Of a stretch of 64,000 nt of DNA, positions 1-64,000 are shown one piece after another. Both the position numbers and the translations under genes were made by a program. The DNA is taken from the NCBI RefSeq assembly GCF_042242105.1, contig NC_092033.1, forward strand, positions 1,322,908 to 1,386,907, in the 5' to 3' direction. The notes beneath the pieces are model-generated. The model saw nothing but the letters and a program-made list of their open reading frames with translations, searched no databases and was not told the DNA's origin. Numbering within the stretch: the first letter of the stretch is position 1; every line of letters starts with the position of its first letter. This stretch comes from Pempheris klunzingeri. Its lineage: Eukaryota > Chordata > Actinopteri > Acropomatiformes > Pempheridae.

Positions 1-1154
1 AAACAATTGTCTCCATAGTGCTGAAAATCATTATACACAATACAAATGGGGAACCTCACATACCTGTTCACAGCAGCTTTTCTTAACCTGGCTCCTCCAT
101 TCACACCCTTAAAGACAAAGGTCCAAAAAGCGCGAACCGCATGAGAAACCGCATGAATGCTCCAGCAACCTAGCTTAGCATCGTAAATTTGCATATTAGC
201 ACATAAATTAGCATATATTAGCACATAAAAGTGCTGTACTTTACAAAAACAACTGTACACTCCTGTACCAACTGACCTGAGGCCGTTAAACAGTCTGTGA
301 GTCTAACAGAACCCGCTATTTAACGCTTTTAGCATATTTTAACCTGTAGTGACGGAAACAACACTCACCTGTGCTCAGCGGGGCTCCAGCCGACTGAGAA
401 GGCGGGGCGAATTGACAGGTAGTGACGTCAGTGGAAGACCAAAAGTCATTTAAGAAAATAAAAGTCTTCCAGAATAAATTACAAAAATACATGGAATTAT
501 GTACACACTAACAATAAAAACAAAATGATCACTTGATCAAGGGGATGGATATTTGGTGAAATAAACATTGTTTGAACACACCTGTTACATATATATAGTA
601 TTTTTTTCCTTTTTCTTCCCACTAACAAATGGAGATGGTGCTATGGTCAGTGAACCCTTGGTAACAATGAGCCTTATAGAAACAGAATGAACAAACAAGA
701 CAACATCAAACTAGAATGAACAGAACAAGCAGAACATGTAGCTGCAGCAGAAAGACGGCGACTGATGTGTTCAGCATAACATCAATAACATCAGTTGTCT
801 AGTAGTGGTTCTGCACTGCTGAAACAAAAGAGGCTGCACTAGAATTATATAGTTGCACAGTAGCTGCAGTATCTACAGCAGCATTATTGGGCACCTTTGC
901 TTCATTTCAACCTCTTCATCAATATGACAAATATGAGTTCCCTTGACGAGGGGAATATTTATTCATTTTTTATTTTCAAGACATTATTACTATTATTTAT
1001 TTTATTTCATTTATTGTTTTAATTGTTTTTTCTTAAGGCTTGCAGCAGCGCCGTCTCTGCATACAGGGGAAACCCTCCTCCTTTTAGTGGACTCCATGAA
1101 ATTAGCAAAGCTCCAACACAAACACTAACATGCACATTTTGCACATGTGCTTCA
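1..1154. other. Intergenic, no gene recognised
   Basis: No coding sequence can be supported here. The stretch is AT-rich, with short repeats of the type TTAGCATATTAGCAC around 165-235 and a T-rich run around 960-1035. The few open frames are short and low in complexity. Confidence 0.5.
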
Positions 1155-1891
1155 TGCACTACTCACAAAAAGTTTGGGATATTCGGCTTTCAGGTGAAAT
1201 TTCAGGATGAACCACCACCAATACATTTCCTGCTTCAGTTAGAATTGGTATTTAAACAGTCCTCCTCATCCTGCTGTTCACATTCTGACATCATGAGACC
1301 AAGACGACACCTAACAGTTGATCAGCAGCACCTCAACACTGGAGGCTTCAAACAGGAAGTCCTCAGACGGAGGTGTTCACTGAGCTTAGAGGGTCACAGA
1401 GTGTCATCAGGAGGTTGGAACAGTGATACAGAGACTGGAAGAGTCACAGAAAGGAGAGGAGTGGACGTCCTTTGGCCACGTCCCAATTTTACGTTTACCC
1501 TCTGTTAGGAAATAGAAAATGTGCAGACACGCTTATGCTAATACATTTTTATGTTAGTACATTTATGCTTTATTATCATGAAGTTTTAGCCTGATGCTGG
1601 ACTGTGTGATGGTTGCTGTGACCTTTACACAGACCAAAGAGACGTGTGTTGGCGTAGGATGTATCAGACTGTGCTTGCATTCTTGAGATAAAGAAGAGTT
1701 CGAGAAGGCCTTGAACGGTGAGAAGTCAGCGTTTCTTTCAGTAAATTGTTTAAAATGAAGAAACTACCAGTGCATGCTTCTACTTAAATGTCCTACTTTC
1801 ATGATATAATATCACTGTAGCATTCACTTTTTATATTTTCCATAAATTTCACCTGAAAGTTGAATATCCCTAACTTTTAGTGAGTAGTGTA
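1155..1891 (+). mobile_element. Non-autonomous Tc1/mariner-like element, copy 1
   Basis: The ends form terminal inverted repeats: CACTACTCAC at the left, followed by a segment containing GGGATATTCGGCTTTCAGG, is mirrored by CCTGAAAGTTGAATATCCC and GTGAGTAGTG at the right. The right boundary is the TA expected of a Tc1 target site; the left reads TG. An internal frame encodes a fragment of the Tc1 transposase N-terminal paired-like region (starts MRPRRHLTVDQQ, later TETGRVTERR), without any catalytic DDE part. A second copy lies at 40534-41241. Relative to it, copy 1 lacks about 150 bp near the left end and carries about 230 bp of unrelated sequence (about 1490-1730) in place of about 70 bp. 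It cannot move by itself. Confidence 0.85.
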
Positions 1892-2388
1892 TGTGTTCTA
1901 AATCACACCAACACCCAAACCACTTCCTACCAGCGAAGCTTCGGGCCAATGAAGCAAGATAACAGACTTCCTGGACTTCTTGACACACTCCGATGCCTCG
2001 GCACAGTTTTTATATTAAATGTATACATATATATATATACACACAACAGGGTTTACTTCATGTTTGAAATTATTCTTTTCCACTTACGTCTTGTGAAGTG
2101 ATTCAGTGATTTGATCTGATGAAGATATTAATTTTGATGTTTTTTTCTGTAAATTCAAATCTCTTTTTTTTTGTAGATAGTGATGTTTACTCTTTACAGC
2201 CAGTTTACATCTCAGTTCATTTATATGTGTATACATTTACCACATTTGTGATGCTGTACTGTTTGCTGCTGGAAGAGCCTGAGAATTGTAATTGTTGTGT
2301 AAATGAAAGAAAAACAAAAAAACTTCATTCATCAGTATAAAATCTTCATTCAGGAACAGCAGTATGCAGGTGGGCTGCAAGAAGTAAT
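1892..2388. other. Intergenic, downstream of PYD-H1 gene A
   Basis: AT-rich sequence with a TATATATA run near 2028. It is presumed to hold the 3' untranslated part of the minus-strand gene A. No histone stem-loop and no clear AATAAA was found for that gene, so its 3' end is unknown. Confidence 0.4.
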
Positions 2389-3365
2389 TTACAACAAATC
2401 AAGTTTCTCATCAGCAAACAAAGACATGGAGGGTGTAGAAGGCAGAGAGAGCCGTCTCCCTGCGGCTGCTGCTGCCTTCTCGGCTGCTGCTTTCTTTGTT
2501 GCCGCCACCCTCTCGGCCGCTGCTGCCTTCTCAGCCGCCTTCTCAGCCGCTGCTTTCTTCGTTGCGGCCACCTTCTCAGCTGCTTCCGCCTTCTTGGCCA
2601 CTGCTGCCATCTCAGCAATTGCTTTATTTGCTGCCATGGCCGCCGTCTTGGCCACTGCTGCCTTCTTGGCGGCTGCTTCCTTCGCTTCAGCTGCTTTTTC
2701 GGCCGCCTTCTCGGCCGCTGCCACCTTCCCGACTGCTACCGCCACCTTGGCCACTGACGCCTTCTCAGCCGCTGCTTTCTTCGCTGTAGCAGCTGCCTTC
2801 ACTGCCTCTGTAGCCATCTTGGCCGCTAGCATCATCTCAGCCGTTGCTATCTTCGCTGCCTCCATGGCTGCAGGCTTCTTCACTATAGCGGGCTCTTTCT
2901 TGGGCCGCTTGGCTACTGGAGCTTCATCTGTCATCTCCACCTTAATGCATTCTGCTGTGTTTGTCAAGAGAGATCACATATTACATTTATTATATTTTCA
3001 ATTCTAAGATAAGATATTCCTTTATTTATCCCACAATGGGGAAATTTCAATTCTGACTGAAAATACAAATAAAATCAGAAGTGTGACTGACCTTCTGGTC
3101 CTGAACTGGTGCCTGGCAGCCTCTGCACCAGATCGTTCCTGTTCATCTTCTCTAAAACCTTCTTGGTCACCTTCAGAGCTCCATCAAGTGTGTAGGCCTT
3201 CACCATCAGATCCACCGTTTCCCCCCTCTCTGCCTTCTCCAACTGGCACTGTTTGATGGGCTTGTAGCCGCCCAGGACCTCAGGCTCCTTCAGATGCCAC
3301 AGGAAATCCTTGAATTCCTTGTCTGTTAAATCCTGCAGAATACTGAAAAGCACCATTGGCCCCAT
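2389..3365 (-). CDS. Pyrin-domain / H1-tail fusion protein, gene A (globular domain lost)
   Basis: Two coding exons on the minus strand: 3365-3092 and 2954-2389, predicted 279 aa. Exon one gives a PYD (residues 1 to about 86; core features EFKDFLWHL, LEKAERGETVDLMV, VLEKMNRNDLVQRL) like those of fish NLR proteins. It starts at an ATG in strong Kozak context (GCCACGATGG), 13 nt after an acceptor TTTCAG. The donor is AAG|GTCAGT; the acceptor is ACAAACACAG|C, phase 1, and the frame is kept. Exon two resembles an H1 start (MTDEAP, like MAEEAP of canonical H1), then a basic KRPKK cluster (residues 107-111, likely nuclear localisation signal) and an Ala/Lys/Glu-rich tail of KAAAEKAAEKAA type. No winged-helix globular domain remains and there are no SPKK motifs. 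IKVE at 95-98 fits a SUMO consensus. There is no histone stem-loop downstream, so normal polyadenylation is expected. Role unknown; a nuclear PYD protein is inferred. The PYD is certain by motif; the splice is predicted. Confidence 0.7.
3006..3044 (-). mobile_element. Tiny LINE 3'-tail insertion in gene A intron
   Basis: A 39-bp piece containing TTTATTTATCCCACAATGGG, the reverse of a common fish LINE 3' tail, is flanked by the direct repeat TTTCAATTCT (2996-3005 and 3045-3054). The matching intron of gene B (around 10028) has one TTTCAATTCT and no insert, so this is a clean insertion with a 10-bp target duplication. Confidence 0.8.
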
Positions 3366-3377
3366 CGTGGCTCCCTG
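3366..3377 (-). promoter_or_regulatory. 5' leader and 3' splice site of the PYD exon, gene A
   Basis: On the minus strand a pyrimidine-rich tract (CATTTTTCCTTCTGG) ends in TTTCAG, followed by CAGGGAGCCACG and the ATG. The tandem CAGCAG gives two alternative acceptors. This implies an upstream non-coding exon. Confidence 0.6.
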
Positions 3378-3951
3378 CTGAAACCAGAAGGAAAAATGTG
3401 ACACCAAACTATCAGAGCAGCAACAGAAGCTCTGATCGACACCAGAGCAGGTTTTAGCTCTGGAAATAGTTGCTGAGTTCAAACCAGCTCATCACACATT
3501 AAAGTCTCCTCACAGAGTGACTCAGCCGCTCTGATTAGCTCTGCTGTCCTTGTACCTGCTGTTTTCAGGTCTGACTTGGCTGTATTCTAACAATATTTTC
3601 ATTTTTAAAACTAAATGCCAATAACATCATCTACAAGACTCCAGAAAATACAGTGAACACAATCTACTATCTACTACTGCACCACTGGTGTTAACCTCTT
3701 ATGGGCCACATAAATATGAATCATGATGAATCAAATATGAAATCAGCTGTGAGACATAATTTCCCCATAAATTATACACGTATTAAAAAGACATGCTGGT
3801 TGTAACAACTGTGCAGATATTCTGATCACACATAGTTTACAGGTCTGAACAGGTAAACTGTGGTTTCTTTTCCAGGAAGTTGGTTACAACTCTAATCTCT
3901 CTTTTCTGTAGAAACTAAATCAGAAGCCGTAACAGCAAAGGAAGAACTTTC

Positions 3952-4130
3952 ACTTACACTTCGATCGACAGAGACGACTGCCAGAAGTCCACAAAAAGGG
4001 AAATAAAACAGTGAAAATGTGGTTCAAAGGTTCTTCCTGTTTCTTTAAAATGAGCTGCAGTGAGCGGGCTGAGCCCTGATTGGTCAGACTGAGAGAGAGA
4101 GGAGCCAATCAGCAGTGGATCATCATCATA
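3952..4130 (-). promoter_or_regulatory. Candidate promoter and first exon, gene A, unit 1
   Basis: Reading the minus strand: two CCAAT-type boxes (GATTGGCT near 4108, GACCAATCA near 4078), a TTTTAAAG box, then GAAACAGGAA at 4043-4034, which fits an IRF-ETS composite motif (GAAANNGGAA). About 75 nt later CGAAGT|GTAAGT (donor at 3957-3952) makes a good 5' splice site for a non-coding first exon. The transcription start is not determined. Confidence 0.5.
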
Positions 4131-4137
4131 ATTACAC

Positions 4138-4630
4138 AATTTCCCCATAAATTATACACATATTAACAAGGCATGCTGGTTGTAACAACTGTGGCTGTGT
4201 TCAACAGATTTGCTGATCACAGGTAGACTGTGGTTTATTTTCCAGGAAGTTGGTTACAACTCTAATCTCTCTTTTCATCTGTGGAAACTAAATCAGAAGC
4301 CGAAACAGCAAAGGAGGAAGTTTGACTTACACTTCGGTCAACAGAGACGACTTCCAGAAGTCCGAAAACAGGGAAATAAAACAGTCCTTCAAAGGTTCTT
4401 CCTGTTTATGAAGGATAGATAGATAGATAGATAGATAGATATTCCTTTATTTATCCCACAATGGGGAAATTTCGAGTCATCAGCAGTTCTGATTCACACA
4501 TACAGAAAATGTGGTTCAAAGGTTCTTCCTGTTTCTTTAAAATGAACTGCAGTGAGCGACTGAGTAGACAAAGAGAGAGCAAGGGAGAAGAGAGAGAGAG
4601 AGAGGAGCCAATCAGCAGTGGATCCCTCCA
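4138..4630 (-). promoter_or_regulatory. Candidate promoter and first exon, gene A, unit 2 (tandem duplicate)
   Basis: This repeats unit 1 from the segment starting AATTTCCCCATAAATTATAC. It keeps the donor CGAAGT|GTAAGT (4330-4325), the GAAACAGGAA motif (4535-4526) and a CCAAT-type box (about 4608). A 107-bp insert (4408-4514: GATA repeat plus LINE 3' tail) is bounded by a 20-bp direct repeat that duplicates the ETS/IRF segment; the inner copy has lost the GAAA half. Confidence 0.45.
4408..4514 (-). mobile_element. LINE 3'-tail insertion with GATA repeat
   Basis: A (GATA)n run at about 4415-4440 is followed by TTTATTTATCCCACAATGGG, the reverse of a fish LINE 3' end. A 20-bp direct repeat (4388-4407 and 4515-4534) bounds it and reads as a target-site duplication. 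Confidence 0.6.
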
Positions 4631-5089
4631 AACCCACAGGAAGCTGCAGAAAAAACAAAGTTTCTCTAAAAAACTGTGCACAGAAAAAAACACAGGGCCA
4701 GTAGGAGCTCTTTGACTGGGCTGCAACAGTCTCTGTTACTTTAAATGCTCCACTGGACTCTTGATGAATGAAATTCTCTTGTCTCTGTTACGCCAAACTA
4801 ATTCTTACTTTCGCCCAGAAGCTACAAAAGATTTTGAGATGAGTTTAAATGTGTCTCCTCTCTTACTGCTGTTGTAATAATGCTCTGTGTTTGTCCTAAA
4901 AAAGACTTAAGACTTAATTTACAGCTGCAGACAAACATACTGCAAGCTGCATTGTTTTTAAAGTTAAATAGTCTTAAAGATCCACTTTTTGCACTTAATT
5001 TCTTACATTTGCAGCTTTACGGCTTGTTACATGTATGAAAATAGATTATTAACTTGTTCTTCGGGTCCACGTCATCCTTGTTTCCTGCT
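4631..5089. other. Upstream flank of gene A, shared with gene B
   Basis: No gene. Two blocks recur near gene B: GGGCTGCAACAGTCTCTGTT (about 4717 and about 11428) and TAATAATGCTCTGT (about 4874 and about 12949). They show that the segmental duplication reaches at least to 4905 and about 12985. Confidence 0.5.
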
Positions 5090-5318
5090 AATGAAAACTT
5101 CAGAGTGCAGCACAGGGGCCGGTTCTCTCCTCACCTCACACTTCAGACACAAAGCTGTAGACGGTCACATCCACAAGTTCAGTGATGATGCAGCCGTGAG
5201 TGGACGTGGACGAACTGGCAGGTCTGAACTCAACCAGCTTCACATCAACGCTGGCAAGACCAAGGACACGACGATCGACTTCAGGAAGAAAAAAGGCACA
5301 TTGACACTGTTATTTTAG
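5090..5318 (+). mobile_element. LINE reverse-transcriptase fragment
   Basis: The open frame reads HIHKFSDDAAVSG and later LNQLHINAGKTKDTTIDF. This is the palm region of a fish non-LTR reverse transcriptase around the catalytic F-x-DD box (here FSDD). It is a short piece, truncated at both ends and degenerate. Confidence 0.75.
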
Positions 5319-6179
5319 GGACATTTTATGGATCTCTTCAATAAAATGTGGGAAACACTCATGCAAAGTATCTAAACTTAATGCCTCTGTGGCGCTTTAC
5401 TGGTTTATTTCTATCTTTCATCCAGTTTCCAGCCTGAAGCATCACTGCTTTTATATGCAGACATTATATTTACACACACACACACACACACACGGATGAA
5501 TAAAACTTTTAAACTAGATGCCATAATAAAAAGATATTCCTTTATTTGAAATTTACAAAGTTACAATTGACAATAGAATTAGAAATGCTGATAATCAATC
5601 TGATTTGAATGTACTTCTGCATTGCAGTCACATTCATTTTGACTTTCATACAATATTTGAATCAGTTTTGAATTCTGCATGAGAGACAATGTGATGTTTA
5701 TGTGATGGTTACCGACCGATAACAAAGTCGAGGCTTACTTCCGGCAACAATCACACAAAAGAGCCAAAACACCACATGGTCTCACATGGTTTTGAGTTTC
5801 ACTTCATGGGCGCCGCCATCTTTGATCGTTGCCACCAGAAGTGACGTGCGTGCAACATAGGCCACCTCTGATTGGTCAGTCCCATCCTAGTCCCGCCCTA
5901 AGGCACATCCAGCTTTACAGTCCATCTCCCTCTAAGTAACACCATAACTTACTAAATGAACCTCCTGCGGTGCTGAAGAAGACCGTAAACTAGCGACTGA
6001 GAGCAGAAAATGTTCACTGAGCTGATAAATCAGGAGAGAAATCGCCTCAATGTCTCTCCGTTCAGACCCGGAAGTACAGTCTCCTCATTCAGTCTGAATA
6101 TAAACAAGTGTTTCCGGTTTGGAAAACAACAACAATAATATTGCAGAGTGGGAAGAGGCTCTTTCAGGGGCGTGTGGGC
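5319..6179. other. Intergenic with CA microsatellite and GC-rich block
   Basis: A (CA)n run lies at about 5472-5493. Around 5810-5860 there is a GC-richer block with GCCGCCATCTTTG (YY1-like) and GTGACGTG (CRE-like), reminiscent of a promoter, but no associated gene could be found on either strand. Confidence 0.4.
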
Positions 6180-6195
6180 GGCTCTGTAAAGAGCC
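6180..6195 (-). terminator. Histone 3' stem-loop (divergent H1)
   Basis: The minus strand reads GGCTCTTTACAGAGCC and fits GGYYYUHURHARRRCC with a UUAC loop. A downstream CTGAAAGAGCC resembles the U7-binding histone downstream element. It lies 27 nt after the stop codon, so the H1 gene at 6223-6798 is probably cell-cycle processed. Confidence 0.9.
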
Positions 6196-6222
6196 TTTGG
6201 TGTGGGTGTTTACAGACTTCTC

Positions 6223-6798
6223 TCATGAGATGGCCTCCTCCTTAATCTCAGTCTTAATCTCAGTCTTAAATGTCATCTTTTCATCTTTACTCCCGGAGCA
6301 GGCCTCCTCGGCTTCCTCTGCCTTCATGGCCGCTAATTCCTTCTTTTTCTCGGCTCTCTTTGCCGCTAACTTCTTGTTTCTCGCGGCTTTCCTTGCTGCT
6401 AATTTCTTCTTCCTGGCAGCTTTCTTCTTCGCGGCTTCCTTTTTCGCGGCTTCGGACTTCTTGCGTTTGGGCACAGGCCTGTTCTTGTTCACCTTGTAGG
6501 AGCCGCCGGCTCCCGTCCCTCTGGTCCGGATCAGGATCCTCTTCTCCACCAGCAGCTTGATGCAGGAGTTGAAGCGGGTGTTCCTCTTCTCCATGTCGCA
6601 CCCGAAGGCGATCAGAGCCTTCTTGATGGCGTAGGCCGACACCCCGCCCCGCTCGTTAGCTGCCTCCACGGCCCTGATGATGAGTTCACTCAGGAGGGGG
6701 CGTTCCTTTCGCTTCCGCTGTACCACCTGAGTCTGGGCCGCCGTCGCCGGGCCTGGAGAAGCGGCGGCGGCTGCTGAGGTGGGAGCTTCTTCTGCCAT
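6223..6798 (-). CDS. Divergent linker histone H1
   Basis: Single-exon gene of 191 aa. The N-terminus is MAEEAPTSAAAAASP; a winged-helix globular domain spans about residues 33-105 (LLSELIIRAVEAANERGG, KKALIAFGCDMEK, RTRGTGAGGSYKVNK); a Lys/Ala/Arg tail (AAKKEAAKKKAARKKK) follows. It differs from canonical fish H1: the usual [27 protein letters not shown] region reads NSCIKLLVEKRILIRTRGTGAGGSYK, there are no SPKK repeats, and the C-terminus is acidic. FKTE, IKTE and IKEE there (Lys178, 182, 186) are three adjacent SUMO-consensus sites. A stem-loop follows the stop. The promoter has a TATA-like TTTAAAAG and the H1 element shared with the two canonical H1 genes. It could be a germline or early-embryo H1, but that is a guess. 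It is intact. Confidence 0.88.
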   Translation of the reverse strand: MAEEAPTSAAAAASPGPATAAQTQVVQRKRKERPLLSELIIRAVEAANERGGVSAYAIKKALIAFGCDMEKRNTRFNSCIKLLVEKRILIRTRGTGAGGSYKVNKNRPVPKRKKSEAAKKEAAKKKAARKKKLAARKAARNKKLAAKRAEKKKELAAMKAEEAEEACSGSKDEKMTFKTEIKTEIKEEAIS

Positions 6799-6860
6799 GG
6801 CAGCTTCTTCTGGCGGAGAGACTCACAGCGAGACTGACGGCGAGACCGGAACAACGGCTG

Positions 6861-6893
6861 CTTTTAAACTCCCCATGAGAGCCGTGGAGACTG
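6861..6893 (-). promoter_or_regulatory. H1 proximal promoter of the divergent H1
   Basis: The minus strand reads CAGTCTCCACGGCTCTCA (6893-6876), then after 7 nt TTTAAAAG (6868-6861). The first block matches GAGTCTCCACGGTTCTCA of the canonical H1 promoters with two changes and has the same spacing to the TATA-like box. Confidence 0.65.
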
Positions 6894-6899
6894 AAGCCC

Positions 6900-8130
6900 G
6901 CCTAAACATGGCGGCGGTGCTGAGCCTGAACCGGAACCGTTTCTCTCTCACCTGCTGATGATCAGTTTGTTATAAAGTCACATTATTGTGGCAGCAGCAA
7001 ACACACAGGATGGCTGGAGCTGCACCCCCACTTTTAGATTTAAACTGGTTCTATCATGTGTGAATATGTGCATTAAAAACAACATTTAGTTTTCTTCTAT
7101 GAACTCTGTGAGTTTTCCAGAGAAGTGTTTGTCTTCTTCTTTCTTGGTTTTTCAAAAAAGAAAAAAGGATTCAGGTTCTGTTCCAGTTTCCTGAACACAA
7201 AATGCAGGGTCACTGTTTTTCTAACTTTTCTATCCTGCAGCACACCCTGCTGACAGCACTAGGTTTTTAATTATAAATAAAAACAGTAGTCACTCCAGTC
7301 TACACCAATAGATTGTGGTTTCTTCTCTTTTAAAACAAAGTGTAAAAAACATTGTGTTAGTCGCTGAGTGTCATATCTTAATCAATACATTTTAGGTTAA
7401 CGAGATTATTAGGTTGGACATTTTAATCAATACATTATGTAATATTCACACCAAGTGATGTCTCAACATTTGATACCACATGAATCTGGTCTGGACATCC
7501 AGGGTCAGTAATTCAGTGTTTTTAAGCATCTGCAAAGAAACAAAACAGCTTTTATTTTCCTAGAAATCACAGGAAGTCTTCTGTCCCATCAGGCACAGTG
7601 AAGATTAAGAAACAGCTGATTTTTTTTTTTATTGTTTTTTGTTTCATCCTCACCTTCCTGATTGACAGCTTTATTTTAACCCTAAGTTTACAACACGTTT
7701 CATTTTCTTTTACATGTTTCTTCATGTGTGATTCGTTCTTTTACCACCGACTTCAGGCCAGTTTGTGACATTGCTCAGTACAATTTACTTCAATTATTTA
7801 AATTAAATTGTTCGTGTTCATTTATCTGTTTGGTGCCTAATGTGTATTTAACTTTATGCCCAATTTGAGGCCAATTTAGATTCTATGGTGGACAAATGCC
7901 TCCTTCATTTCATTTACTTATATGATGTTCACTTTACAAAATTACAGAATCTTTCTTCTTGTCCTCCAAATCCAAAATAAGCAGAAATCAGACCCGGAGG
8001 AGCAGAACCGCCTGAATGGTTGCCACAAAAGTAAAACATGGACTACAAGTACTAAAAGTACTACAAGCTTGTAATAAATCCTGATTGATCAATCCAACAT
8101 TACAAACACATGATTCAGGAGCTGCTCTTC
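6900..8130. other. Intergenic, no gene recognised
   Basis: AT-rich sequence without supportable coding regions. A CpG-bearing stretch to about 6960 belongs to the divergent H1 promoter; the remainder shows only short T-rich runs. Confidence 0.5.
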
Positions 8131-8277
8131 AGATTAGGGCTTTCACACCGGCAGGGCTCCCAAACCTGATTTTGAACCAGCCGGCGTGTTCAAAACGGGA
8201 AAAAAATGGTTTGGAACCTGAAAAGTTGGTTCTCAACTGGAACCAAAAAATAGTCGGTTCTTCTCTCGCGAACTGTG
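8131..8277. repeat. Possible hAT-like non-autonomous repeat piece
   Basis: The stretch contains GGTTTGGAACCTG, GGTTCTCAACTGGAACC and GGTTCTTCTCTCGCGAAC, a GGTTC/GAACC-rich pattern seen in small fish DNA-transposon derivatives. It interrupts the tail of the broken H1 copy next to it. The family is not certain. Confidence 0.35.
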
Positions 8278-8722
8278 CGAACTTCTTTGCTGCTGGTTTC
8301 TTGACCAGTGCCTTCTTCTGGGACTTCTTGGGGGCAGCTACTTTCTTGGCCACCGCTGGCTTCTTTGCTGGCAGTTTCTTGGCCGCTGCTTTCTTAGCGA
8401 CGGGCTTTTTGACTTCAGCTAGTGTGTTTTTAGCCATTTTCTTGACATGCTTGGCGGCTTTGGCCTCTTGGGCAGCTTGAAAGAGCCGGTGGCCCCGAAA
8501 CCTTTGGTCTGGGTCAGGGTCCCATCACGCACCAGGTTTAAGGTGACGATGTTGCTGTGGTTGTAGCTTTTAGCCACATCCACTCCTTTGGCGGCCAAAA
8601 CCTTTTTGAGCGCCGGCTGTGAGAGCCCCTTATGCTCCCTGGACTCAGCCACAGCAGTGATGATCTGCTCCTGGAGGGTGGGAGCTTCCTGTCTGGGATG
8701 TGGAGCCTGAAGGTTGCTGGAT
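8278..8722 (-). pseudogene. Broken H1 copy related to the PYD-H1 genes
   Basis: The minus strand encodes an H1 globular domain in one frame (about 8722-8460: [42 protein letters not shown]) and a Lys/Ala/Pro tail (KKPVAKKAAAKKLPAKK) in another frame (about 8437-8283), so a frameshift separates them. The beginning matches gene B (TSSNLQAP, RQEAPTL). No start codon, leader, PYD exon or acceptor is visible upstream, and repeat-like sequence replaces the end of the tail. It keeps the GATGSFKL segment that gene B has lost, so it preserves an older state of the family. Confidence 0.8.
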
Positions 8723-9293
8723 GTTGCCAAAAAGCATGAACCAAGAAAATTTTGTATTTAACAATGAATGATCCAAAAAACAGTTCAAAATATAGTTATA
8801 TATACACATATATTTAGAGAAATATTACGTCGCTACAATTATTCAATATCATATTCAATTCAATTATACAATATCATCTCCTCCTGCATTATAATCTGGT
8901 GATAGAAGACAGCAGGGGGATTGTTTTGTGTGAGAGGAAAGACAAACAGATTTATGACCACAGGTCGTAGAATATAAGTTGTTCTTTTGAGTATTTAACA
9001 TGACAATTTGATTTTGATGGAAAAGTCAACCACAGAGAAAATTTTCAATAAACATACAACGGGGAACGGATTCAAAGGATCTCTGCAAGTGCTTTATAGT
9101 TGTACTGTGCGTCTAATCTCTACCTAACCTTCAGCAACCCACATGGAAAAGTTGCCCCCACACAATGGTTACCAAAGTGTGGGTTGTGGCCCCCTGGTGG
9201 GTCGTGTAAGTACAGCAGGTGGGCTGCAAGAAGTAATTTACAATAAATCAATTTTCAAGGGTTAAAAAGGTAGAGAGAGCCGTCTCCCTGCGG
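8723..9293. other. Spacer between broken H1 copy and gene B
   Basis: No gene. AT-rich to about 9110. From about 9210 it is homologous to the region after gene A (GGTGGGCTGCAAGAAGTAAT in both), marking the 3' boundary of the segmental duplication. Confidence 0.5.
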
Positions 9294-10347
9294 CTACTGC
9301 GGCTTCTTGGCCGCTGCTGCCGCCATCTTGATCACTTCCACCTTCCTGGCAGCTGCTTCCTTCTCTTCCATGGCCAAAATCTCAGCCACAGCCGCTTCCT
9401 CTGCATCTACTTTCTTCATTGCAGCATTCTTTTCAGCCGCTGCCGCCTTATCAGCCGCCTTCTTGGCGTCTTCTTTCTTCAGTGTGGACTCCTTGGTTGC
9501 TGTTTTCAGTGCCGCAGCTGCCTTCTTGGCTGCTGTTTTCGCTTCCGCAGCTGCCTCCTTGGCAGTTTCTGCCTCCTTGGTGGCTTGTTTATTCACTGCG
9601 GCCGCCTTTTCAGCCGCCTTCTTGGCAGTTTCCGCCTTCTTGGCTGCTGTTTTTGCCGCCGCAGTTGCCCTCTTGGCTGCTCCCGCCTTCAGCTTGAAGA
9701 AGATGATGCCATTGTTGTTGGTCTGGGTCAGAGTCCCTTCACGCACCAAGTTTAAGGTGACCCTGTTGATGTCCTTGTTGCTTTTGACCACATCCACTCC
9801 TTTGGCGGCCAAAATCTTTTTGAGCGCCGGCTGTGAGAGCCCCTTACGCTCCCTGGACTCAGCCACAGCAGCGATGATCTGCTCCTCAAGGGTGGGAGCT
9901 TCCTGTCTGGAAAGTGGAGCCTGAAGGTTGCTGGACGTTGTGGCTGCTGGAGCTTCGTCTCTCATCTCCACCTCAGTGCTGTCCGCTGTGTTTGTTGAGA
10001 CAGATCACATATTACAATGGTTATATTTTCAATTCTGACTGAAAATACAAATAAAATCAGTTGTGTGACTGACCTGCTGGTCCTGAACTGGTGCCTGGCA
10101 GCGTCTGCACCAGATCGTTCCTGTTTATCTTCTCTAAAACCTTCTTGGTCACCTTCAGAGCTCCATCAAGTGTGTAGGCCTTCACCATCAGATCCACCGT
10201 TTCCCCCCTCTCTGCCTTCTCCAACTGGCACTGTTTGATGGGCTTGTAGCCGCCCAGGACCTCAGGCTCCTTCAGATGCCACAGGAAAGCCTTGAATTCC
10301 TTGTCTGTTAAATCCTGCAGAATACTGAAAAGCACCATTGGCCCCAT
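9294..10347 (-). CDS. Pyrin-domain / linker-histone fusion protein, gene B
   Basis: Two coding exons on minus, 10347-10074 and 9985-9294, predicted 321 aa. Residues 1 to about 86 form a PYD (EFKAFLWHL, LEKAERGETVDLMV, VLEKINRNDLVQTL). The donor is CAG|GTCAGT and the acceptor ACAAACACAG|C; phase 1 joins in frame as GPA-ADSTEVEM. From Met99 (MRDEAPAATTSS) it follows an H1: a winged helix at about 121-190 ([28 protein letters not shown]) in which [10 protein letters not shown] is replaced by NNNGIIFFKL, then a Lys/Ala/Glu tail without SPKK motifs, ending AAAAAKKPQ. PYDs self-assemble in inflammasomes and H1 winged helices bind nucleosomal or linker DNA, so a nuclear or cytosolic DNA-linked scaffold is inferred. 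No stem-loop follows. Internal Met99 could yield an H1-only product. The fusion rests on predicted splicing across an 88-bp intron. Confidence 0.75.
9986..10073 (-). other. Predicted 88-bp intron joining PYD and H1 exons, gene B
   Basis: The minus strand begins GTCAGTCACAC and ends CTCAACAAACACAG. CTCAAC lies at a plausible branch-point distance, but the pyrimidine tract is poor, so the acceptor looks weak. The final bases match the 5' leader of the canonical H1 gene. Confidence 0.65.
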
Positions 10348-10948
10348 CGTGGCTCCCTGCTGAAACCAGAAGGAAAAATGTGACACCAAACTATCAGAGC
10401 AGCAACAGAAGCTCTGATCGACACCAGAGCAGGTTTTAGCTCTGGAAATAGTTGCTGAGTTCAAACCAGCTCATCACACATTAAAGTCTCCTCACAGAGT
10501 GACTCAGCCGCTCTGATTAGCTCTGCTGTCCTTGTACCTGCTCTTTAAAACTACAGTACAACTAGTTGCACAGGTCTGACAGGTTCTAACAATATTTTCA
10601 TTTTTAAAACTAAATGCAAATAACATCATCTACAAGACTCCAGAAAATGCAGTGAACACAATCTACTATCTACTACTGCATCACTGGTGTTATAGGACAC
10701 ATAAATATGAATCAAACAAAGTCCTGCTCAAACTGACGGGATGAGAAATCAACAGTGAGACATAATTTCCCTATAAATTATACACGTTAACAAGACATGC
10801 TGGTTGTAACAACTGTCGCTGTGTTCAACAGATTCGCTGATCACAGGTAGACTGTGGTTTATTTTCCAGGAAGTTGGTTACAACTCTAATCTCTCTTTTC
10901 ATCTGTGGAAACTAAATCAGAACCCGTAACAACAAAGGAAGAACTTTG

Positions 10949-11135
10949 ACTTACACTTTGATGAACAGAGATGACTTCCAGATGTCCAAAAGGGAAATAA
11001 AACAGTGAAAATATCGTTCAAAGATGCCACAGTTCTTCCTGTTTCTTTCGGATGAGCTGCAGTGAGCGGGCTGAGCCCTGATTGGTCAGACTGAGAGAGA
11101 GAGGAGAAAGAGCGGGAGAGAGGAGCCAATCAGCA
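10949..11135 (-). promoter_or_regulatory. Candidate promoter and first exon, gene B
   Basis: On minus: CCAAT-type boxes at about 11124 and 11079, GAAACAGGAA at 11045-11036 (IRF-ETS composite type), then a splice donor AAAGT|GTAAGT at 10954-10949. The arrangement matches units 1 and 2 of gene A. It implies a non-coding first exon spliced to the PYD exon at about 10359. Confidence 0.5.
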
Positions 11136-11991
11136 GAGGACACACTACAGGCCAAATCCACCTGGTGGAGAGTTGCGGAAAAAAAAAAAAAATCAAAAAA
11201 CTTTATCTATATAGCACCAATTCATAACAGCGTTATCAAGACGCTTTCCAAACAAAGAGAGAGACAACACAAACAGGGACGAGGTTCCAAAATGCAACTG
11301 GTAGTGGTGTCGTCGCGAACTAATTGGTTTTTCTCATATTTTTTCTGTTAAAGCCGCAATACAAATAATATATATTCGATATGTGTTCTTTACGTTAAGA
11401 TAACGGGCAATAGAAGCTGTTCGACTGGGCTGCAACAGTCTCTGTTACTTGCTCCACTAGACTCTTGATGAATTTGCCACCTTTAATGTATTTCATAAAC
11501 GCTAAATGGAAATTAGGTTTACACTGAAGTGACAGCGCCCTCTAGTGGCCGCAGGAGTTGTGCCTCTTGTCTGTTACGCTGACACCAAACTAATTCTTTC
11601 AAGTGACTTCGCTGTCACTGACAAAGTCAAAATAAAACCATGAGAGTTTTGATAGAGCTCCCATCACCTCCATGGTTTTGTGTTAGGTCATGAATAACAT
11701 ATTTTAACATACGTTTATCCTGAATAATGAGCGTGAACGTTGTCAGCAGCCAACAGGAAGCAAACCAGGTAGATAGTAAACATGAAGGATGTGAAGAAGT
11801 CTTAGTCATCTCAGACTGAGGAAGAGGAGGAGAAACTGGTGGCGTGTTGTCCTTTTGTTACAATGATGGAAAAAAGTGGACAGAAACCTCACAGAGTGCT
11901 GTAATGTTAATCAATATAGCTAGCTAGCTACTGTCTGCAGTGATGTACTGTAAGCTGACGTTAGCTCCTGTTTGCTATTAGCCTATGTCGT
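11136..11991. other. Upstream flank of gene B
   Basis: No gene. Homology to the flank of gene A runs in patches to about 11600 (GGGCTGCAACAGTCTCTGTT, CCAAACTAATTCTT). An A-run lies at about 11178. Confidence 0.45.
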
Positions 11992-12878
11992 CGTGTTGGT
12001 TTTTTTCGATGAAGGACAGGCAACTTCTCTCATTTAAGGTGTTTTATTTTCTGTGTGAATAAGTATTGATCTTGATCAAGGACTCAGTCTGAGCTCTGAA
12101 AACCACAGTCAGCAAGCTGTTAGTCTGCAGCCAACAGGTCCCAGAGTGAACCCTGAAACACATATGTAGTAACAGTATATACATTCCAGCATGAATACAA
12201 TTATTTCTGATTGGTCGTCTAGTTGGGGAGTAACCGTGGTTTAGACTTGGCCCTCCCTTGCTGGTCCCAGCCTCTTGGCATCACAACCTTCCAGTCAGTA
12301 TCCACCTGCAAAGAAAGTATCCCCCTGATGGCCTTTCCCTATCATGTGAGTGCTCCATACAGTAGAGACATTCTGAGAGCGTCCCTCTCCTGCAGCTATC
12401 TCATCCTTTCATTACAATAAGGTCGTCTACCAGCCATAAACGTCCCACCTGACCATCATGTGTCTGACCCTTCAGAACCTGGGGCCAGTGCTGGTTCCCC
12501 TCAATAACAACTATGGGGTATGGCTCTTCCCTGTAGCGATACATTGCATTAATGTCTCTCCCTGCAAATATAATACAGCACATACATTGTTAGTAAGAAC
12601 TGAGCATCCAGTGTATCATAGAAGGTGGCTCTAATGGTTGATTATGTAGTACTATTAGTTCACTCACAGGTCACTTAGTTCAAATAAAGGTTATTCAGTT
12701 TAATATAGTGTAGTTATTTTATATGGTGTAGTTATACAATGGCTAATGTTAATTCAAATCCAGTGTTTTACAATGTTAGTTATACATGTAATATTGTTAG
12801 TACAAATTTAAGGCACACAGTGTAATGTGTTTGAGCCCTTTATAAGTAGTGATTAAAAGTAGTATTAAATTCCCCACA
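11992..12878 (+). repeat. Dispersed repeat, copy 1 (887 bp)
   Basis: It is closely matched in the same orientation at 30003-30985. Both begin CGTGTTGGTTTTTTTCGATG and end TTCCCCACA. The minus strand has an open stretch in both copies (EEPYPI, GNQHWPQVLK, QTHDGQVGRLW), which may be a relic of a coding exon. The family was not recognised, and no clear terminal repeats or target duplication were seen. Confidence 0.7.
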
Positions 12879-13022
12879 CCTACAAGCTGACAAAGACTTC
12901 TAGATGGATCTGTATAAATGTGGCTGCAGAGCTGCTCTTACTGCTGCTGTAATAATGCTCTGTATTTGTCCTAAAAGTCGTCCTGAATCAGATCTTTACA
13001 GATCACCTGGGTGACCAAGGCA

Positions 13023-13100
13023 GATCTTGGGTCTGATCCACGAGGAGGTCTTCACCTACACCGAGCACACCAAGAGGAAGACGTGGTGTACGCCCTTTCA
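13023..13100 (+). pseudogene. Histone H4 relic
   Basis: The frame reads LGLIHEEVFTYTEHTKRKTWCTPF. It aligns to H4 GLIYEE, then [11 protein letters not shown], then VVYAL, with the segments between them missing. About 78 bp remain, so it is a decayed H4 copy with internal deletions, on the opposite strand to the neighbouring H2B-H4-H2A trio. Confidence 0.75.
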
Positions 13101-13568
13101 GCATTCAAATATAGACTATTCAGACATAGAAAAGTCATTGAAGTAAATCTAAATATATATAGATCAAACCTGAACTATGAATATGGCAGAATATAAAGAC
13201 CATTTCATTCAAATTTGCATATTTCTGATGCATTCACTTTATAAGTTATGAAGCATTGATCCCTCCTACACTGAAGTAGAGTAGAAAGGATCAGTAATAA
13301 TGGACCTGTAGTCACTTTTGCAGCAGCTCACTCCCTTATAAGGTCATAACAGTCTGCTCATCCTCCAAAATAAAAGCCAGCATCCAGACTTCCAGTTCAC
13401 TGCATGTCAGGATCAGTTAGTACTTCACTGACGTGAAACTAGTTTTATATCACCTTAGCTAATTAAATCCAGCTACACTGAGAACAGTTCAGTCTAGTTA
13501 CAGGACAATTATCAAACCAGGAGTCAGGACATTAAACAGGACAGCAGCTCTTTCCTGCAGCAGTGGGC
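13101..13568. other. Spacer, no gene recognised
   Basis: AT-rich spacer between the H4 relic and the minus-strand H2B gene, with no supportable feature beyond the downstream region of H2B. Confidence 0.5.
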
Positions 13569-13584
13569 GGCCCTGAAAAGGGCC
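13569..13584 (-). terminator. Histone 3' stem-loop (H2B)
   Basis: The minus strand reads GGCCCTTTTCAGGGCC, a perfect six-pair stem with a UUUC loop, 25 nt after the H2B stop. Confidence 0.95.
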
Positions 13585-13609
13585 TTTGTGTTGCTGGATG
13601 TCAGCAGCT

Positions 13610-13978
13610 TTACTTGGAGCTGGTGTACTTGGTGACCGCCTTGGTGCCCTCGGACACGGCGTGCTTGGCCAGCTCACCGGGCAGCAGCAGGCGGACGGCG
13701 GTCTGGATCTCCCTGGAGGTGATGGTGGAGCGCTTGTTGTAGTGAGCCAGACGGGAGGCCTCACCGGCGATGCGCTCAAAGATGTCGCTGACGAACGAGT
13801 TCATGATCAGCATGGCCTTGGAGGAGATACCGGTGTCCGGGTGCACCTGCTTCAGCACCTTGTACACGTAGATGGCGTAGCTCTCCTTCCTGGTCCTCCT
13901 CTTCTTCTTGCCGGTCTTGGTCACTTTGGACACGGCCTTCTTGGAGCCTTTCTTCGGGGCTTTCACGGTCTCAGGCAT
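13610..13978 (-). CDS. H2B: Histone H2B
   Basis: 122-aa single-exon core histone, pairing with H2A in the nucleosome. N-tail [18 protein letters not shown], basic [28 protein letters not shown]-helix ending AVTKYTSSK. At the end of helix 1 to start of helix 2 it reads [19 protein letters not shown], where the usual form (and the H2B at 39088) has G and N at residues 57 and 64. The same L57/S64 pair occurs in the H2B at 24361. An octamer and a CCAAT box lie upstream on the minus strand and a stem-loop follows. Complete and intact. Confidence 0.97.
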
Positions 13979-14051
13979 GTTTCCCTTTCGTTGTTGTACC
14001 GACTAGGATAGAGTGGAAAAAGTGACCGAGCACTACATTTATATCAACGTG

Positions 14052-14089
14052 ATGCAAATAAGACTGTACTGTTGCTCGCATCCGATTGG
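14052..14089 (-). promoter_or_regulatory. H2B promoter: octamer and CCAAT box
   Basis: The minus strand carries ATTTGCAT (14059-14052), the octamer through which Oct-1 drives H2B in S phase, and a CCAAT box (14089-14085) just upstream. Confidence 0.85.
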
Positions 14090-14109
14090 TTGGCTTTTGA
14101 GGGAGACTG

Positions 14110-14716
14110 AGCATGCGCAATACTGAGACTAATACAATTTTGTTTTTAAAACTGAATAATAATAATAATGCATTTTATTGGTGCACTTTACACTTTACAT
14201 TAGCAAATCTCAAAATAATTGAGTAAATAATAACTGTAATAAATAACAAGAGTGAAATATCACTACCAAACCAAACGTTTCTGGCATTTCATTGTTTTGA
14301 TTATAGACTTTAGATTTAAAACACGTTGATTTATTCTCATTTCATCCTTAAATCATCTCTCTGTTGTAATGAGACAGCTGCTCTTTAAATTAACTCAGGT
14401 TTGACTATGAACCTCCTAGAACGGTTAGTAGTACAGACAGCAACATCGGGAAAGATGTTTTATTCTTTACTATATATAAATATATTTATAGTGAAAGGTG
14501 TTAATGTCAACACATGTAAAAGTTTTATTTACTTTCTTTACTATCAATAACGGTAGTATAGGATATTATTATGATATGTTAGTCATATTATTGTAATGAT
14601 AATTCAATTTTAATAAAAATAAAATACGCAATATATCAGTATGAAGTGTATTAAAGCAACATTCAAAAATAAAATAAGGCACATATAAGGAAACAGCCTC
14701 TCCAGGTTGAGTGTGT
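14110..14716. other. Spacer between H2B and H4
   Basis: AT-rich sequence with no gene or recognisable repeat family. Confidence 0.5.
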
Positions 14717-14732
14717 GGCCCTTAAAAGGGCC
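14717..14732 (-). terminator. Histone 3' stem-loop (H4)
   Basis: The minus strand reads GGCCCTTTTAAGGGCC, a perfect stem with a UUUA loop, downstream of the H4 stop. Confidence 0.95.
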
Positions 14733-14766
14733 TTTGGGTGTCAGATTGAGGGGATGAGGGTCTGGT

Positions 14767-15105
<339 letters not shown>

Positions 15106-15151
15106 TCAATGTTCGGTTTGTCAGCAGAGCTTCGCTTATTGAAGCTTGACT

Positions 15152-15159
15152 GCGGACGT
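15152..15159 (-). promoter_or_regulatory. HINFP-type H4 promoter element
   Basis: The minus strand reads ACGTCCGC within AACACGTCCGCA, 74 nt upstream of the H4 ATG. The same core occurs at all four H4 promoters in the window; HINFP is the known H4-specific S-phase activator and binds GTCCGC cores. Confidence 0.7.
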
Positions 15160-15199
15160 GTTAGAAGACAGATGACGCTGGTTTCAGTGGGAGGAGCCA

Positions 15200-16429
15200 A
15201 ACTCAGCTTCCTACAGTTACAGAGAAAATTATATTTTGTTTTTATTTCCAAATGTCTTAAGATACATTTTGATTTATAAACATTTTAATGACAAGAATTC
15301 ACAAGAGACCAGATCGATTCATCCTGTAATGTGTTTTATTTACTGCCAATAAGTAACATCAATAATAAGAAAGATAACTTTATAGGCATGTAGCAAAAGA
15401 AAATAGAGCCAAATGTCACTTTACATTCAGTTATTATGGTTTAAAAAGACTTTTCTTAAATAAGGAACAAACTAAAGTCAAACTTTCTGATTAAAGTAAC
15501 TCGTATTTTTATCTGTGATCAGACTTTAAGGGTTCAAGGTTCATTTGTCATCTTTCCACAGTGAAGCTGAAGGTTTAATCCCGTCATGATACAAACACAA
15601 TAAACTGTTAAAACAGATCATTTGATTCAGAGAAGAACAGACAGGAAACAACTAATCTAAATCTAATGTCTGTAGTTTATCTACATTCACTCGTTTCTCC
15701 TCAGGAAATGATTCTGCAGAACATTTTTTAAAGTGCATCTGTGGAGACAAACATTAACAGGATGATGATATTGTGGCCTAAATCTTCACAAGATAAATTA
15801 TTTTAGGCAGGTTTTGTTGCTCTTTGTTGGTTTTAATTATTTATGTGATGCTATAAAAGAGGGTAAGATGACGTCCATGGACCAAGAGAGGATCCAGAAT
15901 CACCATCAGGTGTTTTAAACACTGACGATGGCTCACTGTACATTAATCTGAACATCAGTTTCACACTGAAGGACAATAATCTGACATTAGTTCAATAATT
16001 ATTTAACTGCTTAAACTATAGATCATCATTTCTGTCTGCAGAAACAGAAGTGATCTGTTTGAACTGAATATTGTTTGTTTATTTATCAAGATTGAGTGAA
16101 AGCATTTTAAGTGGAGCACAAACTGAGGTAGCAAAGATTCTGGAGAGGATTCAGAGTAAAATAACTAGAAACTAATTTAATGCAGCACTTTTACTGCTCA
16201 CATGTATTTAGTTTCTTATTTACACTCCTGGAGGTCACTGACTTCAAACCCCAAACCTGCAATATATGGTTTATTTATACTTCAGTTGTTAAAGGACTCC
16301 TTTGTCTCGGTATAATTTTATGTCTTTGACTTGATTTTTGAAATCTCATTGTGAGCAAGTCAGATATGATAAACTGGATTAAAATGACTCGGTGTTTTAA
16401 TAGAATGAGCTCTTGATGTAGGAGTGGGT
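15200..16429. other. Spacer between H4 and H2A
   Basis: About 1.2 kb of AT-rich sequence with no open frame of note, no recognisable repeat and no RNA gene seen. Confidence 0.5.
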
Positions 16430-16445
16430 GGCTCTTAAAAGAGCC
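16430..16445 (-). terminator. Histone 3' stem-loop (H2A)
   Basis: The minus strand reads GGCTCTTTTAAGAGCC, a canonical stem with a UUUA loop. Confidence 0.95.
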
Positions 16446-16475
16446 TTTGTGTTGGTGTGAGCTGGTCCCGGGTGT

Positions 16476-16871
<396 letters not shown>

Positions 16872-16925
16872 TTATTGTTTTCGACGAGTTAACGTTGAGA
16901 AATACAGCTGAGCGGTGAAACCGAG

Positions 16926-16985
16926 TTTATATAGAAAAGCAGCTGCTCGCTCATTGGTCAAAATTTACGTATCTACAATCGGCCA
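16926..16985 (-). promoter_or_regulatory. H2A promoter: TATA and CCAAT boxes
   Basis: The minus strand has CTATATAAA (16934-16926) about 60 nt upstream of the ATG and a CCAAT box in GACCAATGA (about 16953). GGCCAATCAG near 16981 on plus gives a second, inverted box. Confidence 0.85.
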
Positions 16986-16989
16986 ATCA

Positions 16990-18879
16990 GAAGAGAGCAG
17001 CTGTCAAGTTCCGTTATTAAAGACTAAGTTTCCACTTCCTGTTATTTTGAATTTCAAAATAATAGCTGACAGAGTCAACCGGAAGTTATTGTTATAAATT
17101 CCAATCGACTGATGCTTTTAACTTCACCAGATGTTACTGTTAGAGAAACTCTTCCTGTTCAGGGATCAATAAAAGATGAAACATAAAGCAGCAGTATAAA
17201 ACCTGCTGATAGAAACAAAGCTGCAGTGAAGGGGAGAAGTGTAAAAGTATTGACAACAGATCTCTGATCAATCAGTTAATTTAGTAAAATATAATATTTA
17301 GTTTTGTAAACAGGATGTTTATATGAGGCTCATGAGGGGTTCAGACCAATGACACAGTGTTTTACTGATAATCAATATTATTGGAGTCTGATCACTTCCT
17401 ATTGATACAGACAGCGTTAGTGTCTAATTCCTGAAAATACTGAAGCTGTAAAACCAAAGCGTTCAGTTTACACATGTTCAGTCTAGTTTGCTCTCAGTGC
17501 TCCATCACTTCAGTTAACAATCCAACAAACGTCTAATATATATAATCTATAATCAATATATTCACATGTGTTTATGTTTCTACAAACCTGAGGAATCAAA
17601 CTGGAATGAAACTACAGACCTTCTTCTGCTCAGCTGCTCATTTACAGCAAAATCTGAATGACGACAATTATAAACTACAGCTCTGATTCTGTTTCAGCTC
17701 AAACAGGTTTCTTGTTATATAATAAAAGAATTAAAGGCTTTGAGTTCAGCTGAAGACTAAACAGGACTGTTAGCAATGATTTGATTTGATAACCTTTGAT
17801 CAAACGGGGATAAATGATTGATCAGTGAGTCGAACAAAGTCCGAGCTGATAACTTCATCTGATTCTGGACGGTTTGATCTGGATGTTGAATCGTTATCCA
17901 GAGGAACTGACTGTTTCAGCTCTTATTAAACCTGTTAAACTCAAACCGTCCAGCCAGAAATCGATGCTGATAAAACCACGTGACTGTTCGGTGTCCTGAG
18001 GGAAACTTTACCTTTTTATCTCCACACGAATAAATAATAAAGTTCTTCACGTGACAAGATGAATCTATTTTTATTTAAAAACCACACGAGGGAGAAAATA
18101 GATGTGATATAATAAATATTAGATCGACATGTTTGTTCCTCTTCTCGTCTAGACTGAGAGAAATCAGTTTAGAAACAGATTATTTCACTCATCTGATCAG
18201 ACCAATAATGACGTCATGTGTGTTAAAGTTAATAGCAAATTTATTCATTCAGTTTTTATCAACAGTCTAAAATCACAAGAAGCCTCCATCAGGAAGAACT
18301 CCTGACTCGTTCACTTATTTCTGATGCTGTGAAAAGAGTCGGGGGCCTCTGACGGCGTCCTGCAGCGCTGAACTTTATTTCTACCGTATTTGGTTTACAT
18401 CCAAAGTAACTTTACCTGTCATCTTGTTTCACATTCATCACTTTCTATTAGTCAGTACATTAACAACAGGTTCATCCTAACAATATCCTGATGTTCATAT
18501 TAATGACTAATATCATTCAGACTTCTTCCACACAGTCTGTGACACTAAACTTTAGACCAGATTCTCTTTATTATCTGTTATTGGCCCAAACGTCCACTTG
18601 TCCATGTGTGTTTCTCTATCGGAGCAGAAGGACTTTGACTGATTACAAACAAAAACTCTTTCTAACCTTCTTTGTTCTTTTTCTTAGATTTTTCTTTCCT
18701 TTTGTAAATTCAGCCTTTTTATATCATAAATCTTTTCTTATTGTTTTGTGGTAACTCTGCTCCCCGTGGAGTCACAGATAGGTTTTTAAATTAGTGAGCT
18801 GATGTTTGTATTATGGATTAGAGTGAATATAATAGTGTGTGTCACATTTTCTATTCATGTGTTTGTATTCATGGTGGAG
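16990..18879. other. Intergenic, no gene recognised
   Basis: About 1.9 kb of unremarkable AT-rich sequence between H2A and a LINE tail. Open frames are short and low in complexity. Confidence 0.5.
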
Positions 18880-18957
18880 CTCACTTTAACTTTCTCTGCT
18901 GCTGTAACAGCAGAATTTCCTCCTGGGGATCAATAAAGTCTTTCTGTCTATCTAAAG
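18880..18957 (+). mobile_element. LINE 3'-tail fragment
   Basis: CTGCTGTAACAGCAGAATTT followed by GGGGATCAATAAAGTCTTTC and a TCTATCTA end is the characteristic 3' tail of fish L2/CR1-type LINEs. Confidence 0.65.
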
Positions 18958-19003
18958 AAGAGTTTTCTGCTTTTCAACCTGCGATTCATCACAAACATTC
19001 AAA

Positions 19004-19752
19004 GAATCAGAATCAGGTTTATTGTCATTATACGGCAAAGTATAATGAAATTCCATCTGACCTCCCATATGACATTTATAAACAAGACAATAAAGACAAT
19101 AAATAAAGATATAAAAATAGGCAAAAAGGAAATATATATATATAAATATATAAATACACACACACAATTATCAAGAATAACAGTTACAAAATAAAAATAA
19201 ACACTATGTACAGAGCAGTGCAGCATGAAAGAGTGAGTACCAGTGTTTGTACAAAGACTCTGTGCTTAGAGGCTGCTGAGGTCGTCCTGCTGAGGAGTTT
19301 AGGAAAACAGGGGGGAGGCTGTGATGGAGGCCACAGCTCTGGGTAGAAGCTGGTCCTCAGCCTGTTCGTGGTGAGTTTCCAGGGTGTGTGGTGTCCAGTG
19401 TGATGCTCCCGGCCTTCTTCTTCCTCCGTCTGCTGGCACAGAGCGTGTGGAGGTGAGGGAGCTCCGGCCGATGATCCTCTGAGCTGCCTTCACCTCTCTG
19501 CGGGGCTTCACCCTCTTTGTGAGGACGCTCTCCACGGTGCTGCGGTAGAAGTTGAGCTTCAGCTCCTTGGGGGAGTTTGGCCTTTCTCAGCTTTCTGAGG
19601 GAGAAGAGTCTTTGCTGAGCTGAGCTTCTTCCTCACCAGGTTTGAGGTGTTGGTAGTCCGAGACATCTGAGTGGAGACACTGACTCCAAGAAACCTGAGA
19701 CTCTCCACACTTTCCACAGCTTGTCCATGGATGTGGAAACTCACAAGAGGAG
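19004..19752 (-). mobile_element. 5'-truncated LINE (RT end and 3' tail)
   Basis: On the minus strand, frames read SFHIHGQAVESVESLRFLGV, TNTSNLVRKK, then VKAAQRIIGRSSL, the C-terminal end of a fish LINE reverse transcriptase, in broken frames. The 3' tail, seen on plus as AATCAGAATCAGGTTTATTG at about 19007, closes it. Inactive fragment. Confidence 0.8.
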
Positions 19753-19801
19753 AAACGATTTAAGAGCCAAGAGAAGAACTGAGGAGATGTTTTCAGTGAA
19801 G

Positions 19802-19900
19802 TTAAAGTTAAGGTGAAACTTAAAGTTAAGGTTAAAGTTAAAGTTAAAGTTAAGGTTAAAGTTAAGGTTAAGGTTAAAGTTAAGGTTAAAGTTAAGGTGG
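19802..19900 (+). repeat. Hexamer tandem repeat (GTTAAA / GTTAAG)
   Basis: About 16 hexamers, mixing GTTAAA and GTTAAG. TTAAGG and TTAAAG resemble degenerate vertebrate telomere hexamers, but no TTAGGG unit is present, so a plain minisatellite is the safer call. Confidence 0.8.
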
Positions 19901-19904
19901 GCTG

Positions 19905-21190
19905 ACTTCAGCTCAGCCTGAATCTACTTTTTCTTTCCACATCAAGCTTTTTGCCGACAAACAGACCGTTGACGCTCTTTAATCTGTCGTCACGACACAT
20001 TACCAACGTTTGAGTGGACGTGAAGGGACGACAGTGATAATCTGTAAAGTGATTAAAGGTGATTAAGGTCATTACCTGGATCCTTCAGGCTGGACACACA
20101 TGGGACAGTGGAAGGAAACTAAAGAGATCTATTGTGATCAAATGAACAACAGATGAGAAAACTACACATCTGGAGGTTTAAGTAATAAAAAAAAAGAAAC
20201 TGCAGTAAAGTAAAAGTCCCTGAAGTACTTCAGTAAATGTACTCAGTTACTTCCCACCTCTGGAGTCACTTTGTGGATTCAGTAGATTTAGGATCAAGTC
20301 GTTATTTCACTGTAATTGTGAGCTTCAGTGTTTCTGAACACTTCCTGTCACAGAGAGTTTTCCCCAGATCAAACTGTTTAACCTCACAGTTTCTCTCTGG
20401 ATTTAAAACAGAGAGAAAGCAGCACTGAGGAAAGTGAGGGATCCTCCTGGATCACAGCTGAACGTCTTTAGGGGATCAATTCTGATTTGAGTTCAGTCTG
20501 ATGCTGAGAAACACAGTGGATCATTACATCTTTATTAGAAGAAGCTGCATTAAACACAGGAAACCTGCAGACAGAAATGATCCCCAGCCAACAGTAACTG
20601 GATCACAGGATCCCTGCAGATCTCCTCTCAGACTGACTGATCAAACCACGTCTCTGTGCAGCACAGCACACAGATGGTACTTTAATTAGACCGGAAATAA
20701 GAGAATTACTGACATGTGAACTTGTGTTTTAAATCCACTTCATGTCAAATCCGACATTTAGCGAAGAATCCGAGTGTTTTCCAGCGGATCCACCAGAGAC
20801 AGGAGTCCGTCTGACGGCCGGAGTCACCGGCAGCGTCCCTGTGTTTACCTGCAGCGAAAACCCGTCTGGTTCAGACTAAATAAAGCACATTACTGCGGAG
20901 ATTTCACCTTTATTCCATCGCCACATGTGTTTGCTAACAGCAGCAGCGCTGTCACATTGAATACAAGTAACTTTTGAGCACTTTTACAGGAGAAATGTGA
21001 AGAAAACTCTCCGCGAGTTGTCCAAAGTGACGGTGTATTCCGGAGGTTTGAAGCCCCGTGGAGTTTAACACATGAGTCCATGTGGCCCAACATGAGCGGA
21101 GTCTGAAGCGAAGAGCGTTTTCTAAGCAAAGCGGTAAGAATTGGGGTCCAAAACGTTGATCCTGAGTGTATTTTATCCCTAAAATGAGGA
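19905..21190. other. Intergenic, upstream of canonical H1
   Basis: No gene. GC content rises from about 20750 on, toward the H1 promoter. The long minus-strand frames near 20890-22017 are the antisense of H1. Confidence 0.5.
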
Positions 21191-21195
21191 AGAGA

Positions 21196-21278
21196 AAACA
21201 CAAGTGTCGCCACATTTGAGGCGAGCAGCGGAGCGGCTTTGGGCGTTGAGTCTCCACGGTTCTCACGTCCTTTATAAG
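21196..21278 (+). promoter_or_regulatory. H1 promoter: H1 box, shared element, TATA
   Basis: AAACACA (21196-21202) is the classic H1 box. GAGTCTCCACGGTTCTCA (21248-21265) is identical in the other canonical H1 gene (31953-31970). TTTATAAG (21271-21278) is the TATA box. The order and spacing are those of replication-dependent vertebrate H1 genes. Confidence 0.85.
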
Positions 21279-21342
21279 TCCCGCCTCCTGCTCTGAGCTC
21301 GGACACGCTGAGACAAACACAGCAGAGCGAACACACACAAAC

Positions 21343-21984
21343 ATGGCAGAAGAAGCTCCAGCAGCAGCGGCCGCTCCGGCCAAAGCCCCGGCTAAGGCTC
21401 CGGCTAAGGCCGCCAAGAAGAAGGCCGCTCCCCGGCCCAAGAAGGACGGACCCACCCTCCCAAAGCTGATCGTCACCGCCGTGGCCGCGTCCAAGGAGCG
21501 GAAGGGGCTCTCGGTGGCGGCGCTGAAGAAGGCTCTGGCCGCCAAAGGAGTGGATGTGGCCAAAAGCAATAAGCGCATCAACAGCGCCGTCATCAAGCTG
21601 GTGGGGAAAGGGACCCTGACCCAGACCAAAGGGACCGGGGCGTCCGGCTCCTTCAAGCTGGCCAAGGAGCCCAAGGCCGCCAAGCCTGTCAAGAAAGCGG
21701 CGGCTAAGAAAGCTCCGGCTAAGGTCAAGAAGCCCGCGGCTAAGAAAGTAGCGGCCAAGAAACCGGCAGCAAAGAAGCCCGCAGCCAAGAAAGCAGCTGC
21801 CCCCAAGAAGTCCCCGAAGAAGGCACCGGCCAAGAAAGCAGCGGCCGCTAAGAAGCCGGCAGCAGCCAAGAAGAGCCCCAAGAAGGCTGCTGCTCCCAAG
21901 AAGAGCCCCAAGAAGCCCGTCAAGAAGGTGCCAGCCAAGAAAGCTCCGGCTAAGAAACCTGCAGCCAAGAAGGCCAAGAAGTAA
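21343..21984 (+). CDS. H1: Linker histone H1 (canonical)
   Basis: 213 aa, single exon. Ala/Pro/Lys N-tail ([16 protein letters not shown]), winged-helix globular domain at about residues 34-108 ([54 protein letters not shown]), then a Lys/Ala/Pro C-tail with several SPKK motifs that bind linker DNA and are CDK sites. Full H1 promoter and stem-loop. The globular domain ([18 protein letters not shown]) is the closest relative in the window of the H1 part of the PYD-H1 genes, and its 5' leader contains ACAAACACAGCAGA (21313-21326), exactly as at their splice acceptor. Confidence 0.97.
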
Positions 21985-22018
21985 AGCAGCTCCTTCATCC
22001 ACCACCTGCTGCAACAAC

Positions 22019-22034
22019 GGCTCTTTTAAGAGCC
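22019..22034 (+). terminator. Histone 3' stem-loop (H1)
   Basis: GGCTCTTTTAAGAGCC, canonical, 34 nt after the H1 stop. Confidence 0.95.
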
Positions 22035-23149
22035 TCCACAGCCTCTACAGAGCAAATCCTCCTTAATGTCTTTATAATGTGGGATTCATCTTCACAACAC
22101 TCCGCTTTAAATCCATAATTTATTACAAGTTTACAGTGTTTTTGTTTATAATGTGTCCTTTGCTAAGGCGACATGAGCCTGAATTCTAGTATTGGATTGA
22201 TAATCCTGTCAATCTATTTTAGGCAGAACTACATGAAACACATTAAAGCAGTTAGTAATAACATTCCTTTATTAGTCACACAACAGGGAAATTTTGCATT
22301 CATTATATATGTAAACAGTATTATAGATGATTATGTAAGTATTTCTAGTTTGTGTCATTTCTACAATCTTTTTCACACATTACTTTTATATTATTTATGT
22401 CAGTGGCCAGAGGTCTAACCTTGTTTGTACCTTTTTTTTAGTCTCCATGTTAGCAGGTTACCAGTGAAATACTTTACCACAGTCCTCTGCTAACACTATG
22501 CTAGCTAGCATCAGCACTGTGCTCTGACAGCTGACTAGCTCAAGTTAATTATAGCCCATAAATTAATGTTATGTTAGCCTGGTCAGTGTCGTCTGCAGTA
22601 ACTTAGTAGCCTCTGAAGAACCCAGACCCACTACAACATATCCTTCATGAGGCTATGAACTTTTATATAATATTAGCTTGTTAGACTCTACAAAGAGGAT
22701 TAGCGCTCACAGGCTCATTGTCCTGCCCTGTATATGCTCTCACTGACAAGCGTCTTTTCTATTAACATAAATTGCTAATAACATAAATAACATGGATATA
22801 AAATCCATGAATAGGGATATTCATGGATTATATATATATATATATAGATTATATATAGATAGGATTAGGTTTGGTGTGTAGCCCCTAAAATAAGATAAAC
22901 TAATGCAAGGTCAAGACACACAGGTGACTCATTTCACTCACTGGCGAATGAGCAGCAGCTAACACACAAGCATGTTGCGTTAGCATGTAGCTTGGGGCCA
23001 TAAAACTTTTCTATCAGGATCTTTTTCAGCACCTGGTGGGGGAACAAATCAGAGATCAGTGATGTGGGATTTAATCCCAGTGCAACAAACTATACAGCAT
23101 CTCTTCACCACACTGTTATTAATTTAAACTGGTTTGTTTAAGTGCGAAC
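22035..23149. other. Intergenic, no gene recognised
   Basis: AT-rich. A perfect 12-bp inverted repeat (AATCCATGAATA and its complement around GGGA) lies at 22802-22829, followed by a TATA repeat. No gene. Confidence 0.5.
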
Positions 23150-23825
23150 GCTGTTTCCATCTACATACCTGCTGAGCAGACTGAGGTCCTTTGGAGTGTG
23201 CAGGACTCTGCTCCGGACTTTTTATGACTCTGTGGTGGCGTCTGCAGTCCTCTATGCAGTGGTCTGCTGGGGAGGAGGGAGCACGGAGAGGGACAGAAAG
23301 AGACTGAACAGGCTGGTCAGGAGGGCCGCTTCTGTCCTGGACTGCTCCCTGGACTCCATAGAGGAGGTGTGTGAGAGGAGGACATTAACAAAACTCAAGT
23401 CCATCGTGGACGACCCCTCTCACCCCCTGCACGGGACTGTGGGGGCCCTCAGCAGCTCCTTCAGCAGCAGGCTGAGGCACCCACCCTGCAAGAAGGAACG
23501 CTACCGCAGGTCATTTCTCCCATCAGCCATCAGACTCATCAACAGCAGCATCACTGGCTGATGTTAACACACTGTTTTTCATTCATATCATTCCACTCCT
23601 TGATATTCCTGTCCATACTTGTACATTTCACATTTGATTTTATGATACATAATGTAAATATTCCGTAATGTAAATATTCCATAGTGTAAATATTTATTTA
23701 TCATCACAACACATATTTATTTTGCTATTGCTTAATTTTCCAATGTTGCTTTTATTCACTCTTTCTTGTCTATTGTTGCTGCTGTAACATGGGGGATCAA
23801 TAAAAGAAGTCTAAGTCTATTTATT
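23150..23825 (+). mobile_element. 5'-truncated LINE, RT C-terminus and 3' tail
   Basis: An open frame of about 135 codons reads LLSRLRSFGVCRTLLRTFYD, ASAVLYAVVCWGGG, RKRLNRLVRRAASVL, SIVDDPSHPLHGTVG, RYRRSFLPSAIRLINSS: the end of the reverse-transcriptase ORF of a fish L2/CR1-type LINE. It is followed by a tail with GCTGCTGTAACATGGGGGAT and CAATAAAAG. Fairly young by its unbroken frame, but lacks the 5' part. Confidence 0.88.
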
Positions 23826-24250
23826 TTTAAGTCCTTAACAATTCCCATTTAAATCCACTGGCTTCCTCCCACAGTCCAGCTACATGCCGGTTAATGGTGA
23901 CTTGGCTAATTGTTAGAAATGTTATGGTCGCCAGTCAATAGAGACAGACGACCATAACATTGCATTTCTACACTGTGGCGTTGCTACATTTACTTTAACA
24001 TAAACCTTCAGATCTGTGGTCATCTTATACATAAAAACATGTGTAAGTCATTTATAAAATCTTTGTTAATGTGACCATCTATACGTTTCTGTTTTATTAC
24101 ACCACAGTGCAGAAATTAACATGTTAATTTGTTAAAATGACACATATTGTAATTGCTCTTAAGTTAATTAGGATGAATGTAGTTAACACACGTTAACTCT
24201 CCGCCACCTAAACCTCAGTGCTGCTCATCCTCTCCACACCCGTGCTTCAG
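23826..24250. other. Spacer upstream of H2B
   Basis: No gene seen. AT-rich. Confidence 0.5.
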
Positions 24251-24288
24251 CCAATCCTGTGCGAGCAACAGCACAGACTCATTTGCAT
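24251..24288 (+). promoter_or_regulatory. H2B promoter: CCAAT and octamer
   Basis: CCAAT at 24251-24255 and the octamer ATTTGCAT at 24281-24288, 73 nt upstream of the ATG. A further CCAAT lies near 24315. Same design as the minus-strand H2B at 13610. Confidence 0.88.
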
Positions 24289-24360
24289 AGAGCACATACA
24301 AATTAAGGGTCCCGTCCAATGGGAGGGCATTCGTATCTGGTAATATCAGCTGTGATCAAC

Positions 24361-24729
24361 ATGCCTGAGACCGTGAAAGCTCCGAAGAAAGGCTCCAAGA
24401 AGGCCGTGTCTAAGGCCACTAAGACCGGCAAGAAGAAGAGGAGGACCAGGAAGGAGAGCTACGCCATCTACGTGTACAAGGTGCTGAAGCAGGTCCACCC
24501 CGACACCGGTATTTCCTCCAAGGCCATGCTGATCATGAACTCGTTCGTCAGCGACATCTTTGAGCGCATCGCCGGTGAGGCCTCCCGTCTGGCTCACTAC
24601 AACAAGCGCTCCACCATCACCTCCAGGGAGATCCAGACCGCCGTCCGCCTGCTGCTGCCCGGTGAGCTGGCCAAGCACGCCGTGTCTGAGGGCACCAAGG
24701 CTGTCACCAAGTACACCAGCTCCAAGTAA
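24361..24729 (+). CDS. H2B: Histone H2B
   Basis: 122 aa, starting [14 protein letters not shown]. The frame is open upstream, but this ATG is chosen because it matches the H2B N-terminus and lies right behind the promoter elements. It differs from the H2B at 13610 only at residue 19 (A for V) and shares its unusual L57/S64. Complete, with stem-loop. Confidence 0.97.
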
Positions 24730-24761
24730 ACCGACCTGATCCTGATCAACACAAACCCAAC

Positions 24762-24777
24762 GGCTCTTCTAAGAGCC
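24762..24777 (+). terminator. Histone 3' stem-loop (H2B)
   Basis: GGCTCTTCTAAGAGCC, perfect stem with a less usual UCUA loop that still fits the consensus. Confidence 0.92.
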
Positions 24778-27020
24778 ACACACTTCCTCCTAATGAGCAG
24801 CTTCCCATCAAACTAATGGCATCATGGCTGTAACTGTATAACAAACATCAATGACTTAAGCTGCATCAGCTCTAACTTACTGCATCATCCACTTTTTAAA
24901 CGGACTTGCTTGGTCAGATATTGTTTGAGATGCATTTTGAGAAGTTAACAATTTTAAGAGTAAAGCACAAGCACTGATGTGGTGCCATCTGTCCACAAGA
25001 TGATCTTTCACTGTCACCTTCGCTATAAATGCTGATATGTTGTATGGACTGTTAATATTTTAATGGCTTGTATGCTCTCAGTGGAATGTAACTGAGTTAT
25101 AATAATTTTTATTTAGAGGTGCCTTTCTGGTACTCGCTGTAAGTAAAACGTAAGTCGCTGTACAAGAAGACAGTAAAACATAAACAATTCATCAGTTAAC
25201 TATAATGAAATTAAAAAATGCTGAAATAAAGTACCAGTTAAAAATCTGTATAAATGTTTACTTGTCTTGATGAACAGGCCAGACTGTAGATTTAGTGTCA
25301 CTGATCCTAAAGTAAAGGAGGATTTCACACTAGATGGAGTGTGTTCTGTCTCCTTTGCTGTGCAGATGTGCAGCAAACCTGCTGTTGCTGCAGCCCAGAG
25401 ATTAATTAGGTAGAGGACATATCACAGAGGTCACATTTTCAATCTTAATTTGTTAGAAATGTGGGTTAAATTGGAATAAAACTATACAAAACAATGGAAG
25501 TGGGGCATCAGTGATTTCATGCTCAAATGTTTTTATGACCAGATCAAGCACAATATAAGAGTTAAAAACTAATTCTAGATGTAAATATGTGTGAAACGGG
25601 CAAAAACAACAGCAGCCAGCTCTCACTCACTCACTCAGGGAGAAAATCCCTCATTGTAATTGAAGAGAGGAAGAAAAAAAACAACTCAAATGGCACAAAA
25701 TATACAAATATAGTAGATTTCTACAGATTTTGTGCCATCAGGCTCTTCTAACAAACTTTTAAAGTTCTGCTGATCTTTTCTCTGGGTAATTTGAGGATGG
25801 AGCCTCTTGGTGGTTAGATATTTGTGCTGTTCTTTTAATTAGCGCCCTTGAGTTTATGATAAATATCTGACTAAGTTTGCTCTTTGACAGCTGAGGTGGG
25901 ATTTCTGTATTATTGTCCTGTTGATTGTTTAATAAACGATGTTCTGTTCTCATTATGACCCATAACATGGAAGATGGATAAGACAGCTCTTAGAAATGGG
26001 GGCTGAAAGATTTGAAGTATTGACATCTGAACTCACAAGGATTAGATTGATACAAGTGTTGAATTAGAATCTAATATGACCATAGAAGGTTTCAGGCCTT
26101 CTCAAATAAAGTTACTCTCTCCTCATGAGAGTGAACAGAATATGTCAGTCTGACCTCCACAGACGTGGCTCCTCCTGTGTTGTTTAGTGAAGCAGACAGA
26201 CAGAATGGACCAGACACACCTTGATTGTAGTGCTTTTGTTGTGCAAAACATATTCTGAAGTTTGATTATAGATACACGCCTTGCAACCAACATCCAACTG
26301 TTAGATTACCATAACATCACTACAGGAAGCTGCTGTCTGTGACGCACCAACCTAAACAGTTCACCAGAAATGGTTACGTACTTTATGATATCCAACAAGT
26401 ATTTAAACATGAGATGTTTGGAAACAGAGACGGGACAGAAACAGGACAGGACACACCAGAGGGACACACACACGAGAGGGGGCTCCTCTGACCGGCCCCT
26501 CGGGGTCCGTCATGAGTCCAGCGCTGCGAGTACTTTACCTGTGACCAGAATAAACTGCTTGTGAGACCAGACTGAAAACCTCCGTTGAGTTCTTGAGCTG
26601 CCAATATAAGAACCTAACACAAGTAGTGCTATTTGTTTAAGATTTCCCTTCATTATCTCATGATGGGGACATTTACAACATTACAGCAGACAGGAGAAGA
26701 TAGTATATGTACAGTTAAGACAGAGGAAGTATGAAAATAGAATAAATATTATATACATAAGTGAGCTATAAAGGGGAGATATTAAAAAGTATTAGTGTAT
26801 AGTGCCGTTATTGAGCTGGTTGACAATCAATTATATATATTATGAGTATTTAAACCACAGTATATCATATACTGTGGTTTGATACAACTACTGTTTGATA
26901 TAATTTAAGTTATTTCATGTTATTGAACCCTTTTCAGTTTACATACATGAGGAGGTGACGTCACACCACTATTGTTAGAACGTGTCTCCGCCCAGCAGAG
27001 CCAGCTGGTGGTCCTCAAAC
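24778..27020. other. Intergenic, no gene recognised
   Basis: About 2.2 kb without supportable genes. It has a 12-bp inverted repeat ATGGCACAAAAT ... ATTTTGTGCCAT at about 25689-25738 and a perfect 29-bp palindrome at 26852-26880 with AAACCACA (RUNX-like) arms. Confidence 0.5.
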
Positions 27021-27028
27021 ACGTCCGC
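27021..27028 (+). promoter_or_regulatory. HINFP-type H4 promoter element
   Basis: ACGTCCGC inside CAAACACGTCCGCA, 77 nt upstream of the ATG. Confidence 0.7.
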
Positions 27029-27098
27029 AGACAGAGTGTAAATCAGCCCGCTGGTCGCTCGTCAGTCATCAGTTTTTCTACAGGACAAACTAGACTGA

Positions 27099-27416
<318 letters not shown>

Positions 27417-27450
27417 ACCAGACCCTCATCCCCTCAATCTGACACCCAAC

Positions 27451-27466
27451 GGCCCTTTTAAGGGCC
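27451..27466 (+). terminator. Histone 3' stem-loop (H4)
   Basis: GGCCCTTTTAAGGGCC, identical to the loop of the H4 at 14767. Confidence 0.95.
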
Positions 27467-28639
27467 ACACACTCGACCTGGAGAGGCTGTTTCCTTTAAT
27501 GCTCCATACTATAATAGACTTAACCCACTGAGGTCAAGTGCTCAAAAGATTGTCTTAGCTTATTATTATAGCTACACTATTACTGTAAAACCTACTGAAA
27601 ATAATTAAGACCTTTAGTTTAAGAATTATTAATTTTTATTAAATATTTTTTTTCCCCCTCCCACACCACAGTCCTTTCTATCCTTTAACATCAATAAGGA
27701 ATAAAACCTCTTCTCAGATGTTGGTCAGACTGTCTAAAGTGACCCTGTCTTTTCTTCCTCTGTACTGAGCTGGACCTGATCTCCCTTTTTAAAAAGCACT
27801 TCCTAACTACATGCTGTCTGATTCACTCCCTACTTCAGGCCTCTCTTCCCCTGCTGATCTGGTGACTGCATGTTTTCTGCATGTTTTTTTAAGTTCTTGC
27901 ACATGACGCTTTTTATTCTAAATAAAACAACTTTATTGCCTCTGCTGCTCGTCCTGTTGTCTTGTTGCTGCTTCTGAGCCGGGCTGTGAAGACATGAAGA
28001 GCAACATGGACGGTGATGTTATAAGAATAAACAAACACATTTAAAATCTATAATAAATGATGAAATGCCAGAGAAAGCTGGTAGTCAGATTTCCATGTAT
28101 GACTTATGACCTTTTTAGTTTTAATTTATAATGATAAACTGATGTTATTAATCTCAATATTGCAGCAACACCTGGAACTCATTTATTACAGGTATGAAAT
28201 AGTTGTATACACATACTATCTGTATCTGTATCTCTATGTTTTATATTTACTCTCAGTGTTTCCTGCACATATTTATACACTTAATGACATGTTCTGTCTA
28301 ACAGAGAGTGAATCTGTGATCAGGTTTAACAAAAACACGGTTAGATATTATGTCCTAGAGTCGTTTCACAGAGTAAAGTCAGGTCACGTGAGGAGTTATT
28401 GGAGTTATTTAACCTGAACCATTTTCACCACTACAGGTGTTCCACAGTTATTTCATGCACTCAGGAGCTGTTGCAGAAAATAGTCCTACATTTCGAGGGG
28501 ATAAAGCCAACAGCGACAGCTCTTAAAGGGCGAAGCCTGTATCGCTTAATGTGCACATTGTCCCTAATTTTACACTTCATCTTGTTTAAATTATAAAAAC
28601 TTTTGAATCTCTGTCCACTACTTTATACTTTATGATTGA
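27467..28639. other. Intergenic, no gene recognised
   Basis: AT-rich spacer. A stretch near 28509 (GCTCTTAAAGGGCGAAGCCT) superficially resembles a histone 3' end but does not fold as one. Confidence 0.5.
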
Positions 28640-28712
28640 TTGTTTTACTGGAGCTGCTGTAACTGTGAATTTCCCCAAACGTGGGACTAATAAAGAAATA
28701 TCTCATCTTATG
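28640..28712 (+). mobile_element. LINE 3'-tail fragment
   Basis: GGAGCTGCTGTAACTGTGAA, then TTTCCCCAAACGTGGGACTA and ATAAAGAAATATCTCATCTT: a solitary fish LINE tail. Confidence 0.65.
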
Positions 28713-28892
28713 AACAACACCAGTCATTTTGGGGGCTTTTAATGCTTTAACATAGGAAATATTGATTTTTACACACGAGTGAATTTGAAAGAGATAGAAA
28801 CCTTATCAAATATCATCAAGCACCTGATCAGGTGAGTCAGGCGTCGACAGATCAGCTGAATATTGTATTTGTATCCTAACTGTAACTGCAGG

Positions 28893-29803
28893 ACTGAAAT
28901 TTTCATCAACGGATCAGAGGTGGACATCGTGGAGGACTACAAGTACCTCAGTGTCCACATAGACAATAAACTGGACTGGTCTAGAAACACCCACGCCGTC
29001 TACAAGAAAGGTCAGAGCTGACTGTACTTCCTCAGGAGGCTCAGATCTTTCAACGTCTGCAGGACCATGCTGCAGATGTTCTATCATTCTGTGGTAGCCG
29101 GCGTCATCTTCTACGCTGTAGTGTGCTGGAGCAGCAGGCTGAAAACAGCTGACGCCAACAGACTCAACAAGCTCATCAGGAGAGCTGGTTCTGTCCTGGG
29201 AGTCTTGTTGGAGTCTGTGGTGGAGGTGTCAGAGAGGAGGATGCTGAAGAAGCTGCTCAGCATCATGGACGACACCTCCCACCCCCTGCACGCCACACTG
29301 ACGTCCTGTCAGAGCACCTTCAGTCGTCGACTCAGACCACCAAGGTGCACCACAGAACGCCACAGGAGGTCTTTCCTACCTGTGGCTATTAGACTGTATA
29401 ACACCTCCTCCACCAGCAGGAGGGACACCTAACGGACTCATTCAGCAGAATCATGTGTAATAACCGTAAAGGTCATTCCCTTTCACTTTGTCTCCCGTTT
29501 TGCAGTTTGCACTTTGCACATATCTTATTTAATTGTTAAAGTCTATTCTGTATAGTTTCACTTACTTTGCACACTTCACCTCACACACTGTGACACTTCT
29601 CACAGATTTGTACTTTTCAATCTGTACTTTTTGTTTTAAAAAGGGACAGGCTATTTAATTTAATTGTATTTTATTGTGTCTAAGTTTCTGTTCAATTTTG
29701 TATTTTAATATTTTGTATTGTTGTGACGACCTCTGTACCGCACTCTGGCACAACAATTTCCTCCGGGATAAATAAAGTCGGTCTTATTCTTATTCTTATT
29801 TTG
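28893..29803 (+). mobile_element. 5'-truncated LINE, RT C-terminus and 3' tail
   Basis: The frame reads IFINGSEVDIVEDYKYLSVH, IDNKLDWSRNTHAVYKKGQS, a stop (TGA), then LYFLRRLRSFNVCRTMLQMF, GVIFYAVVCWSS, SIMDDTSHPLHATL, RHRRSFLPVAIRLYN. A reverse-transcriptase end of a different subfamily from the copy at 23150. The tail ends in AATAAAGTCGG and TCTTATTCTTATTC. Inactive. Confidence 0.87.
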
Positions 29804-30002
29804 TTGTGTTGTAAATAGTCAAATTTCAAACTGAACAAAATGTATTTACAGTTAAATCTACAAGTTCTTCAGATAGGAGCCACTGCAGCTGTATAGTTGT
29901 ATGTGTTACATTTAAATATGGCAAACTAAAGCTCAGTACTGTCAGGACGCCTCTGTAGTACAGAAAACATTAGTAGATTCTTTCTTCCTTTGATGGTGTC
30001 AG

Positions 30003-30985
30003 CGTGTTGGTTTTTTTCGATGAAGGACAGGCAACTTCTCTCATTCAAGGTGTTTTATTTTCTGTGTGAATAAGTATTGATCTTGATCAAGGACTCAGTC
30101 TGAGCTCTGAAAACCACAGTCAGCAAGCTGTTAGTCTGCAGCCAACAGGTCCCAGAGTGAACCCTGAAACACTATGTAGTAACAGTATATACATTCCAGC
30201 AAGAATACAATTATTTCTGATTGGTCGTCTAGGTGGGGAGTAACCGTGGTTTAGACTTGGCCCTCCCTTCGTTGGTGCCCAGGCTGGTCCCAGCCTCTGG
30301 GCATCACCACCTTCATCCAGCAGCTGCACCTGTAAACAAAGTATCCTCCCTGGTGACCTTTTCCTATCATGTGGGAGCTTCTTACAATGGAGTCTTTCTG
30401 AGAACATCCTCCCCTGCTGCTATCTCATCCTCCTGTTACAATGACAGCCTTCCACCAGCCCTGTCCTTGGAGCTCCCAGTATGGTGTGAGATGTAGTTTA
30501 TGGGGTGTATTGTAGTGCATGTAAGCGTGCTTGTGCTTTCTTGCCATAAACGTCCCACCTGACCATCATGTGTCTGGTCCTTCAGAACCTGGGGCCAGTG
30601 CTGGTTCCCCTCTTTAGCAGCTATGGGGTATGGCTCTTCCCTGAGGCGGTGCATTGCATTAATAAGTCTCTCCCTGCTGATTTAAAACAGTACATACATT
30701 GTCAGTGAACTGAGCTTCCAGTGTTATTAAATAACCAACCATTAGAGCCATTTGTTTTACTATTATTAGTTCACTCACAGGTCACTTAGTTAGTTCAAAT
30801 ATAGGTTATACAGTTTATTATTATTATTATAATGTTTAGTCATACAGTTATTAGTGCTAATTCAAGTCCTGTGTTCTGTAATTAGTTTTACATTTAGTGC
30901 TGTTAGTACAAATTTAAGGCACACAGTATTGTATAATTGGCCTTTTTATAAGTAGTGATTAAAAGTAGTATTAAAATTCCCCACA
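30003..30985 (+). repeat. Dispersed repeat, copy 2 (983 bp)
   Basis: Same family and orientation as 11992-12878; about 100 bp longer, mainly from an extra stretch around 30460-30540. The minus strand keeps REEPYPIAAKEGNQHWPQVL and QTHDGQVGRLW. Family unknown. Confidence 0.7.
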
Positions 30986-31900
30986 ATGGTCTCCAAACAT
31001 CGGTCACCTGTGGAAGTGTGATAGATGCTTTATTTCACATCGTAATAACTGATCTAAGTGTTGTATCATACATTTAGAAGAAAAAAACGTTAAATAAAGG
31101 ACTCACATTGTTTCAGAAAGTATCTCAGCCTTTTTTAATGAAACAGCAGATGACTGATGATTTTACACTGGATCTCTGAATGATCGTCACATCTCACTGT
31201 CAGACTCTTTCCAGTGGACTTTAGAGGATTAAAGAGAGAAATCACAGTGAAGACACACAGCGGCAGATGGGAGAGATTTAAAAGATGAACAAACAAAAGC
31301 ATAAACCTGTTAATCTCCTTCACTATCAGATTAATTTCAAACTTCAGTACTTCCCTCCTGCTGAACACAGGCCACATGAGCAGCTTAAGGCTCTGGCAGA
31401 TCTTTGTGAAGCTCTAATCTGCTGCAGTAAAGTGTTTATTTATTGGTAATTACAGCAGATGATCAATAAAACACCTCCAGTGTGTTCAGAGACTCAGAAT
31501 AAACCACATGATGAACACAGTGACTGTCAGCCTGCTGACCTGGGACTGTGTTTGCAGCCGTCAAACTGAACAGTGTTTGAGGCAGAATTCAGTTCATCAG
31601 GTGGCTGTTTTTACTTTGAGCCTTTAAACAAACACCTGCTGTCACCGTCCGGCTGCTTTCACTGGACTTCTGGAGGGTTTTTAAGCTTTTAGAGCTGAAA
31701 TTAGAGGGAAAAGTCCGGGAACGGTGCCTCACACGGCGGCAGTGAAGGCGGGTTTGAAGGCTCCTCCATCAAAAAACCAAACAGTTGAAAGCTTCGTGTG
31801 AGCCACGCGTGGAGAGACGCTGCTCCGCTGTGAGCTGGAGTCCTTCTGCACCTCCGAGCCTCCTCCAGGAGGGAGTTTGCTCCGTTTCCCGGTGAGGAGA
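30986..31900. other. Intergenic, upstream of second canonical H1
   Basis: No gene. GC content rises from about 31720 toward the H1 promoter. Confidence 0.5.
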
Positions 31901-31985
31901 AAACACAGGAGGCTCCGAGTTCTTGCTGCTCTGTACAGCTGCAGGCTGGGCTGAGTCTCCACGGTTCTCATGCTGTGTTTAAGGG
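31901..31985 (+). promoter_or_regulatory. H1 promoter: H1 box, shared element, TATA-like box
   Basis: AAACACA (31901-31907), GAGTCTCCACGGTTCTCA (31953-31970) and, 7 nt on, TTTAAGGG as a weak TATA box. Same order as at 21196-21278. Confidence 0.75.
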
Positions 31986-32049
31986 CCTCCCTCAGCTGGG
32001 AGTTCCTCATCCGTCACTGCGGACTCAGCAGCACCTCACAGCACCTGAC

Positions 32050-32670
32050 ATGGCAGAAGTCGCCCCAACACCCGCCGCCGCCCCGGCCCCGGCCCCGGCC
32101 AAAGCCCCGAAGAAGAAGGCAGCCAAACCGGCTACGAAGGCCGGTCCCAGCGCCAAGGAGCTCGTCCTGAAGGCCGTGGCCGCCTCCAAGGACCGGAAGG
32201 GTCTGTCCTACGCCGCCATAAAGAAGGCGGTGGCCGCTGGAGGATACGACGTGGAGCGCAACAGCTCCGCGCTGAAACGCTCCGTGAAGAACCTGCTGGC
32301 CAAAGGAGTCCTTCAGCAGACCAAAGGGACCGGAGCTTCCGGGTCCTTCAAGGCGGGAAAGACCGACGAGAAGCCCAAGAAGGAGGTCAAGAAGCCGGCA
32401 GCCAAGAAGCCGATAGCCAAGAAGTCGGCAGCCAAGAAGCCAGCCGCTGCTAAGAAGCCCAAATCAGCCAAAGCTTCACCCAAGAAGGCGAAGAAACCCG
32501 CTGTTGCCGCCAAGAAATCTACCAAGAAGACCACCAAGAGCCCGAAGAAGGCTGTGAAGAAGGCAGCGGCCCCCAAGAAAGCAGCGGCCCCTAAGAAGGC
32601 CGCCACCCCGAAGAAAGCAGCCAAGAGGGCCGCTAAACCCAAAGTGAAGAAGGCGGCAGCCAAGAAATGA
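32050..32670 (+). CDS. H1: Linker histone H1 (canonical, second type)
   Basis: 206 aa from ATG 32050 ([20 protein letters not shown]); the frame is open for 25 more codons upstream, but those do not resemble H1. Globular domain about residues 33-103 ([57 protein letters not shown]), then a Lys/Ala/Pro C-tail with ASPKKAKK and KSPKKAVKK motifs. Clearly distinct from the H1 at 21343 in the globular domain. Stem-loop present, intact. Confidence 0.96.
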
Positions 32671-32697
32671 ACAGACCTCCTCTTTTCAATCCACAAC

Positions 32698-32713
32698 GGC
32701 TCTTTTCAGAGCC
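32698..32713 (+). terminator. Histone 3' stem-loop (H1)
   Basis: GGCTCTTTTCAGAGCC, canonical with a UUUC loop. Confidence 0.95.
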
Positions 32714-34012
32714 ACACACCCAGAAAAAGAGCTCGTTTCATTAAGTTTGAAATATTAAGATGTGTTTTTCTTATGTTACTTTGTTTTTAAGTCAGTTTAC
32801 CTGCTTTTGTGGTGTCTGATGTTTATCAAGTGGGAAATATGAATTAATCAGTAAGTACTGTGTACTTGAGTAAATACATTTAATGACCTTCTACCATAGA
32901 TTTAGTATTTTAAACTAATCTATTCTCCTCTGAAGACAGTAAAGTGAACACTACAGAAATATTTATACGCATTCAACTTAACTGAATATATGATGTCTTG
33001 GTTTAATGGAATATTTTCACAAAATCCAGTTTACAAGACAACCGACCATAACTGACAGTTAACATACAGTTTTCAGATCATTATTATACTAGAACATTTA
33101 CACTTTCTGGAGAAGTTGTGTGTGAATGCTGCTGCTGAATGAAGTCAAGATGCTGAAATGCCAAATGAAAGTGAAGCTAGTGGTAGTAATAATAGTAGTT
33201 TCTACTTTCTAATCTGCTGGGGAGACAAAAAAAAGGCCACAAAGAGCCAGAAATCAAAGTAAAGAACCAGTTGAAAAGGTGCTGCCACTGTGTGACTAAT
33301 GGAAGTTCACTCTTAAGTAAACTTGGAGAAATTCCAATGTTGATTAAATTAAACTAAACACCACTAGATAAGACGTATCTGATCTGATCAATATCCTCCA
33401 ACTTATAACAAAAACCTGCTCACCATTATTTGACTGTTATGGATGTGTATAGATATTAAGAGGTCCTTTTATTCACTTCACTGTAGAATATTACATTAGA
33501 AGTTGAGTTTTCTTATTTCATCTTAAATGTCAGTTAAGGTTTAAAAGTCATTAGCAATGACAACAATATTTAATCAGGACAAAAACATGTATGAAAGTAA
33601 AAAGACAGAAGACAGTAATGACCTACTGAAGGAGATCAGCCCTTCGTCTTCATCAAAAAGTAATATTAGATCATTATTTTAGAATAATTAGAATTATACT
33701 GTATTTATATACATTTATTTACTAAAAGACAGTTAAAATGAGAGTAAAATCAAATGATAAAAGCCCATAGGAAGTAGACACAATTAAGACAATAAAACAA
33801 TTATTTTATTATGTGCTTTCAACTTCCATCTGTCAAATTCCACTTTATTTCATTACTTTATTTATCTCACTACACCACATTTTGTACATAAATTAATTAT
33901 ATAAAGTGTATTTGGATTTTTTTGGGATGTTGAGCGTCTTATTTTGGTAAGTCCTGATACCCTACTACGCAAGTGTCATGTTTGCGGAAGTAAAGTGACG
34001 TCTGCTTTTCTG
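32714..34012. other. Spacer between H1 and H2A
   Basis: AT-rich; no gene or recognised repeat. Confidence 0.5.
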
Positions 34013-34047
34013 ATTGGGCGATCATTTTGCAGCTGTTTCTGTCCAAT
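34013..34047 (+). promoter_or_regulatory. H2A promoter: CCAAT boxes
   Basis: An inverted CCAAT (ATTGG, 34013-34017) and a direct one (34043-34047) lie 90-125 nt upstream of the ATG. No good TATA was seen; AAATATATTT near 34067 is a weak candidate. Confidence 0.65.
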
Positions 34048-34049
34048 GA

Positions 34050-34526
<477 letters not shown>

Positions 34527-34556
34527 ACACCCGGGACCACATCACACCGACACAAA

Positions 34557-34572
34557 GGCTCTTTTAAGAGCC
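34557..34572 (+). terminator. Histone 3' stem-loop (H2A)
   Basis: GGCTCTTTTAAGAGCC, canonical. Confidence 0.95.
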
Positions 34573-34599
34573 ACCCACTCCTACATCAAGAGCTCATTC

Positions 34600-35576
34600 T
34601 ATCTTACTTTATTAGAACTTATGCTTGTCTCCTGCAGCCAGAGGACCTCCATCAGTAAAACAGCCTCCACTGATCCTTTAACTCTCTCACATCTACAACA
34701 ACTTCCCACAAAGTGTCTCCATCCAAAACAATTCAGCAGCAAACTATTAAACAATGGTTCAACTATTACACTTCACTTTTTACTACATTCATGTCAGCAG
34801 CATCTCACAGTCTTAGATGGAGGAATTGGGGACAATTAAAGCTCCTTTAATACATTTCTGCTGCTTTAATTGGGTACAATCTGTCAGACAAATGCAGTCA
34901 AGTAAAAGACTTCCTTCTCTTCACTGGTGGAGCTCAGATAGAGAGCTGCATACATTTCTGGGCCTGTTGTACAAACCTCAGTGTGGTGGTCTTTTTTTAG
35001 AAATAAAATTAAAAACCCCTTTAATGACACATTTAAATCAGCTGATCAGCTGCTGAGGAACAAACATTTCATGTTACAAACCATGAAAAGTGTTTTAGTG
35101 ACTTTCACAAACACTTTTCACTGGTTTTACTGGAGACTTTAAGACTTGAACTGTAGCTTGATCAGAAAACTATTGACAGAAGCCAAATCTTTGAAAACAC
35201 TTTAGTCTCAATAAACTGAGGACACTGAACACCAGAGTCACGTCCTTCTGAGGAATCAGCTCATGTTTTATATCTTATTATTCAAATATTAATCATTCAC
35301 TGTTGACCAGAACTTCACTCCTGTTGTTTTACACATAGAATTCAGTTTAAACTTCTTTTAAACCTCAATTCACATCCATGAATCCTAATTAAGTCAATGT
35401 GCTTTAAACTGTGTTAGTAATTCATCATTCAGTTTTCTGGGTGAAACTCAAACTAAATGAATTAAAACACAAAGTACAGCTGTGAATTGTAGTAATGGGG
35501 GTTGGCGATGTGTTTGCTCTTATTTTGAAGGAATTTTTTGTCTTAACCGGAAGTTAGTCACTATTCATAGCTTGAA
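34600..35576. other. H2A-H4 spacer, left arm
   Basis: No gene; nearly identical in reverse at about 44230-45210. Confidence 0.6.
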
Positions 35577-35580
35577 GGGA

Positions 35581-35601
35581 GGGGGGGGGGGGGGGGGGGG
35601 G
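35581..35601 (+). repeat. Poly(G) tract of 21 at H4 promoter
   Basis: G21 lies 20 nt upstream of the HINFP-type site of the H4 gene. The mirror copy at 44213-44229 has 17. G-quadruplex formation is possible. Confidence 0.9.
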
Positions 35602-35621
35602 CAGAGCGCTGTTCTTCAAAC

Positions 35622-35629
35622 ACGTCCGC
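35622..35629 (+). promoter_or_regulatory. HINFP-type H4 promoter element
   Basis: ACGTCCGC within CAAACACGTCCGCA, 68 nt upstream of the ATG. Confidence 0.7.
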
Positions 35630-35642
35630 AACCACGCTTTAA

Positions 35643-36008
<366 letters not shown>

Positions 36009-36042
36009 ACCAGACCCTCATCCAGTCCACACTCACTCTAAC

Positions 36043-36058
36043 GGCTCTTTTCAGAGCC
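36043..36058 (+). terminator. Histone 3' stem-loop (H4)
   Basis: GGCTCTTTTCAGAGCC. The mirror copy reads GGCTCTTTTAAGGGCC, so the two arms have diverged inside the loop element while both remain within consensus. Confidence 0.94.
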
Positions 36059-36780
36059 TCCAAACCACCTAAAGACTCTTTATTCCTCTTAGTTTGATCA
36101 AGTTCATATATTCTATAGCTCAGTTATAAACTCTTCAGGCAGCACCTGCTCTGGGACTGATCAACTGTTACAGCTGCAAAGTCTTCTTCCTCTGATTTAG
36201 TAGTTCATCTTATAGCTTCTATACAAGCTGCAGGATGAGACATCAAGCTGTTTGCTTTACAACAATAACAGTCCTGTACAACCTGCTCTCCAGGTCAGCT
36301 GGGAAAGAGGCCTCAGGAGGGAGTGAAGGTGGAGGAGCTGCTCTTTAGAAGGTGGAGCACCAGGTGAGGCCCAGCAGCTCCGTCCAGCCTGTCACACTAC
36401 CACATCTTCTGTCTCTTCAAAAACACACACATTTAATCCTCATTTTTCATTCCTTTAAGATCTGACGGCTAAACTCACCTCAGAGATAAAAACCACTGCA
36501 GCTTTTTCAAACTTCAAGATGATCAATGTTTCTGTTTCACCTGGACATTCATGTTATTTTATGCTTAAATCAAATTCTGTGGATCAGCTGTATTTCTTTT
36601 CTTTCTATTTATCAATTAAAATGGATCTAACACAAAGCACTCTTCTAAAAACAAGTGCTCATATTATCTTCAGCTCCTTCTGGTCCTGGACATCAGTATA
36701 GAAGATGATCTTTTAGACTTACTGCCTCATTTAAAGATCATATTTCTTCAGTTTTTTGACCCAAAACGACCAGATAATGA

Positions 36781-37010
36781 AGTTAATCAGAATCAGAATT
36801 ACTTTAATAATCCTCAGGGGGAAATTGCTTTTTGTTACACACAGCTCCAAAAGAATAAGAATAAACTTCAAACACGAAAGTAATAATAATGATAATAATA
36901 ATAATGATACAAACAATACCACTACTAATAATAATATATAACAACATGTACATTCAGAGTGAGATGTATTATATAATACTAATAATACTACTACCACCAA
37001 TAATAATAAT
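36781..37010 (-). mobile_element. LINE 3'-tail fragment with AAT-rich repeat
   Basis: CAGAATCAGAATTACTTTAA then AATCCTCAGGGGGAAATTG reads as a reversed fish LINE tail; an (AAT/GAT)n stretch at 36880-37015 follows. It sits just inside the inner edge of the left arm, so it may postdate or bound the duplication. Confidence 0.6.
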
Positions 37011-37014
37011 AATG

Positions 37015-38840
37015 AAGTGAAAGAACATACAGCGCTTGTGTCTTAACTAAAAGATGCTTTAACTGACCAATGTAATTATAGAAATGTTATTAAAACGTGA
37101 AGTTTTTAAATTTAATAGGCTCAGACTTCTTGTTCACACTGTACTCAGCGGTCAGAATCCAGTTGTCCTTTCACTGGATGTGTTTATTGTTTATCATGTA
37201 ACATCTGGATTCCTCTTCATCCTCTAATTCTGATTTGTGTTGCTCTTTCTTCTCTTGCTGCTGCCACTTATAAATGAAGTCACTGTCATAAATAGATCTT
37301 TTTAACATGTCTTACTTTTTTCTATTGCGCTTTTAATTTTGTATTTTTAATGTTGTATACCTGTACATTGGCTGGTGCAACACCTGAATTCCCCACATGG
37401 GGGTCAATAAAGGATTATCTCATCTTATTTTATTTCACTTAAACATCGTCATTGTGGACTTTTTTAATCCTCCACACATTTGTGTTCTGGCTGTAATCGA
37501 CATGTTATTAAAACTTGAGGTATCTAAATAAAATATGCACCACTGCTGATCTCTTCAAGAGCTTTTTCCTCCCTGTTTGATTCAAATGTCTTAATGACCA
37601 AACAGGTAACCAACATATAAGTAAGGATTAAACCACTAACTGTATGTGATCTTGATCTGTATGTGTTGACAGTAACACATTTCCGTACAATATTGATCTC
37701 TTTTGAATGAACCAACAGCCTTGGATGCAGGGATGGACGGCCATATATGGGATCTAAGTCTGAGAAACTATGAGATGAGGATAAATATTGTTAAACGTAC
37801 ACCCATCTATAATGCAGCCTGTAATTAAACACACAAAATCTGCTCTATCCGTTGGTGTTTGTGCTGTTTTAATTAGGTTAATGTTCACTAAAGAGCTCAG
37901 AAATTAAAATAAAATTGTGTTGGAGGGCGACTTAAAGCATGAAGCCATAACTAAAAGTGCACATGACTAACACATGAATGAAATCTTACAAAAACTATAA
38001 TGTAATATTATTGAAATCCTACTAGAAATACACCATTTTCTTCAATTGTTGCTAAAGTATACTGATTGTTATCCCCTGCAGTGATGATTGGGTCTCATTA
38101 ACACCACTGATCATATAGAGCAGCAACAAAAACACTAATGTACCGAATCTAAAACTCTCAGTGTCTCATTATGGTTTAATTTAAAGGTCATAGAATAAAA
38201 GAAGAAGAAGCTAATCCAAATGATGTTTGCAGGTCGTTCAGTTTATCTTCACTGTGTTTCCCTCAGTGGCCTGAACATAAGATCAGAGCGTGTTTATTTT
38301 CTATGCTGTTTAAAATGTGGCTGTCTGCTACTTTCTGCATTAGAAATAAAATTAATTTCTGAATGTCTGTTTCTTTAATTTTGTGTGGTGATATTTAATG
38401 AGAGAATAAATGAGAGGAAATTAGCTTTATTTATATTGCAGTGCATTTAAAAACACACAGATATTGTAAAAAAAATAAATAATAAAATCTGACCTCAGAT
38501 TGAAGTCCATCTTGTGCCGATAAAAGATGTAAATGTAAAACACACTGAAAACAGACTGAAGGAGAAAAACATGCATGAAAAGCATGTGAAATATCACAGT
38601 ATCTTAAATGGTCTTTTCCCACTAAATCAATCAGTTGTATTAATTAATATCAATTAGCTGCACATGCAAACACATTTTACTTCATCAGAAGACCAGAATA
38701 AAACATTTATCTTACAACAAACATGTGGATGTTTATTTGGAACCCCTAATGTTTCACTAACGTGTTTTACAGACTAACTGGAGCCTCATTAACATTTTCA
38801 TCTGCGTTTTCTTTCACAAAACAGTGAAATAAAGGAGCAG

Positions 38841-38842
<2 letters not shown>
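37015..38842. other. Spacer inside the inverted duplication
   Basis: No gene. A LINE-type 3' tail is visible at about 37365-37432 (GAATTCCCCACATGGGGGTC then AATAAAGGATTATCTCATC). The rest is AT-rich. Confidence 0.5.

Positions 38843-38911
<69 letters not shown>
38843..38911 (+). repeat. (CA)n microsatellite
   Basis: About 34 uninterrupted CA units, about 175 nt upstream of the H2B ATG at 39088. Confidence 0.95.
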
Positions 38912-38915
<4 letters not shown>

Positions 38916-39087
38916 CCACACTCCTGCAGCGTTGTGACACTTCCGCATGGTTACTCGCTGACGCACTGAAAACTGACCAATGGCAGAGCGGGAGCAGCAC
39001 AGCGGTATTTACATCTCATTTATTTAAATAGAGCTAGTGTGGTTGTTTGGGGTTTTGTAATTCACAGGAAGCACCGAAGTCGTGACA

Positions 39088-39465
39088 ATGCCGGAACCTC
39101 AGCAGAAGGCAGCGCCCAGGAAGGGCTCCAAGAAGGCGGCCAGCAAGACGGCCGGCAAGAAAGACCGGAAGAAGAGGAGGACCAGGAAGGAGAGCTACGC
39201 CATCTATGTCTACAAAGTGATGAAGCAGGTGCACCCGGACACCGGTATCTCCTCCAAGGCCATGGGCATCATGAACTCCTTTGTTAACGACATCTTCGAG
39301 CGCATCGCCGGTGAGGCCTCCCGTCTGGCTCACTACAACAAGCGCTCCACCATCACCTCCAGGGAGATCCAGACCGCCGTCCGCCTGCTGCTGCCCGGTG
39401 AGCTGGCCAAGCACGCCGTGTCTGAGGGCACCAAGGCGGTCACCAAGTACACCAGCTCCAAGTAA
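39088..39465 (+). CDS. H2B: Histone H2B (typical sequence)
   Basis: 125 aa from ATG 39088 ([20 protein letters not shown]). The core reads [14 protein letters not shown] and [19 protein letters not shown], the usual G and N rather than the L and S of the other two H2B genes. The N-tail is longer and different ([18 protein letters not shown]). A CCAAT box (near 38979) and an AT-rich TTTAAATAG (about 39023) lie upstream; no octamer was found. Intact. Confidence 0.97.
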
Positions 39466-39489
39466 ACTGACCCCACATCTAAAAACAAA

Positions 39490-39505
39490 GGCTCTTTTAA
39501 GAGCC
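39490..39505 (+). terminator. Histone 3' stem-loop (H2B)
   Basis: GGCTCTTTTAAGAGCC, canonical. Confidence 0.95.
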
Positions 39506-40533
39506 ACACACTCCACCTGTGAGAGCAGTGATCCATGTATCTGTCAATCTACTGTATCATGGGTGAATGATTAGAAGACTAAGTGGCATCTTGACATAAA
39601 GGCTCAGTGCCACTATTTCACCACGATGTGTTTCTGGGCTGAATCTTCTATTAATTGGTAATTTTTACTGATCACAGTAGAATCTGGGGTGAGAAAATAA
39701 AAGCACAGCAGCATCACTATTTGTGTCTGAAACACAGTTGTGGCTGCTTTCTGTCCTGTGAGGGTTTGGAGGAACCACTGGACTAAATACTGGAATGCAA
39801 ATAAATAAACTGCTAAATCTTTTTTTTCTTAAACATCTACTTCTGGCTTCCTATACAATCAAAATTTTAATAGCACCTAATTAACTCAAGTTAAAGGACA
39901 CTTTTCTCTGCAGTGCAGATTCACTGCAAATTCCAGACAGACGTGCAAAGATCAGGTCAATATTCATGATCCTGGTGATTAATTGGAGCTCAGTGGTCGG
40001 TAACATTGTGACTTACTGAGCCTGAACTGTGATAAGAGAAATGTACATTTAATCCTCACCTAAAGTCAATTCTAGATTAAACCACGATAACAATGATCGA
40101 CTGCACAGAGATGTGACTGGATTCACGCAGTAACTCACTAGCTGCAACTGTAGATTTAAAAAAAAAAAAAAAAGGCAAAGCACATCAATACAGCAAAGGT
40201 TTTAATTAGAAGAGACTTTCTAAAGTCTGCCAGATTGATTTTCTTACCTCTTCAAAGGGAGGCTGACCATCTGACATCACGTTTACCCTGCTCACCACCA
40301 CAGTGTTCACAGTATTAAATCAATACATTCAATTCAATTTCAATTCAATTCAATTTGTATAGCCCAATAAAAGAAACATCTCTGAATGGAGACGTAGCCT
40401 TTAATACCAACAAACGTCCAGTTGATGGCAGAAAAACATCATGTGTGAAAGTATGAAATTAAGTCTGTGGTCAAGGACACAATTATGTTTGTTTTAATGT
40501 TTTTCATGACAGTTTTGATGGAATATTAACACA
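39506..40533. other. Intergenic, no gene recognised
   Basis: AT-rich, with an A-run at about 40157 and a CAATTCAATT repeat at about 40329-40355. No gene. Confidence 0.5.
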
Positions 40534-41241
40534 TACACTCCTCACTAAAAGTTAGGGATATTCGGCTTTCAGGTGAAATCTCAGAATGAACCTAAAATGC
40601 ATTCTAACCTTTCCAGGTGAACTTAATGTGACCTTCTCTAAACCTTTGAATGCACATGTCCAACTGTTCAGTGTCTCAGTACTTTCTGCACCAGCTGCTG
40701 TTCTCTAACAAGAAGCTTAACAGCAACATTCACAACAGGTTTGATCCCTGAATCCACCAATACATTTCCTGCTTCAGTTAGAATTGGTATTTAAACAGTC
40801 CTCCTCATCCTGCTGTTCACATTCTGACATCATGAGACCAAGACGACACCTAACAGTTGATCAGCAGCACCTCAACACTGGAGGCTTCAAACAGGAAGTC
40901 CTCAGACGGAGGTGTTCACTGAGCTTAGAGGGTCACAGAGTGTCATCAGGAGGTTGGAACAGTGATACAGAGACTGGAAGAGTCACAGGAAGGAGAGGAG
41001 TGGACGTCCTTTGGCCACGTCCCAATTTATTGAGACACTGAACATGTTTTGTTGTGGTTTACCTACCACTGTTGGTAGATTTTCTTTCAATAAATTGTTT
41101 AAGATGAATAAAATCACCAGTGCATGCTTCTACTTAAATGCCCTACTTTCATGATATAAAATCACTGTAGCATTCACTTTTTACATTTTCCATATATTTC
41201 ACCTGAAAGTTGAATATCCCTAACTTTTAGTGAGTAGTGTA
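40534..41241 (+). mobile_element. Non-autonomous Tc1/mariner-like element, copy 2
   Basis: 708 bp with TA at both edges and inverted ends (CACTCCTCACTAAAAGTTAG at left; CTAACTTTTAGTGAGTAGTG at right). It contains the same transposase N-terminal relic as copy 1 (MRPRRHLTVDQQ, ETGRVTGRRGV). It lacks a catalytic domain and is inactive. Lies in the spacer of the inverted duplication. Confidence 0.9.
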
Positions 41242-41373
41242 TGTACAAATTTGCTCTTTGCTGATCAGCTCCACGTTTGGCTCCAGCTGTTTGTTATCAA
41301 TGAAAAGACCAACTCCTCTAGTTTCAGGCAACAGTGGAGACCATGCTCTCTGCCTTTCTCTTTACATCTTAAC

Positions 41374-41530
41374 TATCTATAACATCTATAACATCCAAAC
41401 ATCTAACATCTATAACATCTATAACATCCAAACATCTAACATCTATAACATTTATAACATTTATAACATTTAACATCTATAACATTTATAACACCTATAA
41501 CATCTATAATATTTATAACATCTATACATC
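41374..41530 (+). repeat. ATCTATAACA-type tandem repeat
   Basis: About 16 imperfect decamers (ATCTATAACA, with CATCCAAACA and ATTTATAACA variants). Plain minisatellite. Confidence 0.85.
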
Positions 41531-42265
41531 ATATACAGAAAACACAGACGTCCTGTAGAAGAAGAACAAGAGTCGTCTTCACCTGCTGAGGAGACTTTGC
41601 AGTGTGCAGGAACAGGAAGACGTTTTATAACACAGGACGCTCACAGAGGGACAATAAACAGGTAAAGAGGCTAGAATCACTTTAGTCCACATAATCTACA
41701 ATGTCAAAGTATATTTAGGGACAATTTATTTACATATTTATTTACATATTTATGGCAGTTCTCAGTGTAATTAATGCACACGTCAGTTATCCACATTCCT
41801 ATCCTGTGGAATTCATTGATCTAGTGCAATGTAACAACCCATGGGTACATCTGTATATATGGAGGGTGTTTATAGTGTATTTGTGTCTTTTCTGTTTCCA
41901 TGTCTGTTTTGTATTCTCTTTTCACATTTGTCTTTTTACTATTGAGCTGCTGTGATCAGTGAATTTCCCCTCTGCAGGATCAATTTAAACTTATCTTATT
42001 GATATCTTGATCCTGATCATATTGCTGAACAAACACTTTTTGGACAAAACACACCTGCGCTGTTGTTTTGGAAGCATTAAGGTGACAATACAGCACAGCA
42101 TGCACCTTTACTTTTTACAGACTAAATATTCAAATTTGTTTTTTAAATCATTACTTAGTTTTATATATTACACATATCCTTATTATATTATATTATATTA
42201 TATTATATTATATTATATTGAGCTGAACGGCTGCTCTGAAAGCGGGAATTTCAAAATTTGTTTTG
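41531..42265. other. Spacer upstream of H3
   Basis: No gene. A LINE-like tail lies at about 41940-42000 and a (TATTA)n microsatellite at 42180-42218. Confidence 0.5.
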
Positions 42266-42304
42266 TCCAATAGGAGCACAGCTAGGTCACATGCTTACGT
42301 TGGA

Positions 42305-42344
42305 CCAATCAGTGTTGCCAGCGCTCCAGCGCTGCCTATAAAAG
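42305..42344 (+). promoter_or_regulatory. H3 promoter: CCAAT and TATA
   Basis: CCAAT at 42305-42309 (another near 42267) and a clear TATAAAAG at 42337-42344, 61 nt upstream of the ATG. Confidence 0.9.
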
Positions 42345-42395
42345 AGACGTCTGCAGCGGAACCGTCATTATATTTCTTGTTTAACAGGAAAATAA

Positions 42396-42815
<420 letters not shown>

Positions 42816-42845
42816 ACTGACTCCCTCTGACTCTGACAACACAAC

Positions 42846-42861
42846 GGCTCTTTTCAGAGCC
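42846..42861 (+). terminator. Histone 3' stem-loop (H3)
   Basis: GGCTCTTTTCAGAGCC, canonical. Confidence 0.95.
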
Positions 42862-43755
42862 ACCTCCCTCTGCTCAAGAGCTGCTTCCTCTGCCCTCTTC
42901 ACTGTGTTAACATGAGGGGAACTAGTGATGTGATGTAGGATTGTTTTCTCAAACAGCTCCTGAACATATAAGTGAAAACACCTGTAGCATCAAATTAACT
43001 AAATGATTATCTAAATGAGCACCATCAGGTTTTTATTTTAGATTATTGCAGGTGTTCAGTTCAGGTAAAACTCTGATCTTTAAATGAGGCAGTAAGTCTA
43101 AAAGATCATCTTCTATACTGATGTCCAGGACCAGAAGGAGCTGAAGATAATATGAGCACTTATTTTTAGAAGAGTGCTTTGTGTTAGATCCATTTTAATT
43201 GATAAATAGAAAGAAAATAAATACAGCTGATCCACAGAATTTGATTTAAGCATAAAATAACATGAATGTCCAGGTGAAACAGAAACATTGATCATCTTGA
43301 AGTTTGAAAAAGCTGCAGTGGTTTTTATCTCTGAGGTGAGTTTAGCCGTCAGATCTTAAAGGAATGAAAAATGAGGATTAAACGTGTGTGTTTTTGAAGA
43401 GACAGAAGATGTGGTAGTGTGACAGGCTGGACGGAGCTGCTGGGCCTCACCTGGTGCTCCACCTTCTAAAGAGCAGCTCCTCCACCTTCACTCCCTCCTG
43501 AGGCCTCTTTCCCAGCTGACCTGGAGAGCAGGTTGTACAGGACTCTTATTGTTGTAAAGCAAACAGCTTGATGTCTCATCCTGCAGCTTGTATAGAAGCT
43601 ATAAGATGAACTACTAAATCAGAGGAAGAAGACTTTGCAGCTGTAACAGTTGATCAGTCCCAGAGCAGGTGCTGCCTGAAGAGTTTATAACTGAGCTATA
43701 GAATATATGAACTTGATCAAACTAAGAGGAATAAAGAGTCTTTAGGTGGTTTGGA

Positions 43756-43771
43756 GGCCCTTAAAAGAGCC
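43756..43771 (-). terminator. Histone 3' stem-loop (H4, right arm)
   Basis: The minus strand reads GGCTCTTTTAAGGGCC. The stem has one U-G wobble pair (position 4 with 13) but stays within the consensus. Confidence 0.9.
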
Positions 43772-43805
43772 GTTAGAGTGAGTGTGGACTGGATGAGGGT
43801 CTGGT

Positions 43806-44171
<366 letters not shown>

Positions 44172-44184
44172 TTAAAGCGTGGTT

Positions 44185-44192
44185 GCGGACGT
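44185..44192 (-). promoter_or_regulatory. HINFP-type H4 promoter element
   Basis: The minus strand reads ACGTCCGC, 68 nt upstream of the ATG, as in the left arm. Confidence 0.7.
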
Positions 44193-44212
44193 GTTTGAAG
44201 AACAGCGCTCTG

Positions 44213-44229
44213 CCCCCCCCCCCCCCCCC
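44213..44229 (-). repeat. Poly(C) tract of 17 at H4 promoter
   Basis: C17 on plus (G17 on the gene strand); counterpart of the G21 tract at 35581-35601. Confidence 0.9.
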
Positions 44230-45236
44230 TCCCTTCAAGCTATGAATAGTGACTAACTTCCGGTTAAGACAAAAAATTCCTTCAAAATAAGAGCAAACAC
44301 ATCGCCAACCCTCATTACTACAATTCACAGCTGTACTTTGTGTTTTAATTCATTTAGTTTGAGTTTCACCCAGAAAACTGAATGATGAATTACTAACACA
44401 GTTTAAAACACATTGACTTAATTAGGATTCATGGATGTGAATTGAGGTTTAAAAGAAGTTTAAACTGAATTCTATGTGTAAAACAACAGGAGTGAAGTTC
44501 TGGTCAACAGTGAATGATTAATATTTGAATAATAAGATATAAAACATGAGCTGATTCCTCAGAAGGACGTGACTCTGGTGTTCAGTGTCCTCAGTTTATT
44601 GAGACTAAAGTGTTTTCAAAGATTTGGCTTCTATCAATAGTTTTCTGATCAAGCTACAGTTCAAGTCTTAAAGTCTCCAGTAAAACCAGTGAAAAGTGTT
44701 TGTGAAAGTCACTAAAACACTTTTCATGGTTTGTAACATCAAATGTTTGTTCCTCAGGAGCTGATCAGCTGATTTAAATGTGTCATTAAAGGGTTTTTAT
44801 TTTATTTCTAAAAAAAAGACCACCACACTGAGGTTTGTACAACAGGCCCAGAAATGTATGCAGCTCTCTAGCTGAGCTCCACCAGTGAAGAGAAGGAAGT
44901 CTTTTACTTGACTGCATTTGTCTGACAGATTGTACCCAATTAAAGCAGCAGAAATGTATTAAAGGAGCTTTAATTGTCCCCAATTCCTCCATCTAAGACT
45001 GTGAGATGCTGCTGACATGAATGTAGTAAAAAGTGAAGTGTAATAGTTGAACCATTGTTTACTAGTTTGCTGCTGAATTGTTTTGGATGGAGACACTTTG
45101 TGGGAAGTTGTTGTAGATGTGAGAGAGTTAAAGGATCAGTGGAGGCTGTTTTACTGATGGAGGTCCTCTGGCTGCAGGAGTCAAGCATAAGTTCTAATAA
45201 AGTAAGATAGAACGAGCTCTTGATGTAGGAGTGGGT
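44230..45236. other. H4-H2A spacer, right arm
   Basis: No gene; near-identical reverse of 34573-35576. Confidence 0.6.
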
Positions 45237-45252
45237 GGCTCTTAAAAGAGCC
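45237..45252 (-). terminator. Histone 3' stem-loop (H2A, right arm)
   Basis: The minus strand reads GGCTCTTTTAAGAGCC. Confidence 0.95.
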
Positions 45253-45282
45253 TTTGTGTTGGTGTGAGCTGGTCCCGGGTGT

Positions 45283-45687
<405 letters not shown>

Positions 45688-45734
45688 TTAGTTGTCTTCA
45701 CAAACAGAAGTGCTTCACTCGGTTCAAATCTTTG

Positions 45735-45806
45735 TTTATATAGCTGCTGGGACCCCCCCAGCTGATCGTTCATTGGCCAGCTGGAGCGTCAAAGTTATCG
45801 TCCAAT
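45735..45806 (-). promoter_or_regulatory. H2A promoter: TATA and CCAAT boxes
   Basis: The minus strand has CTATATAAA (45743-45735) and CCAAT (45776-45772); a further CCAAT on plus is at 45802-45806. Confidence 0.85.
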
Positions 45807-45919
45807 CAGAAACGAGATATAAAGCACGCGCAGAGATTACACAGCTTCCCCCCGGAGTTTGTGAGAGTTACAAAATAAAAGACCACAGAATTATTAAAAA
45901 CAAAAAAGAAAATTAATAG

Positions 45920-47496
45920 GAAACTGTAGGACGGTAACCATGGAGATTCAGGTGACTTTTCATCAATATCTATTGAAATATCTCATTACATTATATTTCT
46001 TTGTGATTTCACAAAGCAAAGGCTCAACATTTAGGATGTGGCACAATTATTGACATTATTGAGAATTTCTTCAGTAATTTAAGTCACTCGCAAAAAGATA
46101 TATTTATTTATTTATCTATTTATCTATTGATTGATTTTCTATCTATCTATCCACCAGCCCTTAGAGGCAAAGCAGCGAGGAGGCTCAGCGGCCCCAGACG
46201 TAGACTGGTAGCCTGGGGTCGATGCTGTGAGCGTCCTGCAGGTGAACAGCCGGGTCGTCTATCGGGCCTTTGCGGATCGACTTCGGCAGCTGGGACATCT
46301 GAACCCATTATCATCCGGGCCAGAACTCAGGGTCAGGGTGGCCGCTGCTGTCTGAGCGCTGCTCTGGTGGGCGCAGCCTGTGAGGTGGGTGACGACCTGG
46401 TCTCGTGAAGCGGCAGGAGTCGGTCTTCTACCACCAAAACAGGAGCCTTTGGGCAGCAGGATGGAGACCAGACTGGGCCCCATGAGGTCTTCCACCTGGG
46501 TGGAGGCTCTTTGGATGCTTTGGACTAAAAGGGCTGAAGCTCTGGGAAAAGAGGGCTTTGGTTCCTGCTCCTGTCTTCCTATCCACCGCCATCTTGATGG
46601 TTCCCAGGAGGTCGTGGAAGAGAGCTCCGGTGGGCAGGTGTGCAGCAGGTGCCAGAAGATCGTGGGGGGGCTTGTGTACTTGAGGTCTGCCTGAAGTGAA
46701 CTGGTTCAGCCCGCCCGCTGCCTTCATCTCTCTCCTCTCACAGAGGTCAAAGGTCACGGTGTACCAGGTGTTATATACCTCACATGTGGACCTGGTTGGG
46801 GCCGGTGCTCGGCTCAAGGGCGCGAAAGAAAACCTTCAGGACTTCACACGCGTGAGGAGATGAACCCAGGAGGGTCGGCTCTTGAAGGGCGAAGCCTTTA
46901 TGAAGGAAATAAAACAACACACTTTAATATCTTTATTTCTATTTGACTGATTTATTAGAAGTTGGATTCGTTGGATCTTTGTGGTCTCTTTTCTGGTCGA
47001 TGCTGCTTCTTGTCTCATCTGTTTATGTGATTTTCTTCTTTTCGACACGTGTTTGCAGTTTGAAATGAAGAGAAACATCTACAGGTGAAGTGACGTCTTC
47101 CTCTTCTGTCTGTGTTTGCTTTTGAACAGCCTGTTTTCATCATCTTTCTTTATTCCTCGAAACAGTGAGGCAGCAGCGCCACCATGAGGCCAAACAGGAA
47201 CGTTACCTGCTATCACTTCACATGAAGTCCACTGGGAACAAGAAGAAAACGCTCAACTGAGTTAAATCGACTATCAAGTATTATTGAATCATTGAATAAG
47301 TATTAATAAATAAAGTTTTCAGTAGTGAGTGTTGGTTTAAGGGTTAAATATGTGAATAACAGCACCAAAGACACATAAAGTCATCAAAGGTTGAGTAGAG
47401 TGCAGATATAGAGAAGTAGAGTAGAGTAGATCATAGTACATTACAGTACAAAGCAAAGTACAGCAGAGTAGCAGACAGTGGACAGTAGACCACAGG
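45920..47496. other. Intergenic with unexplained GC-rich block
   Basis: A TATT/TATC microsatellite lies at about 46098-46150. From 46150 to about 46860 GC content is high and short open frames exist on both strands (minus: GALFHDLLGTIKMAV, EVYNTWYTVTFDLCERREMK), but no family was recognised and no splice-consistent model emerged. It could be a decayed gene or repeat. Confidence 0.4.
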
Positions 47497-48873
47497 TTAG
47501 AGTATATTACAGTAAAGTATATTATAGTAGAGTAAAGTATATTACAGTAGAGTAGAGTATATTACAGTAGAGTATATAACAGTAGAGTATATTATAGTAG
47601 AGTAAAGTATATTACAGTAGAGTATATTATAGTAGAGTAAAGTATATTACAGTAGAGTATATTATAGTAGAGTATATTATAGTAGAGTAAAGTATATTAC
47701 AGTAGAGTATATTATAGTAGAGTAAAGTATATCACAGTAGAGTATATTACAGTAGAGTAGAGTATATTACAGTAAAGTATATTACAGTAGAGTATATTAT
47801 AGTAGAGTAAAGTATATTACAGTAAAGTATATTACAGTAGAGTATATTATAGTAGAGTAAAGTATATTACAGTAGAGTATATTATAGTAGAGTAAAGTAT
47901 ATCACAGTAGAGTATATTACAGTAGAGTAGAGTATATTACAGTAAAGTATATTATAGTAGAGTAAAGTATATTACAGTAGAGTAGAGTATATTACAGTAG
48001 AGTAAAGTATATTACAGTAGAGTAGAGTATATTACAGTAGAGTAGAGTATATTACAGTAGAGTAAAGTATATTACAGTAGAGTAGAGTATATTACAGTAA
48101 AGTATATTACAGTAGAGTAGAGTATATAACAGTATATTACAGTAAAGTATATTATAGTAGAGTAAAGTATATTACAGTAGAGTAGAGTATATTACAGTAG
48201 AGTAAAGTATATTACAGTAGAGTAGAGTATATTACAGTAAAGTATATTACAGTAGAGTAGAGTAGAGTAGAGTATATCACAGTAAAGTATATTACAGTAA
48301 AGTATATTATAGTATATTATAGTAGAGTAGAATAGAGTAGAGTAGAGTAAAGTATATCACAGTAAAGTATATTACAGTAAAGTATATTACAGTAAAGTAT
48401 ATCACAGTAAAGTATATTACAGTAGAGTATATTACAGTAAAGTATATCACAGTAAAGTATATTACAGTAAAGTATATTACAGTAGAGTATATTACAGTAA
48501 AGTATATCACAGTAAAGTATATCACAGTAAAGTATATTACAGTAGAGTATATTACAGTAAAGTATATCACAGTAAAGTATATTACAGTAAAGTATATTAC
48601 AGTAAAGTATATTACAGTATATTACAGTAGAGTATATTACAGTAAAGTATATTATAGTATATTATAGTATAGTAGAGTAGAGTAGAGTAGAGTAGAGTAG
48701 AGTATATTACAGTAAAGTATATTATAGTAGAGTATATTACAGTAGAGTAGAGTATATTACAGTAGAGTAGAGTATATTACAGTAAAGTATATTATAGTAG
48801 AGTATATTACAGTAGAGTAAAGTATATTACAGTAAAGTATATTATAGTAGAGTAGAGTAGAGTAGAGTAGAGT
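47497..48873 (+). repeat. 1.4-kb AT-rich minisatellite
   Basis: Built from short blocks AGTATATTAC and AGTAGAGTAA/AGTAAAGT in varying order (AGTATATTACAGTAGAGTAG is typical). It ends immediately before the CNOT2 first exon. Confidence 0.97.
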
Positions 48874-48879
48874 GATGGA

Positions 48880-48978
48880 GGCCCAGGGGTCAGGGGCGAA
48901 AGGCATCCCAGCATCCTCGCTGACTGGCGAAGAGATGTCGGCCATCTTGGATTGTAGCGGGGAAGAAAGATTGATGCG
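48880..48978 (+). other. cnot2: cnot2 non-coding first exon
   Basis: GC-richer sequence with GGCCATCTTGGATT (YY1-type initiator motif) ends at GATTGATGCG|GTAAGC, a good splice donor at 48979. It is taken as the 5' UTR exon of cnot2 by position, the following CpG-rich start of intron 1 and strand. The 5' limit is approximate. Confidence 0.6.
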
Positions 48979-50887
48979 GTAAGCTCCTTTTTCAATTCGT
49001 TTAATTTCTTTTCTCAACAGTTCCCCACTGAACCCTTCTTTAAATAAAACTCCGGTCGTGTGGTGTTCATCACGGAACCGGGCTGGTAATGGAGGCTGAG
49101 AAACGGGACTACCGGACCCAGCAGTCCGCTTTCGTTTCTTTTTGTTGTTGTTTTGGGGAACTAACCGACGGAGGCGCAGCAGGCCCAAACCCGAACAAAA
49201 ACACACCTGCCCGCCGGTCCCCGCTGCTCGGTGGCCGGTCTGCATCACTGCCTTCAAACCGGCGGTATCTGCTTGTTAGACGGTGTTCTTACAGCTACAG
49301 CTGTCCCTGCGGTGCCGTGCTTACGTTGCCGTTAGCCGATTAGCTCGTTTGGTGGTGGCCGTTAGCTCTCACGCTAACTTCCCCATGTATTCCTATGGAA
49401 CTGGCTAGTAGCGCACGCACGCTAGTCGGCTAACAGCGTCTAGCTCCTAGCACACTGTGCAGCTAAGCTAACAAGCTAATGCCAGCAAATAGCTATTATC
49501 TGCACGGGGGTTCACAATTAGAACAAACAACGGAACAGGTCGGTTAATTTGTGCGGTGAAGAAACCGGCAGGTTGTGTTTTGTTAGAATTAACATTAGTC
49601 AGACAGATTACCGGAGTTAGCTTTAGCATGCACAGCTAACACAAGCTAACCCTGCTGCACATTTAACGATGCCTCTAAACAAGAACAGTTAAGCTTTCAA
49701 GCTGCTTGGCGGGTGTTTACAGGTGACACACGGTCCAGGTGGCTTTTCTGGCCCCAAACGGAGCAGTTTGCAAGCGATTATAGACGTTTCATACAACATA
49801 GCGCTGAATTAGCTGCTGTTCATTGGCTAAAGCTGCTACTATAAAGGATCGTGGCTGTCTGACTAACACACTGTAGTAAACAAAAGTAATCCTGAGAGAT
49901 CACAGCTGTGGGTGTTAACAGGAGGTTTTAAGCATGATTAAAGTGAGGTAGCTCCTCTATGAAATGGCTCTGTGTGATAGTCTGGTGTTTTCGTCCAGGT
50001 CTTCTAATGTGCAGACTGACTGGTGCTCAGTCCTCTCAGATACTCCACAGCAGTCTGGAGAGTTGGAGCCCACCTTTAAATCACTCTTTCACACCTTACC
50101 AATTTAAAAAGAACAATCTCCTAGTAAAGATCAGGTCTGAATAAGTATAAAGACAAAGTTCGGCTGCTTTTAACGGTTATTTTCATTTTAAGTTAGGCTG
50201 GATATCATTATTTAGACTCACAGTTTTAAAAAAAAAACTACAAAAGGAAGTGACTGTTCATCAGAAGTTCTCAGACTTTCACTTTAGTTGTGTAGTCAAA
50301 CCTCAAGTCATAGAATATCCACTTTACGGGTTCAATCAAAAACATCCGTGTTCTGGCTGCATCTGTCCCGTTTCCTCCTTGCTCATATGAGCCGGGGTGC
50401 AGGTTAATCTGTGGTCACTGCTGTGTGACTGAGTGTCTGAGTCTGTTGGCAAAAGGAACTACAGAGTTGTAGCTGATGAAAGTGAGTAAAGACACTGATA
50501 AAATACTTTACATCAAAGAAAAGGAGGAAGGAAACACTGACATACTTTATGAGATTGTTTCTTCTGGTTTGTTTAATTCAACCTGTTTGCTTTGTTTGTG
50601 AGACTCTAAGCATAATGGCTGCTTTTGTTTGCAGATGTTTCATGTTCATGGTTGACCAAATATGTCCAGAGTGTGAGCCGTCAAAACGTGAAAGTCTTTA
50701 TTAGGTTACGTGCAGGCAGCGTTTAGCCGTTGCTCCTAATTAAAGTTGTATTCACAGCATCTGAAATGGATCCGGAGACGCCGTGTCGTGAATCACAGCT
50801 GCAGGTTTTCGAGGAAGGAACCGATTCACCTCACTGCAGTGTTCAGTCCGTCAGCCGACCTGAGCGCTTCGTCCTGTGCTTTTCCAG
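48979..50887. other. cnot2 first intron
   Basis: 1.9-kb intron, CpG-rich to about 49350. I could not find an exon matching the vertebrate CNOT2 N-terminus (MVRTDG...NYQ). Confidence 0.5.
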
Positions 50888-50899
50888 GTGACACGCGGC

Positions 50900-52684
50900 A
50901 TGTTTGGTGCTAACCGGAAGAAGTTTATGGAGGGAGGGGTAGAGAGCGACTACGCGGACGACTCCAGTCTCTACTACAGCCAGCAGTCCATGTTCCCTCC
51001 ACACCGCCCTGACAAAGACGTAAGATCTCTGTTTAAGTCCTTTACAGTGAGGAGAAAAGTCACGACTCGAGGTCGTGCTTCAAGTTTTCTCTTTTATGGG
51101 ACTAGAACTAGTTAATATTCTAGTAACTAGTGGGATTTCATGAATTTAAAGAAAAGAACAAGTTAGTTTGTTTGTCGCAAAGTGAAACTGTGCACTTATT
51201 AACATGACATTGATTTTGTGCTAAAACTACTGCATTTATACTGTCCGCTCACTCTTAGAGTACACTTGATGCTGTTCTAGCATTACTACACATTTATAGA
51301 TCCCATTATGTTTACATATTTCTTCTTTATCGGGATTTTCTGTGTGTCTCAGGAAACCTCGTATAACAATGAAAGACTTTTAAATTCATGTCCGACAAAT
51401 CCTGCGACACTGAAATCCAGCAACAAAACCGAGACCGAGCGGCAGATTGTGTTCACATAGTTTATTTAAATGTGACTGCATCCATGAATAAGCTTTAGTA
51501 TTACATGTGTTAGTGTGACGCACATATTTTTGCGTTTCTTTCTTTTCTAAATTCTACATATTTCTTTCTTTTATACCGTTCTTTTCTATTTGTGCTACAT
51601 ACGTATTGTTTTATATTGTAATATAGTGCGCAGGGCTTAAAGTTGTCTGATTTCAGGTGTAGAGCAGTTATAGATCCATGTGATACTTAATTCAACACAT
51701 TGCACCTGTTATTGTCACTATATTTTCATTACACTACTGTTTTATTATTATTATTATTATTAGCTATGCATATATTTTCCCTGGTTATTCCTCTATTCTA
51801 TATGTATTTCTACTCTAGAATAGGAGCAACAGGAATGTGATCCGATCCCCCCCTTTGGCGATCAATAAAACATTTCTGTCTCAGACTTTCGCAGTGCGGC
51901 TGTATGATCTACAGTGATCATATGGACTGAAATAAAGCTTGCAGCTTGTACTGCTCGCTGCGTCACCCTCTGGCCATTTAGTTTTAACATTTAAAAAAAT
52001 CATTTCTCATGTTTCTATGAGCTTTTTTCTTTATTTTTTTTCACTTTGTGTCCTGATAGTTTAGACAAGATGTAACTTTTGTTGAATGGGGGGTAAAACG
52101 CTCCGTAGGGTCAGACTTTTTTTATGAAGATGGAGTCTTTTATTTATGTTTAATTAAAGGTCATGTCCGTAAAATGTAAGGATGTGCTTGTGTGTCCTCT
52201 GTCTTCAGATGCTGGCGTCTTCCTCTGCTTCCTCAACGGGTCAACTGTCACAGCTGGGAGCCAGTTTATATGGCCCGCAGAGTAAGACACTCTTTTCTAC
52301 TGTCTCTGATCACTACACGGCTCACGCTCGTGTTAGTATTGACGAGCACTGTTCAGTTCAACGATAGTTCGGATTTCCACCACACGGCCTTCTCCGGGGT
52401 CTGAAAAGAGCTTTTGTAATTGTATTTTTATTTGTTGCTAAGCACATACAAATGTAGTAAAAGAGACACTTCAGTTGCTCGAACACAAAGAAGACGACTG
52501 AAGAATAAACTCGTCGGTTTCTCTCCGGCTGCAGGTGCCCTGGGGTTCCCCATGCGTGGGATGAACAGCAGCGCAGCACCTCAGTTAAGTCGGAGTGGAC
52601 TGAACCAGTCTGCCAGCCAGCTCCCCAGTCATGCCAGTACGGCCAACACTGGCACCATGCACACGCCTCCCTCACCGAGCAGGT

Positions 52685-52725
<41 letters not shown>

Positions 52726-53033
52726 TCGTACACTCATTCATGTATGTTGAAAGTCTGAATAGATGATGGTACTCCTCCTCCTCCTCCTCCTCCTCCTCCT
52801 CTCCGTAGGGGTATTTTACCAATGAGCAGCCGGAGCGTGCTGAACCACAGCCAGCAGGTGGGGGGTCCGACGGGGCAGTCGGCCGGGATGGTGGGAGGGG
52901 TAGGAGTAGAGAGGGGAGGCGGCGGCGTAGGAGCAGGGAGGAGCAGCAGCATGGGGAGTCCCAGCCGGTCGTCGCCCAGCATCATCGGCATGCCCAAACA
53001 GCAGCAGGCACGGCAGCCTTTCACTATCAACAG

Positions 53034-53083
<50 letters not shown>

Positions 53084-55064
53084 TCTGCATGGCACCCTCA
53101 TTAAACTGTGCTCTGCATCTCATCAGCTGTAGTTAGTTTTGTTTTAGTTTTGTTTTATATTTATTTTGCTATTGCTATTTTTTCTTCTACTATTGCTTCT
53201 TTTCACTCTCCCTGTTCAATTGTTGCTGCTGTAACATGAAAATTTCCCCCTATGGGGGATCAAATAAAGAAAAGTTTAAGTCTAAGTTTTGATGGTTAGT
53301 CAGTCAGGAGTTAAAGCTTGTTCCTCTCTTTAATACTCAGTTTAATACTCACAAGTATCCCATTTAGCAAAATGTCTTGATGCCGCCGTATTATCAGGAC
53401 TCAAAGGTCACAGTTCGGGATGTTCCTCAGATTTGGAGTCACGGTTCATTGGGTTTTTGGTATTCAGGGAAAACAAGAGACAGAAAGTAACATTTTAGTC
53501 TTTTATTTTGGAGGAACGTAAACATGCAGTAGCCGTCAGTATCACTGAAACAGTTAAGTTTTGCTGCAATAGAGAAAAAACCCTCAGGTTTTAAAAACAC
53601 AGCTGTTTCTCTGTTTGTGTGTCAGTATGTCAGGGTTTGGGGTGAACAGGAATCCAGGCTTCAACATGAACAACTCACTATCCAACAACATCTTCAACGG
53701 CACAGGTACAAACAAATGTTCTTACTGTTCTTGTCAGTAATAGTTTTTCACTCAAATGTCGTATTTCAACTTTAGATGCTTTTTTAAAAGCGTTTGTAGT
53801 CGCAGTGTTTTGTCGGCTGTTGTTTTATAAATTTTCCCGCGTGTGTGTTCGTCCAGACGGCAGCGAGAATGTGACGGGGTTGGATCTGTCAGATTTCCCG
53901 GCGTTAGCGGACAGGAGTCGGAGGGATGGAGGGTCAAATCCCACCCCACTGCTCAACCCGCTGGCCGGTCGGGCTCCCTACGGTAGGATGAAACAAGATG
54001 TTTAGCTCCAGCTGGAATGGTGCACTCATGTGACACTGTTTGATTATATATATAGATATATATATAAATGATCCTCTTTATTTAAGCCAGAACAGTCTCT
54101 CATCTTCGTCCACTCAGTAGTTGTTCCGGAGCTTTCAGTCACACAGTGTGATCCTCCTCAGCAGATGGGTTTTTCCAGGGTAAATGCAGATGTTCAAAGT
54201 TTTTTTCTGAGCACTTTGAGGGTGTAAAGAGAAGAAGGAGACTCAGTTTGTTAGTTAGTCCATCAGTCGATCAACAGAAAATGAGTCTGCAACAATCTTG
54301 ATAACTGATTAGAGGGAGTGAGCGATGTGAGGGGCATTTAATGTAAATTTATTCTGTTTCTAACACTATTAATCTACTTCTTCAAGTTGTTTCTGGTTCC
54401 GATTGGCTGTAGTTCAATTAGTTTTAGTCCTGTGTCTAACTGTATTGATTATCTTCACGTTTGAAATAATCGACTTGCCATGTTCACCCTTTCCTGACAC
54501 TTTAAAACCACACAGAATAACTGTCAGATGATTGAATGAACATTATTTTGCAGCCCTGAAGGTCTTATATTTTTGATTTGAAGGTGTTTATTTAGGATCA
54601 CTAATGTCTCTCCCCTGCGTTTCTCCAGTTGGCATGGTAACCAAGCCGTCCAGTGAGCAGTCGCAGGACTTCTCCATCCATAACGAAGACTTCCCAGCTC
54701 TCCCTGGTCCAAACTACCAAACAAAAGACCCCACCAGCACCAACGAAGACAGCAAAACGGTGAGATCCCTTTTTTTCAGTCAAGCCTGTCCTCTACTCTC
54801 CTTTCTCACTCTGTCCTTTTCCTTTTTTATTATTTACTTCTCTCTGTCTAAATCCTCATTTACTTTTTGCATCACGGCATCCTTTCTTTATGCCGGGCTT
54901 TCGTGGCTCCTGTCTTTCCCGCATTTTCTGTCCAATCAGAATCTAAACTCATCAGGAAAGTCCACCTCCAACTCAGATGGTCCAAAGTTCCCCGGCGATA
55001 AGAGCTCTGCACCGAGCAACAACAACCAGCAGAAGAAAGGGATTCAGGTGCTTCCTGATGGTGA

Positions 55065-55101
<37 letters not shown>

Positions 55102-57203
55102 AGATACACACAGATCTCAGTCTAAACCGCCCTCGTGTGTCGTCTCTTCTGTGTGTCAGGGCGTGTGACCAACATCCCGATCGGCATGGTAACGGACCAG
55201 TTTGGGATGATCGGCTTGCTGACGTTCATCCGGGCAGCGGAGACGGACCCCGGCATGGTCCACCTGGCGCTGGGCTCAGACCTCACCACACTCGGCCTCA
55301 ACCTCAACTCACCCGAGTACGACACACACACACACACACAGTTTTGTTTCTTCTCTTTAAAGGTGGAGTTGATTAGATCAGTCCAGTTTGTAATCTGTTC
55401 CCCAGAGGTGTAGCAGTCGGTATTCATCCTGTGATTTTACAGAATGTGACCCAAACAATTACTGTCAGAACAGTTTAATAACCAAACTGCTCCGTCGGCA
55501 CAGCTAAAGGTACCCTGGTTACCCTGGTTACCATGGTAACCCCTTACTGTCGCTGCCGCCTGAATCACGAATCAGGAACGCTGACTTAGTGCAGCGTGAT
55601 TCAGTTCAATCATGTTATTGTCTCCTCACATAATCATGTCAGGACACGATTCTGGTTTAATGGTTCGTCTCTGAGTGACAGTCTGAGTCTGAATGTGTCT
55701 CTTCTGTCCGTCAGGAATCTGTATCCTAAGTTTGCGTCTCCCTGGGCGTCGGCTCCGTGTCGACCGCAGGACATCGGTGAGTTCAGACTCTTTGCACCAC
55801 ACGGGATTATTTTTTTAGGATTTATTCTGGTCATTAATGGAGGAAATGTTGGATTTAAAGTCATCAAGTGAACACAAACATCAGAGCGTCCGTTCAGTGC
55901 AGCTTCAGGCGTTCGAAGGATCTAATTTAACTTTTTGATCATTTTTACCAACCTTGTTTAGTAGTTTGGTAGAAGAAGAGCACAGATTTTACAGTGTTTT
56001 CAAGCTTTTTGCCTCCTTTTCCTGCAGACTTCCACGTCCCCTCAGAGTATTTAACCAACATCCACATAAGGGACAAGGTAGGTACCTCAAAAAAAGATAT
56101 GTTTCATAGTGGAAAATAATTCAGCATGTAAATGATGTCATACTCTGAGTTTCAGGCATCTTAAGTTCAATAAAACTAAAAGTTTGTGTCTCTGTCTCGT
56201 CTCCAGTTAGCAGCTATCAAGTTGTCTCGGTATGGTGAAGATCTACTGTTTTATCTCTACTATATGAACGGAGGGGATCTACTACAACTCCTGGCTGCAG
56301 TAGAACTGTAAGAAAACACACACACACTCAAATTTGATTGATTTGAAGTGGGGAAAAAAATGAATTCCTCTTTTCTTACTTAATTAAAATCACTTAATCT
56401 GAGGAGCTCCACACTAAATGAGTTAATCACATACCTTCTTACTGGCATGTGATGATAATACAGGGAATTTTTCCATCTTCATAGCAACTAACGTCCTGGT
56501 GGATTAAAGGAGAATTTAAAAGTTGAGTCAACTAGTCAGAAGGACAGAAACAGTGTCAGGCTGCAGCTTAACTGACTAGAATAAAGTATATTTATTCATC
56601 TCTTTAGCTCAACTCACAATGTGTAATACCTTGTAATCTCCCCCACGTGTACTCTTCTACTGTAGCTGTTTGTTTTTTATATCTATCTCACCCTCACTAG
56701 TGAGGGTAGCCTGCTAGTAACACACCTGTCAAGCCGAAACCGTAACAAAACTTTATTTATTCATCACCTTTCAGGCAAACACGCAGCCCAAAGTGCTCCA
56801 CAATTAAACAGTAAAACAGTAAAATGTCAAGATTTAATAAACAGGAAGTAGATAAATAACATAAAATGTACAGAATTACATGAAAGCAAATTATTAGAAC
56901 TTCAAAACTAAGGCTGGACATTAGCATTAGCATTAGCATTAGCACAAGACTCGCTCCTCCTCAGAGGCAGTGAACACAACACATAACCTGCTCGTACCTG
57001 CGCTGCATTCAGAGGTATGAGGACACGACTAAGACCGACACTGACCGTGTGTCCAGGTTCAACAGGGACTGGAGGTACCACAAAGAGGAGCGGGTGTGGA
57101 TCACTCGGGCTCCGGGTATGGAGCCCACGCTGAAGACCAACGCCTACGAGAGAGGGACCTACTACTTCTTCGACTGCCTCAACTGGAGGAAGGTGGCCAA
57201 GGT

Positions 57204-57243
<40 letters not shown>

Positions 57244-57953
57244 CTGCTTCGTATACAAGTAATCAGTTACTCTGCAGATCATCTTCTCAATATTTTGGTC
57301 TAAAAACCATCAAAAGACAGCGAAGAGCCGACCAACAGCCCAGAACTTCTCTTTACTATCATGTAAAGAGAAGAGGAAGCAGCAGATTGTCACACTGGAG
57401 GAGGTGGAACTGTCAAATGTTGAATTTATTCATCTTCTATTCATTTATTTAGGTGCAGCAGAGGCCTCCTGGCCCACTGAACTACCTCACTCTGCATCTT
57501 GCACACACATTTATTTAGCTAAGTTAAATGATATAGTTAGTTTCCCTAGATGTTCACACTGCTCTTCTTTTAAGTACTTCTTTTTTATTTTATTTATTTA
57601 TTTATTTATTGTGGCTTAAACTCGGACCTGAGAGTAAAATTTAGTACCATCTCAGTGTGAATGTGTGACGATAAAGTTCCTTGAATCCTGTTATGACATC
57701 ATAAAGGGAGCCGAATCCAAACCACGTGTTTTTAAGTTACCTTTTTTTTGGGCTTTTTTTAAACCAGGTTTGTTTCTAATGCAGGACGAGTTGAAGCTTC
57801 AGGTCGTCACTGTGCCGACTTTTTGGGGGTTTTTTATCTTAAGTCCGTCTGTCTGTCTGTTTGCAGGAGTTTCATCTGGAGTATGACAAGCTAGAAGAGC
57901 GACCTCACGTTCCCTCCACATTCAACTACAATCCTGCCCAGCAGGCCTTCTGA
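50900..57953 (+). CDS. cnot2: CCR4-NOT transcription complex subunit 2
   Basis: Scaffold subunit of the CCR4-NOT deadenylase complex: with CNOT3 it docks on CNOT1 and supports mRNA deadenylation and repression. Fourteen exons joined in phase: 50888-51019, 52209-52281, 52535-52682, 52809-53033, 53626-53705, 53857-53982, 54629-54759, 54940-55060, 55160-55316, 55715-55776, 56028-56077, 56207-56307, 57057-57201, 57867-57953; 541 aa from ATG 50900. It follows human CNOT2 throughout: MFGANRKKF, TGQLSQLGASLYG, GFGVNRNPGFNMNNSLSSNI, VTGLDLSDFPALADRSRR, SQDFSIHNEDFPALPG, then the NOT box at about 342-541 (QFGMIGLLTFIRAAETDPGM, NLYPKFASPW, KEERVWITRAPGMEP, stop after FNYNPAQQAF). The fourth exon has a Gly-rich expansion. 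Vertebrate orthologs begin about 20 residues earlier; that exon was not found, and the open frame runs up to the acceptor, so the true start may lie upstream. Confidence 0.95.
53165..53285 (+). mobile_element. LINE 3'-tail fragment in cnot2 intron
   Basis: CAATTGTTGCTGCTGTAACA, then AAAATTTCCCCCTATGGGGG and ATCAAATAAAG: a fish LINE tail in the intron between exons 4 and 5. A shorter one lies at about 51840-51885. Confidence 0.65.
55526..55541 (+). promoter_or_regulatory. Palindromic X-box in cnot2 intron
   Basis: GGTTACCATGGTAACC, a perfect 16-bp palindrome that matches the RFX-family X-box consensus GTTRCCATGGYAAC in both halves. Function untested. Confidence 0.5.
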
Positions 57954-58640
57954 TTGGCTCTACCTCCTCCTGCCTGCCTGCCATTGGCCCTCCTGGCTCG
58001 TCAGTCACCCCCCCTCTAGGTTTTTCCACCTCCACACACTCAAAGTGAATCTGGCCAATAAGGACTCGGGACGGGAGAGGACGTCCTGGCTCCACTTTAC
58101 TGAATAGACTTTATAATTTTAACTTTTTCTGATTTTTTTTGTTTGTTCTTTACCTCATTTTCCTCTGTTTTTTCGTTTCTTTTCTTTTCTTTTCTTTTTT
58201 TTTTAAATTTTCGTTCCCACCCCTCCTCCATGAGTTTGGTTTGGTTGGTCTGTTATGTGGAGCACAGACTTAATGTCAACAGACAGCACAGTACAACACA
58301 CACACACACTGTAAATAACTGTCCATCTGAGCGAGTGATTCATGTTTCTATCCAGTCTTAAGAATTGACTATTTTTGTCTAGAGAAGCTTTTAAGAAGAA
58401 CCAGATTTTAACACAGAACACAAAATTAAATCACCTGTTCAGGATGGATAATTATTTCACAAACTGTGTCCCACCTCCGACCTTTTGGCAGGAACTGAAA
58501 ATATTTATGGCCTCTCTTTATTTTTACCGGCTTTTTCAAGCATCACAGATCACAGAACACACATCAGCAGACAGCGAGAGTCAGGAGAGGAAATGCAATG
58601 TACATTGTAGCACTATTTCATAATAAAAGAAGAAAAAATA
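57954..58640 (+). other. cnot2: cnot2 3' UTR with poly(A) signal
   Basis: Sequence after the stop, with T-rich runs at about 58176-58205 and AATAAA at 58622-58627, the first good polyadenylation signal. Longer isoforms are possible. Confidence 0.6.
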
Positions 58641-60309
58641 TTTACTTTTTCGGTTTGTTGATGTCATGTGGAGAGATCTGAAGTGTTTTATCCTCTTTAT
58701 TTTATTTTTTTTTGGTTTTTAACTTAATGAGGTGAAGTTTAGAAACATGCCAGCTCTTTAATCAGACAGAAAAACACTCAGAAAAGTCTCTCTGAGTGGG
58801 ATGTGTTCGGCATTTTTAATTGACTTTTGAGTTTTTCTCTCGTTTATTCTGGAAATGTTCTATATTTTCATCTCAGTCAACAAATCCCATGTGCAGATCT
58901 CTCAACACAGTCCAAGTAATTCAGACAAAACGCTCCATTTAAAGGGTTTTTAGAGGCCTGACGAGGTGAAAATCATTGATCATCACAGATAAAAACCTCC
59001 ATCTTACCAAGTCACTTCTTTCTACAATTAAACCTTACAAGAGCGTCAAGTAACGGTTCAGTTCCTTGGCGATTAATCTGCAGGTCAACATTAAAAAAGC
59101 CATAATTTGTGAGATAATAGTGTTAAAATGTTTCCTAAAGCTCAAGTTGACGGCTTTAAAAAAGATATTCAGCTCACTGTGAATAAATACATGAAATGCA
59201 GAAAAGCAGCAAAAGAAATCCTCATATTAGAGAAGTAGGAACAAATTAATGTTCTGGCATTTTAGCTGGAAAAACAGGAGCCTGAAATTATGAATCCAGG
59301 TGAATCCAGGTGAAGATTTCATCTCGTAAAACAAGCGAGAAAAATCAGTTTCCAAAGAAGATTTCAAGGATTTCTTTCTAGAAATCAGTGTCTTTGTTTT
59401 AAAGCAACAAAAAATAAGACGTTTTCTGCTCCAGAATTAAGATAAAATTAATTTATATTTGAGGGAAAAGCTGAAGAAATGCTCTCAGTCACTTGTTTTA
59501 AGAAAATAAGACTTCAGTAAGAAGTTTGTGACTAAATAAACCACAGTGTGTTCATGGTACCTGTTAGTCGTTGAAATTCTGCACATGGGCTTTAATGACG
59601 AGAAGGAAAAGTCTGTGTGTTCATACCAAACATGAAGTTAGTAAAATGTCTCAGTTAAAAACAGTTTAAATAACAATCAGACAGAAGGAGACGAGACAAA
59701 GCCAGTTTGAATCTGGCCAATGGGATCGCTCCATTTGGAAAGTCACATGACTCGGCAGCCACCGACCAACAGTTTGCAGTAAAGTGCAACAGATAGCTTA
59801 AATATAAATAAACATAACTATAATATTTCCAGAACTTTCCGTTTCCAATTGTTATTTAATTTAAACTTTTATTTTTACAGTAACTTCGTCGTCACTTCCT
59901 GATTCTCCGTGAGTCCGAATCAAATTAGCCTCACGTTTATTCTTCATAAAGTAAATCGAGCAGCGCAGCAGAACACAACAACACGCTGACAAACGGGTTT
60001 TATTTTCCTCCACGTTACGTTGGAGTAAAGTTAGAGATTAGAAATGCCGGCACATCCCTCTCACACTGACGCAGCTCTTTCCCAGTTTTCTCCATTTTCT
60101 TTATCATCTTTGTTTTCTTTTTTTATTCCAGCTCTACAGCTCCCTCTGCCTGACCCTCACTTTTAATATTTAACACCCCCCCTTTTTTTTTTTTTTTAAT
60201 TCTTCTACTTTCACCTCTCACCTTTTACTGAAGGTCTCTATTTTCCGCCTAGCAACAGTCAAACCAATCAGACTGCTGCAGTGGCCTCTCTCTGGATCGT
60301 TCAGGAAGA
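58641..60309. other. Downstream of cnot2, no gene recognised
   Basis: AT-rich sequence without coding potential; may include extended cnot2 3' UTR. Confidence 0.45.
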
Positions 60310-60580
60310 AGTTCGACATTTTGAGAAATCTCCTTCGTGCTCTTTGCTCGCTGAGACACAAGTCTGCTCACTGAATATGAAGCCACAGTCGGGAGGCGTT
60401 AGCTTTAGCTTAGCATGAAAACGATTCATTTTTACTTGAGCTTAACAAACAATATATACAATAACGAGCTGATCAGCTTTAGAGGTGCCTTTGGACAGAG
60501 CTAGGCTAACTGTTTCCCTCTGTTTCCAGTCTTTATGCTAAGCTAAGTTAGCCAGCTGCTGGCTGCAGCTTCATATTCAT
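60310..60580. repeat. Common teleost dispersed repeat
   Basis: CGGGAGGCGTTAGCTTTAGC, then TTTCCAGTCTTTATGCTAAG and CTGCTGGCTGCAGCTTCATA: a repeat type I recognise as widespread in ray-finned fish, likely a small DNA-transposon derivative. Confidence 0.6.
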
Positions 60581-61509
60581 CACACGGACACGAGAGTGTT
60601 ATTATTCTGAAGACTCAGTGAGGAAGAGAAGACGACTGCTTCCCAAAATATCAAAACATTTCCTTCTTAGGTCACTGACCCTCCACCAAAAGACAAAATC
60701 AACCCCAGAAGTCGCCATTTTTAGGCTAAATGTCATAAAATATTTGCTTTTCCCTGCGTTATTTTTTAAACTTCCTCCAGGAGGCACCAATGTTGACTTG
60801 TGTATATATATATTTAAATATATATACATGCAGACGAGGCAGTATTTTTAAGAAAAAGGGGAAAAAAAACAAAAAGGAGAAACCGTGTCTGAGACGAGGA
60901 GACGCTCCCTCTGCTGGCCGCCGGTGAAAAAACGATGCAATACGAGACCTCCCGTTACCACGGAAACCGCCGCGGAGACGGTTTTACAGGGGACCACGCC
61001 CAACGCCGCCGACACCCACACACCTTTTAGCAACAACATGGGTTGCCATGACTACAGGGCCCAGCTCGTTCACACAGCAGCATCAAAGCCAAGGACACGC
61101 CCCCACAGACCCGTGTGACCTGCTCGGCGAGATTTGATTGGAGGATGAGGACTGAGGCACTTGGCCGTTGGCTGTTTTATTAAATATGGCAGCTAGTGTT
61201 TTAATAGGAAAAAGAATAAAATAAATATTCTGGTAATGAAACTAAACGTGAAGTCCTGAGTGTTTTGTTTTTTTCTGCTGTTGTCCAAAATGAAGTTTTT
61301 TTGTTTTTCAGGCCCAAACTGCCGTCGAAGATCCTGTGAAGATTTAAGTTTGAGCTGATTTTAATTACTTAATCTTCAGCAATGCATCATGGGATATAAA
61401 ATCAGATTATACTAATATGTTGAGTTAGTTAAGATTTTATGGTCAAATCTGGAATTTATAATAATGTATAATATGTGTGTATATTGAGAGAGCTTTTGCA
61501 ATCTTTGTG
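60581..61509. other. Intergenic, no gene recognised
   Basis: A GC-richer part at 60880-61120 has open frames on both strands but no family match. Confidence 0.45.
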
Positions 61510-62250
61510 GAAGTTTAAAGGGTAATTCCAGTATTTTTAAAGCTGGGTCCTATTCGTACATATTTTTGTGGTATTTTGGACTGTTTGGTACCAAAAATTG
61601 GGATCGCAGTGAAACAGGCTGCAATGTAAACAACTGGAGCACCTGATCACAGTAGGTCCACTTAAAGAGCTTGTTTGATCCACTGACAGGCTCAGAGTGT
61701 TATTCTAAGTGTGTGACAGCATCATGGAAAGGATCCCTACAGAGAGAGACCTGGAAGATCCTTTTGGTTTAACCACAAACAGCACACACACCAGACTACA
61801 TTCACTAAAACAGGGATTTTAGAGAACAGGACACAGGAGCTGCTGCCTCCATCAGTCAGTGTGTTTGTGTTACTGTGTGTTCGACATATACTGTGTTGGA
61901 TCCAAACGAAACCTTTAAAACACCAAAGTCAGAAAAAAAACACAAACAAACTAACTGATTGAAGCAGCAGCTCCTGTGTTCTGTGAGCTAAAATCCCTGT
62001 TTTTGTGAATGTAGTCTGGTGGGTTTTGAAGAGGGTTAAAGGGTCAGTTCTACTAATCCTTTAACTCATGTTAACTGTTGTGTCCTGCGAGGTAAAAGTT
62101 CTGTTTTTTTCAGTGGAGTCTGGTTTGCTCTGAAGGATTATTTTGCAGCCTCTTTCACAGCTGAGGTGATCTACTGGACCAGTTCCAACACTTTTTGTAC
62201 CTACCAGTCACTCAGACACCAGGATGTGGACACAGAGGACCCAGGGCTAC
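61510..62250. repeat. Dispersed repeat with internal fold-back, copy 1
   Basis: The segment starting CCAGACTACATTCACTAAAA (about 61793-61845) is mirrored by GCAGCAGCTCCTGTGTTCTG ... TGAATGTAGTCTGG (about 61966-62021), giving arms of about 56 nt. The block from TAAAGAGCTTGTTTGATCCA on recurs at about 63645. Its end (GATCTACTGGACCAGTTCCA, 62168) is inverted at about 63615. Confidence 0.75.
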
Positions 62251-63555
62251 CCTTTAGATTACTGTCTTCCCACACGGCGAGTAAAAATATAACATCTCTT
62301 TATGTTCTTCTTGACAGAAATGTGTGTTTACGCGAAGAGGAGGTGATTCAGCGGTCAGCGTCTCGTTCAGCCAGACGGATAAAGGTAAGAAATAACTGGA
62401 GGTCCGTTTAATACCTGTTCCAGAGCTCTCAAGCATCTTCTCGTCCATGCCGGCTTAGAGTTCGAGATTTAAAGTTGATTCAATACCTTTTTAAAAAAAA
62501 GCAGCTGACAGATAAATCTCATCTCGAGGTCCGAGGTGAGGTCGAGAGCTCCAGAGCAGCTACTAAATGGACCTGGAGATGAGGTGGTGTTCTCAGCTGT
62601 GTTTCAGCAGCTGGTCCACGTGGGGGCGCTGTGCGCTAAAAGAAGATCAGGTCGACTGAGATCCTCAGGCCTCCTGCAGGTCCTGGAAATCCTTGAAAAT
62701 GCTTGAATTTTAATGTGTTGTAAAGTTTGAAAAGTGCTTTAATTCTAACAACAATAATATAAATAATGAATAATAAATATAGTTTGTGCTTTTTAGATAA
62801 AGACATTTAAGAGCAGCTAATTGAGTCGAGTATATTTAATTTACCAGCAGCTTGAAAATGCTTGACTTTGACTTTGTATTGTGTCTGTATTTGAATTTAA
62901 CCATTAATCAATCAAGTGGATGCTTTATAAGTTATCGATAATAATGATAATCACATCTATTAAACGGATTCGTGCAGAAAACAAAGTGTTAAAACCTTTA
63001 AAGTGTTCTTGTTATCAACAAATCAGTGTTTTGATGTTTCAGCCACAGCAGCCGAGTGTGTGACGACTGAAGAGGATCAATTAAATGAAGTGTGATGGAG
63101 TCGGGATGAGGAGTGTTTTATAGTCTGCAGGTAAACACACACACACACACACTCAGAGCGGTGACGACTTAATGTGGTGATAAAAGCAGCAGCGGAGCAG
63201 AATTTACCACCGCAGGAGAATAAAGCTGTTAAATTTAGGAGAGGAAACAAAGAGAGAGAGAGAAAACAGAGATATGAGGACAAAAACAACATCAAATCTG
63301 AATCAGACGTTTAATTTACATGTGGAGGGTCCAGAGGAAGATGCTCAGACACCAAAACAGACAAACATGAAGAGAAAAGTTGGATGTTTGGCTCTTCTGA
63401 GTACACACATACAAAATAAAACAGATTTAGCAAAATGTAAAGTACATAAACAACTCAATAACTAATCACGTAGAAGTAATACAAGAAAATGTATGAATTA
63501 AATGTGATGCCTCTTCTTTTAAAGGTTCTGAAACTTTCAAGGAGAACTGTGGTGT
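62251..63555. other. Intergenic, no gene recognised
   Basis: Contains a (CA)n run at about 63134-63151. No gene. Confidence 0.45.
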
Positions 63556-63990
63556 TTTTAGTCCTCTGTGTCCACATCCTGGTGTCTGAATGACTGGGAG
63601 GTAGTAAAAGTGTTGGAACTGGTCCAGTAGATCACAGTAGGTCCACTAAAAGAGCTTGTTTGATCCACTGACAGGCTCAGAGTGTTATTCTAAGTGTGTG
63701 ACAGCATCATGGAAAGGATCCCTACAGAGAGAGACCTGGAAGATCCTTTTGGTTTAACCACAAACAGCACACACACCAGACTACATTCACTAAAACAGGG
63801 ATTTTAGAGAACAGGACACAGGAGCTGCTGCTCTGCTGCTGCCTCCATCAGTCAGTGTGTTTGTGTTCTTGTGTGTTTTTGGTCATGAAGTCCTGTGAGG
63901 TAGAATTACTGATTTTGTCAATGGAGTCTGGTGGCTTTTGAAGAGAGCAATATAACGGCTGTACTGTTTCTGTTTTTGTTTTTTTTAAGT
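63556..63990. repeat. Dispersed repeat, copy 2 (running toward window end)
   Basis: Shares TAAAGAGCTTGTTTGATCCA through CAGACTACATTCACTAAAAC with copy 1, but opens with the inverse of that copy's right end (TGGAACTGGTCCAGTAGATC). Confidence 0.7.
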
Positions 63991-64000
63991 TACCTCTGTT

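Follow-up and report, generated by a model that had tools for sequence, protein, structure and literature searches.

We identified a predicted gene that joins a pyrin domain (PYD) exon to an exon derived from a linker histone H1 gene, and found it to be one of six open copies of this arrangement on a single contig of Pempheris klunzingeri. The gene, g1, lies in the window, that is, the 64,000-nucleotide stretch of contig C22 that was analyzed, and a histone cluster of H1, H2A, H2B, H3, and H4 genes fills much of the first 46 kb of this window. The best overall explanation, to which we assign a probability of roughly 0.6, is a lineage-specific PYD family with a captured H1 gene, acting in signaling or regulation and using the H1 module for a new purpose. 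That the PYD-H1 loci are real fused protein-coding genes is highly probable from their structure. The functional half of this explanation, a PYD signaling or regulatory protein with an H1 platform, is put forward more tentatively.

The initial annotation of this stretch had described a PYD exon and an H1 exon on one strand, 88 bp apart and matching in phase 1. This proved exact (coding segments 10347..10074 and 9985..9294), with both domains recovered by Pfam (Table 1). The PYD coding sequence comprises 274 nt and ends at the donor CAG/GTCAGT (the slash marks the exon boundary), and the acceptor directly before the H1-derived exon reads ACAAACACAG. The PYD exon is itself preceded by an acceptor, TTCTGGTTTCAG, and its ATG stands in a good start context, GAGCCACGATGG. 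Judged by eye, the pyrimidine tract of the g1 acceptor is weak and the donor carries C at +3. The predicted joined product has 321 amino acids. Its first exon matches PYRIN with an E-value of 4.2e-22 (78.5 bits against a cut-off of 22.9), and residues 30-93 of the second exon match Linker_histone with an E-value of 4.1e-10 (40.2 bits against a cut-off of 22.4). By sequence, the closest solved relatives are the NLRP4 PYD (4ewi, E 5.8e-7) and the GH1 domain of 1ghc (E 1.2e-10); statements on the folds of the two exons are drawn from sequence families alone.

Table 1. Positions of the fused genes and of the histone H1 features discussed in the text (window coordinates, except for copies A to D, which are given as positions on contig C22).
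Feature	Position	Strand	Remarks
g1 PYD exon	10074..10359	-	5′UTR 10359-10348, ATG at 10347, coding to 10074, ends in phase 1
g1 intron 2 (predicted)	9986..10073	-	88 bp, phase 1, GT-AG
g1 H1-derived exon	9294..9985	-	in phase with the PYD exon; stop TAG 9296-9294
g1 GH1 winged-helix segment	9687..9899	-	within the H1-derived exon; tblastn and Pfam
Former H1 start codon in g1	9963..9965	-	ATG; 20 nt into the exon; in register with four canonical H1 genes
Probable non-coding first exon of g1	10955..11080	-	donor-like AAAGT/GTAAGT at 10954; upstream boundary provisional
g2 PYD coding exon	3092..3365	-	Pfam PYRIN E 2.2e-22; protein 96% identical to g1
g2 H1-derived exon	2389..2954	-	frame open; H1 start register and K/A/E tail kept; without GH1
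H1 fragment "ps"	8504..8726	-	DNA 91.5% identical to the g1 GH1 stretch
Canonical H1 gene, local reference	21343..21984	+	Linker_histone E 6.3e-21
Strongly diverged single-frame H1	6223-6798	-	Linker_histone E 3.2e-14; acid-containing C-terminus
Family copy A	1274627	+
Family copy B	1279434	+
Family copy C	1301184	-
Family copy D	1321171	-

Using the g1 PYD as a query against the genome (646 Mb, one assembly), we obtained 69 PYD matches. The best ten were g1, g2, four others on C22, three on C20, and one on C3. The four other C22 PYDs lie within 60 kb and are 62-76% identical to g1, and the C20 PYDs are 64-73% identical. In all four of these C22 relatives, an H1-derived exon follows 86-97 bp behind the PYD exon. 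All six C22 copies (A to D, g2, and g1) have a 274-nt PYD coding sequence ending in phase 1, the donor (C or A)AG/GTCAGT, the acceptor ACAAACACAG, and a GT-AG intron, which measures 86, 88, 88, 88, 97, or 137 bp. The 12 nt preceding the PYD ATG are identical in every member, and a donor-like GTAAGT-type site occurs no more than 1.1 kb upstream in five, including g1; none was seen there in C. The predicted products range from 279 to 383 amino acids, with an open second exon of 187-291 codons. PYRIN exceeded the Pfam cut-off in all six copies (E 1.3e-15 to 2.2e-22) and Linker_histone in five (E 6.1e-6 to 1.5e-17), g2 being the exception. As the same exon, intron, and phase recur at six loci with open frames, the PYD-H1 arrangement is far beyond chance. 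The earlier proposal that g1 encodes a PYD-H1 protein is thereby strengthened at the level of the predicted gene, since splice sites are kept, frames are open, and the H1 ATG is lost in two of the six related loci.

The exceptional copy, g2, is 88.5% identical to g1 across 1.1 kb. Their PYD coding exons differ at four nucleotides, each of which changes an amino acid. The g2 second exon begins at the same place as that of g1 and gave no Linker_histone match in Pfam; in this one copy of the six, the predicted exon has lost GH1 in frame. The presumed promoter and first-exon region upstream of g2 (3754-4624, minus strand) is a tandem repeat with self matches of 80-84%, and the repeat gives rise to two GTAAGT donor-like sites within 1.1 kb.

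A reciprocal view was obtained with the Linker_histone model, which found at least 26 places in the genome, four of them the fused copies A, B, D, and g1. Copy C was not among the places listed, yet it was found by tblastn and Pfam. Comparing the lists by eye, we saw no further PYD within 2 kb upstream on the same strand of the H1s listed, except in the case of the fragment at 8504-8726, for which the g1 PYD is 1.4 kb upstream. This fragment is without a start codon, and its tail is in another frame; it is probably a pseudogene, or else a donor or recipient of the GH1 module.

On C20, one copy has kept the PYD and the start of the H1 exon, and it has lost the acceptor and carries a stop inside GH1. 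As read from its exons, this copy is dead and visibly decayed. One of the other two C20 PYDs has unrelated sequence behind the donor, and the third matches that one there; no GH1 was found in C20:950000-959900. In the PYD tree, the fused PYDs and the three C20 PYDs form one clade (support 0.979). The fused GH1s, together with "ps", are split from the other local H1s compared (support 0.995). Copy g2 pairs with g1 by its PYD and with A by its H1 exon and tail, and this divided affinity suggests sequence exchange between copies by gene conversion. Two partial PYD matches were seen beside B and C (C22:1281341-1281526 and 1299353-1299538; residues 38-91, 44% identity), possibly remnants of older PYD exons in the cluster.

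The origin of the second exon can be read at its acceptor. Upstream of the ATG, the four canonical H1 genes read GACAAACACAGCAGAGCG, and at the corresponding place the fused genes have G or A followed by ACAAACACAG and then the exon. The acceptor falls exactly 20 nt before the aligned H1 start codon. A 54-mer of g2 across the acceptor and the H1 start is identical to H1 in register at 38 of 54 positions; the best value in unrelated window sequence was 30, over 16,946 positions on both strands. This in-register match of the 5′UTR and start indicates that the second exon derives from an H1 gene captured together with a portion of its 5′UTR. In B and C, the H1 start register reads ATA and the exon is still open, which means that these two exons can be read through the PYD only.

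As a source of the PYD, exons of the NLR type or PRY/SPRY type are plausible. On C3, a FISNA-NACHT frame follows one PYD exon on the same strand (NACHT E 1.5e-33); on C2, one PYD exon is followed by a coiled-coil PRY/SPRY frame. Both relations are ones of adjacency. Among the seven non-fused PYD loci viewed, all have GTCA at the place of the fused-gene donor, and five have GTCAGT. Such donor-like sites would make exon shuffling a sufficient source. At about 2.33-2.41 Mb, C2 also holds a PYD array, with six on the plus strand spaced about 5 kb apart, and the one locus read is pyrin-like. This locus contrasts with a teleost review stating that pyrin is absent (PMC9978379).

We propose the following course of events. 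A PYD exon with a phase-1 donor would have landed upstream of an H1 gene in the histone cluster, where the ACAAACACAG stretch of the H1 5′UTR would have turned into a 3′ splice site. Reading would then have continued from the PYD across the old H1 5′UTR and ATG into the H1 coding region. The fused gene would have multiplied within the cluster to give the six open copies, with one more decaying on another chromosome. Freed from histone constraint, the H1 part would have lost its basic charge and had its tail replaced.

We then considered the open frames and the selection acting on them. Had the family evolved without constraint, its H1 exons should have accumulated about 15 nonsense changes and its PYD exons about 4, and none was observed in the open frames compared; the estimate is rough, as it counts the open part only and assumes independent substitutions though the copies exchange sequence. 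The repetitive tail aligns poorly, and the stops at the 3′ end fall at differing places, g1 ending earliest. The introns of the copies differ by 2, 9, and 49 bp, and the exons remain in frame. Codon models did not detect net purifying selection in either the PYD or the H1 part. The M0 estimate of omega for the six fused PYDs was 1.47, which does not differ from 1 (P 0.22); for the beginning of the H1 exon together with GH1 it was 1.29 (P 0.39), and GH1 taken by itself gave 1.10 (P 0.78). With omega near or above 1, the H1 part could be a passenger, and relaxed constraint could explain the values.

A mixture of conserved and fast sites was favored for the six fused PYDs (M2a versus M1a, P 0.0025). 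When the three C20 PYDs were added, M0 omega was 1.61 (P 0.07) and the M2a versus M1a comparison gave P 0.0007. The corresponding P values were 0.039 for the H1 exon start plus GH1 and 0.12 for GH1 alone. Among the 15 PYD pairs, dN exceeded dS in 11 (one with a dS of 0), and 5 of the 15 reached a bootstrap of 0.95. We rejected positive selection as a special proof of immune function, because control PYD groups of the same genome behaved likewise (C3, P 0.009; C2, P 0.0001) and because gene conversion can inflate such tests.

The H1 part has changed markedly in charge. The net charge of GH1 is +6 in A, -2 in B, -2 in C, +3 in D, and +4 in g1 (66-71 residues), compared with +13 over 73 residues in the canonical local GH1, the segment ends differing by a few residues. 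At the protein level, four GH1 copies of canonical type within the cluster are identical, and the fused GH1s diverge. Four of the five fused GH1s have an altered basic wing loop with a changed wing-loop lysine; only A retains the wing KGTGASGSF, in the form KGIGASGSF, and g1 reads NNNGIIFF. The tail of g1 carries a net +8.5 per 100 residues, with 19 acidic residues and 1 Pro in 130, against +40 per 100 in the canonical H1 tail, with 1 acidic residue and 17 Pro in 105. The tail of the diverged H1 at 6223-6798 is intermediate (+18.6 per 100, 14 acidic). The alanine/lysine/glutamate tail of g1 is expected to be helical rather than disordered and basic as in H1. Whole-protein pI values are 5.5 for B, 5.4 for C, and 9.5-9.7 for A, D, g1, and g2. 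Copies A, D, and g1 may still bind DNA, which is unlikely for B and C.

We also examined the surrounding cluster for features of ordinary histone genes. Each of the four canonical H1 genes has a TATAA 53-70 nt ahead of its ATG. A promoter within the intron of the fused genes, which would drive an H1 product without the PYD, is conceivable. Rfam gave five histone stem-loops above threshold in the whole window. A looser scan of positions 1-16000 added two weaker ones, at 13545 and at 6156, making seven distinct in all; the latter (6156-6200, E 0.41) accompanies the diverged H1. Of the fused genes, g1 and g2 were scanned, and no Histone3 stem-loop was detected behind either (9294 and 2389) at E up to 1. 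This absence is weak evidence, since the gathering-level scan misses a visible stem-loop behind the H1 at 21343. Elsewhere in the window, we noted open stretches that resemble remnants of a LINE reverse transcriptase (23142-23561 and 29022-29432, both plus strand), and others, at 53670-55125 (plus strand), that resemble CNOT2 exons and may mark one edge of the histone cluster.

PYDs assemble through homotypic contacts, as established for ASC and NLRs. In the captured-H1 model, the PYD would make homotypic contacts, either with ASC or in competition with NLR PYDs, and GH1 with the helical tail would form a ligand-binding or multimerizing platform. The exons found contain neither a catalytic nor a NACHT part, and the proteins could act by seeding or blocking PYD assembly, the H1 part serving as sensor, tether, or multimerizer. 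For this model, we infer transcription, splicing in vivo, PYD partners, and a ligand. According to one study, zebrafish caspy2 binds LPS via its PYD (PMC6076302), so a fish PYD need not depend on a partner domain for its ligand.

It could be argued that a PYD pseudo-exon simply stands upstream of an H1-like gene or pseudogene and that the two are never spliced together. The weak-looking acceptor and the lack of net constraint in codon models are consistent with this, as are the degenerate H1 fragment 1 kb downstream of g1 and the ATG at the H1 start register of g1, from which an unfused H1-like product is conceivable. However, the six copies share one arrangement with the same splice-site motifs and phase, the H1 ATG is missing from B and C, no stem-loop was detected behind g1 or g2, and the nonsense calculation speaks for a read second exon; we regard two unrelated neighbors as improbable. 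More improbable still is a variant linker histone with a PYD appendage, working in chromatin, for example in germ cells or S phase. Although the genes lie in a histone cluster whose core histone and H1 genes look intact, and the tail of the diverged H1 shows that a less basic tail is known locally, the g1 tail and all five fused GH1s are far less charged than canonical H1, the predicted structure is spliced, and the stem-loop was detected behind neither g1 nor g2.

Two further readings are narrower versions of the captured-H1 model, and their odds overlap with it. The initial annotation had suggested a DNA- or chromatin-linked PYD adaptor, and in an AIM2-like form, GH1 and the basic tail would bind dsDNA or nucleosomes, cluster the PYDs, and seed ASC filaments. 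The appeal of the idea is that one study found no PYHIN genes in zebrafish (PMC3458909) and that AIM2 is reported missing from teleosts in the review mentioned above (PMC9978379); a HIN search of the present genome gave 0 matches, with control genomes likewise empty. The PYD is joined to a domain with DNA-binding relatives, A, D, g1, and g2 are basic overall, and the GH1 of A is almost complete. The trend in sequence nevertheless opposes simple H1-like DNA binding: the charge of GH1, +13 in the canonical local gene, has dropped to values of -2 to +6, the B and C proteins are acidic, the wing-loop lysine is changed in four of five GH1s, and one copy in six is missing GH1. We therefore consider a DNA sensor unlikely, and a scheme in which teleosts would have built their own PYD-based DNA or chromatin sensor from H1, with A, D, and g1 binding and nucleating ASC and with B, C, and g2 as tuners or decoys, is doubtful to the same degree. 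Slightly less unlikely is a regulator in the style of PYD-only proteins, whose PYD would work against ASC or NLR PYDs, either as a decoy or as a dominant-negative, with the H1 part as a tether or passenger for which DNA binding would not be required. The copy g2, which is without GH1 and has an intact PYD and frame, fits this reading, as do the GH1 omega of about 1 and the fact that no NACHT or other effector family was found in the exons scanned. A pure passenger, however, should decay as the C20 copy did, whereas the H1 exon is open for 187-291 codons in six copies against about 15 stops expected.

Among the matches listed in open-licence PMC text (titles and starts of abstracts), a PYD-H1 protein was not described. 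A match combining PYD and histone in fish (PMC9310644) was a false lead, as "PYD1" in that paper denotes a yeast vector. If expressed, the genes described here would constitute a PYD family that arose by histone-gene capture, with a PYD partner domain not described among the papers listed. The captured 5′UTR that supplies a splice site would be a worked example of immune genes arising by exon capture, and the family would be a candidate stand-in for AIM2-type receptors in fish. With basic, acidic, and GH1-less copies in one genome, the role of DNA binding by the H1 part is directly testable.

The predicted proteins can be compared with several known systems. Like PYHIN/AIM2-like receptors (PYD plus HIN-200), they combine an N-terminal PYD with a domain that has DNA-binding relatives, but the partner is GH1 with an Ala/Lys/Glu tail rather than HIN-200, no HIN match was obtained with Pfam in the fused exons scanned, and at least two copies are doubtful DNA binders. 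Fish PYD-FISNA-NACHT NLRs, of which one locus was read on C3 by adjacency, share a related PYD exon in which a donor-like GTCA occupies the corresponding position; in contrast, the fused PYDs and the C20 copies form their own clade, and Pfam scans of the fused exons revealed no FISNA, NACHT, or other effector family. Pyrin-like PYD-coiled coil-PRY/SPRY genes likewise have a related PYD exon adjoining another module, whereas the C-terminal module here is H1-derived and not TRIM-type. Replication-dependent H1 genes share the GH1 sequence, the in-register 5′UTR and start, and the location in the histone cluster. Those genes, however, are intronless with a 3′ stem-loop, and the fused genes are predicted to have two coding exons, with no stem-loop detected for g1 and g2. 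The fused family also differs from linker histone H1 in its low charge, the g1 tail being neither strongly basic nor Pro/Lys-rich. PYD-only proteins (POPs) carry a PYD without a partner domain. The fused proteins resemble them as small PYD proteins in which no catalytic domain was found and for which a decoy role is possible, but unlike POPs, all six copies retain an open H1-derived second exon of 187-291 codons.
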